From positions 1 to 37,684 of the IMG/VR virus record IMGVR_UViG_3300023199_000031: 37,684 bases of DNA, one strand, 5' to 3'. Below the pieces are notes generated by a model. That model was given only the letters and a program-made list of their open reading frames with translations. It was not told where the DNA came from and made no database searches. The DNA comes from a virus. Below, piece after piece: positions 1 to 37,684 of the stretch (its first letter is position 1; every line of letters starts with the position of its first letter). The translations under genes were made by a program, and so were the position numbers.

Positions 1-128
1 GCAACATCGAGAGTCTCGTCGTTCGAGCCTGTGGTCGCTCGGGCGGTAAAAGTGGCCGTTTCCGTCGTCAGCGACCAGCTTGACGGCAAATTACTTGCAC
101 TAGGCGCGGCCGAGCTCACGCTTTCCTC
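1..128. repeat. Terminal direct repeat, left copy
   Basis: Bases 3-128 are identical to 37559-37684. Base 1 also agrees and base 2 differs (C here, A at 37558). The repeat lies inside a coding frame that continues across the join, so the physical molecule is most simply a circle, or a circularly permuted linear genome, of about 37,556 bp. A length close to 127 bp is what a large-k-mer assembler leaves at the ends of a circular contig, so I do not read it as a packaging repeat. Confidence 0.93.
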
Positions 129-473
129 TGCCTGTACGTTGATGGTGCCGAGTCCGCCGCCTATGGCAGCGATAAAATTTTGCTCAAAGGTTAGCGTCGC
201 CGTGTTAATTGTCGCGGCGGCCGGCACGTTGAAATCGGGCAGCGTACACGCGCCCGTATATATACCGGCCCCCAAATCGCCGATCAAAGCACTGGTAGCG
301 TCATTCCAATCATTCGGGCTGCTGGCCGGATCCTCGTATCCGTGACCGGCGTTTAGCGAGCGCGTAAACGTGACATCAACCGCGGTGTCCTCGTTAGCAA
401 TCTGCGTATACCGGCGGCGGCTGACTGCGGCCCTTGTAGCGATACTGGCGGCTCTGGCGGGCGGTAGCGGCAT
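1..473 (-). CDS. DNRLRE-like beta-sandwich protein, N-terminal part (gene crosses the contig join)
   Basis: An ATG at 473-471 overlaps the stop of the endolysin gene by one base (TGATG) and opens a frame that stays open to base 1. Joined through the terminal repeat to 37397-37684 it makes one 210-residue protein. The N-terminus is basic and Arg-rich (no clear signal peptide), followed by Ala/Thr/Gly-rich predicted beta strands. The C-terminal half carries the pattern LDVSDIIQAIVDQGSW, which resembles the DLSxIIQEIVxRxGW signature of DNRLRE-like carbohydrate-binding sandwiches common in phage and secreted proteins. By position, between endolysin and the TIGR03790-like gene, it could be a virion surface or tail-associated adhesin; function is inferred. 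Base 2 versus 37558 changes one residue (Ala versus Ser). Confidence 0.8.
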   Translation of the reverse strand, partial: MPLPPARAASIATRAAVSRRRYTQIANEDTAVDVTFTRSLNAGHGYEDPASSPNDWNDATSALIGDLGAGIYTGACTLPDFNVPAAATINTATLTFEQNFIAAIGGGLGTINVQAEESVSSAAPSASNLPSSWSLTTETATFTARATTGSNDETLDV

Positions 474-916
474 CAGACAATCCCTTTGCTATAGCTCGTC
501 GCGCCGTCTGCAAACCGAGCGGTCAATAGCTCGCAGCGGCACGAGTGGTCCCACGATATATGCAGCCACTCGTCGAACTCAAGTATTAACTGGTCGTACT
601 CGATACCCGAGACAGCGATAGCCGTCGCCGCGTCGCGTACGCTGATCCCAACCGGTACGAGGTCGGCGGCTTTCCCTTCCATATGCTGCGACGTAGGCGA
701 ACCGCCGATGGCCGAGTTAAGCCACTCGGGACGTAACCCGGAAGTAATCACGATCGGGACGCCGAGCAGATCGCGGACCGGTTGCAGCGTGTTCGTAACG
801 AGCGCCCTTAGCGCCGCCTTTTGTTTATCGGTCGGGACGATCGATCGCCCCATACGCGCGGCAGTCTGCGAGCGCAAGAACTCGTCGAGCGTAAAGTGAT
901 CCGATAACCTAATCAT
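473..916 (-). CDS. Endolysin, peptidase M15 family (D-Ala-D-Ala/L-Ala-D-Glu type)
   Basis: This 147-residue protein has the whole M15 zinc peptidase core. SQHMEGKAAD places zinc ligands at His78 and Asp85, and EFDEWLHIS supplies catalytic Glu116 and the third ligand His119. The N-terminal LSDHFTLDEF segment and the ITSGLRPEWLN strand-turn are typical of phage and prophage M15 enzymes of about 120-150 residues. It should cut the peptide of peptidoglycan at lysis. There is no signal peptide, so it needs a holin to reach the wall. The ATG start overlaps the upstream membrane protein gene by 8 nt, and two further candidate holin genes lie downstream across the join. The C-terminus after about residue 125 has two cysteines (SCRCE) of unknown role. 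Confidence 0.9.
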   Translation of the reverse strand: MIRLSDHFTLDEFLRSQTAARMGRSIVPTDKQKAALRALVTNTLQPVRDLLGVPIVITSGLRPEWLNSAIGGSPTSQHMEGKAADLVPVGISVRDAATAIAVSGIEYDQLILEFDEWLHISWDHSCRCELLTARFADGATSYSKGIV

Positions 917-1304
917 GCGGCGGCCTTAGCCCCATTTCCGCGTCGATGACGCTCTGATTTTCCTCTAGCCGCTTTATCGCTAGATCGTAGGCGCGCTGAT
1001 CGGCCGAGTCCCAATTCTCACGGCCCTTTTTTTCGAGCAAGCGCAAATCCTCGGCGGCGAACTTTACACCCGAGTACGCTTGCTGCCGGGCCATAATGTC
1101 TATCGAGCGCGTCATCTGTTCGCTTACGTTTTCCTGCACCCCGATCCGGTCGTCGTGCAAATCCACGCTCGCCGCAACCGGGCGCAATTCCGCGTCCGTC
1201 GTATTGTGATCGAGCCACCACGATATAGCCGAGACGACGCAAGCGGTCACGGTCCCCGCCAGGATGCCGGCGAGCCACTTTTCGAGTTTCGTGAACTCGC
1301 TCAA
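909..1304 (-). CDS. Membrane-anchored coiled-coil protein, lysis-associated candidate
   Basis: This 131-residue protein has one clear membrane segment (about residues 10-30, WLAGILAGTVTACVVSAISW) followed by a long charged helix likely to form a coiled coil (about 45-125). That topology fits an inner-membrane spanin or an accessory holin, but no family signature is visible. The start is a TTG that overlaps the preceding gene's stop (TTGA), with a GGGGG tract 5 nt upstream. No ATG is available before residue 60. It lies directly upstream of the endolysin, overlapping by 8 nt, which is the main argument for a role in lysis. Confidence 0.65.
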   Translation of the reverse strand: MSEFTKLEKWLAGILAGTVTACVVSAISWWLDHNTTDAELRPVAASVDLHDDRIGVQENVSEQMTRSIDIMARQQAYSGVKFAAEDLRLLEKKGRENWDSADQRAYDLAIKRLEENQSVIDAEMGLRPPHD

Positions 1305-1537
1305 TTAAGCCCCCGTTCGTGATTGCGGTCGTGATTGTCTTGCCACGACTCCATACGCACCATCCGTGCTTCCGCTGCCCTGATGAATTCCGATAATTGC
1401 TCGTCGAGGTGCTTCAGGTCTGCCGTTGCCAGGTCGATCCTCCGTACTACCGCGTTCGCCGCCCAACCGACGACAGCGGCCCAGAGGCCAAAGGAAATTG
1501 ACAACACCAACCCAACCAGTTCGCCGCTTACTTCCAT
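1301..1537 (-). CDS. Small membrane protein, lysis-associated candidate
   Basis: This 78-residue protein has an N-terminal hydrophobic helix (about residues 7-31, within LVGLVLSISFGLWAAVVGWA) and then an amphipathic helical tail rich in Arg, Asp and Glu. Together with the next gene it makes a pair of one-helix membrane proteins just before the endolysin, as in many phage holin/antiholin or spanin pairs. I cannot assign which. It starts at ATG with an AAGGG tract close upstream. An overlapping longer frame (start near 1586) is Arg/Gly-rich and lacks a plausible fold, so I prefer this one. Confidence 0.6.
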   Translation of the reverse strand: MEVSGELVGLVLSISFGLWAAVVGWAANAVVRRIDLATADLKHLDEQLSEFIRAAEARMVRMESWQDNHDRNHERGLN

Positions 1538-1611
1538 ACCCTTGCCCGTTGATTTTCATGCCTCTGCCTTCGTTACCGATTATCAATTAAGCCGTGAGTT
1601 CTGTCACTCCA

Positions 1612-2154
1612 TTAGTAGGATGGTTGCAGCGCGGGAACATAGTTATACGCCGCACCTTCCGCGCCGCCGAGCCTGATTATCCCGGCAGAATATAGTTTCT
1701 GATAAACGTCTAATTGCAGCCACGGCGACGCCCCGTTATTTACGCGAATCGACTTCGATATGTCCGCGAAACCACCCATCCACGACGGCAGCGTTTCACC
1801 ATTCGGCCAAAAAATATAAACCCAGCGGGGCTGATATATCTCGAAAACAAGGGTATCGGCAGCGATTGAGTGCCGCGCTCGCTGATTCGACCACGCATAC
1901 GTTAAGCCGTCGAAAAACACATCGGGCAGCGGACTCTCGAAAGGCCAATCGTAATCAGGACTCGCGCCGGGGCGGTCCCAATACGCGCGATCCCCCGCGT
2001 CTAAGTGATGCCACGAATAATACTGCGCGACGAGATAATCCGGGCGCGGATAATACTGCGTTACCTCGCGATTGTCAGTGTCGTAGTAAAACCCCTTCGC
2101 ACCGATATACCCGGTGCGGCGGCGAGTCGGGCGCTTTACGTTTAGGACCGTCAT
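1612..2154 (-). CDS. Unknown late protein, aromatic-rich
   Basis: I do not recognise this 180-residue protein. It starts at an ATG overlapping the stop of the previous gene (ATGA), although the frame is open slightly further upstream. It is unusually rich in Tyr, Trp, Pro and Asp (for example YYSWHHLDAGDRAYWDRP and PRWVYIFWPNGE), with no membrane segment and no signal peptide. Such composition is common in carbohydrate-contacting or structural tail proteins. It follows the giant tail tip gene and one other small gene, so a tail fibre, tail-tip cap or adhesin role is plausible but not shown. A 75-bp gap without an obvious gene separates it from the lysis genes. Confidence 0.7.
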   Translation of the reverse strand: MTVLNVKRPTRRRTGYIGAKGFYYDTDNREVTQYYPRPDYLVAQYYSWHHLDAGDRAYWDRPGASPDYDWPFESPLPDVFFDGLTYAWSNQRARHSIAADTLVFEIYQPRWVYIFWPNGETLPSWMGGFADISKSIRVNNGASPWLQLDVYQKLYSAGIIRLGGAEGAAYNYVPALQPSY

Positions 2155-2537
2155 GTGAACCGCCGCAGGAGTAGCCACGATAGCTTGAGCAGGCCGAGCA
2201 TCACCGCCCGGTGCTGCGGGTCGGATATTCCCATCTGCGCTATAAGCGCCTCTAAGTCGGCCACGTTCGAGGCTTGCCGCACGAGCGTTAACGCGGGGTC
2301 GGACTGGATCGGGGCGAGCCGATCAGGTTCCGGCGGCGGTGGCGGCTTCGCCACGATCTCGTGCGGGCTGGCGTTGACGTCTACAGAAAACAGTCGTTTC
2401 GGGTTCCCTTTTTCCTGATCTGGCGCGGCCATAGCCGCCCACCCGGTATCAACAATCGAATCAGCAACGGAACCGGTAAGAACATCGACGTTCCCTTTTA
2501 TATCTCCCGTCACCGGGTCGTAAACGACGACGATCAC
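2151..2537 (-). CDS. Unknown tail-associated protein with proline linker
   Basis: This 128-residue protein is unassigned. The N-terminus is a short beta-rich stretch (MIVVVYDPVTGDIKGNVD), similar in style to small proteins attached to phage tail tips. A PPPPPEPDR linker (about residues 66-74) leads to a helical C-terminus (about 80-128). It starts with GTG at 2537, overlapping the tail tip protein's stop (GTGA), so it should be translated from the same message. The C-terminal helix ends in a hydrophobic/basic run (LLKLSWLLLRRF) that might associate with a membrane or with a partner. Its role in tail assembly or as a fibre chaperone is inferred from position only. Confidence 0.7.
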   Translation of the reverse strand: MIVVVYDPVTGDIKGNVDVLTGSVADSIVDTGWAAMAAPDQEKGNPKRLFSVDVNASPHEIVAKPPPPPEPDRLAPIQSDPALTLVRQASNVADLEALIAQMGISDPQHRAVMLGLLKLSWLLLRRFT

Positions 2538-5500
2538 GATAACGTCGTGACGCCTGTGACGCCTTGAGAGCCTATATTTGCCACCGATACTTCTGCGCTA
2601 TGAATAGCATCGATGCTGTTATGCGATGCAGCCCCTGCAACCACTCGAATTAAAAGATCGTCGGTCCACCCGCTCGCCTTTGCTTTAAGTTTATGACTCA
2701 TCCGTGCTGCCATTAAACGAGTTGCATTAGCCGGCAGAGATACCGACTTCTCGCTCGCCGCAAGGTCGGTCCACGTCCCCCCGTCATATTTGTATTGCAG
2801 CTTTACTTTCGCCGTCTCGGTGCTACCGGAATTGCTGCTAAACCAGATCATAACCGCCACGCGAAAATACTGCTGCACGACGGCCAGCCGCCCCTCGTTG
2901 ACACCGGACGTATAACCAGGATGGTAGAAAACCGCGATCGTGCCGAGCGAGGCGTATGCGGCTGGTGAGGCGGGATTCGGCAAACTAATATCGTCGTTGG
3001 TGTCCCAAGCGTTCATAAATCGGGTCAGAAACGGCGTCGCGTACTCGCCGCTTGAAGTTTCAACGACGAAGGCGTCATCGGTGGCCGCCTTGATACGAGT
3101 CGCATCGAGTAGCCCTTTCACCGTCATTGTGTCGGCGAGGATCAGGGTAGATTCGAGCTTGGCACTTTCAATCGCGCCCGCAGCTATCTTGTCCGCAATA
3201 ATCGCGTTTGTTTGAATCAGGCCGGACGATACTTGCTCGTCTATTTTCAGGTCGGCGACTTGCTGCAAGCTCGCGGCCGCGCCGCTGACGTTGAACTCGA
3301 CCCCGATCCGCATACTGACTGCGCCGCTCGGTATCTGCGCGTCGGCGTTAATACCGAACATTATGGTTTTTATCGACCCGTTCCAGCCGCCCGCCGGGTC
3401 GGCGTCGTAGAAGTAATGTCCGTCGCCGATCGAAGTCCAGCCGGTAGCGTCGGGACTTAAACTACCGGCGGTTATCAGCGTGTCGGTATTGTCGTAAAAG
3501 TAAACGCCGAGCTTTAGCGTCTTACTGCCGCTCCCCGCGTCGTTAACCCACCCTGACGCCTGATACCCTTTAAGTATCGAGCAAGGCAGGAGTTCAGTAC
3601 AAAACACGACCGGAGTACCGCTACTTTCAAGGCATCGCCGCCCGCCGACCGGTACTGCAGTCGTAAACGTCGTAATCGACGCACCGCTACCGCTTTTATA
3701 AATCCAAGCCTCATCTGTGCCGACGTTTTCGCTTTGAAATGTCGGGTCCGCGTTCATCGTCTTGCCGTCGCTCGCGGCGACGACGAGGTGCTTTGCGACG
3801 ACCTCATTCGCGCCGATCTTCGGCGTCGTTATCTGATCGTCGCCGATATGTGTTTCTAAAATATCGCTTACGAAGTCGTCGGGGTCTACTGACAGCCGCC
3901 ACTGTTTCGGGCTGTCCGTACTGATCGAATAAAGCCGCCCGGTATCGTTGTGATAAATGATGTTGCTGTCGGTATACGTCGTCGGGTCGGGCAGCGCGCC
4001 GGTAATAATCGGGATCGCGTTAAGGTCGGCCGTCAGGTCATCTATCGTTACCGGAGCCTCGGTCGCGGACTCGACCGGAACGTCGCTTAATAGTAGCGGC
4101 GCGTTCGGAAACACCGTTACTTGCGCGAGGTCGTCTGCCCCTGCCGATTTATACGAACCAATAATGACCATCGTGTCGGTTGTCGTGAACTGCGTCCACG
4201 TTCCGCTACCAGCGTCGTCGTATTGCCAGTTAACAGTACCGGCGTTCCTGATCTTGCGGCACGGCGCGATATTTTGATTGAAGCCTTGAACGCCGGGAAA
4301 GTTTGCCGGCGACGGTTCCGCGTAGTCCCAAACAATCCAGCCGCCTAGCGAGTTATTGCGCTGCGTGCCGACCACACCTGGGCCGACCGCTTGCCACGCG
4401 CCATTTACTACTACCTCACCCGCTACGTCGGCCGCGTTACCTACCGCGTCCTGTCCGTGTAGATAAAACTCGCCATCGTCCGCATTCGTAAAAGTGTTGT
4501 AGTTCATTTTTGCGGCAAGCAGGCTCGGTAGGTTCATCGCCGGGACGGTGCCGAGGTCGAGCGCGCCACCGAGCAATTGCGCTGACTCGATATTCTCGCC
4601 GCCCGACGTATCGAGAACGCACGAACCAATTACGACCATATCTTTATCGGGCGTAAAATCGACCCACGCGACGCCGTTTTTATCGTATTGCCATTTCGTG
4701 ACACCGAGTTGCCGAATCTTGCGCGCCTGTACCGACCACGCGGAACCGCTATCGGTCAGGAACGGCGCGGGGCTGCGTCGGAGCGTATCTATCACGAGCC
4801 AGCCACCTTCGGGCGTATCCATACCGCACCAGAAGGTATCTTTAGTAACGGTTGTGCGTACGCCGTTAATCAAAATAACCGGGTCAACGTCGGCCGGATC
4901 GCCGCTGCTATCGACGCCGTGAAAGTAAATCTCACCGGGGTTAGAAGCAGCGAACGTCGAATAATTGATCTTTAGCCCGGCTTGCGGTCCGGGCGGACCT
5001 ACGTCGCCCGGTGGTCCGGTCGGTCCCGCGCCGCTCGCGACGGCGGTAAGCGTAACCGAATCACTATACCCAGTTACCGGGTCGGCAAAGGTAATCTCGA
5101 CTGTGTTCGCGGGCGTCGCGGTCCACGAGCTAGTGATATTTGCGTCATTGGTATCGTAGGCTAGCGTCAGGTCACCAGTACTATCGCGCGTTACGTCGAT
5201 AATCTCCGTGCCTTGTAGCGCACCGCTCGAGTAGAGCTTCGCCGTAACCTGAGTCGTCGTATCGCTCGGCGTCCAAGTGTTCGGACTTGTATCGAGGTCG
5301 CCGGTCCACGTTTTAATAGGGGCGGTAAACCGAAACTCTATATCGCCCTCGGGGATCGTGACCGAGACGCCCGAAGTCGCTCCGTTCGGCGAGTACTCCG
5401 ACAGCCGCGCGCCTTTCCGGGCGCGGAGCCAACCATAGAACGTCCCGCCCGCCGCCTTACGGATAGTGATCGCGTTGCCGGCTACCTCGCCCTCTTTTTC

Positions 5501-8377
5501 AGCGAAACTGCGGTCGTTTACGCTCGCCAGAAAAACCTCGACAACATCGACCGAGGCCGGTCCCGCCCACCCCCAGTTAGCCCGCGCCCAACCCGGCCCG
5601 GTCGTAAAGGTTAAGCCGCCGGGAACCGGGATAGGCGTCTCAGCCGGAGCTCCGGTATTCGGCGCGTACTGAGTGCGCTGCGCCGATTGCCATAGATTCT
5701 TACGGGTCGTTAACTCGCCTGGTAAACCCTGCATCGGCACGATCGGCGAACTCGACTGTCCCGCGCTCGGCGTCCCAGTCGGCCATAGCAATACCGGATA
5801 CCAACTTTCGTTAAACAACCTATCGGCGCTATGTACGTCGCTCGACTCGATATTTGTCCCGCGTTCGAGGACGGTGTTAGTGCCGCTTACGTTCGGCCGC
5901 AGCAGATCGTCGCCGTCGAGGATCACATAAAACGCCCCCGGATAGCCGCCCGCGCCGCGCCCTGATCGCATCAGGTAATCGGTAAGATCGCTGCGGGATA
6001 CGTCCTCTACGTCGTAGCTTGCCGCTGTAAAGACCTCACCGCGCGCGCCGTCGTCGCCGCTTAAATTAACCTTGCCGTTACCTTCGAACGCGAAGCCTCG
6101 CGAGATGATCATCAACCCCGCACCCGAGTCGCCACCTTTGCCGCCCGGATCGCGCACCGTACCGCCTGTCTCCGTGCTGCTCGCTGCGGTTATCCACGCG
6201 GAGCGAGCAAGTACGTCGCCGCGAATATGCTGCCCGCCGCTACTCCCCGAAGTGCCGCGCAGATCAATATCTAAGCCCTTGACCGTCGCGCCATCAATTT
6301 GTATATCGAGTGAGGGCGCTGCCGCTTGATGCGCGCCCTCGATCTGCTCGCCTGGGATCGTCGCGAGCCAATCGTTATTAGGTGAGCTATACAGATACGC
6401 GATGCCAGGGCCGCTCTCGGTAATACCGATAAAGCCCGCCGTGCCGCTTTTCGTCCAGCCGGTACTCGTTGCTGCTTCCGAATCCGAATCCGTCGCGCCG
6501 TCGTAGCCGCCCGATTCGCCGTCGATCGTGCCTTGCAGCGTTAGAAAACCATTTACACGAAGCTGGATATTACCGGTGATATTCAGTGTCCCGCTGATAT
6601 CAAGGTCGCCGTCGTGATAGTAGATAGAACCGCTCGCCTCGGTCGTCGCGCCGCCGGATAGGCTATGCGTCCCGGCTAAGGTCGCGGGCGATCCCGCGCT
6701 ATAACTCGGTAGCGTCGCGATATCCGTCCCGCTTGCCGTGTACCAGCTATCGTCGATCGGCGCGTCAGTTTCGTCGTTACCGGGCTGCGACTCGACTAAT
6801 CGGGCGCTCGCAAAGAGTTTATAATCGATTGTTCCCGCCGCCCAACTTATCCGTTCTTCTTGTACCTCGAAGCTGCGATCTATCGCGGCGCTCGTTATGT
6901 AGTCTTTAATTCCGTCTAGCTCGACGCCAACCGTATCGCCGACCTCCGCTGATATCGTGAATCCGTTCGTCGTAGCGGTTAACTCTAGCGGCGGTTCCGC
7001 GTAGCGGTCCTGCAAGAAACCAAAAACCTCCTGTATCAGTCGCTTCGTATGCCGGGCCGTATGCAAGCCGCGAAACGATAACGTCTTGCGCGGGCTTGCG
7101 CCGTGTTTTGAGATCGAATCATTATCCTGCAGCAGCACCGACCGGCGATAACGCTCGCCGTCGTAATCCCACTTGACCTCGAATTGATTAACGACCGCCG
7201 TCTGATTATAAGTAAGGTCGTTGTAAGACGTAACGTGCGCCGAGTGTAATGTCGTAACGCGCGCCGAATCTTGCGGCACTCGATTAACTCGGCGCAGCCC
7301 GATCTTGCCGAGCCGGTCCACGGGCATATATAGCCCAAGCAAGCGCATGATCTCCTTTTCGATGAACGCCTTGCCTTCGACTTCTTCTAGATACTGGAAA
7401 TAGACCGGGATGCCTTTCGATAGGTCGCCAGGCTCCCATATGTCCGTGCCGATCCCGGTCCACTGTGACTGATTAAACTGCGCGTCCCAATCCATACCCA
7501 AATGCCAGTGATCCGGCGTCGTCGGGCGCGGGCTTGCGGTCGTATCAAGGATGCCGGTCATAACCGCTATCGCGGCTTGCACCCCCGGCAGATCGAGGTA
7601 GATGAACTCCGTAACTTCAGGGAACTGATCGGGGTCTTGTGTACCGTCTACGGTGACCTCTTGCGGCTTAGTGTTAAAACAACCGCGTTCGATTATCGTA
7701 AACGTCGTCGAGGTTTTACCGCACCACGCGATAATTTCTTCGGTGTCCTCAATTAACAGGTAGCCGACCGACGTAGACGGTAGGTGCGCCCATCCTGCGC
7801 CGTGCGTTATTTCCTCGAAATCGTCGGTATCAGCGACCGTAATCGTCCCGAGCGGACTGGTAATGTCGCCACCGAGGTCGGCGGTAACTCGCGTCGAAGC
7901 TGGCTCGAATACGCGCTCGCGCAGCGACTTCGTTGTGTCCCGACATTTCAGCGTCCACAGCCCGTCCTTGTATGTCAGGTTGTCGGCGCTCGCCGTATGG
8001 ACCTGCGTAAACGTATCCCAATCAAATACGCCGTCCATACGCCAGCCGACGTAGATTCGGACCTCTTTGTTCCGTATGCCCTCGAAATTGGTGCCGAGCT
8101 GGTCGTTCAGTTCATCGCTAAACGGGTTGCTGCTGTCCTCGACGAACTGGATCGTTACGCCGCCGATTGTTGCGCGCCCTTCGGTCGGGAACACCTTCTG
8201 CGATATCGAACTGACGTCCTTTATGACGCCCGCATAGTTCCCGCCGCTCGGCAGATTGGACACCGTGTCCGAGGTCAGTGTCGGCGTACTGACAGAAAAG
8301 CCGATCTGCACGGCGAAGCACGGATGCCGGTCGCCGGTCAGTATCCCGCTGCGGAAGCTTGCCGGTAAGCTTCTCAC
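2534..8377 (-). CDS. Giant tail tip / host-recognition protein
   Basis: At about 1947 residues this is the largest protein. Order of parts: residues 1-560 form a tail-hub-like region (strand-rich, baseplate/J-type layout). A Gly/Ser-rich beta-helix-like stretch follows (about 560-900), then an FN3-like domain (about 915-1015). A short collagen-like GPTGPPGDVGPPGPQ (about 1115-1130) precedes two copies of a 135-155 residue module (about 1134-1288 and 1289-1424). The C-terminal region carries TTPKIGANEV and GLIQTNAIIADKIAAGAIES, typical of helical stalk segments in J-like tail proteins, and ends in a beta domain. The GTG start at 8377 overlaps the upstream stop (GTGA). It probably forms the central tip and fibre that bind the host. 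Confidence 0.85.
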   Translation of the reverse strand: MRSLPASFRSGILTGDRHPCFAVQIGFSVSTPTLTSDTVSNLPSGGNYAGVIKDVSSISQKVFPTEGRATIGGVTIQFVEDSSNPFSDELNDQLGTNFEGIRNKEVRIYVGWRMDGVFDWDTFTQVHTASADNLTYKDGLWTLKCRDTTKSLRERVFEPASTRVTADLGGDITSPLGTITVADTDDFEEITHGAGWAHLPSTSVGYLLIEDTEEIIAWCGKTSTTFTIIERGCFNTKPQEVTVDGTQDPDQFPEVTEFIYLDLPGVQAAIAVMTGILDTTASPRPTTPDHWHLGMDWDAQFNQSQWTGIGTDIWEPGDLSKGIPVYFQYLEEVEGKAFIEKEIMRLLGLYMPVDRLGKIGLRRVNRVPQDSARVTTLHSAHVTSYNDLTYNQTAVVNQFEVKWDYDGERYRRSVLLQDNDSISKHGASPRKTLSFRGLHTARHTKRLIQEVFGFLQDRYAEPPLELTATTNGFTISAEVGDTVGVELDGIKDYITSAAIDRSFEVQEERISWAAGTIDYKLFASARLVESQPGNDETDAPIDDSWYTASGTDIATLPSYSAGSPATLAGTHSLSGGATTEASGSIYYHDGDLDISGTLNITGNIQLRVNGFLTLQGTIDGESGGYDGATDSDSEAATSTGWTKSGTAGFIGITESGPGIAYLYSSPNNDWLATIPGEQIEGAHQAAAPSLDIQIDGATVKGLDIDLRGTSGSSGGQHIRGDVLARSAWITAASSTETGGTVRDPGGKGGDSGAGLMIISRGFAFEGNGKVNLSGDDGARGEVFTAASYDVEDVSRSDLTDYLMRSGRGAGGYPGAFYVILDGDDLLRPNVSGTNTVLERGTNIESSDVHSADRLFNESWYPVLLWPTGTPSAGQSSSPIVPMQGLPGELTTRKNLWQSAQRTQYAPNTGAPAETPIPVPGGLTFTTGPGWARANWGWAGPASVDVVEVFLASVNDRSFAEKEGEVAGNAITIRKAAGGTFYGWLRARKGARLSEYSPNGATSGVSVTIPEGDIEFRFTAPIKTWTGDLDTSPNTWTPSDTTTQVTAKLYSSGALQGTEIIDVTRDSTGDLTLAYDTNDANITSSWTATPANTVEITFADPVTGYSDSVTLTAVASGAGPTGPPGDVGPPGPQAGLKINYSTFAASNPGEIYFHGVDSSGDPADVDPVILINGVRTTVTKDTFWCGMDTPEGGWLVIDTLRRSPAPFLTDSGSAWSVQARKIRQLGVTKWQYDKNGVAWVDFTPDKDMVVIGSCVLDTSGGENIESAQLLGGALDLGTVPAMNLPSLLAAKMNYNTFTNADDGEFYLHGQDAVGNAADVAGEVVVNGAWQAVGPGVVGTQRNNSLGGWIVWDYAEPSPANFPGVQGFNQNIAPCRKIRNAGTVNWQYDDAGSGTWTQFTTTDTMVIIGSYKSAGADDLAQVTVFPNAPLLLSDVPVESATEAPVTIDDLTADLNAIPIITGALPDPTTYTDSNIIYHNDTGRLYSISTDSPKQWRLSVDPDDFVSDILETHIGDDQITTPKIGANEVVAKHLVVAASDGKTMNADPTFQSENVGTDEAWIYKSGSGASITTFTTAVPVGGRRCLESSGTPVVFCTELLPCSILKGYQASGWVNDAGSGSKTLKLGVYFYDNTDTLITAGSLSPDATGWTSIGDGHYFYDADPAGGWNGSIKTIMFGINADAQIPSGAVSMRIGVEFNVSGAAASLQQVADLKIDEQVSSGLIQTNAIIADKIAAGAIESAKLESTLILADTMTVKGLLDATRIKAATDDAFVVETSSGEYATPFLTRFMNAWDTNDDISLPNPASPAAYASLGTIAVFYHPGYTSGVNEGRLAVVQQYFRVAVMIWFSSNSGSTETAKVKLQYKYDGGTWTDLAASEKSVSLPANATRLMAARMSHKLKAKASGWTDDLLIRVVAGAASHNSIDAIHSAEVSVANIGSQGVTGVTTLS

Positions 8378-8790
8378 GCCTCGATCATGCTCCACGAAAA
8401 CGAAAAATAGTCAGCCGACTGATCGCCGCCAAGACTCGCCGCGCGACGGACCGGGGCGGGACGGTTAAACAGGTAGACGCCCACCCACGTTATCGGGCTA
8501 TCGCCGATAAAGTTATCAGGGGCGAACGAGAACTGCTGCCCGTCCTCAACGCTGGCAATAAATTCGCGTAACTGATCTACGTCCGACCCGCTGTAGGGCT
8601 TCGTCCTTACGTTCCATACGCGCTTACCGCTGTAATACGTCGTCACTCGGCGACCGGAGAGTGCAATAACTTCGCGTCGGTTCGCCTCGCGAGAGCGGTC
8701 CTTGCGCGTTAAATGCAGGTTCATCGACACGAGCGAGTCGAGCGTATTCACTAGCTCGCGCTTTGCCGTGTACTGGATCGCTTGCGGCAT
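8374..8790 (-). CDS. Distal tail / tail tip component
   Basis: This 138-residue protein lies between tape measure and giant tip protein, the slot usually held by a distal tail or minor tail protein. The sequence is a mixed strand/helix domain (for example VIALSGRRVTTYYSGKRVWN, then SVEDGQQFSFAPDNF) reminiscent of short Dit-like or hub-linker proteins. I see no decisive signature. It starts at an ATG whose first base overlaps the last base of the tape measure stop region, and its end overlaps the tip gene by 4 nt, so the three genes are translationally coupled. Confidence 0.7.
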   Translation of the reverse strand: MPQAIQYTAKRELVNTLDSLVSMNLHLTRKDRSREANRREVIALSGRRVTTYYSGKRVWNVRTKPYSGSDVDQLREFIASVEDGQQFSFAPDNFIGDSPITWVGVYLFNRPAPVRRAASLGGDQSADYFSFSWSMIEA

Positions 8791-10898
8791 TACTCTTGCT
8801 CCCGAATAACTTGACCTTGCCGCGACTCGCCGCCGATCAGGATAACGTCGCTATCGTCTACCGCTTCGCGTATCCCGTTAATAACTTGCTCGCGCACGTA
8901 ATCATCCCACCCATAGACGTTGCCTTGAAAGATAATCTGTATCTCTTTCCGGCTCGTCTCCGTGCCTTCGCTCGTCGTCGTCGTCGTCTCGACCGTGCCG
9001 CTGCCGATAACACCAATCCCGCCGCCGCCGCCGCCGGTGGCACCCGGTCCCTGTATTCCAGAAGCAATAACCGCCGCCGCGCTCGCGACGCCAGCCGCCG
9101 TGATTGCCGCCGCTACCGGCGGTCCTGCGATCGGCCCGAGAACCGATAACGCTTTCGCCGCAGCGACTTGCGTATGGATCCAAATATCTTTGGCCGCTTT
9201 ATACTTCTCGAACAAAAATAATGCGCGGCCCGCTAACTCGGACTGATGGGCTAACCCCCACAAAATTTTAGTGGCTGCGTCTGCCTCCATTTGCTTTATT
9301 TTTGCTTTCGCCGCTGCCTCTTGCTCGGCTATTTTTTTCCGCTTTTTCGCGCCCTCTAGTTCGAGGTTCGTCCGGTCGGCCTCGAATTGTTTTACAATCT
9401 GTAACGCGAGAGAGTTCTGTTCCTGTCGGAGCTTCAGAACATCCTCGGCGGTAAACGGTATCCCGGCCGACTCTTTAGCGGCGCGCTCCGCTTCGAGCGC
9501 AGCTAGAAACTCAGCCTCGGCTTGCTGCGCGGCGAGCGCGGCAAACGTCTGTATAGCCGCCTCGCGTTCTGCGAATATCGACTGTCGTAGCAGCCGTTCC
9601 TGTTCTAGCTTGCGCTGATTCGCGCGCTCGATAGCTTCAATCTCTAGCGCAAGATTCGTTTCGGTCGATAATAGTCGCCCCTTCCCGTCGTCTTTACCTT
9701 TTACCGGGATCGGCGTCGTATCGCCTACGTCCTCGCCTTCGCTCGCTTTTAGTATCTCTGGAGCGCGTAACTCCTGTAGTTTCCTCCCGAGTTGGTCAAT
9801 TTGCGTGAGTAGCCTCGCGACGCCGAAATCGTTTTCGGTGCGCTGCCGTCCGCCTAGTGCTGGTTGGTCGAGTATCCCTTGTAGCTTTTCCTGCGCGGCG
9901 ACTAACGCTGCCTCAGTCTCTTTTATTTCGATGTTAACGAGCGACCATTCTTCGGCAAGTTTCGGTATCTTGCCGGTCGCGATAACCGCCAGTAATTGAA
10001 AAAAGCCGCTGACGGCCGCGCTCGCCTCGCCTATTGTCGATAATGACGGGATCAGGTCGTCCGTTATCGTATCGGCCAGGTTGCTTATCCCGCTCGCGCC
10101 ACCCGAAGCCGCGCCCGCGATTTTATCTAGCTCGCCGATTAACGCAATTACCGCGTTTCCGAGATTCGTCGTCGATTGCTGGAACGTCGGCACGATCGTC
10201 TTAAACTCGTTATCGAGCCTGTCAGCCTGATTGCTAATAGCCGCCAATACCTGATCGGCAGTTAATTCTCCCGCGATGACCAGCCCGCGTAGCTCGCCGA
10301 TTGTGCGCCCGAGTCCCGCCGCGATCGCTTGTGCAAGCCTCGGCGTATTTTCCAGAACGCTATTAAATTCCTCGGCGCGGAAAATGCCGCCCGCTAAACC
10401 TTGCGTAAACTGAATAACCGCCGCGTTCGCTTGCGCCGTCGTCGCCCCGGATAACTGTGCCGCCTGAGAAACGGCCCGCGTTACTTGAAAGTTCTCATCC
10501 TGCGTCGCGTTTAGGTCTTTCGTCGCAATCGACAGGCGCGTATATAGCTCGGCTGTCGTTACGAGGTCTGAGCGCGTTTCTTGTGCTAGGTTTAGCACCC
10601 GCCGCTGTATCGCAATCAGGTCTTTCGCGTCTTTCGATACGAGACGTAAGCGGTTGCCGACGTTTACCCACGTATCGGCATAGCGAATAATCTCGCGCGT
10701 ACCGAGCGCACCGATAAGGCCGGCGATAGATACTTTTATCGCGCCGAACGCCTGTTTACCCGCGACCGAGGCGCGTTTTTGCTCGCGCGCCATCTTGCGC
10801 ATCGATTTCTTGTTGGCTTTTTCCGCTTTAAGCAGTTCAGAGACTAACCGGGCGCTCTCGCCGGTTAATTCGATAGTTACTGTGGCTGCGCGTGGCAT
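8790..10898 (-). CDS. Tape measure protein
   Basis: This 702-residue protein starts MPRAATVTIELTGESARL, followed by a Lys/Arg-rich coiled coil. It then has the lambda-type tape-measure domain (about residues 75-260, with RADTWVNVGNRL-like and RAVSQAAQLSGATTAQANAA segments). Long heptad-rich helices occupy about 300-560, and a hydrophobic Ala/Gly-rich stretch (about 585-640) could cross the host membrane during DNA ejection. From the known relation of about 0.15 nm per residue the tail would be near 100 nm. It sits between the tail chaperone pair and the tip genes, the standard order in siphophages. Confidence 0.92.
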   Translation of the reverse strand: MPRAATVTIELTGESARLVSELLKAEKANKKSMRKMAREQKRASVAGKQAFGAIKVSIAGLIGALGTREIIRYADTWVNVGNRLRLVSKDAKDLIAIQRRVLNLAQETRSDLVTTAELYTRLSIATKDLNATQDENFQVTRAVSQAAQLSGATTAQANAAVIQFTQGLAGGIFRAEEFNSVLENTPRLAQAIAAGLGRTIGELRGLVIAGELTADQVLAAISNQADRLDNEFKTIVPTFQQSTTNLGNAVIALIGELDKIAGAASGGASGISNLADTITDDLIPSLSTIGEASAAVSGFFQLLAVIATGKIPKLAEEWSLVNIEIKETEAALVAAQEKLQGILDQPALGGRQRTENDFGVARLLTQIDQLGRKLQELRAPEILKASEGEDVGDTTPIPVKGKDDGKGRLLSTETNLALEIEAIERANQRKLEQERLLRQSIFAEREAAIQTFAALAAQQAEAEFLAALEAERAAKESAGIPFTAEDVLKLRQEQNSLALQIVKQFEADRTNLELEGAKKRKKIAEQEAAAKAKIKQMEADAATKILWGLAHQSELAGRALFLFEKYKAAKDIWIHTQVAAAKALSVLGPIAGPPVAAAITAAGVASAAAVIASGIQGPGATGGGGGGIGVIGSGTVETTTTTSEGTETSRKEIQIIFQGNVYGWDDYVREQVINGIREAVDDSDVILIGGESRQGQVIREQE

Positions 10899-10906
10899 CT
10901 GATTAG

Positions 10907-11586
10907 CTAACTAGACGGGAACGAACCTTTGAGGATTCTAATTTGTTCCTCCGCCGTCTGCACTCGCTTACGCTTCGCCGGTCCTACCTTTTCTAGTTGT
11001 TTAAGCGTTATCGGTCGTCGGAACTTGCTCTCGTTGCCCGCGCAATAGGCGACCAACCGAGCGCGGTCCCAAGCATTTTCGTCGGGCGGGCTAACCTGAT
11101 AAAACGCCACCCAACGAGTTAACTCGGATACCCCACCTAACGTTGCTAATAGTTCGGGAACCGTCTTACCTAGGTCGCGCGCTAACTGGTAGGTGAATCG
11201 GTGGAGTCCGTCAGACTCGAATCTTTTTTTTCGCGTTCTACGTCGTCCTCGCGCAATCCGCAGACGCTAAGGCACTCCATAAAAAGCTCGTTTATTTCGT
11301 TCGTCGGCGAGTCGAGTAACAACGCCTTATCCTCGTCGGTCTGTACGACGAGCGACCGATCGGGCCAGACGAGACAGGCGGCGATCAGATCGACTTTATC
11401 GACCATCCGAAAACCTTCCTCTGCTCGCCGGATTACGCGCGTATATACGTCGCCCTGGCGCGCTGATAACTCTTGCAGATTAAAGGTTTTGCCGGTAAAC
11501 GCCGACGTGAACTCGCGTAAGCGAAGCTCCGAGCCGAATAGATCGCGTATATCGCGTTTCGGTATATCTTGTGCTTTAGCGCCCAT
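10907..11586 (-). CDS. Tail assembly chaperone, frameshifted long form (G-T type)
   Basis: The short chaperone frame (start 11586) can shift by -1 at A AAA AAA G (11224-11230 in the 8-A run) and continue to 10907, giving a 226-residue protein. After the shift the reading is DGLHRFTYQLARDLGKTVPE, then a LATLGGVSELTRW block, then WVAFYQVSPPDENAWDRARL. This is the conserved T-domain style found in lambda G-T and related chaperones. The extension has no credible independent start: its first GTG lies well inside the conserved block. The pair sits immediately before the tape measure gene, as in nearly all siphophages. Coordinates enclose a join with one base read twice. Confidence 0.88.
11182..11586 (-). 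CDS. Tail assembly chaperone, short form (G type)
   Basis: This 134-residue protein is acidic and largely helical. It starts at ATG 11586, 18 nt after the tail tube gene, and ends in a Ser/Thr/Asp-rich tail (DSSLTDSTDSPTS) that lies downstream of the slippery site, so it is made only when the ribosome does not shift. In lambda-like systems the G form coats the tape measure and the G-T form recruits tail tube protein. Here the size, order and frameshift all agree with that model. Confidence 0.85.
   Translation of the reverse strand: MGAKAQDIPKRDIRDLFGSELRLREFTSAFTGKTFNLQELSARQGDVYTRVIRRAEEGFRMVDKVDLIAACLVWPDRSLVVQTDEDKALLLDSPTNEINELFMECLSVCGLREDDVEREKKDSSLTDSTDSPTS
11224..11231 (-). other. 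Programmed -1 ribosomal frameshift site
   Basis: On the minus strand an unbroken run of eight A spans GAA AAA AAA G in the chaperone frame, giving the heptamer A AAA AAA with both Lys codons able to re-pair after a -1 slip. The -1 frame then opens straight into the conserved chaperone extension, while the zero frame stops about 42 nt later at 11182. No other frame joins the two halves. Confidence 0.88.
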
Positions 11587-11604
11587 CTTTGTCCCCTGTC
11601 ACCG

Positions 11605-12021
11605 CTATGCCCAAGTGATACTACCAGAGACGCGCATCGACGCGGAGAACGTAACCGCTTCGCCGGTCGACATTTCATTCATATTGAACGTAAGCGGAAT
11701 CCCGGTAAATGACGCGGTAGTACGCGGGCTAGTCGGCCACTCGACGCGGTAGGTTCGGGTCGGTGTCTGCGACGCCGATACGTCGGAACGGAATTGAACC
11801 GCTTGAGCGTTCCGAATCCAGTTACCCGAAAACTCGACGGTCCCCCCGTCTACCAATCCACCGATCCGCTCGACCCCCGTCGAATCAAGGTGCGACACCT
11901 CAACCTCGGGGCGTTCGAGGCTCGGCCCCGATACCGACGTAATCTCGCCAAACGCTACTTCCGGGGATACGTCCGTCCGGTATAGCTTGCCGGTCGAACC
12001 AATAACCGCATTAGTCGCCAT
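11605..12021 (-). CDS. Major tail tube protein
   Basis: This 138-residue protein is almost entirely beta-structured, typical of siphophage tail tube subunits. Landmarks are VAFGEITSVSGPSLERPEVE near the N-terminus, and TASFTGIPLTFNMNEMSTGE then FSASMRVSGSITW at the C-terminus. The GPS-x-ERP...EVSHLDSTG pattern is characteristic of tube proteins whose N-terminus gives the 'pre-domain' loop. It lies between the tail terminator and the chaperones, the expected position, and would be the most abundant tail protein. Confidence 0.9.
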   Translation of the reverse strand: MATNAVIGSTGKLYRTDVSPEVAFGEITSVSGPSLERPEVEVSHLDSTGVERIGGLVDGGTVEFSGNWIRNAQAVQFRSDVSASQTPTRTYRVEWPTSPRTTASFTGIPLTFNMNEMSTGEAVTFSASMRVSGSITWA

Positions 12022-12033
12022 CAGTAAATTCCT

Positions 12034-12453
12034 CTATTCGTACAACGTAAACCTAAACGTCAGCGAGTCTATGCGAATCGCCTTATCACCCGCAAATATA
12101 CTCTGATCCGTTCGGTCCTCTAAGACGCCAAGTTGTACGGTAGCCGCGCCGAGTGCACCTGTCACGCCGTTTAGCGCCGTTTTTATCGCGTCTCCGAGGG
12201 CTTTCATATCGTCCCGCGAGGTCGCTACCGCGTCAATATCAAGGATCACGCTCGTTAGCCCGTTCGGGCCGTCGAGCGGGTTCGTATCGAGGTCGGTCGC
12301 GACGCGCGAGTAGACGATAGCCGGGTATGTCGGTTCCTGCGGTAGTCGTTCGTGAAATATCCGGTAGGTTTCCGGGCTAGTTCCGTTTGCTACGAGCGGC
12401 CCGATCGTCGCGTCGTCCCGCAGCGCCGTTATTAGCCCCGTTTCCAGGCTCAC
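12034..12453 (-). CDS. Tail terminator / completion protein (DUF3168-like)
   Basis: This 139-residue protein has the layout of DUF3168 tail completion proteins: an N-terminal helix ending LRDDATIGPLVANG, a YPAIVYSRV strand, a central ILDIDAVATSRDDMKALGD segment, and C-terminal strands (IRIDSLTFRFTLYE). Such proteins cap the tail tube and join it to the head. It overlaps the preceding HK97 gp10-like gene by 4 nt and is followed 12 nt later by the tail tube gene, in agreement. Confidence 0.85.
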   Translation of the reverse strand: MSLETGLITALRDDATIGPLVANGTSPETYRIFHERLPQEPTYPAIVYSRVATDLDTNPLDGPNGLTSVILDIDAVATSRDDMKALGDAIKTALNGVTGALGAATVQLGVLEDRTDQSIFAGDKAIRIDSLTFRFTLYE

Positions 12454-12968
12454 CGTCGCGGCCTTTTTTGTCTGGCGGCGAACCTACGAGATTCGCGGTC
12501 GATTATCTCGCCCGCCACTCGGGTAAACTCTTTCGTAACCGCCGAAAACATTCGGGCGCTCGTACTTTTGAGGATCGCGCGCCCTTGACTATGCTCCGTC
12601 CCCCACTCGACAAGATGACCGTGCCGGATGCCAGTAGTAAGCCGCGTCGCCGGGATACGCTGATTCGGGTAGTAATACGAAAAATATCGCTTTAAGGCGC
12701 GCAGCGAGTTCCGCTTCGGGCCTACGTCGATCGACCCCTTGAACCGCCCCTTGAATCCTTTGGTCACGTTCCACGACCGGGTAGCGAGCGCGAGCGAACC
12801 CGAGCCGCCAAGCGCCTTATATTGCCGCTTTAGGTCTTTCACCATCGGGCGCGCGGCAACGTGCATGATCTTGCGGACCGTATTGCGCTGCGCTTTTTCC
12901 GGTAGCGTCTTTCGCAGTAACTTATCTACGTCAGCCAGACCGTGAATCTTTACCTTTGACTGGATCAA
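12450..12968 (-). CDS. HK97 gp10-like head-tail joining protein
   Basis: The best start is TTG at 12968, overlapping the upstream stop (TTGA), with AAGGAG about 12 nt upstream. This gives 172 residues; the frame is open further upstream but there overlaps the head closure gene. The protein begins with KVKIHGLADVDKLLRKTLPE, the classical HK97 gp10 N-terminus (a short beta strand, then a helix). It continues through a basic region and a conserved HGHLVEWGTEHSQGRAILK stretch, where family members have the 'EFGT' turn and a proline-rich loop. It joins the portal/connector complex to the tail. The C-terminus is very basic (ESRRFAARQKRPRR). Confidence 0.85.
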   Translation of the reverse strand: MIQSKVKIHGLADVDKLLRKTLPEKAQRNTVRKIMHVAARPMVKDLKRQYKALGGSGSLALATRSWNVTKGFKGRFKGSIDVGPKRNSLRALKRYFSYYYPNQRIPATRLTTGIRHGHLVEWGTEHSQGRAILKSTSARMFSAVTKEFTRVAGEIIDRESRRFAARQKRPRR

Positions 12969-13300
12969 TAGCCTATATGCTCCTTCGCCATTATCTCTAG
13001 CTCGCGGTTCCGCTCGTTGACATTCAGCACCGATAATACATCGAAATTCCGGCTCGCCAGTGTTACTCGGTCCTTTGCCGTTAGGTCCGACCATTTCGCC
13101 GCATAGCGTATCCTGATCCGGTGCGTTACTTCGCTCGCTACCTGTTGCGCGGTAAAAAGTTCGTTGCCGCGTAACGGCTCAACGCTCGCCGGGACGCCCG
13201 TCGCAACCGTCGCGTAAGCCGTCACGATATCGCCGCCCCCATCAGTCGTCGTCGTTGCTCTCGCGAGCGTTACGCGGCGGTTTTTCTGTCCTATCATCAT
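12965..13300 (-). CDS. Head closure / head-tail adaptor protein
   Basis: This 111-residue protein starts at ATG 13300, overlapping the stop of the connector gene (ATGA); a second ATG follows immediately. Residues near 25-60 (YATVATGVPASVEPLRGNEL) followed by HRIRIRYAAKWSDLTAKDRV and the strand FDVLSVLNVNERNRELEIMA match the phage head-tail adaptor family (SPP1 gp16/HK97 gp7-like), whose RYxxxxxxxDRV region is diagnostic. It should stopper DNA in the filled head and bind the tail. Confidence 0.87.
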   Translation of the reverse strand: MMIGQKNRRVTLARATTTTDGGGDIVTAYATVATGVPASVEPLRGNELFTAQQVASEVTHRIRIRYAAKWSDLTAKDRVTLASRNFDVLSVLNVNERNRELEIMAKEHIGY

Positions 13301-13914
13301 CCGACAAAGTTCACTTTCCACGGATAGAGGATTGCTTCGGCTAGATTCTCTTTCGCGCCTTTCTGGTCCGTCGCCGCGCGTACTTCGTGCCGGTTCGCGA
13401 TATAGAACAGGATCGCATCGCGTATCTGCTCAGGCACATCACTAGCCGCCGTGCCGAATCCGGCGACCCATCGCACCCGGATCGGATCAATAACCGCCTT
13501 GATCGTCGGCCAGGAGCCGTCGTAACCGACCGCGATGTAAGGCTCGCCGTCCGTGTACGTCACGAACTGGATACCGGGGCTATTCGTCGCTAGATCAACC
13601 GTGTTGCCGTTCTCGTCGGTGTACTTCAGCGACGTTATGCTCTGCGCCTGTCCTTTCGGCAGGTACAAGTAGCGATTCGGGTTATCAATCGTTTTCGCGG
13701 GCCACTCATCAAGTATCAGTTCCCACGTTTGATTGATTAGCGCCCGCCCGGTATACGACTCGGCCCAATCCCGCGCGGCGCGTATTTCGCGCTGTATCTC
13801 CGTGTCCTCGTCGTTCTCGATCTGGCGTAGGTAGCTTTTCGCCTCGGCTAACGTAACCGGCTCGTTACCTTGCGGGCTATCGGTCCACGGAGCGGTGACT
13901 CGTTTAAGTCTCAT
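13297..13914 (-). CDS. Head-tail connector protein (gp6 / phiE125 gp8-like)
   Basis: This 205-residue protein has the connector fold signature. EPVTLAEAKSYLRQIENDED and IQREIRAARDWAESYTGRAL form the helical bundle that binds the portal. A long beta insertion (about 60-150, RVRWVAGFGT) and a C-terminal helix DAILFYIANRHEVR follow. The APWTDSPQ N-terminus and the RWVAGFG block are typical of the phiE125 gp8-like members. It begins right after the modification cassette, overlapping its last gene by 11 nt, so the structural gene order resumes here after a six-gene insertion. Confidence 0.9.
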   Translation of the reverse strand: MRLKRVTAPWTDSPQGNEPVTLAEAKSYLRQIENDEDTEIQREIRAARDWAESYTGRALINQTWELILDEWPAKTIDNPNRYLYLPKGQAQSITSLKYTDENGNTVDLATNSPGIQFVTYTDGEPYIAVGYDGSWPTIKAVIDPIRVRWVAGFGTAASDVPEQIRDAILFYIANRHEVRAATDQKGAKENLAEAILYPWKVNFVG

Positions 13915-14671
13915 AATTTATGCTCAATCGTTCCCACCAGATACCGGCAGCGAGCTCGGCCAGGTGCCATTGCGAGTAGGCCAAATCGTACCGCCACTGA
14001 TCGGTGTCGGCACTCCACTTGCCGCCGATTTGCCGTGCGGCGATCTGATAGACCGGATTGCGGCGGTCATTGCAGACTGTCGCCACCCCGGCGAGCGCCG
14101 TCGTGACCAGTGCCGTTGTCCGGTAGCCTATAGCCTCGCGGGTGTACTTTAGCACCCGCGTCAGCGGAAACTTCAGGACGTCGCGCGGACAATCCGGCCA
14201 CGCCGGGGCGTCGGGGTGCGGGCGGTAATAATCGCAGTAGGCAAGCTGTGCGGCGTACTGAGCGCGGTTCTCCCGGTAGTCGCCGAACAGCACCCGCGCG
14301 CCGCGCGGATCGCCGGACGGCTCCGGCACCAGCCCCTCGGCGGCGTGATCCTGCCAGCGGTCCGGCGGCGAGCCGGCGTTACGGAAATCACGCGAGCCGT
14401 CAGCGTTCAGCCAACCAATCGAGGCGTAGACGTCCGTACTACCGTAGTACGCGCGGTCGAGCTTTAAAACGCGCGGTTTGCCAATATGCGCCTGCTCCGC
14501 GTAATGCGGACCTAAAACGATATGATACTCGCCGTGCTTTTGCTGATCGGCGGTAATCAGCGCCGGTACATTTTGACGCTGCAGCCCCTCATATAGCGCC
14601 TCGGCCCACTTCACCTGATGAGCGAGGTTCATGTTCGTGTGTATTATTACACCCACGCTTCGGTTATCCAC
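13904..14671 (-). CDS. Phage glycosyltransferase-associated Rossmann-like protein
   Basis: This 255-residue protein begins GTG with SVGVIIHTNMNLAHQVKWAE, a first beta-strand/helix unit of a Rossmann-like fold. It continues with EYHIVLGPHYAEQAHIGKPR and VLKLDRAYYGSTDVYASIGW. Its C-terminal part (AIGYRTTALVTTALAGVATV) looks like the nucleotide-sugar side of a GT-B-type enzyme. I recall related phage proteins next to other glycosyltransferases, with no established reaction. The start could also be the ATG 39 nt later. It overlaps the upstream glycosyltransferase by 25 nt and the connector gene by 11 nt, so it is the last gene of the cassette. Confidence 0.65.
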   Translation of the reverse strand: MDNRSVGVIIHTNMNLAHQVKWAEALYEGLQRQNVPALITADQQKHGEYHIVLGPHYAEQAHIGKPRVLKLDRAYYGSTDVYASIGWLNADGSRDFRNAGSPPDRWQDHAAEGLVPEPSGDPRGARVLFGDYRENRAQYAAQLAYCDYYRPHPDAPAWPDCPRDVLKFPLTRVLKYTREAIGYRTTALVTTALAGVATVCNDRRNPVYQIAARQIGGKWSADTDQWRYDLAYSQWHLAELAAGIWWERLSINYET

Positions 14672-15270
14672 GGTTCCTGCGGTTCAACTTCGTGCGGGTC
14701 GGGCTTGCCGTGAAAGCAGACCACCCGCGCGCCAGGCGGCGGGCCGCCTTGCCCTCGACAATGCCACTTGTACGAGCAGATGGTCGGCGGCGGTATTTCC
14801 GTCCACTTTTTCGCCATCACTTCGTCGATAAAGTTCTGGTCGCCGTGGTGGCGCACCATCACTTCCGGGGTAAACCGCTCCCAGATTTCGTGACCTGTCC
14901 CGCCTCGCCACAGCATAAACGGCGATGCCAGCGTGCCTTGTGACCAGTCTCGCGGCGCGGCCAGTTCCGCATGACCGAACGCGCTCACCACCCCGTCCAG
15001 TTCACCGACGATTACAACGTCTAAATCTAAAAACAGGCTACGTCCGGTTGCTAGTCCCGGCTTGAACAGCGCGAGCTTTTGCCACCACCCAGGCAGCGGC
15101 GTATCGCCGTGCTTTATCGGCTCTATCGTATTGACTCCGGTTAGTTCGCGGTCGGTTATGCAAAAAACCTCGTGCCGGGAACGCAGATTTTTATCGACCA
15201 TCTGCCGCAGCCGATACACATACGACGACGAATACTTGTCGCCGATCAGGACGCTATAGACCGAAAGCAT
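14647..15270 (-). CDS. GT-A type glycosyltransferase
   Basis: This 207-residue protein has the GT-A nucleotide-sugar transferase core. The N-terminal strand is VYSVLIGDKY and the first loop is FCITDRELTGVNTI. The metal-binding LFLDLDVVIVGE carries the D82-x-D84 motif, GDQNFIDEV lies at 143-151, and the C-terminal VVCFHGKPDPHEV at 183-195 is where such enzymes bind metal or diphosphate. It is shorter than GT8 enzymes of host bacteria, as usual in phages. It would add a sugar to a capsid, tail or host surface target; neither donor nor acceptor can be told. It overlaps the methyltransferase gene by 25 nt. Confidence 0.8.
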   Translation of the reverse strand: MLSVYSVLIGDKYSSSYVYRLRQMVDKNLRSRHEVFCITDRELTGVNTIEPIKHGDTPLPGWWQKLALFKPGLATGRSLFLDLDVVIVGELDGVVSAFGHAELAAPRDWSQGTLASPFMLWRGGTGHEIWERFTPEVMVRHHGDQNFIDEVMAKKWTEIPPPTICSYKWHCRGQGGPPPGARVVCFHGKPDPHEVEPQEPWITEAWV

Positions 15271-15827
15271 AATACTGTTAACCTCGTGCCCGCATAAGCG
15301 TCATATGGCGCACTCTGCTCGCTCTCTAATTCGCCGCCGCAAGCTGAAAACAGGTCGATGTATTCCTGCGCGGAACGGTTGAGCGCATACGGCAGCACCC
15401 GATCCTGCCTCATTGCGGGGTCCATTATTTCAGCGACGACGACGACCGGAGCTAGCTCAAACAACCGGGGCACCAGTCCCGGCAGACCATCGTCAGGGAT
15501 ATGCAAAAGCACCGTATATGCCAGCACGAAGTCGCGTTCCTCGCGCGCCTCGTCCGGGCGCATAAACGTATGCCCCGGACTGGCGATCCGCGCACGCTTG
15601 AGCGCCTGGTCGGAAATATCCAGCCCGCAGTACTGCTCCGGTGGGAACAAGGGCGCCCATCGTCCGCGCCCGCACCCGTAATCGTAAAAACGCGCATCAC
15701 CGAGCAAGCCACCGATTACATCAATTGCTTTTTGTCCTTCGGGAAACTCCGCACCGTTTCGCTCCGGGCGAATATGGCGCAGCGCGTTTTGTGCCCAATA
15801 AGCGTGAACGTCAGACGATGACTGCAT
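15246..15827 (-). CDS. SAM-dependent class I methyltransferase
   Basis: This 193-residue enzyme starts at ATG 15827 (GAGGG 9 nt upstream; two ATGs further upstream are less likely). Motif I is YDYGCGRGRWAPLF (about 48-61), the acidic end of strand 2 is YCGLDIS (D70), and motif IV is VLAYTVLLHIPDDG (about 101-114). The HIPDD ending is typical of enzymes that methylate small molecules or glycans, not DNA. It lacks the DPPY/NPPY loop of DNA N6/N4 methylases and the PCQ motif of C5 methylases. By location it probably O-methylates a sugar or an acid group in the same pathway. Confidence 0.82.
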   Translation of the reverse strand: MQSSSDVHAYWAQNALRHIRPERNGAEFPEGQKAIDVIGGLLGDARFYDYGCGRGRWAPLFPPEQYCGLDISDQALKRARIASPGHTFMRPDEAREERDFVLAYTVLLHIPDDGLPGLVPRLFELAPVVVVAEIMDPAMRQDRVLPYALNRSAQEYIDLFSACGGELESEQSAPYDAYAGTRLTVLCFRSIAS

Positions 15828-16410
15828 CGGTCTTGCCCTCATCAAAAGGTAGTTGGCAATACTCGAACGCGGCCCGCAGCGTCCGGTATTCTCTTGCGAT
15901 TATCTCGTCGGTATCAACAACAACGCCACCGTGTTCTTCTATCAATTTGTCCTGCATCGCGTAGCGGGACTCGATAAATCGTCGCTGCCGTATTGCATCC
16001 GCCCCGTGCCCTTTTGCAATGCGGCTGCGAATCGCTCCGTCAATATCGCGGCGCGGAAAAATTAATTTTTGCTCCGCCTGCCGGAGTCGCGCGAAAAGCT
16101 GGTGATTAATAACCCCACCTTTCCAAAACCACCGCGTATCTTGCGGCACCAGGCCATCGATAAACGCAGCGAACGCGCGCGGGTCGCTCTGGTGCCTGTT
16201 ATGGCTCATGCGCCATTCACGTACTGCAAGGTTTTCAAACAGCAAATACCCGTCGGCCGGTTGCACCATTTTCCCGTTGACCTTGATCCAGCTTGTCCGC
16301 TGTTGTTCGTGCGGCTCCTTCCACCAGAGTCCGTGCGCGGCGAATACCGCTCCGACCATATTCGAGCGGGTCCGACTGGCGGCAAGTATCAGCACGGGCG
16401 GTGCGATCAC
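15811..16410 (-). CDS. Sulfotransferase-like P-loop protein 2
   Basis: This 199-residue protein opens with VLILAASRTRSNMVGAVFAA, a degenerate 5'-phosphosulfate binding loop (residues 10-17) as in sulfotransferases. The second signature is LIFPRRDIDGAIRSRIAKG (117-135), where sulfotransferases bind the 3'-phosphate of PAPS through Arg and Ser; here the Ser at 129 follows the Arg pair. It aligns along its whole length with the next gene (FWKGGVINHQLF versus FFKCGIFYRKLF; VVVDTDE versus PLIDTDA), so the two are tandem paralogues. Starts with GTG overlapping the paralogue's stop (GTGA). Sulfation of a glycan or protein is inferred; kinase-like activity is not excluded. Confidence 0.7.
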   Translation of the reverse strand: MIAPPVLILAASRTRSNMVGAVFAAHGLWWKEPHEQQRTSWIKVNGKMVQPADGYLLFENLAVREWRMSHNRHQSDPRAFAAFIDGLVPQDTRWFWKGGVINHQLFARLRQAEQKLIFPRRDIDGAIRSRIAKGHGADAIRQRRFIESRYAMQDKLIEEHGGVVVDTDEIIAREYRTLRAAFEYCQLPFDEGKTDAVIV

Positions 16411-17018
16411 TTTATGGCCCGTTCATATGCGGCTAAGTCGGGTTCAGCCCCGCAGTACCGAAGCGCCGCATCGGTGCTCGTATAGTCGCCAGCGCGTACC
16501 GCATCAGTGTCAATCAGTGGCGCGTTTTCCTGTTCTGCAAGACGCTCCATTACCGCGAACCTTTTCCCGATCACCCTGCGCGCCCGCTCCACGTTCGCCA
16601 GCGGGTCGAGGTTTTTATGCGCCTTGCTGACGTAACTTGTCAGGCACCCCTCAACGTCGCGGCGGATATATACGCAGCGGCCCGCGATGCCGTCAAAAAG
16701 CTTCCGGTAGAAAATCCCGCACTTGAAAAAAAACGGCGTGCCGTGTTCTCGTTGTTCGCGTTCTATTAGCGCCGCCAACCTCTTGTCGCCATCAGCCGGC
16801 GGCGCGAAAAACGGCGTACCGTCGTCGCCAACATCCGGCGCGCGACCGTACTGCTCCTTCAGGTAGTTTTTCAGTGCGACACTCTCATAGCCAACATACC
16901 CGGCGCGTGTAATACCGACAGGACCGTGCTTGAACCCGTGTTCCGCAAAGATCGCCGCGATCATGCTTGACCGGGCACGCGGAGTGGCAAAAATAATAAC
17001 TGGTCCGTCTGTCGTCAT
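16407..17018 (-). CDS. Sulfotransferase-like P-loop protein 1
   Basis: This 203-residue protein has VIIFATPRARSSMIAAIFAE, close to the sulfotransferase 5'-phosphosulfate loop (TPRSGST-like, residues 11-18). CVYIRRDVEGCLTSYVSKAH (115-134) supplies the 3'-phosphate site with Arg119/Arg120, Asp121 and Ser128. The FFFKCGIFYRKLF strand-helix is shared with the downstream paralogue. It starts at ATG 17018, overlapping the upstream stop (ATGA). The best-supported role is PAPS-dependent transfer of sulfate; the acceptor is unknown, and the host must supply PAPS because no kinase or sulfurylase is encoded here. Confidence 0.75.
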   Translation of the reverse strand: MTTDGPVIIFATPRARSSMIAAIFAEHGFKHGPVGITRAGYVGYESVALKNYLKEQYGRAPDVGDDGTPFFAPPADGDKRLAALIEREQREHGTPFFFKCGIFYRKLFDGIAGRCVYIRRDVEGCLTSYVSKAHKNLDPLANVERARRVIGKRFAVMERLAEQENAPLIDTDAVRAGDYTSTDAALRYCGAEPDLAAYERAIK

Positions 17019-17800
17019 AATACGTTGCCGATCCGTTCGCTCTTAAAGCAAGTTAACGCCGAGCCAGGCGAACAATTTACGACCTCGATGCCCTCGCTCT
17101 CGAACTGCGGCACCGTCGGCGTATAGGTATCCGGCCACGCCTTCACGCCCGGTGCGTTCGGCAAACCGTGATCGTGGTCGCCGTGGTAATGCGTCCCGTT
17201 ATTATGGTGGCAATCGTAACCGAGCAACAGGATGCGCCGAGGCCGCAGATGATAGGCGAGGTTTAATGCCTGGAACCCGCTATGACCGTGATTATGCAAA
17301 TGTGTATTCGTCTCGCAGAGTCCCGGCCCGACACGGAGCGGCGTATGCCACATTCCGTAGCGTTCGCACGTATTCTCGTCCGGGCAAAAAAGTAACGGGA
17401 TATTAGTCTCGCGAACCTCGACGATATACAGGCTCCAAAATTTTGCATCGGCCGCGTACATCGCGTTCGCCCACGGAGCTACCTCAAAGGCGCGATTTAT
17501 CACGATCACGTTACAGCGCCCTTCGATCCACGCGGCGCGTACCGTATTAACCTGTCCCTGCGTTAGCGACGGACCGCAGCCGATAATGACCGCCGTGCCG
17601 TTATACCAAGCCTCGGGGATCGCCGCCTTTACGCAGCGACGTTCCTGCGACGGGCGGCGGCGCTTTACGCCTTCTTTTTCGTCGTTCGTTTCTTGCGCTT
17701 CGCGCGCTTTTTCGCGGCCTTGCTCTCGGTCGTCTCCCGCGTCGTCGCGGGCGTTGCCGGCTCGGTCGCCAGCGTCGCCCAATTCCGCGTCAGTAGCCAT
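17015..17800 (-). CDS. Phage Rossmann-like (MptE/DUF115-like) protein
   Basis: The conserved domain spans about 17615 down to 17015. It begins TAVIIGCGPSLTQGQV (a Gly-rich nucleotide loop), followed by AAWIEGRCNVIVINRAFEVA, ANAMYAADAKFW, the ILLLGYDCHHNNGTHYHGDH block and the EVVNCSPGSALTCF ending. This resembles DUF115/MptE-like proteins and a family I recall near phage glycosyltransferase genes; the reaction is not known. The start is uncertain. The nearest in-frame ATG (17800) lies inside the upstream 70-codon gene in another frame, and no ATG or GTG lies close to the domain. A -1 shift from that upstream gene is an alternative (see findings). If 17800 is right, residues 1-60 are low-complexity and probably not functional. 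Confidence 0.72.
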   Translation of the reverse strand: MATDAELGDAGDRAGNARDDAGDDREQGREKAREAQETNDEKEGVKRRRPSQERRCVKAAIPEAWYNGTAVIIGCGPSLTQGQVNTVRAAWIEGRCNVIVINRAFEVAPWANAMYAADAKFWSLYIVEVRETNIPLLFCPDENTCERYGMWHTPLRVGPGLCETNTHLHNHGHSGFQALNLAYHLRPRRILLLGYDCHHNNGTHYHGDHDHGLPNAPGVKAWPDTYTPTVPQFESEGIEVVNCSPGSALTCFKSERIGNVL

Positions 17801-17877
17801 CTGCCCGCGTCCTCGTCTACTTCGACCGTATCGCCGATCTCGCCATAGTCGCAAGATTGCGTCAGTTTAACTTCCAT
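17665..17877 (-). CDS. Small head-associated protein with lysine-rich tail
   Basis: This 70-residue protein reads MEVKLTQSCDYGEIGDTVEV, then DEDAGRWLLTRNWA, and ends in a Lys/Arg-rich tail (KKRAKRKKRTTKKKA). Short KVKL-x(8)-GDxxEVD-x-GRWL proteins with basic tails are frequent just after capsid genes in siphophages; they are thought to be minor head or connector proteins. GAAGGTG lies 6-7 nt before the ATG. It lies immediately downstream of a strong terminator, so it is the first gene of the less-transcribed cassette. Confidence 0.75.
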   Translation of the reverse strand: MEVKLTQSCDYGEIGDTVEVDEDAGRWLLTRNWATLATEPATPATTRETTESKAAKKRAKRKKRTTKKKA

Positions 17878-17889
17878 CGCAACACCTTC

Positions 17890-17917
17890 AAAAAAAAGGG
17901 CGGGCCGAAGCCCGCCC
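17890..17917 (-). terminator. Rho-independent terminator after major capsid gene
   Basis: Read on the minus strand, an 8-bp GC stem (GGGCGGGC / GCCCGCCC) closes a TTCG tetraloop and is followed by eight T (plus-strand A at 17890-17897). It begins about 40 nt after the capsid stop and lies before the 70-codon gene. Stem strength and the T run are canonical. It probably lets capsid mRNA end here while some read-through feeds the downstream genes. Confidence 0.92.
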
Positions 17918-17957
17918 GAAGATTATCCCGAAAGTAGCAGCACTCCGGGACGGCGGC

Positions 17958-19376
17958 TTACGCTTTCGCCGCCAGATGCTTAACCGGGTCCGTGCCGGCG
18001 TCGAGCATTTTCGAATCCCACCGTTCGATCGCGTTGTACGCGACCTGGTGGTAGTCGGCATAACGCTCGGTCAGGACGTTAAGGGTTAGCCCCATCACGC
18101 GCCGGACAGTGAACTTCGACAACCTGCCGAACAGCACGATCTTCTCGCTGCCGTCCGGTGAGTTATCGCCGTGTTTCGGCACCGACTGGTCGATCTGATA
18201 CGGATATCCGTCGATCGTACTCGGTACTTCGGACCCGACCGACGGTGCCCACAGCGGCCGGTTCGAGTTCGTCTCGTCCCGTAGCCCCTTCAGCAGCTTA
18301 AGCGTGTCATCGTGAAACACGAAGCCCGCGCCTTGCGTCCGATAAGCCGGATCGACCGAGTGAATCAGGTTATTGATATCGGTGAACGTGAGGTTGCTCG
18401 ACGCCGCGCCGCCAGTCGTCGCGCCTTCGCTCGACGCCGTAACGATACCCTGCGGTTCGCTCGACCCCGTGCCGGTGGCGAGGTAGTCGGCCATAATCCG
18501 GCCGAGCCGCTCGCCGAGCAGTCGCGCGATAAGCGCATCGAGGCCGATACCCGTATCCTGCGCCAACTCGATCGGGATAAGCACCTGATCGGAGCTAAAC
18601 TTGTACGCTCCGAACTGGATCGTGCCGAAGGTGAGATCGGTCGTCGTTTCCTGCGTGTTGATCCCGAGCAGTCGCCCTTTCTGTGCGGTGCCGTCTATCG
18701 TCGGCCAATCGAGCGGGTTCCCGCTCGCCGTCGGCATAACGTCAGCGACGTTGATAATCCCGCCGTAAGCAAGCTCGGAAATCTCGATCTGATTCGCGAA
18801 CCCGACCGGGACGAGATAGCCGCCGCCCGTCGTCGTCACCGTTTGCGCGCGAGACTCGGCATCATCCGTTACCCGGTGAGCGCCGAGAATCTGCCGCTGC
18901 TCGATCGAGAGCATCGACTTATCGCGGAGCAGTTGCCGGAACGCGCCGACGTACTCGGGCGTATCGGTCGGCCCCGCGTTACGGTGCGTTACGCCGTTCC
19001 GTAAGAACGCGCCCGGACGGTTATCACGCCGCGCCGATTCTGGGTTATAGAAGTCCCGAACCTCCTGCGACGCGCCAGCCCACGGATCGGTGCCTTCGTT
19101 CGGCCGCGAGCGCAGATCGCGCTTGCGATGCTCGTCCTCGTTGATCCGGTTAACCTCGGCCTCAAGGCCGGTGTCGATATCGCGCGACCGTTTCGCCGCT
19201 GCGATCGTGTTATCGAGCCGCGTAAGCTCGTCGTCCATATTGCGATACGCTTGATCGTCCTCGCCGGAAAACCCGGCCGGGTCGTCACCATCGCAACGAT
19301 CCTCGACGAGTTCGCGCATCTGATTCGCAAGCCGGTCGCGTTTTTCGACCAGCTTGTTCAGTGCCGAAATTTCCAT
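17958..19376 (-). CDS. Major capsid protein, HK97 fold
   Basis: This 472-residue protein has an N-terminal coiled-coil delta domain (about residues 1-110, LNKLVEKRDRLANQMRELVE and following) that serves as internal scaffold. The HK97 capsid core then runs from about 150, with TVTTTGGGYLVPVGFANQIE, ALIARLLGERLGRIMADYLA and the C-terminal ERWDSKMLDAGTDPVKHL. Cleavage by the adjacent protease probably falls near residues 95-125. AGAGGACG lies upstream of the ATG. The strong terminator just downstream supports high-level separate expression. Confidence 0.95.
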   Translation of the reverse strand: MEISALNKLVEKRDRLANQMRELVEDRCDGDDPAGFSGEDDQAYRNMDDELTRLDNTIAAAKRSRDIDTGLEAEVNRINEDEHRKRDLRSRPNEGTDPWAGASQEVRDFYNPESARRDNRPGAFLRNGVTHRNAGPTDTPEYVGAFRQLLRDKSMLSIEQRQILGAHRVTDDAESRAQTVTTTGGGYLVPVGFANQIEISELAYGGIINVADVMPTASGNPLDWPTIDGTAQKGRLLGINTQETTTDLTFGTIQFGAYKFSSDQVLIPIELAQDTGIGLDALIARLLGERLGRIMADYLATGTGSSEPQGIVTASSEGATTGGAASSNLTFTDINNLIHSVDPAYRTQGAGFVFHDDTLKLLKGLRDETNSNRPLWAPSVGSEVPSTIDGYPYQIDQSVPKHGDNSPDGSEKIVLFGRLSKFTVRRVMGLTLNVLTERYADYHQVAYNAIERWDSKMLDAGTDPVKHLAAKA

Positions 19377-19452
19377 TTGTTTCGTCCTCTAAGTCGTGAA
19401 TGAACTACCGCGCAATCGTCGTCGCCGTCGGGCGATGTAGATCGCATCAGAC

Positions 19453-20043
19453 TCAACGGAGTCCACGAAATCGCTCGTAACACTCGTGCCGCCGCTTCTG
19501 CGCTAAGGCCACGCGGGCGCGCTTGCTGCGGCGCGAGCTGAGAAAATCGTTTAAGTGCCGTTTCGCTACGTCCGTGTCCGGGTATGCCGGGAACGTAACC
19601 GGACTGACATCATAGAGGCGGCTGACGCTCGTTACCGTACGGATAAGTATGCCGTCCTCGTCCTCGTCCCACTCGTCCTGCGACACTGAAAACCCAAAGC
19701 TCGATTGCGTTACGTCGCCGCGATTAAGGCTCACGATCAGGTCGCGCGCGTAGCTCGTATCCGGCGATACGTACTCGTACGCTAACCCTTTCTTGTCTAC
19801 GCCGACCTCCAGCGTATTCGCGGTCGAGCGGCCGAGTATCCGGCTCGGATCGTGATTGAAAAGCGCCCGAATATCGTCGTCGAGAACCTTGTCGAAGGCT
19901 CCAGGCGAGATAATCTCGCGGAAGCCGCCTAGATTCTCCGAACGGCTATTGAACACGGCAGCATGACCGGAGACTCGCGTAACGCCGTCCTCGCGAGTCT
20001 CGACGCGCATTTCCGAGTCGTATATTCGTCGTTCGAGTTCCAT
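19453..20043 (-). CDS. HK97-family prohead protease
   Basis: This 196-residue serine protease has the family core. VTRVSGHAAVFNSRSENLGG and REIISPGAFDKVL precede ALFNHDPSRILGRS with catalytic His64. VTQSSFGFSV supplies the nucleophile Ser115, and SRLYDVSPVTFPAYPDTDVA is the conserved C-terminal region. It cuts the capsid delta domain during maturation. It lies between portal and capsid genes as in HK97 and abuts the portal stop. Confidence 0.94.
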   Translation of the reverse strand: MELERRIYDSEMRVETREDGVTRVSGHAAVFNSRSENLGGFREIISPGAFDKVLDDDIRALFNHDPSRILGRSTANTLEVGVDKKGLAYEYVSPDTSYARDLIVSLNRGDVTQSSFGFSVSQDEWDEDEDGILIRTVTSVSRLYDVSPVTFPAYPDTDVAKRHLNDFLSSRRSKRARVALAQKRRHECYERFRGLR

Positions 20044-21501
20044 TTACAGCCCCATCGCTTCACTTAGCGTAGATTCGCTTAATAGCACAGTTTTCGTGCC
20101 TAAATCACGCAAAAACGCCGTTACTTTTGCCGGTTCCGCGTGAAATACCTCGATTAAATGGTCCGTTTGCCCGTATAACAGATCTGCTGGCGCGCCGTTA
20201 TCTACCTTTTTAAGTTCTTTGCGTAGCCGCCGAACCTCGCGCGCGACCACTTGCCCGATAATCTCGCGCTCGCGCTCGTCGTTTTCCGTCTCCGTTTCGT
20301 CCATTTCGTCCGGTTCCGGCTCGTCCGGTTCGCTCTCGGCGGGCGCGTTAGCCGCTAGTAACCCGTCGCCGTCGGGGTGATCGTTAAGCTCGTAGTGCCG
20401 CCGCGCCTCGTTTGCGGTAATTATCCCGGCGTTCTTTAGCGTCGCGTCGCCCTCGGCGCGCGTTTTGAAGTCGCCCCGGAGCAAGGCGTCCGCGTTGAAC
20501 TTGACAACCCGACTTACCTGATCGCGGACCGTCAGTAGCTTTAGCGTTATCTCCTGTTCGTAGCGGACGAACCACGGCCCGAGCGTGTACGTTACGAAGT
20601 CGATCCCTAGTTGCTCAATATTATTAAACGTCACGCGCTCCAGCAGATTGATCCGGTGCGGCGGGATGCCGTAGATCATCGCGGCTTGTAATGCGTTAAA
20701 CCGCTTATCCTCGACGAACTGCGCCTCGGCGGGCGGAATACCGATACGCTCGTACTTTAAGCCGTTCTCTAAGATCGCCGTCTTAAAGGCGCGATCCGCG
20801 CCCCGGTGCAGTCGTTCCCATTGCGAGCGAAGTCGGTCCGGGTCTTTTACGGTTCCCTCGGTATGCAAGACGCCCATCAGCGTCGCGCCGTTGCCGTAAA
20901 ACCGCCCCGATTGTTTTTGCTGCGCGAGCATTACGCCGATTTGCTCCGCGTGGACGCGAATCGGCGACCAGCCGATAAGCCCGTCAAAGCCTAGCCCGCG
21001 AATATGCAAAACATCATCGTTCGGAATCGTGTATTGATGGCCGTCTACAACCGTCTCGTAAAAAATCTCGCCCTCGATTCGGCGCGGGCGCGTGGCGTTA
21101 GGCGATAAGGGCAGCAGTTCGAGCGGGCGGCCCGCTTCGTTACGGAGAATAACGCTGTAATGATTACCCCACCCGGCAAGGTGCATCATAGTAACGGCTT
21201 TGTAATCGACGGCGGTCATATCCGCGTTCGGCCGGAGATTGAGTAACCGCCATAACGGATGCTTGCGATCCTTTTCGCGGTTCTCGCCGTCGAGGCGTTT
21301 ATAAACCTGAATCGGTAGCGTAGCGATCGCGTCAGCGAGGATACGGATACAGGTATAAACGATCGGCAAGCCGAGCGCGGTTTTCTCCGTCACTGGCTCG
21401 CCGGTCGAGTTCGGTCCTGCGCCGAGAACGTCGTGTAACCACTGATCAGGATTGCCGAGTTTCGTCGTCGCCCGTTTTTCGACGACGCTACTTATCCACA
21501 C
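20044..21501 (-). CDS. Portal protein, HK97 family
   Basis: This 485-residue protein carries the HK97 portal signature: ALGLPIVYTCIRILADAIAT and LPIQVYKR-like strands, PLWRLLNLRPNADMT, the wing LLPLSPNATRPRR, HIRGLGFDGLIGWSPI, and the stem helices with KRFNALQAAMIYGIPPHRIN. The C-terminus (about 400-430) has an acidic stretch (ESEPDEPEPDEMDETETEND). It starts with GTG at 21501, overlapping the small membrane protein gene by 14 nt. It forms the dodecameric ring for DNA entry and binds TerL. Confidence 0.94.
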   Translation of the reverse strand: MWISSVVEKRATTKLGNPDQWLHDVLGAGPNSTGEPVTEKTALGLPIVYTCIRILADAIATLPIQVYKRLDGENREKDRKHPLWRLLNLRPNADMTAVDYKAVTMMHLAGWGNHYSVILRNEAGRPLELLPLSPNATRPRRIEGEIFYETVVDGHQYTIPNDDVLHIRGLGFDGLIGWSPIRVHAEQIGVMLAQQKQSGRFYGNGATLMGVLHTEGTVKDPDRLRSQWERLHRGADRAFKTAILENGLKYERIGIPPAEAQFVEDKRFNALQAAMIYGIPPHRINLLERVTFNNIEQLGIDFVTYTLGPWFVRYEQEITLKLLTVRDQVSRVVKFNADALLRGDFKTRAEGDATLKNAGIITANEARRHYELNDHPDGDGLLAANAPAESEPDEPEPDEMDETETENDEREREIIGQVVAREVRRLRKELKKVDNGAPADLLYGQTDHLIEVFHAEPAKVTAFLRDLGTKTVLLSESTLSEAMGL

Positions 21502-21685
21502 GATCTATCGCCCGCCTTGCGTTTAACACGAGTAGCCCGATTACGAGCAGCCCGCCAATAATACAAGCGAACCCCGTCCCGAGTACAAGCCATATTCCGT
21601 ATATAGTGACCCCGAGCGCGGCTATTCCGACGATATCCTCGACGACCGACGGTAATGCGTTCGCGACCCGTTTCGTTATACCCAC
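21488..21685 (-). CDS. Small two-helix membrane protein
   Basis: This 65-residue protein has two hydrophobic segments (about residues 15-35, VEDIVGIAALGVTIYGIWLV; about 38-55, ACIIGGLLVIGLLVLN) and a basic C-terminal end. It starts with GTG overlapping TerL by 10 nt and overlaps the portal gene by 14 nt. Similar tiny proteins between terL and portal occur in many siphophages; their function is unknown. A role as holin is possible but other candidates are better placed. Confidence 0.6.
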   Translation of the reverse strand: MGITKRVANALPSVVEDIVGIAALGVTIYGIWLVLGTGFACIIGGLLVIGLLVLNARRAIDRVDK

Positions 21686-23370
21686 GCTAAATCTCCGTCA
21701 AAGACCTTTTCGTCATCGCCCGCGACGGCCCGGTTAATTGCCATCAAGGTCGCCACCACGCCGTCTATCTTGGCGTCGAAGTTCTGTTTTCTCGGGTAGA
21801 TATTGTCCTTAAAATCCGGCTTAAATACCACGTTCGATACCATCCAGGTCATTACCGGGTCGGCGTTATGGTGCCAAGTCCCTTCCGACACCCACGCTTC
21901 GAACCATTTCATCGGCTCGCTAAAATTAAGCACCGTCGGGCGTACCTCGACGACCTGTAGCCCCTCTTTATCCATATGCACCCCGTACTGCGTCGAGTTA
22001 TGGCCGGGGTCGAACGCGACCTCGCGCAGATCGTACTGCTCGGCGATCTCTAGCGTCTCGGCCTCGATCCGGTCTACGTCTAGCACCGAGCCGCCGGTTA
22101 CGCGAATAAAGCCGCTGCGTACCCACCCGTCGTAGAGGCTCGTATTCGCCGACTCGCGCACCGCGACCTCGGGCAGATAGTGGCGCACGAAGCTGTACCA
22201 GTGCCGTTTACCGTCGATCTCGCGAGGGAACAGGAGCGCCACCGACGCTATATCGTTTTTCGAGGCCAGATCGACGCCGATATAGCACTCCTGCCCGCGA
22301 AAATCCTCTAAATCGAAAGCACCGTTGCCGCACTTCTGCCACCGCTGCATATTCATCCACGACTGCGCGGCGCTGCACCAGACGTTAAGCCGTTTAGTTA
22401 AAAACGCGGTCTGCTGGCTCGTTACCTCGGCGGCTTTTTTTGCCAGGCTTTGCAGGTCCATCGGATAGACGGAAACGCCATAATTCGGGTTCGCCTTTTT
22501 CCACGTTGCCTCGCTCGTCCAGTCGTCCTCGTCGTCAATCGACCAGATGCAGCCGAAGTACGTATCGTCGTCAATCACACCGTCGAGAATCTTGGTCACA
22601 TAGGCGCGGGTATTCCAGCAGATGCCGCCGATATTGGTCCCGGCGGTCGTGATGTTCCAGATAAGCGGCTGCAACCGCGAGCCGGTTGCCGTCTCGATAA
22701 CGTCGTACAGTTCCGGTTTTTTCCACGCATGAAGCTCGTCGTTAACCGCTCCCGATATATTCAGTCCGTCGAGGCTGCTCGATTCGGCCGCGAGCGGTTG
22801 CATTAGCGAGGCGGTATCGAGAACGTGAAGGTTATGCCGGAATACCGTCACGCTCGGCAGACTCGTCCGCAGCGCCATCAGGCGCGCGATATCGAATACG
22901 ATCCGCGCTTGCTCGCGCTTCGTGGCGACGCTGTAGACCTCGGCGCCCGGTTCCCGGTCGCGGGCGAACAGGTAAAGGGCCACCCCAGCGCTTAAGGTGC
23001 TTTTCGCGTTCTTACGCGGCACTTCGATATAGACGGTGCGGAACCGGCGAGTACCGTCGTCGCGCATCCAGCCGAACGGGACAATTAGCACGAAGCATTG
23101 CCAGCCCTCTAGCTGGATAAGCTCCTGCCGCCGCGCCCACTCGCCTTTAATATGCGGCAGTCCTTCAATGAACGCACAGATCGCGTTCGCCGCGTCGCAG
23201 TCGAAGTAAAGCCCTTCGGGCGGCTCGTAAAACTCGGCGTAGGCTCGCTCACAAGCCCGCTTAACCCACTTACAGGCGGGGATCGTACCGTCTAGTACGT
23301 CCTCGCAATACCGCAGCCCGGCCTCGACGTATTTCCCGACGGTTCGCTGACGTTTACTCGGCCCGGACAC
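21676..23370 (-). CDS. terL: Terminase large subunit (HK97-type)
   Basis: This 564-residue packaging motor has an N-terminal ATPase with a P-loop variant VPRKNAKST (about 117-125) and a Walker B-like ISGAVNDELHAW with Asp211-Glu212. The C-terminal RNase H-like nuclease has YIGVDLASKNDIAS (Asp367) and DAKIDGVVATLMA (last Asp near 542). The pattern matches the Terminase_1 group that includes HK97. It starts with GTG, overlaps the small subunit by 17 nt, and is followed by membrane protein and portal genes. Whether packaging is cos or headful cannot be told from this alone. Confidence 0.95.
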   Translation of the reverse strand: MSGPSKRQRTVGKYVEAGLRYCEDVLDGTIPACKWVKRACERAYAEFYEPPEGLYFDCDAANAICAFIEGLPHIKGEWARRQELIQLEGWQCFVLIVPFGWMRDDGTRRFRTVYIEVPRKNAKSTLSAGVALYLFARDREPGAEVYSVATKREQARIVFDIARLMALRTSLPSVTVFRHNLHVLDTASLMQPLAAESSSLDGLNISGAVNDELHAWKKPELYDVIETATGSRLQPLIWNITTAGTNIGGICWNTRAYVTKILDGVIDDDTYFGCIWSIDDEDDWTSEATWKKANPNYGVSVYPMDLQSLAKKAAEVTSQQTAFLTKRLNVWCSAAQSWMNMQRWQKCGNGAFDLEDFRGQECYIGVDLASKNDIASVALLFPREIDGKRHWYSFVRHYLPEVAVRESANTSLYDGWVRSGFIRVTGGSVLDVDRIEAETLEIAEQYDLREVAFDPGHNSTQYGVHMDKEGLQVVEVRPTVLNFSEPMKWFEAWVSEGTWHHNADPVMTWMVSNVVFKPDFKDNIYPRKQNFDAKIDGVVATLMAINRAVAGDDEKVFDGDLAWV

Positions 23371-23770
23371 GAGTGCGGCTCGACGGCGTTAGCCCGAACT
23401 CGGCGAGCAATTGCCGCATCTGCGCTTGTGCCTTGTTCGCCGCGTTGAAGTGCTGGTTATACCCACTCGCGCCGTTTTTGCCGATTGGCACGATAATGCC
23501 CTCGGCGCGGACCCTCCCCATCATCATCCAATAGGTCGCCGTACACTCGCACAGTAGCGCGAGCGCCGCCTGGTCCACTTCGGATAGCACCCGCATCGCG
23601 GCGAGTTGCTTACCGTACTGCTCCCAATACGGTCGCGCCTCGTCGCTAAGGTTTTCGGGCGGGCCGGGAATACGGATCGCGGGCTTCGGCTCGTCCTTGT
23701 TTACCGGGCGATGCGATGCGTTCCCGGTCAGTACCCGCAGATTCGTCGGTAGCGGCTTCGTGCCTCGCAT
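23354..23770 (-). CDS. terS: Terminase small subunit, P27 family
   Basis: I take ATG 23770 (138 residues), because P27-family proteins begin MRGxKP followed by NLRVLTGNASHRPVN, and AGGT precedes the ATG. A longer frame upstream is possible. The conserved block PGPPENLSDEARPYWEQYGK, VDQAALALLCECTATYW and the C-terminal helix KAQAQMRQLLAEFGLTPSSR are all present; the last tends to bind DNA in this family. It recognises phage DNA and loads TerL. Confidence 0.93.
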   Translation of the reverse strand: MRGTKPLPTNLRVLTGNASHRPVNKDEPKPAIRIPGPPENLSDEARPYWEQYGKQLAAMRVLSEVDQAALALLCECTATYWMMMGRVRAEGIIVPIGKNGASGYNQHFNAANKAQAQMRQLLAEFGLTPSSRTRVRAE

Positions 23771-23890
23771 AACTAGTACCTGTAACCGTTTCGGAAATCG
23801 TAACACTCCCCGTTAAAAACCCGCGCGCGGAAAATGCTTTATGCTGGCGTCGGTTCACGTAAGTCCTTGAAAGTTTTAAGGATAGGGGTA

Positions 23891-24262
23891 TCATTTTTTT
23901 TTATTGAGATTCAGCGCGCGCCGATCACGATCAAGCACCTTCGTCTTGTATGCGTGGCACCGCTTGCAGATCGCCTGTAGATTCCCGGCGTCGTATATTT
24001 CCCCGCCTTGCAGGATCGGCAGGAGGTGGTCGACCTCTGCTGCTGGCTCGCCGTTGCATTTGTAGCGCGCTTCGCAGACCGGATGCTCGGTAAGGTATCT
24101 ATTGCGCAGTCGTCCCCACGCTGCCGTGTAGCCGCGCTGCCTGGAACTTGGACGGGTATCAGGGGCGCGCTCCCAAGTGCGGTGCTTAGGGCAACGATAG
24201 CCGCCGGTCCTAGGTATCAGGACATTGCAGCCGGGATAGGAACAGACCGCTTTAACCGCCAT
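23891..24262 (-). CDS. HNH endonuclease
   Basis: This 123-residue protein has a zinc site (CSYPGC near 7-12, CPKH near 24-27) and the HNH core: AAEVDHLLPILQGGEIYDAG (Asp78-His79) then NLQAICKRCHAYKT (Asn94, Cys99, Cys102, His103). The RGYTAAWGRLRNRYL helix before the core is diagnostic of HNH proteins beside P27 terminases, where they help cos or headful cleavage. The gene lies just upstream of the small terminase subunit. Confidence 0.93.
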   Translation of the reverse strand: MAVKAVCSYPGCNVLIPRTGGYRCPKHRTWERAPDTRPSSRQRGYTAAWGRLRNRYLTEHPVCEARYKCNGEPAAEVDHLLPILQGGEIYDAGNLQAICKRCHAYKTKVLDRDRRALNLNKKK

Positions 24263-24340
24263 CGTAAGAAAGGCAAGCGAGGCGCGCGGATCGGCAGGAG
24301 AACCACCTCAAAATCCGTTCCGCATAATGCGCCTCGCCGC

Positions 24341-24709
24341 CTAGTTCGTAGCCTGTTCTGTCTGTAACGTAACTGTTATCAGCCTGTTAGTCGCGTCGAG
24401 TAAGAACGCATCGCCGCCGTAGCGGTTGCGAAATTGCTCTGGCGCTAATGCCAGCGACGGCCCTAGCGTGTCCCTCGTCTCCTGCGTCGCCCTCGTCTCG
24501 TCAGGCTTTACGCCTCGATGATGCCACGGGCATAGCGGAATGGTAGCACCGTGGCCCGCCCGGTAGCCGTTAATCAGATGGTGCACGTCGGCAGGAGTCC
24601 CCGACCTGTCCTCGCCCCGCATCCCGCCTTCGAGGCTACAGGCGATACAGCCTATTTCGCGGAAGTATTGCCAGCGGTCCCGTTCCTCGTTCGTGGCGTT
24701 ATGAGCCAC
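24341..24709 (-). CDS. Ref-like RecA-dependent nuclease
   Basis: This 122-residue protein has CIAC (21-24) and DVHHLINGYRAGHGATIPLC (41-60), then PWHHRGVKPDETRATQETRD and GPSLALAPEQFRNRYG. This is the signature of the phage P1 Ref family (HNH-type, zinc-binding), which cuts single-stranded DNA in RecA-coated displacement loops. It starts with GTG at 24709, overlapping the upstream gene by 11 nt. It probably acts in recombination together with the nuclease and annealing genes nearby. Confidence 0.88.
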   Translation of the reverse strand: MAHNATNEERDRWQYFREIGCIACSLEGGMRGEDRSGTPADVHHLINGYRAGHGATIPLCPWHHRGVKPDETRATQETRDTLGPSLALAPEQFRNRYGGDAFLLDATNRLITVTLQTEQATN

Positions 24710-25175
24710 CTTCGCCCATACCCTCGAGATCAGTTTGCCGTTCCGTTATCGTGATCGACGCGCCGCCCTCTTGCCACGCCTGCCATAACGTATCGAAGTC
24801 GTCGCCCGAAACGAGCGATTGCACTTTTCCGGTAATAGCTAACCCGAACGAGGGCAAGGCTTCGAGCTTTAGCCCTTTCAGATCGGCGTTATCGAGCGTT
24901 ACTACCTCGTCCGGGCCTATCCCGAACTCGGCTTTGACGTTGTGCACCTTATGCCGCAATTTCGTCTCCACATCGCCGAGGATCGGGATACCTGATTCAT
25001 TCCAGAGAACGCCGTATAGCGCCGGAACTTTAAGCCCCTTGAGAATCCCTTGCGCGTCGTCGGCGACAGTGATTCGCACCGTAACGTCGCAAGCCCTTAG
25101 CTGATCGTCGCCGTGAAATTCGTTCCGGGCGTTAAGCCTCGATATGTGAACCTCTGACGGGGTTATCGTAAGCAT
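24699..25175 (-). CDS. Conserved phage protein of unknown function
   Basis: This 158-residue protein reads SRLNARNEFHGDDQLRACDV and then strand-rich sequence (VTVRITVADDAQGIL). It has a central GIGPDEVVTLDNADLKGLKL and a C-terminal IWQAWQ-like segment (DTLWQAWQEGGASITITERQ). It resembles a family of phage proteins with an E-x-HGD-x(5)-ADV start that I recall near recombination genes; the function is not known to me. AGGAGAATC precedes its ATG. It lies between VRR-NUC and Ref genes, so a recombination or replication accessory role is plausible. Confidence 0.7.
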   Translation of the reverse strand: MLTITPSEVHISRLNARNEFHGDDQLRACDVTVRITVADDAQGILKGLKVPALYGVLWNESGIPILGDVETKLRHKVHNVKAEFGIGPDEVVTLDNADLKGLKLEALPSFGLAITGKVQSLVSGDDFDTLWQAWQEGGASITITERQTDLEGMGEGGS

Positions 25176-25482
25176 CGTGATTCTCCTGCGGTATAGCGCC
25201 GATCGCGCGTAATATTTGCGCCGTCTCCGTGACCTTCGTTACCTGTCCTCGCCATAACTCGAAAAAGCTCCGCTGCGCCATCGTTAACGACTGATCGCTT
25301 GGGCGCGCTTGCGGGTCTTTAATCTCGAACAGGTAATTATGGCCACGGTAACCGACAACGATATCGGGAAAGCCGACCCCGACTTGCGAGGTAGAATGTA
25401 CCGTAACGCCAGGCGTCTTACGGAGTAGGTCTACGACCTCCATCTGATTACGGTCAGCCCGGTGCGTTCGTCTCTTTCCCAC
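25132..25482 (-). CDS. VRR-NUC domain nuclease (PD-(D/E)XK)
   Basis: Using GTG 25482 the protein has 116 residues; a TTG at 25518 is also possible but lies deeper in the upstream gene. The core is RRTHRADRNQMEVVDLLRK with Glu15, then VGFPDIVVGY (Pro39-Asp40) and YLFEIKD (Glu53, Lys55), which is the VRR-NUC active site. The family cuts branched DNA; phage members act in replication and recombination. It overlaps the replication gene upstream by 29 nt and the next gene downstream by 44 nt. Confidence 0.85.
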   Translation of the reverse strand: MGKRRTHRADRNQMEVVDLLRKTPGVTVHSTSQVGVGFPDIVVGYRGHNYLFEIKDPQARPSDQSLTMAQRSFFELWRGQVTKVTETAQILRAIGAIPQENHDAYDNPVRGSHIEA

Positions 25483-26080
25483 CCTTCGGAGAATAACCGC
25501 CTTTCGCGATATTCGCAAAGCTTTGCAGCGCGCCCCGAATAAAGTCCCGATACTGCTCCCGATCCTCGGGCGTCGTTATATCCTGATCGCCCCAAATCTC
25601 CTGCATCTGCGCGGCCATATGGTTCCGCTGCCGGAGCAGCGCCGCGAGAGTATCGGTAGTCTCGAGCGGATCGCTTTTAACGCCGCCTTTCGTTAGCAGA
25701 ACTTTCATTATCGCGAGATTCAGTACCGCGCGGTTCTGGTCTTTTTGACCGTCCTGCGGTGGCGCGAACTCGGTAACGGCTACGCCGCCAGCACTCGCCT
25801 TATCCTTATAGGATTCGAAATCGTCCTCCCACCCGCGCTGATTGAGGTATACCGCCGGTCCTTTCGAATACCCGCGCCGCCACTGTTCGTCCTCGCGTGC
25901 ACGAATCCGCACGTTAGCGATAATCGTATCGGCTATTTTCTCGCAGCCGCGTTCGTTCCATTTGCCCCAAGCTCCAGGCTTGTTCGTTTTTCGCGTTTTC
26001 GGATACTCGGCCCAAAATTCGAGAAACTTCGCGCCGTAGTTGCCGTATTCCTCTATCGGGTCTTTTTTCGCTGCTGCCAT
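25454..26080 (-). CDS. Replication initiator-like protein (C-terminal domain type)
   Basis: This 208-residue protein has FLEFWAEYPKTR (19-30) and GPAVYLNQRGWEDDF (74-88). These two blocks mark the C-terminal half of many phage replication initiators and helicase loaders that load host DnaB. The wing-helix N-terminal half seen in most relatives is missing. A second helical region (about 115-200, NRAVLNLAIMKVLLTKGG and later) is unlike known ones. It is the first gene of the leftward operon, directly behind the control region, and AGGAGAACC precedes the ATG. The phage has no polymerase of its own, so this probably recruits the host replisome. Confidence 0.72.
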   Translation of the reverse strand: MAAAKKDPIEEYGNYGAKFLEFWAEYPKTRKTNKPGAWGKWNERGCEKIADTIIANVRIRAREDEQWRRGYSKGPAVYLNQRGWEDDFESYKDKASAGGVAVTEFAPPQDGQKDQNRAVLNLAIMKVLLTKGGVKSDPLETTDTLAALLRQRNHMAAQMQEIWGDQDITTPEDREQYRDFIRGALQSFANIAKGGYSPKGGKETNAPG

Positions 26081-26130
26081 TCCGGTTCTCCTGTTCCTTT
26101 CGTGAACAAACCACCCTATCGCGCGTTACG

Positions 26131-26160
26131 ATTATGCGACGGGGTGCCGTATCGAATAAC
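26131..26160 (-). promoter_or_regulatory. Weak leftward promoter candidate
   Basis: On the minus strand CATAAT (plus 26131-26136) could serve as -10 for the leftward operon, about 50 nt before the ATG at 26080. The -35 region at the usual distance (TTATTC) matches the consensus poorly. It is the best candidate I find for this operon, but it may be activator-dependent or wrong. Confidence 0.3.
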
Positions 26161-26475
26161 TAGTCTACCTCTCCCGGCCCCGTTCCGGTTTGAGCGCCCT
26201 CGTGACTGTTCGCGTCTGCCGGGGTTTTCTTCTTCCCTCGGACTAAGGCGCGGCTACCTTGCGGATTTTTTCGCGACCGTCGGGGCTTTACGCGCTTGCG
26301 AGCGATCGCTAGGGAAAGCGGTTGTCTTACCGTAGCGCGCCGCGTTATTATTCGCGTCGCGCCTTTTATTCCCTAAGCGCACTATACCGCCGTCTCGGCC
26401 CTCCCGTAAACAGGTCGGGGCGGCGGTTCTCTCCCGGCCCGCCCGGAACCCCCGCCCCGTATACGTTTCCGCTTG

Positions 26476-26505
26476 TAGACTTGCCCCGCCGTCGCACGGT
26501 ATAAT
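26476..26505 (+). promoter_or_regulatory. Rightward early promoter, sigma70-like
   Basis: TAGACT at 26476-26481 (four of six consensus bases) lies 18 bp before a perfect TATAAT at 26500-26505. Transcription should start near 26512, giving a leader of about 40 nt with a small hairpin (26523-26537) before the AGGAGAACC ribosome site and the ATG at 26554. It is the only perfect TATAAT at suitable spacing that I found in this region. Confidence 0.75.
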
Positions 26506-26553
26506 AGCCGCGTGGCAACGACGGGCGATTACCGCCCTTTCAGGAGAACCAAA

Positions 26554-27081
26554 ATGACCCGAACTCTGACAATCCAGCAACTTGAACAAGCCGGCGCGGG
26601 CGAAGATCAGGTCGAAGTGTTCCGTGAGACTTTCGGCGAGTTCGCGCTTGTCAAGGCCGAACTTGCTGAATCGCTGGCTACGCCGCTCGGCTTCTCTTGG
26701 GCAACGGCGGCGTGTTTGCTGCCCGACGACGCTTCGCGGAAGGAGTTTGCCCGCGCTCGCGACTCGGCCCAGGCGACTTTCCGACACGCCCGCGTGGCGG
26801 CGTGGAAAGAGTACGAGCGCGTTTGCAAAGCGGCGCAAGCGAAAAGTGACCTCACGCTCGCTGAGGTGCAGGCGGAATACCAGCGCGCTAGCAGTGCGGC
26901 GGCTTGGGCAAAATTAGAAAGCGACCGCGCTGAGGCACTGACAGAACTTGACCGCGTTCTCGGTACCGCGTGGAAAAACTACTGGCGAATTTTCAACGCG
27001 GCGCGGGCAGAGTGCGACCGCGTGTGCGCTCGCGAGTTCGCAAGGCTCTATAGCTTAGACAGAGAGGGAGCTGAAACATAG
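26554..27081 (+). CDS. Repeat protein A (Ala/Glu/Arg helical repeats), paralogue 1 of 3
   Basis: This 175-residue protein begins MTRTLTIQQLEQAGAGEDQV and a VEVFRETFGEF block, a conserved head shared with paralogues at 32161 and 32541. It then has helical repeats of about 11 residues (AAWKEYERVCKAAQAK and similar), ending in REFARLYSLDREG. Similar proteins with AEYERVRDAAR repeats occur in phage metagenomes, function unknown; they may be scaffold or DNA/RNA-binding spacers. The ATG follows AGGAGAACC at good distance; an in-frame GTG upstream is less likely. It is the first gene of the rightward block, hence probably expressed early. Confidence 0.78.
   Translation: MTRTLTIQQLEQAGAGEDQVEVFRETFGEFALVKAELAESLATPLGFSWATAACLLPDDASRKEFARARDSAQATFRHARVAAWKEYERVCKAAQAKSDLTLAEVQAEYQRASSAAAWAKLESDRAEALTELDRVLGTAWKNYWRIFNAARAECDRVCAREFARLYSLDREGAET
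26581..26640 (+). repeat. 60-bp direct repeat, copy 1 (near-identical to 32191-32250)
   Basis: These 60 bases match 32191-32250 at 59 positions (A versus G in the codon after the CCGTGAG stretch). They encode the LEQAGAGEDQVEVFRE block in both paralogues, whereas the flanks diverge widely. A recent copying or gene conversion event is likely. Confidence 0.9.
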
Positions 27082-27114
27082 TGGCCCGGCACAGCACGTA
27101 TCGTGATTCAGCCT

Positions 27115-27138
27115 CAGCCTATCCGATTGGGTAGGCTG
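27115..27138 (+). promoter_or_regulatory. Intergenic RNA hairpin
   Basis: CAGCCTATCC pairs with GGGTAGGCTG across a GATT loop: ten pairs with one G-U. No T run follows, so it is unlikely to terminate transcription by itself. It lies in the 88-nt gap between the first and second genes, about 20 nt before an AGGAGAACC ribosome site. It may stabilise the mRNA end or act as a partial attenuator. Confidence 0.5.
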
Positions 27139-27169
27139 ACACGGATTCACCACTACTAGGAGAACCAAC

Positions 27170-27235
27170 ATGACAATTAAACATACCCCCGGACCGTGGT
27201 CTTACAGCGGCGCGATCGACAAGGCTACCGGGTGA
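27170..27235 (+). CDS. Truncated HTPGPW-type small protein
   Basis: A 21-codon ORF with a strong AGGAGAACC site 3 nt before its ATG reads MTIKHTPGPWSYSGAIDKAT. The HTPGPW start is the mark of a common phage family that normally has 70-100 residues. Here it ends at TGA, directly overlapping the start of the next gene (GTGA). It may be a leader for coupling, or a remnant. Clearly translated signals, but function cannot be told. Confidence 0.55.
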   Translation: MTIKHTPGPWSYSGAIDKATG

Positions 27236-27528
27236 ACGCGCCGATCTGTAAACGCTGCAACGACCTCGGAACGCCCGCCGGATGCTGGTCATGCTCCCGC
27301 GTCTGGCGCTCCCTAACGTGGGAGCGGTCAGCCGACGGCTATACGGACTCGACCGACGGGCGCTTTCTGATAGCGCCGACCTTTACGGAGTTCGGTAATC
27401 TGCGCTGCTACTCGATGCTCGATTTACACACCCAGACGCGCATCGAGGCCAAAACTCAGCGCGCCGTCAAGATCGAGGCCGAATGTATTACCCACCGCGA
27501 ATACCAGGAGAACCGCCGTGCTAATTGA
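27232..27528 (+). CDS. Small zinc-ribbon protein
   Basis: The GTG at 27232 overlaps the stop of the HTPGPW ORF and gives 98 residues. APICKRCNDLGTPAGCWSCS supplies two CxxC pairs, a likely zinc ribbon. The rest is a soluble strand-rich domain (TDSTDGRFLIAPTFTEFG) of no known family. An in-frame upstream GTG would extend the protein into the HTPGPW ORF in another frame, which is less likely. It overlaps the next gene by 11 nt. Confidence 0.65.
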   Translation: MNAPICKRCNDLGTPAGCWSCSRVWRSLTWERSADGYTDSTDGRFLIAPTFTEFGNLRCYSMLDLHTQTRIEAKTQRAVKIEAECITHREYQENRRAN

Positions 27529-27841
27529 ACGCTCTACGTCAGACGAAACCCGGAATATGCTTGGGGTCGCCTTTACGGCCCCGGTCACGGCGACGGAACT
27601 GATCGCTGCTTTCGGCGAGCCGGATACCAGCGAGAACGTCCTCGTCCGCGACCGCACCGAGCAGTTTCGAGAATGGCGTTTAGCGATTACCGGGGAGGAC
27701 GATATCCGGCACCCGTTTATTATCGCCGGCAATGCGACCGACCCGGACAAGCCGACGCGCTTCGTGATCCGAGCAACCTCGCCGGCGGTCTTTTATTTGG
27801 TCGATACTGCGCTCGTAATGCTGCGGGCGACAAGGTGCTAA
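27518..27841 (+). CDS. Unknown early protein
   Basis: This 107-residue protein starts GTG with AGGAGAACC 3 nt upstream. Its sequence (VAFTAPVTATELIAAFGEPD, then FREWRLAITGEDDIRHPFII) suggests one compact alpha/beta domain. There is no signature that I know, no membrane segment, and no cysteine pair. It overlaps the preceding gene by 11 nt and is probably co-translated. Confidence 0.68.
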   Translation: MLIERSTSDETRNMLGVAFTAPVTATELIAAFGEPDTSENVLVRDRTEQFREWRLAITGEDDIRHPFIIAGNATDPDKPTRFVIRATSPAVFYLVDTALVMLRATRC

Positions 27842-27845
27842 GGCT

Positions 27846-28040
27846 TTGGCCGCATACACGACAATGCGCTGCCTCGACTGCTTCGACGAGTTCGAGCAGG
27901 AACAGGCTAAACGCGAGACGGAACCGCACGGCGAGGTATTGGTATGGTGCCCGTCGTGTGGGTCCGGTTCGATTTATTACCTATTCGAGCTAGACGCGAA
28001 CGGCGAACCGCGCTCGCGCTTTTATCCACGGAGAACCTAA
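27846..28040 (+). CDS. Small zinc-ribbon protein
   Basis: This 64-residue protein (58 if the ATG at 27864 is the start) has MRCLDCFDEFEQE and VWCPSCGSGSIYY, two CxxC pairs forming a zinc ribbon of transcription-factor or FmdB style. The TTG at 27846 has AAGGTG about 8 nt upstream, the ATG has no ribosome site, so I prefer the TTG. It ends one base before the annealing protein gene. Confidence 0.65.
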   Translation: MAAYTTMRCLDCFDEFEQEQAKRETEPHGEVLVWCPSCGSGSIYYLFELDANGEPRSRFYPRRT

Positions 28041-28802
28041 ATGAGCGACCTAGTAAAAACCTCGACGGCGATCGTAGACGCCGATCCTGATAGCTTCGCT
28101 GCCGCGCTCGACGTTCGGCAGATTAACCGTAAAGAGTTAATGCAATGGATATGGCAAAATCTCAAAGAGAATACCGATTACGGCACGATTCCTGGCACCA
28201 GCAAACCTAGCTTGTGGCAACCGGGCGCGGAAAAGATCGCCGGGCTGCTCGGGCTACGGCCGGAGTTTCCTGACGCAGAGAAGTACGTCGATCTTGCTGT
28301 AAGCAGCACTAAGATCGAGCAGATCGTTCTCCGTTGCTACCTCGTCGATAGCGGCGGGAAAGTCGTCGGCGAAGGCCTCGGGGCGCGCGAGGTCACCGAG
28401 ATACACGGTAAATACGAATGGCAGGACGACCCGCAGACCGGCAAGCGTAAAAAGGTCCGTGTCGGCGAGCGCGAGGTTCGCGATCTGAATAAGGCGCTCA
28501 AGATGGCCGAAAAGTCCGCAATGATCGACGCCATAAAACGGACCGGCGGGCTATCGGAAGTCTTTACGCAGGACCGCCCGGACGAGGACTTAGATATCTC
28601 GCCGCTCGCAGATCACCCGACCGACCTCGCCTATCTCGAAAAAACCGCCGCCGACCTGTTCGGCGACGACGCTGGCTCGGTTCTGCAGTCGCTCGCGCTT
28701 AGGCGCTACCGGGTCGAGGGCGGCGACCATACGCAAATCCCGGTCTGCTATTTAGCTAAGGCAGTACAGGCGTTAAAAGAAAAAGCGACGGGGAGAGTCT
28801 GA
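28041..28802 (+). CDS. Probable single-strand annealing / recombination protein
   Basis: This 253-residue protein has DYGTIPGTSKPSLWQPGAEK (47-66), AGLLGLRPEFPDA, the GEGLGAREV strand, and DLNKALKMAEKSAMIDAIKR, then TGGLSEVFTQDRPDEDLD. The WQPGAEKI and KALKMAEKSAMIDA blocks are known from phage proteins placed beside YqaJ nucleases, which act as Rad52/Sak-like single-strand annealing proteins. The assignment to a specific fold is inference. GGAGAACC precedes its ATG. Three genes later comes the YqaJ exonuclease, so a Red-like annealing/exonuclease pair is likely. Confidence 0.68.
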   Translation: MSDLVKTSTAIVDADPDSFAAALDVRQINRKELMQWIWQNLKENTDYGTIPGTSKPSLWQPGAEKIAGLLGLRPEFPDAEKYVDLAVSSTKIEQIVLRCYLVDSGGKVVGEGLGAREVTEIHGKYEWQDDPQTGKRKKVRVGEREVRDLNKALKMAEKSAMIDAIKRTGGLSEVFTQDRPDEDLDISPLADHPTDLAYLEKTAADLFGDDAGSVLQSLALRRYRVEGGDHTQIPVCYLAKAVQALKEKATGRV

Positions 28803-29059
28803 TGACCGCCGCTAATGCAATCGTCCTTTACTGGTATCCGTCGCATACAAAGCCCGATCAGAACCGCGAGCTATTAGTTCACGTTCCGAGTATCGAAGGC
28901 AAATACCTTGGCTTTTACGACGACGGCGTACGCCTCGGGCGCTACCTCGCCGAGATAGATAGATTTGTCATCAATACGTCGCCGTCTGACCTCGGCGTCG
29001 ATTGGTGGTGCTATCGCCCGACGTTACCGCCCGCGATAAGCAAAGGACTCGACGAATGA
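28802..29059 (+). CDS. DUF551-like small protein 1
   Basis: This 85-residue protein reads IVLYWYPSHTKPDQNRELLV, with RLGRYLAEIDRFV and WWCYRPTLPPAI near the end. A short strand-rich domain starting with a W/Y-P motif and ending in WxYxPxLPP recalls DUF551-type proteins common in phage accessory regions, function unknown. Its start overlaps the annealing gene's stop by one base (TGATG). Confidence 0.62.
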   Translation: MTAANAIVLYWYPSHTKPDQNRELLVHVPSIEGKYLGFYDDGVRLGRYLAEIDRFVINTSPSDLGVDWWCYRPTLPPAISKGLDE

Positions 29060-29286
29060 GCAGCCGTACCTCTACCGTCGAGTGGTATAGCGATCCGTTT
29101 AAGCCGATTTTCGACGGCGTGTATCTCGTGGTACTTCCTGGCGGCGAGGTTCAAGTAGCAACCTATTCGCGCTCGCGCGAGCCGCGCTGGCGCGGGGTCC
29201 ATAAGAAAAACATCGCCCCGGAGTGCTGGTGCTATTTCCCCGCGCCGCCCGGCATCGACTTTACGAAACGGTTAAAAGCCAAATGA
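29056..29286 (+). CDS. DUF551-like small protein 2
   Basis: This 76-residue protein starts ATG 29056, overlapping the previous stop (ATGA). It reads YSDPFKPIFDGVYLVVLPGG, ends with CWCYFPAPPGIDF and resembles the previous protein in plan, so the two may be old duplicates. No enzyme signature is seen. It overlaps the next nuclease gene by 4 nt. Confidence 0.65.
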   Translation: MSSRTSTVEWYSDPFKPIFDGVYLVVLPGGEVQVATYSRSREPRWRGVHKKNIAPECWCYFPAPPGIDFTKRLKAK

Positions 29287-29720
29287 CCCGCAAGCTATAC
29301 GAAACGGACGAGGACCGCTCGACCGAGGCGAGAGTTATTGCGCGGTTTAGAGACGCTTATTCGTTCTCGGCGGCGCGGAAAATGCCAATAGCCTGTTACC
29401 TCGATTACGCGATGCTCGAAAACGGGATCGTGACCGCCGTCGCGGAGATAAAGTGCCGCTCCCGTTTTTACGACACGATGATCGTCCCGGTAATGAAGTA
29501 TCTGCGCGCCGTCGATTACATTCGGTTCGGCCTTGATGCTTACCTGATAGTCGCGGTCGGCGCTGACATCCGCATTACGAGATTCGAGCGCGACCTTGAT
29601 TTCGGACTATCGCTAAAGTGGGGCGGGCGTATCGATCGGAACGATCCGGGCGACCTTTACCCGGTCGTGCATATCCCCCTAAACCGTTTCCGGCCACTGA
29701 TCCAGGAGAACCGACCGTGA
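29283..29720 (+). CDS. PD-(D/E)XK nuclease-like protein
   Basis: This 145-residue protein starts ATG 29283 (ATGA overlap). ACYLDYAMLENG (Asp41) and VTAVAEIKCRS (Glu55, Lys57) make a PD-(D/E)XK-type active site, followed by MKYLRAVDYIRFGLDAYLIV. Such phage proteins of the same size carry an E-I-K-x-R motif and may act as resolvases or nuclease subunits; the exact substrate is not known. It is followed with a 4-nt overlap by the YqaJ exonuclease. Confidence 0.68.
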   Translation: MTRKLYETDEDRSTEARVIARFRDAYSFSAARKMPIACYLDYAMLENGIVTAVAEIKCRSRFYDTMIVPVMKYLRAVDYIRFGLDAYLIVAVGADIRITRFERDLDFGLSLKWGGRIDRNDPGDLYPVVHIPLNRFRPLIQENRP

Positions 29721-30376
29721 AAACGATCTGCACCGAGCAAGGTACGACCGAGTGGCTGCAGGCACGCGACGGTTGCATCACCGCAAGCGCCATCGGCAAG
29801 GTATTACAGCGGCCCGATACGAAAGGCTATAAGGCGTTTATGCTCGATATCGTTCTCGCGCTCGAAGGTGCGCCATTATTCGCGCCCGAACCGGGCGACG
29901 CCGGGTATCCGCGCCACTTCGACGAGGCGAAGCTGTACGAGGACGACGCGCGGTGCTGGTATCAGTTTCATCGCGGGATAGAAGTCGAGCAGACCGGCCT
30001 CGTCGCGCATGATGATCACGACTGGCTGCGTTGCTCCCCGGACGGACTGATCGGCGACGACGGACTGATCGAGATTAAGTACCGGCTCCGGCTGAAAACC
30101 TATAAGGCCGCGATCGGCGCCAAGATGCCGACGCGGGACTTTAACCAGATTCAATGCCAACTGCTCGTAACCGGGCGCACGTGGTGCGATTACGTTAACT
30201 ACTGGCGCGACCGGGATAACGACGAATGGGAGAAGGGAAATATCAGGCGAGTCGGACGCGATAGCGCGCGGATCGCTTATATCGAGGACCGCGCTAATGA
30301 CTTCTGGAAAAAGGCGTGGCGGTTACTAAAAGAACGGAGTAGTAGCAATGGAAAAATACCTGTTGACGTTTACTAA
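29717..30376 (+). CDS. YqaJ-type (lambda exonuclease family) exonuclease
   Basis: This 219-residue enzyme starts GTG at 29717 (AGGAGAACC upstream, 4-nt overlap with the previous stop). TEQGTTEWLQARDGCITASA is the YqaJ N-terminus. RCSPDGLIGDDGLIEIKYRL carries Asp109, Glu119 and Lys121, and FNQIQCQLLVTGRTWCDYVN the conserved glutamine helix. It degrades one strand of double-stranded DNA 5'-3' and would feed single strands to the annealing protein. Confidence 0.92.
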   Translation: MKTICTEQGTTEWLQARDGCITASAIGKVLQRPDTKGYKAFMLDIVLALEGAPLFAPEPGDAGYPRHFDEAKLYEDDARCWYQFHRGIEVEQTGLVAHDDHDWLRCSPDGLIGDDGLIEIKYRLRLKTYKAAIGAKMPTRDFNQIQCQLLVTGRTWCDYVNYWRDRDNDEWEKGNIRRVGRDSARIAYIEDRANDFWKKAWRLLKERSSSNGKIPVDVY

Positions 30377-30548
30377 GAACGGGGCAATCGTGTGCGCCGT
30401 TACCGATAACAGCGACTCGGCAAACAATATTACCGACTCCACGCTCGTATTCGAGTCAGCCGAGACGTTAGTCGGTTGGGCTACAAAGGTCTGGCCGAAA
30501 AAACGCGGCCGGAAAAAACGCGCTAAGGTGACGCAGAAGCCGTTATAG
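30348..30548 (+). CDS. Small basic protein
   Basis: This 66-residue protein starts ATG 30348 with GGAG upstream and overlaps the exonuclease gene by 29 nt. It reads KYLLTFTKNGAIVCAVTDNS then strand-helix sequence, and ends WPKKRGRKKRAKVTQKPL, a strongly basic tail that could bind nucleic acid. I know no family. It is the last gene before a structured gap. Confidence 0.6.
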   Translation: MEKYLLTFTKNGAIVCAVTDNSDSANNITDSTLVFESAETLVGWATKVWPKKRGRKKRAKVTQKPL

Positions 30549-30558
30549 AATTGACAAC

Positions 30559-30643
30559 CGGGGCGCGGCCGGAGTTCTCCTGCTTCGCGTTGCCACACCT
30601 TCGCTACTCAGCGAGCCGGTCGCGCCCCGACCTTTAGGAGAAC
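30559..30643 (+). promoter_or_regulatory. Structured 5' leader with RBS-complementary strand
   Basis: A 14-bp stem (30559-30572 with 30616-30629, one G-U pair) closes a 43-nt loop. In that loop, GTTCTCCT (30574-30581) is an exact 8-base complement to AGGAGAAC (30636-30643), the ribosome site of the next gene. The loop also has a small hairpin TCGCT/AGCGA (30601-30614). The two pairings together form a pseudoknot that would hide the ribosome site; it may be a translational switch. No T run follows the stem, so it is not a plain terminator. Confidence 0.5.
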
Positions 30644-30647
30644 CGAT

Positions 30648-30854
30648 ATGCTAGATACGATACTCGACGCCATAGATAACCTCGCGCTCGTCGCGCTCGT
30701 TTACTACGTCCTGCTGTTCTTTCTCGCCGAGGCTATCCCGGCGGCGAGCGAACCGACCGATACTCGCCTCGTCTATGAGACTTGCGTAGGGACTAAGCAC
30801 GACCCCTGTCCGTTAGGGGCGCAGTGGGTTGAAGTACGGGAGTGGTGGCGATGA
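30648..30854 (+). CDS. Small membrane protein
   Basis: This 68-residue protein has one membrane helix (residues 11-32, NLALVALVYYVLLFFLAEAI) and a short tail with two cysteines (ETCVGTKHDPCPLGAQW). It starts ATG 30648, 4 nt after an AGGAGAACC site that can pair with the leader upstream. Its function is unknown; it may be an inhibitor or membrane accessory. Its stop overlaps the next start (ATGA). Confidence 0.62.
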   Translation: MLDTILDAIDNLALVALVYYVLLFFLAEAIPAASEPTDTRLVYETCVGTKHDPCPLGAQWVEVREWWR

Positions 30855-31015
30855 ACGAAACAGTTCGTGAAGTGCTTATAGCAGCTACAGATTACGTTAA
30901 TCAGCGGCGATTCGGACTGTTCAAGGACGAGCCTAAGCGGTTTACCGAATTAGCCGACGCAGTTGATGATTTGCTGACTGAGATGGCTGATAACGATGGA
31001 GAGATACCGGAATGA
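30851..31015 (+). CDS. Small acidic protein
   Basis: A 54-residue ORF begins ATG 30851 in a 4-nt overlap and ends in a 4-nt overlap with the next gene. It reads MNETVREVLIAATDYVNQRR and ends in an acidic tail (DDLLTEMADNDGEIPE). It starts the series of tiny coupled genes in a region of lower GC. No family known. Confidence 0.6.
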   Translation: MNETVREVLIAATDYVNQRRFGLFKDEPKRFTELADAVDDLLTEMADNDGEIPE

Positions 31016-31326
31016 CACCCATCCAAAAACTCCGCGACCTGTGGGATAAGGCGACGCCGAGGTCGTGGCGACAGAACTCGCTTAATCATAAACAGTTCGA
31101 CACCGAGATAGAGGCCGTTGGTATAGCTGTATTGACTGATAACGTCCGCGCCATCGTTGTTACCCGTAACCTGATTCCCGAACTGCTGGATGTGGTGAGT
31201 GACGCAAACGACGCGCTACAGCTCTATGAAACCGTAGAAGAGGACGCCGCGATGACCTACTTATCTGACTCCGTTAACCGCCTCAACGCCGCTATCGAAC
31301 GGGAGATTGGTGATGCGACCACGTGA
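31012..31326 (+). CDS. Small phage protein, helical
   Basis: This 104-residue protein begins MTPIQKLRDLWDKATPRSWR, with an IAVLTDNVRAIVVTRNLIPE centre. The C-terminal helix has heptads (NDALQLYETVEEDAAMTYLS). This layout resembles the Ead/Ea22 type early phage proteins, whose function is unknown. It is coupled to both neighbours by overlap. Confidence 0.6.
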   Translation: MTPIQKLRDLWDKATPRSWRQNSLNHKQFDTEIEAVGIAVLTDNVRAIVVTRNLIPELLDVVSDANDALQLYETVEEDAAMTYLSDSVNRLNAAIEREIGDATT

Positions 31327-31525
31327 TGCAAAAACCTCAGAGGACATACGGAAACTTCGCAGCGACAACAAGGATGTTCCCGAAGGCTGGATCAGAATTA
31401 ACGGCGATACTGTGATGGTTTATCAACAACGATGCGGTGAAGAGAGTACCGGGAAGGTCAACCTGCCCCGCGCTGAATTTAACCGGCTGATTGACTGGTA
31501 CAACCGGGAGCAGAAACCGTTATGA
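31313..31525 (+). CDS. Small phage protein
   Basis: This 70-residue protein starts at ATG 31313 (GGGAG about 9 nt upstream; GTG and TTG codons precede it). It reads SEDIRKLRSDNKDVPEGWIR and FNRLIDWYNREQKPL; it is soluble and charged. No family is recognised. Overlaps the upstream gene by 14 nt and the next by 4 nt. Confidence 0.55.
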   Translation: MRPRDAKTSEDIRKLRSDNKDVPEGWIRINGDTVMVYQQRCGEESTGKVNLPRAEFNRLIDWYNREQKPL

Positions 31526-31806
31526 GCAAACGGGCTGAACTTGCGGATCGGCTGGATGCAATGCACCGGCTGCGATTTTCTGAGCCAGACGGACTGTGTG
31601 TAGACTGCTGCCCGCTTTTGGAACAATCCGCCGCCGAACTCAGGCGGGCTGACCGGATGGAGAAGGCGCTGCAAGCAACTGTTCGTTATGCCGACAAAGG
31701 AAACTTATCACCGCCGCAACATTTTGAGTTGTTTCCACGGCGTAGGCCACGATGGTGGGAAAACTACGCCAGACAAGCCCTACAGGAGCAGGACGATAAT
31801 GAGTAG
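31522..31806 (+). CDS. Small phage protein with CxxC-like motif
   Basis: This 94-residue protein starts ATG 31522 (ATGA overlap). It reads LADRLDAMHRLRFSEPDGLC followed by VDCCPLLEQSAAELRRADRM, then a Trp/Arg-rich end (RRRPRWWENYARQALQEQ), which is typical of small early phage proteins with an 'AADELRRLD' helix. Function unknown. Confidence 0.55.
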   Translation: MSKRAELADRLDAMHRLRFSEPDGLCVDCCPLLEQSAAELRRADRMEKALQATVRYADKGNLSPPQHFELFPRRRPRWWENYARQALQEQDDNE

Positions 31807-32077
31807 CGAATATGACGCAAACATAGGGCCGAATCCAGACGGGCTTCACTGGAAACTTATTATGTCAACGATGGATGTTGCGTCAAAAAGGAAAGTTCGC
31901 TGGAAAGATTTTGGCAAAGCCATAATATGGGCTGATCGACGGTTAGCCGCACTGGAAACCGCTTTGGGCAAAATAGCCGTGTTGGAACATTCGGATACTT
32001 GCTCAGGTGAACTCACTGAAAATTGTATCTGCGATTGCCATATACATATTGCAACACAAGCCCTGAAAAATGACTGA
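31799..32077 (+). CDS. Small phage protein
   Basis: This 92-residue protein starts at ATG 31799, with AGGA 6-7 nt upstream and an 8-nt overlap with the previous stop; an in-frame upstream start is less likely. It reads NIGPNPDGLHWKLIMSTMDV, then a helix DRRLAALETALGKIAVLEHS and a Cys/His-rich end (SDTCSGELTENCICDCHIHI) that may bind metal. Function unknown. Confidence 0.55.
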   Translation: MSSEYDANIGPNPDGLHWKLIMSTMDVASKRKVRWKDFGKAIIWADRRLAALETALGKIAVLEHSDTCSGELTENCICDCHIHIATQALKND

Positions 32078-32156
32078 TCTACGCCGCGCAGTTGCACACG
32101 ACGAGGACTACAGAGAAATGAGTAACGCAAAGCGACTGGCTGAGAACGGGAGCTAA
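32070..32156 (+). CDS. Possible 28-residue ORF
   Basis: An ATG at 32070 overlaps the previous gene by 8 nt and gives 28 residues ending ...NAKRLAENGS, 4 nt before the repeat protein gene. The ending resembles part of the Ead-like protein at 33231 (AKRLAEIRERHTE), so it may be a remnant copied from a similar gene. No ribosome site is obvious, so it is doubtful. Confidence 0.35.
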   Translation: MTDLRRAVAHDEDYREMSNAKRLAENGS

Positions 32157-32160
32157 AGCA

Positions 32161-32544
32161 ATGAAAGGTAGAATCCTAACGGCCGCGCAGCTTGAACAAG
32201 CCGGCGCGGGCGAAGATCAGGTCGAAGTGTTCCGTGAGGCTTTCGGCGAGTCCGTGCCGGTGACGGTCGAGCTTACCGAGTCTGTGGCGGATCGATTCGC
32301 ATTTTACTGGGCCGCGCGGAGTTTTCTGAGCGCCCCGGCGTGGGCAGAGTACCAGCGCGCTTGCGACTCGGCGGGTACAGAGTATCTGCGTGTTCGCAAC
32401 GCGGCGCTGGCAGAGTACGAGCGTGTTCGCGACTCGGCGCGGAAAAAGTACGACCGCGTTCGCGATGTGGCGTGGAAACAGTACGAGCGCGCTCTCGCTC
32501 GCGAGTTCGCAAGACTTTACCTTCAGGACGGGGAAAAGTCATGA
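32161..32544 (+). CDS. Repeat protein B, paralogue 2 of 3
   Basis: This 127-residue protein opens MKGRILTAAQLEQAGAGEDQ and VEVFREAFGESV, nearly identical in its first block to repeat protein A, then reads FAFYWAARSFLSAPAWAEY. Four repeats of about 11 residues follow (ALAEYERVRDSARKKYDRVR and like). It ends in REFARLYLQDGEKS. Lengths differ from A by changes in repeat number. It is coupled by a 4-nt overlap to paralogue 3. Confidence 0.75.
   Translation: MKGRILTAAQLEQAGAGEDQVEVFREAFGESVPVTVELTESVADRFAFYWAARSFLSAPAWAEYQRACDSAGTEYLRVRNAALAEYERVRDSARKKYDRVRDVAWKQYERALAREFARLYLQDGEKS
32191..32250 (+). repeat. 60-bp direct repeat, copy 2 (near-identical to 26581-26640)
   Basis: Matches 26581-26640 at 59 of 60 bases. 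It encodes the same conserved block of the repeat proteins. The difference is one transition (G here, A in copy 1). Confidence 0.9.
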
Positions 32545-32864
32545 ACGGCAGAATCTTGAAAGTCGCGCATCTTGAACAAGTCGGCGCTTGCGAGGACCAA
32601 GTAGAACTATTTCGTAAGACTTTCGGCGAGGCCGTGCTGGTAACAGTCCAGCTTGCCGAGTCTGTGGCCGACTTATTCGATATCAGTTGGGCCGCGCAGA
32701 AGTTATTGCGCGCCCCGGAGCAGGTAGAGTTCGCGCGCGTTCGCGACTCGGCGAGGAAGATAAAGCACGGCCGCGTTTGCGATGAGGTGCGGGCTAAGTA
32801 CAGACGCGTTCTCGCTTGCGAGTTCGCACGTCTCTATATCTTAGAGGGGCAGGACGATGAGTAA
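32541..32864 (+). CDS. Repeat protein C, paralogue 3 of 3
   Basis: This 107-residue protein starts ATG 32541, overlapping the stop of paralogue 2 (ATGA). It reads LKVAHLEQVGACEDQVELFR with a FGEAVLVTVQLAESVADLFD block, a clear relative of A and B but more diverged at DNA level, then two or three repeats (VRDSARKIKHGRVCDEVRAK) and a CEFARLYILEGQ end. The frame is open upstream in the same frame but is there a shadow of paralogue 2. Confidence 0.72.
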   Translation: MNGRILKVAHLEQVGACEDQVELFRKTFGEAVLVTVQLAESVADLFDISWAAQKLLRAPEQVEFARVRDSARKIKHGRVCDEVRAKYRRVLACEFARLYILEGQDDE

Positions 32865-33219
32865 CGCGAAAAACTACCACAAGAAATTACAAATGCAGGA
32901 CTTATCTCTAGCCGCAGAGTTTGATGAATTGGCCGATGAGATTGTGCGGACCAAGATATTCAAGCGGATATTGTCGGCGATCAATGCTGGTGCTGTTCGC
33001 ATTGAACGGCTGCAACAGGTAGAGAACACACTAGAATCGGCTGTAGAGATTATCAAGCACATTGTGTATACAGGCCCGTGTGCGCTCGGACAAGAAGATA
33101 ATAAAATCTGTTGGGGCTGTGGCGAACCAGTGATAAATACCAGCAGAGGGCCGGTGCTCGGCCACCTCGAAAACTGTCCTTACGCTAAGGCAGAAAGGTT
33201 TCTTAACCCGATTGACTAA
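32857..33219 (+). CDS. Small zinc-binding phage protein
   Basis: This 120-residue protein starts ATG 32857 (8-nt overlap). N-terminal helices (SLAAEFDELADEIVRTKIFK) precede ICWGCGEPVINTSRGPVLGH and LENCPYAKAER, a Cys-x2-Cys plus His/Cys site, likely a zinc finger. It is a typical small early protein of unknown function, and more AT-rich than the neighbouring blocks. Confidence 0.6.
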   Translation: MSNAKNYHKKLQMQDLSLAAEFDELADEIVRTKIFKRILSAINAGAVRIERLQQVENTLESAVEIIKHIVYTGPCALGQEDNKICWGCGEPVINTSRGPVLGHLENCPYAKAERFLNPID

Positions 33220-33230
33220 GGAAGGCTGAT

Positions 33231-33917
33231 ATGACCGCTAAAACAGACAAACCGAAACCAGAACGCGAGACAGTCAGGGTCAATGTTCCCGAAACCGGCG
33301 CAAAGCGACTGGCTGAAATACGGGAGCGACATACGGAAGCAGACGATGAGGATGTTTACATCCATTGGAGCGAGTCAGATGTCGAAAATTTTGCCATCCA
33401 CGCACACAGGGACCGCGCCTTCCTGCTGGAACAACTCACCGCAGCGCAGGAACGGATTGCTGAGTTGGAGGAGGCGTCACGCACACGCAAAGAGTACGAC
33501 CTTCGTTGCGATAAATGCGGTGCCCCTCACTGGTTCGATACATCAATTCCCAGTGAAATCTGGAACCAGATTGCTGAACCTCACGAAATACTGTGTTTGC
33601 TATGTATAGACAATTTAATGTCGGAACGGGGGTTAAGTTGTGAATGTCAGTTCTATTTTGTCGGAAAGGCGGTTTATTCAGAACTGTATGCAGATGATTT
33701 ACAAAAACGGATAACAAACCAAACTGCTGCGCTCAATAAGTTACAGCGGAAATATAACAGCATGAAAGGAGGGCTTATTAAAGAACGCGACGAGCTGCGG
33801 GCTGCTTTGGAGAGTGCGCCGGAACCAGAAGTTTGTGACGTGCGGGCAGAAGCCCTCGATATGTTCTACGAGGAATGGTACACCGACCCACGGAAAGAGG
33901 CGTTAGGTGGAGATTGA
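33231..33917 (+). CDS. Ead/Ea22-like protein with zinc-finger insertion
   Basis: This 228-residue protein combines an Ead-like N-terminus (AKRLAEIRERHTEADDEDVY, then ENFAIHAHRDRAFLLEQLTA) with a cysteine-rich domain: LRCDKCGAPHWFDTSIPSEI and ILCLLCIDNLMSERGLSCEC. A C-terminal coiled coil follows (QTAALNKLQRKYNSMKGGLI). Such modular proteins are assembled by exchange in lambdoid and other phages; function unknown. Its local GC is low (35% at 33601-33660 by hand count), supporting recent transfer. Confidence 0.65.
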   Translation: MTAKTDKPKPERETVRVNVPETGAKRLAEIRERHTEADDEDVYIHWSESDVENFAIHAHRDRAFLLEQLTAAQERIAELEEASRTRKEYDLRCDKCGAPHWFDTSIPSEIWNQIAEPHEILCLLCIDNLMSERGLSCECQFYFVGKAVYSELYADDLQKRITNQTAALNKLQRKYNSMKGGLIKERDELRAALESAPEPEVCDVRAEALDMFYEEWYTDPRKEALGGD

Positions 33918-34004
33918 CGAGGAAACCGAAGAACTACGCAATAAGAGGCTTGATTGTTAAAGTGGAGCGGTGTGCTTTCCTTATAGCGGACAAATCCGGT
34001 AGCT

Positions 34005-34229
34005 ATGTCCCGCCGACCAAAGTGCAATAACAACCGACGCCGGCCGCTATCCAGCGGGAAGTCGTGCGGCAAGCGGCAATACCCGTCGGCGGCTAAAGCG
34101 CGCAAAGCGGGACGCCTTAACTGGCGTGTATCGCTTTACCCGTATCAGTGTCCTTTTTGTGGCGCGTACCACTTAACCAAGCGCAAACCGAGCGAGCAGT
34201 ATCAACCAGGAGATAACGGCCGTGACTAG
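34005..34229 (+). CDS. Small zinc-finger protein
   Basis: This 74-residue basic protein reads MSRRPKCNNNRRRPLSSGKS, an AAKARKAGRLNWRVSLYPYQ stretch, then CPFCGAYHLTKRK. The YxCPxCGxYHL pattern with a basic N-terminus is common in small phage zinc fingers next to early genes. It may bind DNA or RNA. It is preceded by about 90 nt with no convincing gene. Confidence 0.72.
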   Translation: MSRRPKCNNNRRRPLSSGKSCGKRQYPSAAKARKAGRLNWRVSLYPYQCPFCGAYHLTKRKPSEQYQPGDNGRD

Positions 34230-34332
34230 CCTACCGGATGCAATCTTTCTCTTGGAGGAATTGCTCGCCGACATGATCCGCTACCGGGACATCATGATTT
34301 CCAAACGGAACGCGGGCATAGCGGGCGACTAA
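34222..34332 (+). CDS. Small 36-residue ORF
   Basis: A GTG at 34222 with AGGAG about 9 nt upstream overlaps the previous stop by 8 nt. It encodes 36 residues, with helix LPDAIFLLEELLADMIRYRD and end ISKRNAGIAGD. It is the last gene of the rightward block, 6 nt before the end of the convergent leftward block. It is credible because of the ribosome site and overlap. Confidence 0.6.
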   Translation: MTSLPDAIFLLEELLADMIRYRDIMISKRNAGIAGD

Positions 34333-34338
34333 ATCGCG

Positions 34339-34527
34339 TTATTCGCGTTTTGCGTTTTTATAGCGGCCTTTCGTGTCGCGCTTACGCTCGCCGCCGGTCT
34401 TATTCGCACCTAACTCGTATAGCCTTTTGCGGATCGCGACGATATTTGGCGGCGTCCCGGTTAGCTGTTCCCATCGATCCACCCACGACCGATCGGTACA
34501 GACTCGGCCGCAGCGGTTATAGGGCAT
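34339..34527 (-). CDS. Small basic protein, end of leftward block
   Basis: This 62-residue protein begins at ATG 34527, 5 nt after the FN3-like gene. It reads NRCGRVCTDRSWVDRWEQLT and NIVAIRKRLYELGANKTGGE, ending in a basic KGRYKNAKRE tail. The middle resembles a helix-turn-helix of small DNA-binding proteins, but no clear family. As the last gene of the late operon it may be weakly expressed. Confidence 0.55.
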   Translation of the reverse strand: MPYNRCGRVCTDRSWVDRWEQLTGTPPNIVAIRKRLYELGANKTGGERKRDTKGRYKNAKRE

Positions 34528-34532
34528 CCGTC

Positions 34533-35483
34533 TTACGGTATCGAGTTAAGGCAGATCGGCGCGCTCCGTTCCGACTCGACGCCCGCGAGCGTCGTCGCGC
34601 TGATCGTGTACCCGTCCGGGCAGCGAAGCGTATAGCTGCCGTAGAACGGACTCGGTAGCGCGGCGATCGAGTCAGCCGCCGGAGCCGGAGACGCGGCCGG
34701 GACCGTGACCGTCTGACCGGTCGAGAGATAGACGGTATAGCTCGCCAGATCGACTAACGGGGAGCCGTCCGTATTCTCGGTCGGCTCGCGCCAGCGCAGC
34801 ATAACCCGCCCGTCCGCTAGTACCTCGGAGCCGGTCGGCGGCTCGGGTTCCGGGGTGGGTTCCGGGGCGGGACATTCGTCTGGGCAATCCACGGCCGCTG
34901 TAGCCTCGATCCTGATAGCCCCAGTACGAACTACCCGATGCGTCTCCCCGGTAGCGTCTGCGCGCTCTCCGCAAGCCTGTGCCGCCGTATACGCCTGTTG
35001 GTGCCTCGATAGCTCGGTGAAATCAGGGGCGGGCCCGACGCACGACCACGGCGTAGTCGTCCCGTCGCCGACCTGTCGGTAGCCGTACGCGGTCGAAAAC
35101 ACGAGGATCAGGACGACGAAAGTAGCGAGCGCAAATAACGGCTTGTGCTTCGGCAGCGTCCGGTCGTCCTCGGTGCCAGGGCCATACGGCAGCACGCCGG
35201 GGCCGCCCTTGTGAAACAGGGTATTAGCTATCCAGTTAACGAGCCGGTGCATATGAGACTCCCGCCGTAGCCGAAAGGTAGAGAGCGATACCGAAACGCG
35301 CGGATCACCCCGGAGCAGGGTGTTCGCGCCAATATCGACGCCGTGATAGACGAGCCAGAGAAACAGGTTCCACGTGGAACGTCGGGCTTGCCAGCGTTGC
35401 CGGCGGAGCTTCATGCCGATACGCCAGACGAGCCAGTTCCCGCGATAGGTAACGGGGATCTCGGCTATCTCGCGGGTCGTCAT
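34533..35483 (-). CDS. Membrane-anchored protein with FN3-like exterior domain
   Basis: This 316-residue protein has two parts. Residues 1-100 resemble a small phage protein with a VYHGVDIGANTLLRGDPRVS motif (L-x-GDP-x(2)-S plus basic helices). A membrane helix follows at about 114-133 (LFALATFVVLILVFSTAYGY). The external part has a proline-rich acidic linker (CPAPEPTPEPEPPTGSE) and an FN3-like sandwich (RVMLRWREPTENTDGS, SLASYTVYLS, YTLRCPDGYTISATTLAGVE). It might be a spanin-like lysis protein or a surface anchor. It starts ATG 35483 in a 4-nt overlap with the holin. The two parts may be an old fusion. Confidence 0.62.
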   Translation of the reverse strand: MTTREIAEIPVTYRGNWLVWRIGMKLRRQRWQARRSTWNLFLWLVYHGVDIGANTLLRGDPRVSVSLSTFRLRRESHMHRLVNWIANTLFHKGGPGVLPYGPGTEDDRTLPKHKPLFALATFVVLILVFSTAYGYRQVGDGTTTPWSCVGPAPDFTELSRHQQAYTAAQACGERADATGETHRVVRTGAIRIEATAAVDCPDECPAPEPTPEPEPPTGSEVLADGRVMLRWREPTENTDGSPLVDLASYTVYLSTGQTVTVPAASPAPAADSIAALPSPFYGSYTLRCPDGYTISATTLAGVESERSAPICLNSIP

Positions 35484-35779
35484 TTTTTCTGCTCCCGGCG
35501 ACCGTTGATCTTGCCAAGCCCGAATACAGCCGCCGTGATGATGCCCTGCGTAGCAAAGAACTCAGGCTGCGAACTGACCGCTGCGATCCACTCGGTTGCC
35601 CGCTCCGGCGAGAACCAGGCGACGAAACCGGGCGAGAACCAGTACAGCGCGATCACCTCGTCGGTCCAGCTACGTTCCATCGCGGCGACGCGCGCCATCA
35701 TGCGCTCTTGCTGCGCGCGGCCCTTGGCACCGAACAGCCCGATTACTTGCCCCGCGATCCCGGCGAGTACGTTAATCAT
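35480..35779 (-). CDS. Holin-type protein (3-TM GTA/phage holin-like)
   Basis: This 99-residue protein has weakly hydrophobic segments (residues 1-18, NVLAGIAGQVIGLFGAK; about 42-58, VIALYWFSPGFVAWFSP; about 75-92, FFATQGIITAAVFGLGK) with a helix of charged heptads between (AQQERMMARVAAMERSWTDE). The ERSWxDE-x(8)-FSP pattern is typical of GTA/phage 3-TM holins. It starts ATG 35779, overlapping the small membrane gene (ATGA). Confidence 0.75.
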   Translation of the reverse strand: MINVLAGIAGQVIGLFGAKGRAQQERMMARVAAMERSWTDEVIALYWFSPGFVAWFSPERATEWIAAVSSQPEFFATQGIITAAVFGLGKINGRREQKK

Positions 35780-35952
35780 CGCTCGACTGCCCGCTGCCCG
35801 ACGTTCGCCGCGCTATATAGCCCGATAATCAGGCCAGCGAGCGCAATAAACGAACCCTCGGAAACGTGGCCGGTAAAAAGCCCCGCGATACTCGCGAGCG
35901 TGAACGCGACCGCGAGCGAGTACTTGCGCTGCCGAAATATTAGATCGTTCAC
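35776..35952 (-). CDS. Small two-helix membrane protein, holin partner candidate
   Basis: This 58-residue ORF starts GTG at 35952, sharing its first base with the stop of the TIGR03790-like gene, and ends in TGA overlapping the holin ATG. It reads RQRKYSLAVAFTLASIAGLF, TGHVSEGSFIALAGLIIGLY and SAANVGQRAVER, that is two membrane helices with a short glycine turn. Similar proteins of about 55-60 residues with this RKYxLAxAxxxAS...AANVxQxA plan are widespread in phage lysis regions. Confidence 0.72.
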   Translation of the reverse strand: MNDLIFRQRKYSLAVAFTLASIAGLFTGHVSEGSFIALAGLIIGLYSAANVGQRAVER

Positions 35953-37400
35953 TACGGCTCCAATGTTAGCGCGGTCCTCTTAAACGGAGCGTATAGCGGA
36001 TCACCCCCCGCCGCAAACAGGCCGGGATTGATTCCGTTCTCTAGCCAGACCGCCTCGGCTAGCGTGTAACCTTTGAGTAAGAGATAGAGGCAGTTAAATT
36101 GCTTATTCGCGTAAGCATCCGTCTCGTGAGAAAACGAGCCGCGCCCGGAGCAACCGCCGTCTATTAGCCAGCGCGATTGCCAGTGATGCGACGCCGATTG
36201 CCCGCCGAGAAAAACGCCCAGGGTGTGCGGCTTCCAGCGGTGTTTACCGGGTAAGTTCGGTCGCCACGTATACAGGAACGCCGGAGAGTCGTCGTCTATA
36301 AAGTCCGGGTTCCAACCGTGATTAAGGAACCCGCCGCCCGCTGCGAGAAAAACCTGATGCTCGACCGGGACGCCGCTCTCGATATCCCCTTGCGTCCAAT
36401 CGGCTAGCGCGGAGTCCGCTAGTTCGTTCGCGATCGAGTGGCCGGTCTGCGTAGCTTTATAAAAGTATTTAACGTCCGTAAAGCCTACGTCCTTTAGAAC
36501 GCGGATCATTAGAGAATCGTGTGAGGCGTACCAATTCTTCTGCGTTCCCGCGACACCGATAACGACAGGCTTGTCTATATGATTCTGCCGTTCCCCTACT
36601 ATCGCGTTATCAATAACCCGTTTCGTTTGCTCCACGAAGTCGGACGGCTTCGTATACCAGTAATCCGGGGCAGCGTAGGCAATCCGTCCGTGCAATAGCG
36701 CCTCGTACGGCGAGTAATCGCCTTCGATATGAATATCCGGCTTCGGTCGCGTGTAGTTTAACGTCGTATCCGGCTCGCCCGGATATAACGCTTTAGCGTC
36801 TACGAACTGCTGCTGCTGAAAAGTCTCATAAGCGGCGGTCGCGCCGACCTTCATACGAAAAACAAGGTCACGGCATAGCGGCCGAACCCCCGCGAAGTTC
36901 GGCATACAGGCTTTCCACTGATTATGTGGCGGGTCGTAGGCTGCGCCCGAGTCCCACGTATGCGGCTGGTCGCCGCCCTCGCTATCTTCAACCAGTCGAA
37001 CCACCCCGCTCACATGACTTGCTAAATCAGTCCCGTGCGTATTAAACGGAGATTCGCCGTGTACTTCTAGTTGTTGGGCTAACGGACAACCAGCGGCAAG
37101 AAAAACCGCCGAGCATTTATCTATCGACTTAACGTGATTATAAAGCGGCAGCCAGAAGTCATTATAACGGGTCGCGCTATACGCCCACATTCCGCTGGTG
37201 CCCATCGCGAAGCCGATTAGATTCGCGCTCGGGATTCCGCGACGATCAGCGTAATATTCCGCGACCTCCTGAGAGCCGGATATCTGCGTGTTATAAATTA
37301 TCGCGCAGCGCGCGTTTAAGGGGTTAACCGTCTCCGAGTCGGCCCGCGCTATCGTCTCGTAATAGTATCGCCAGCGGGCTATGCCAGCCTCGGCGCTCAT
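35952..37400 (-). CDS. TIGR03790-like protein
   Basis: This 482-residue protein reads CAIIYNTQISGSQEVAEYYA then DRRGIPSANLIGF (32-64), followed by CSAVFLAAGCPLAQQLEVHG (96-115). It ends GGCSGRGSFSHETDAYANKQ, LLKGYTLAEAVWLENGINPG and GDPLYAPF (466-473). The NTxxxxSxEVAxYYxxxRGIP opening and LLxGYTLAEA...GDPLYxPF ending match the TIGR03790 family as I recall it, mainly from Verrucomicrobia/Planctomycetes and similar; it may have a gingipain-like (C25) fold with Cys/His active site. Cys105 and His114 are candidates, not proven. It starts ATG 37400 (ATGA overlap with the sandwich gene). A virion-associated depolymerase or processing protease is inference. Confidence 0.6.
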   Translation of the reverse strand: MSAEAGIARWRYYYETIARADSETVNPLNARCAIIYNTQISGSQEVAEYYADRRGIPSANLIGFAMGTSGMWAYSATRYNDFWLPLYNHVKSIDKCSAVFLAAGCPLAQQLEVHGESPFNTHGTDLASHVSGVVRLVEDSEGGDQPHTWDSGAAYDPPHNQWKACMPNFAGVRPLCRDLVFRMKVGATAAYETFQQQQFVDAKALYPGEPDTTLNYTRPKPDIHIEGDYSPYEALLHGRIAYAAPDYWYTKPSDFVEQTKRVIDNAIVGERQNHIDKPVVIGVAGTQKNWYASHDSLMIRVLKDVGFTDVKYFYKATQTGHSIANELADSALADWTQGDIESGVPVEHQVFLAAGGGFLNHGWNPDFIDDDSPAFLYTWRPNLPGKHRWKPHTLGVFLGGQSASHHWQSRWLIDGGCSGRGSFSHETDAYANKQFNCLYLLLKGYTLAEAVWLENGINPGLFAAGGDPLYAPFKRTALTLEP

Positions 37401-37684
37401 GCTGGCGTGTAATTGATCGCGAGAACGACGTTCCGGGATGTCGGTGCCGTTACGCTGATCCCCTTAACCGGTGACGGCGCATCGGCCGCGATCCTGAAAT
37501 TAATCCGTGCCGCTCCCGGCCACGACCCCTGATCGACTATTGCCTGAATAATATCAGAAACATCGAGAGTCTCGTCGTTCGAGCCTGTGGTCGCTCGGGC
37601 GGTAAAAGTGGCCGTTTCCGTCGTCAGCGACCAGCTTGACGGCAAATTACTTGCACTAGGCGCGGCCGAGCTCACGCTTTCCTC
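37397..37684 (-). CDS. DNRLRE-like beta-sandwich protein, C-terminal part (gene crosses the join)
   Basis: The frame enters at 37684 and runs to the TGA at 37397; its N-terminal part is at 1-473. Taken alone it could start at GTG 37675, but that would cut off the first half of the sandwich. It contains SSWSLTTETATFTARATTGS, the LDVSDIIQAIVDQGSW motif and a GISVTAPTSRNVVLAINYTP C-terminal strand pair. It overlaps the TIGR03790-like gene by 4 nt (ATGA), so the two should be co-translated. Confidence 0.8.
   Translation of the reverse strand, partial: EESVSSAAPSASNLPSSWSLTTETATFTARATTGSNDETLDVSDIIQAIVDQGSWPGAARINFRIAADAPSPVKGISVTAPTSRNVVLAINYTPA
37557..37684. repeat. Terminal direct repeat, right copy
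   Basis: The right copy of bases 1-128, identical except at 37558. Removing one copy leaves an uninterrupted coding frame through the join, which shows that the ends are adjacent in the biological molecule. Confidence 0.93.

Follow-up and report, generated by a model that had tools for sequence, protein, structure and literature searches.

A putative glycan-assembly cassette in a recurrent slot between the capsid and connector genes of an uncultured virus

Sister cassettes in dozens of other phages occupy the slot between the capsid and connector genes that holds six genes in IMG/VR virus record IMGVR_UViG_3300023199_000031, and the slot itself is not new. Here the window is the whole analyzed stretch, positions 1 to 37,684 of that record (37,684 nucleotides). 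Based on profile matches, predicted structures, and a recurrent gene order, we moderately favor the view that the six genes form a phage glycan-assembly module, glycosylating the virion with a swappable decoration. At least four of the six encode enzymes that build or decorate a sugar chain, and all six probably do. The initial annotation had proposed a sugar-building and sugar-decorating cassette, and its outline holds: the set comprises three glycosyltransferases that differ in fold, one methyltransferase, and a sulfotransferase-like pair. Two of its family labels do not hold, and the position is not unique. What looked like an isolated oddity becomes a recognizable module whose position and ends are constant and whose middle is interchangeable.

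The six open reading frames (ORFs) are present as first described, lying head to tail on the minus strand, and the reported overlaps between them were borne out by reading the sequence. The features of the locus are as follows.

17958..19376, minus strand: major capsid protein, flanking gene (Pfam Phage_capsid 3.5e-43; phrog_10 8.4e-54)
17890..17917, minus strand: intrinsic-terminator-like hairpin, GGGCGGGC-TTCG-GCCCGCCC then T8, in the gap between the capsid gene and the cassette
17665..17877, minus strand: small 70-aa ORF with a strong ribosome-binding site, GAAGGTG (phrog_2616 4.9e-5, no function label)
17674..17680, minus strand: possible -1 slip site G_AAA_AAG in the frame of the small ORF, with a second at 17707-17713
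17015..17680, minus strand: gene 1, GT42 (CstII)-like glycosyltransferase (phrog_4603 3.1e-37; CstII profile 2.5e-5)
16407..17018, minus strand: gene 2, sulfotransferase-like protein ST2 (motifs and low-confidence Foldseek matches)
15811..16410, minus strand: gene 3, sulfotransferase-like protein ST1 (32% identity to ST2, motifs in common)
15246..15827, minus strand: gene 4, SAM-dependent methyltransferase (Methyltransf_23 9.8e-8, over the Pfam cutoff)
14647..15270, minus strand: gene 5, GT-A (GT8/glycogenin-like) glycosyltransferase with a DLD motif (phrog_1962 3.3e-28)
13904..14671, minus strand: gene 6, predicted GT-B glycosyltransferase like KpsC/WbbB (model and Foldseek)
13297..13914, minus strand: head-tail adaptor/connector, flanking gene (phrog_442 2.5e-28; Phage_connect_1 2e-6)
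12965..13321, minus strand: head closure protein Hc1, flanking gene (phrog_25 4e-20)

Genes 1 and 2 overlap by 4 nt (ATGA), as do genes 2 and 3 (GTGA). For genes 3 and 4 the overlap depends on the start of the methyltransferase gene: 17 nt with ATG 15827, which has GAGG upstream, and 35 nt with TTG 15845. Genes 4 and 5 share 25 nt, genes 5 and 6 another 25 nt, and gene 6 and the connector gene 11 nt.

The cassette had been described as breaking the normal capsid-to-connector order, but it is not alone in this, as the slot recurrently holds such genes in D3 and S20 as well as in uncultured phages by the dozen. Some 35 further viral contigs (11 loci in a first set and about 25 further contigs from a second set of 28 loci, three of them on contigs already counted) carry the order of capsid gene, one or two GT42-like genes, variable middle, glycosyltransferase, KpsC-like gene, and connector, a recurrence that places the gene arrangement far beyond chance. 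The KpsC-like gene is followed directly by the connector at 12/12 loci of the first set, and the variable middle encodes sugar-pathway or decorating enzymes: radical SAM/SPASM proteins, an NAD-dependent epimerase, GT8 and GT25-like proteins, and methyltransferases of the FkbM and other types. GT42-like genes generally occur within the head and neck block, between capsid and connector (28), capsid and Hc1 (8), or Hc1 and neck (18). In jumbo phages and P1, a GT42/GT8 pair sits away from the capsid genes, so the head-gene neighborhood is not universal. A nucleotide search of phage records with the cassette returned a 75% capsid fragment from a Rhizobium phage as its sole match.

By profile comparison, gene 1 belongs to phrog_4603, is represented in 69 phage records, and is homologous to GT42 sialyltransferases. 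It had been labeled MptE-like, but the profile of its family matches CstII across 139 positions at E=2.5e-5, compared with only 0.02 for MptE, and gene 1 scores 19.9 bits against the Pfam MptE-like model, under the cutoff of 34.6. It has a GPSL motif, a candidate for the N-terminal xGPS nucleotide-binding loop of GT42, and an invariant H160 that may correspond to the catalytic His of CstII. The homolog in phage PAJU2 bears the depositor label "structural protein," an unchecked label that is given to three products in that stretch: the gene 1 homolog, the capsid protein, and the major tail protein. This would accord with a role in the virion.

The family labels first given to genes 4 and 5 were confirmed. 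Gene 4 encodes a class I SAM methyltransferase, scoring 32.3 bits against Methyltransf_23 (cutoff 27). Gene 5 is a GT8/glycogenin-type GT-A glycosyltransferase by homology to GT8 structures, its profile matching Skp1 galactosyltransferase at 1.2e-9 and glycogenin at 2.7e-8; the DxD motif is present, D82-L83-D84 being invariant in the family, and no Pfam model matches the family. Gene 6, formerly termed glycosyltransferase-associated, is itself a predicted glycosyltransferase with a GT-B fold of the KpsC/WbbB Kdo transferase type. Its model is of good quality (pLDDT 84, pTM 0.84), and Foldseek returned KpsC at 1.7e-6 and WbbB at 5.4e-5 (probability 1.00, TM 0.51/0.45). It matches these retaining Kdo transferases in its GT-B fold, and its RxHP motif is a further probable likeness, but it is only 255 aa long and has a sequence identity of about 10-15%. 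Across the gene 6 family, R150-x-H152-P153 is invariant, and D72-R73, which may include the catalytic Asp, is nearly so.

Bacterial relatives of KpsC/WbbB and GT42 act on lipopolysaccharide (LPS) or capsule. The matches of genes 6 and 1 to these families, together with the likeness of interior epimerase and GT8 genes to LPS-locus genes, would fit enzymes that modify the host surface (LPS/capsule) in lysogeny or late infection, blocking other phages or re-adsorption of progeny. We regard this as unlikely, as genes for serotype conversion are normally found close to the integration site, whereas these overlap-coupled genes are placed in the late head operon, the cassette contains neither a membrane protein nor a gtrABC-type flippase, and capsid/connector synteny over about 35 contigs points to the virion. 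Another potential product is sugar-decorated DNA bases instead of modified protein, given that phage DNA can in general be glycosylated and methylated. This is very improbable, as no base-hypermodification gene was found among the window proteins tested, the enzymes resemble LPS and protein glycosyltransferases and not those acting on DNA, and the cassette lies in the head block.

Genes 2 and 3 encode putative sulfotransferase-like proteins, and their role in sulfation is inferred from motifs and a structural model. ST1 and ST2 are paralogs (32% identity), and both contain a 5'-PSB-like loop followed, in the right order, by a 3'-PB-like RRD(V/I)xGxxxSxxxK segment; in ST2 these read ATPRARSSM and IRRDVEGCLTSYVSK. 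The single-sequence model of ST2 is of low confidence (pLDDT 56). Among the Foldseek matches listed for it, the top probability (0.96) and best TM-scores (0.53-0.54) belong to the sulfotransferases 4gox, 4gbm, and 8w5z, but adenylate kinases, guanylate kinases, and GTPases appear at similar E-values, and no match reaches 0.001. Neither protein matches a sulfotransferase by sequence in Pfam, PHROG, NCBIfam, or PDB, and neither has any sequence family match. Together with the Foldseek kinases and GTPases, this would be expected if genes 2 and 3 encoded other P-loop proteins, such as kinases, and not PAPS-dependent sulfotransferases. We think that somewhat unlikely in view of the correctly ordered paired motifs in both proteins and the rank of sulfotransferases among the listed structural matches.

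Relatives of the sulfotransferase-like pair were not found in the sequences searched. ST1 had no relative in genome contigs or viral contigs, and single-protein scans of viral contigs with ST2, gene 6, and the glycosyltransferase gave no match, although such scans depend on exact 8-mers and alignments are required to detect relatives. A combined ST1 and ST2 profile run against cassette neighbors reached a best E of 0.06 at a locus on the opposite strand, which we did not find credible. The earlier statement that no described phage pathway has this exact combination of enzymes consequently stands for the sulfotransferase-like pair only, and is dropped for the rest. The pair appears to be undescribed, and phage-encoded sulfation of virion glycans, if true, would be new as far as we found.

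A conserved -1 frameshift from the preceding small gene is likely in relatives whose GT42-like gene follows the capsid gene. Small genes occupy the equivalent position in relatives and overlap the GT42-like gene in -1 phase. Gene 1-like genes behind the capsid gene have no ATG, GTG, or TTG start in 37/46 cases, compared with 7/100 elsewhere (p=4e-19, kinship ignored) and 0/15 among second GT42-like copies in the same genomes. An X_XXY_YYZ slippery heptamer, such as A_AAA_AAG, C_CCT_TTG, or C_CCA_AAG, lies in the zero frame at 19/34 loci of relatives, compared with 6.2 expected (sd 2.2, maximum 14 in 500 shuffles), and in the other two frames at 2/35 and 5/35; about 15 loci have no perfect heptamer. 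RNA structure downstream of the slip site had a mean z of -0.86 in relatives. A conserved stem there (GCTGGC/GCCAGC) was rejected as it overlies conserved Trp and Ala-Ser codons, and a codon test could not distinguish it from constraint on the protein sequence. Apparent in-frame fusions of the small gene with gene 1 (L033, L179, L180, L066, and L080) were also rejected as Rosetta-stone evidence, the upstream stretch not being the small protein.

By analogy, a -1 frameshift is plausible in the window itself, and the 70-aa ORF is a possible zero-frame partner of gene 1. The cassette had been taken to end at 17800, where an ATG does exist, but it falls inside the previously unmentioned 70-aa ORF and has no convincing ribosome-binding site upstream, so that it may not be the true start of gene 1. 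A valine codon at 17668 was discarded as a start because it reads GTA. The main rival is that gene 1 is translated unshifted, either from ATG 17800, TTG 17782, or TTG 17854, all within the 70-aa ORF, or from a rare start codon, and its chances are not far short of even. The gene 1 frame is open from 17866, the window heptamers are G_AAA_AAG and not canonical A_AAA_AAG, and some relatives have ordinary starts, all of which would suit unshifted translation; the poor ribosome-binding context of ATG 17800 and the startless genes of same-place relatives argue for the frameshift. Our literature search, which took in few subscription papers, found nothing relevant on a frameshift here or on this enzyme combination, and the probable frameshift that would join gene 1 to a small protein of the head region appears to be undescribed.

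Taken together, the module would be expressed along with the head genes. The terminator-like hairpin behind the capsid gene (8 GC pairs; -20.9 kcal/mol; z -3.85), with comparable hairpins in 19/46 relatives of the same gene order, would probably keep cassette output low. Frameshifting, by analogy with relatives, would yield gene 1 fused to the protein of the small capsid-adjacent gene, probably lowering output further, and the fusion could also carry the enzyme to its substrate. The conserved core of GT42-like, GT8-like GT-A, and KpsC/WbbB-like GT-B enzymes would build a short glycan, presumably drawing on the nucleotide sugars of the host. Judging by the GT42 and KpsC folds, the donors may be CMP-linked acidic sugars, for example Kdo or a nonulosonic acid. 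The interior genes would supply the exchangeable decoration, which in the window comes from the methyltransferase gene and the sulfotransferase-like pair. The acceptor would most likely be a virion protein of the same operon, whether capsid, small protein, or neck; no demonstrated activity or acceptor was found for these families in this slot. More tentatively, and with odds below even, a conserved -1 frameshift out of the small capsid-adjacent gene may produce the first virion-glycosylation enzyme in a widespread group of tailed phages, leaving a GT42-type enzyme on a fraction of a head-region protein, with the module in the window adding sulfated, methylated acidic sugars to the virion.

The module gives a handle for finding and comparing virion-glycosylation systems in uncultured viruses, and it can be tested in the culturable phages D3, PAJU2, and Psp6. 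The frameshift, if confirmed, would suggest a simple route by which a glycosyltransferase could reach the particle.

Several known systems resemble parts of this cassette. Mycobacteriophages (Che8, Corndog, and Myrna) are reported to encode glycosyltransferases that modify capsid and tail-tube proteins of the virion (PMC12363180, PMC11256854). These genes lie elsewhere in the genome, unlike the cassette, and in the Che8 relative Maravista they are near the genome 3' end (PMC11256854). In phage P1, the pmgO-pmgP-ppp-pmgQ genes bring GT42-like (pmgO, pmgP) and GT8-like (pmgQ) genes close together, but apart from the capsid gene, with the phosphatase gene ppp inside and no methyltransferase or sulfotransferase-like gene. 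A CRISPRi screen found P1 to do without pmgO, pmgP, or pmgQ, all scored as non-essential (PMC10695390), which fits the expectation for decoration. Pelagibacter phage Mosig groups methyltransferases, glycosyltransferases, a protein annotated "putative sulfotransfer," and gene-6-like proteins (00183-00191), but outside the capsid-connector interval in the stretch read, and its sulfotransferase matched neither ST1 nor ST2 by blastp or profile. Tetraselmis viridis virus S20 / SI1 has a multi-gene cassette in the same slot, from capsid to Hc1, with GT42-like, glycosyltransferase, and methyltransferase genes; it differs in having two GT42-like genes, no recognized sulfotransferase-like pair, and no sequence match to gene 6. 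Pseudomonas phage D3 (orf6, orf6.5, orf7, and orf9) carries a GT42-like gene in the same slot, from capsid to head-tail adaptor, preceded and overlapped by a small gene in the same relative frame as here. It differs in having a single enzyme in the slot, with orf12 and the methyltransferase gene orf13 lying beyond it. The annotated start of D3 orf7 is downstream of the conserved GPSL motif, and the present annotation of gene 1 in D3, Psp6, and S20 omits the nucleotide-binding motif, which the frameshift, if confirmed, would correct.

The window covers an entire IMG/VR record (37,684 bases), and its late genes are arranged as follows:

Minus strand: terminase, portal, protease, capsid, cassette, head-tail adaptor (connector), head closure protein (Hc1), neck and tail genes

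All six ORFs that the initial annotation placed between capsid and connector (genes 1 to 6, transcribed from 17680 or upstream down to 13904) were found there. Their coupling by overlap, put at 4 to 35 nt, also held, reading as 4 to 25 nt, with genes 3 and 4 overlapping by 17 or 35 nt according to the start chosen; 11 nt are shared by gene 6 and the connector. Elsewhere in the window, a 1953-aa ORF in the tail region (2534-8395, minus strand) had no Pfam match, and two ORFs near the record end (35952-37400 and 34533-35483, minus strand; 482 and 316 aa) had no PHROG or Pfam match.

Family and fold matches of genes 1, 5 and 6 identify three glycosyltransferases of three fold types within the cassette. 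Gene 1 belongs to phrog_4603 (3.1e-37), and its family profile aligned over 139 positions with CstII, the GT42 sialyltransferases of Campylobacter (2.5e-5), but reached only 0.02 for MptE. The original label of "MptE-like", for which the Pfam score fell far under the cut-off, was therefore dropped. Gene 5 is a member of phrog_1962, with an invariant DLD and profile matches to Skp1 galactosyltransferase (1.2e-9) and glycogenins (2.7e-8). Gene 6, for which sequence searches of Pfam, PHROGs and NCBIfam gave nothing, was modeled by AlphaFold from an alignment of 13 relatives (pLDDT 84, pTM 0.84). The model resembles the Kdo transferases KpsC and WbbB (structure search, E down to 1.7e-6, probability 1.00), and R-x-H-P is invariant among the relatives. 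Its description as glycosyltransferase-associated was likewise corrected: the predicted fold is that of a KpsC/WbbB-type glycosyltransferase itself. Gene 4 is a SAM methyltransferase, scoring above the Pfam cut-off for Methyltransf_23.

Genes 2 and 3 (ST2 and ST1) are paralogues with 32% identity, and both contain, in the correct order, the pair of short motifs that PAPS-dependent sulfotransferases should have. For gene 2, modeling from a single sequence gave low confidence (pLDDT 56), but the top-probability structure matches (0.96) are sulfotransferases. We keep the wording "sulfotransferase-like" because no match in Pfam, PHROGs, NCBIfam or PDB sequences backs this identity.

The initial annotation regarded the cassette as an unusual break in capsid-to-connector order, but the slot is habitually used. 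Phage D3 likewise carries a gene 1 homologue between capsid and adaptor, and virus S20 has a nine-gene cassette where the window has six. Among loci fetched by gene 1 and gene 5 alignments, whose counts take in related phages and whose E-values apply to candidate stretches, 36 had their first gene 1 homologue after the capsid gene and ahead of the connector or Hc1, and 18 had it in the Hc1-neck interval; gene 5, gene 6 and connector followed one another in 11. A separate scan with the gene 6 alignment gave 28 further loci, three of them contigs already seen and some others near-duplicates. As far as each contig extends, nearly all run from capsid through the gene 1 homologue, mostly in two copies, and a variable stretch of one to six genes to gene 5, gene 6, connector and Hc1; in L212 and L217, gene 6 and the connector are not immediate neighbors. 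Genes of the variable stretch code for methyltransferases, GT8 and GT25-like glycosyltransferases (the GT25-like label being our own reading of sequence), a sugar-nucleotide epimerase and radical SAM/SPASM proteins. Radical SAM/SPASM proteins, a GT8 and an NAD-dependent epimerase, for example, lie between capsid and connector in these fetched loci:

L107, 435-3715
L099, 4384-5346
L208, 5880-6824

This recurrent order with differing middles places the window in a cassette family whose ends are conserved and whose middle can be exchanged. A profile of ST1 and ST2 recognized no sulfotransferase in the middle of sister cassettes, and the whole six-gene set had no close relative in the phage-record, viral-contig and genome-contig collections searched. 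The distinctive part of the window's cassette is its two sulfotransferase-like genes. Separately, D3 orf12 (L002, 6888-7715; phrog_6804, function unknown) and the neighboring methyltransferase orf13 recur behind a GT42-like gene in PAJU2-type loci, which probably represent another type of cassette, situated between Hc1 and neck.

In relatives, the cassette is probably entered by a -1 frameshift. Database annotation of three viruses starts gene 1 downstream of GPSL, the conserved motif of its family:

D3 (L002), 4831-5549: "alpha-2,3-sialyltransferase"
Psp6 (L009), 4756-5612: "alpha-2,3-sialyltransferase"
S20 (L010), 5564-6720: "alpha-2,3-sialyltransferase"

The true frame starts upstream in all three, within the preceding small gene and in -1 phase. 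Before the motif it contains no start codon in Psp6 and S20 and only a GTG, 21 codons upstream, in D3; the annotated starts are probably a systematic error from an unrecognized frameshift. Across all fetched loci, 37 of 46 gene 1 homologues behind a capsid gene had no ATG, GTG or TTG six or more codons ahead of the motif; for those placed elsewhere the figure was 7 of 100 (Fisher p=4e-19, optimistic because the sequences are related). In a later set, a start was missing from 8 of 16 first copies but from none of the 15 second copies that those genomes carry. The small gene overlaps gene 1 in the phase entered by a -1 slip and extends beyond the motif in 34 of 35 cases. Slippery X_XXY_YYZ heptamers occurred in frame in 19 of 34 non-redundant overlaps, against an expectation of 6.2 (500 shuffles, none above 14). 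In the two other frames the figures were only 2 and 5 of 35. A_AAA_AAG was present in six loci (in five exactly 24 nt upstream of the motif), C_CCT_TTG/C in several, and C_CCA_AAG in D3 and L014; in S20, four gene 1-frame stop codons immediately precede the slip site. A downstream stimulatory stem is a candidate only, not proven by folding or codon tests. About 15 loci had only imperfect sites (e.g., C_CCT_TCG), so another mechanism may operate there.

In the window, the 70-aa small ORF (17665-17877, minus strand) contains two in-frame G_AAA_AAG sites. No stop codon interrupts the gene 1 frame, which has an ATG at 17800, so we infer frameshifting here from the relatives; translation from gene 1's own start is a serious contender, if somewhat the less probable. 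A strong intrinsic-terminator-like hairpin (17890-17917, minus strand; TTCG loop, eight T) lies directly behind the capsid gene, before the small gene, and 19 of 46 relatives have similar hairpins behind the capsid gene. Combined, such a terminator and a frameshift would make the enzymes much scarcer than capsid protein, as would fit catalysts, not structural parts.

The cassette most likely acts on the virion: a protein of the particle would receive a short glycan from the three glycosyltransferases, to be decorated by the products of the middle genes. Donor sugars, acceptor and sulfation are putative. We found no experiment on activity in this cassette family. Modification of the host surface is the main rival, though the less likely reading. 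The head-operon position, its recurrence and the depositor label "structural protein" on the PAJU2 gene 1 homologue all point to the virion. So do comparisons with known systems, namely the non-essential pmgO/P/Q genes of P1 (PMC10695390) and mycobacteriophages, in which glycosylation of the capsid offers a precedent (PMC11256854, PMC12363180).
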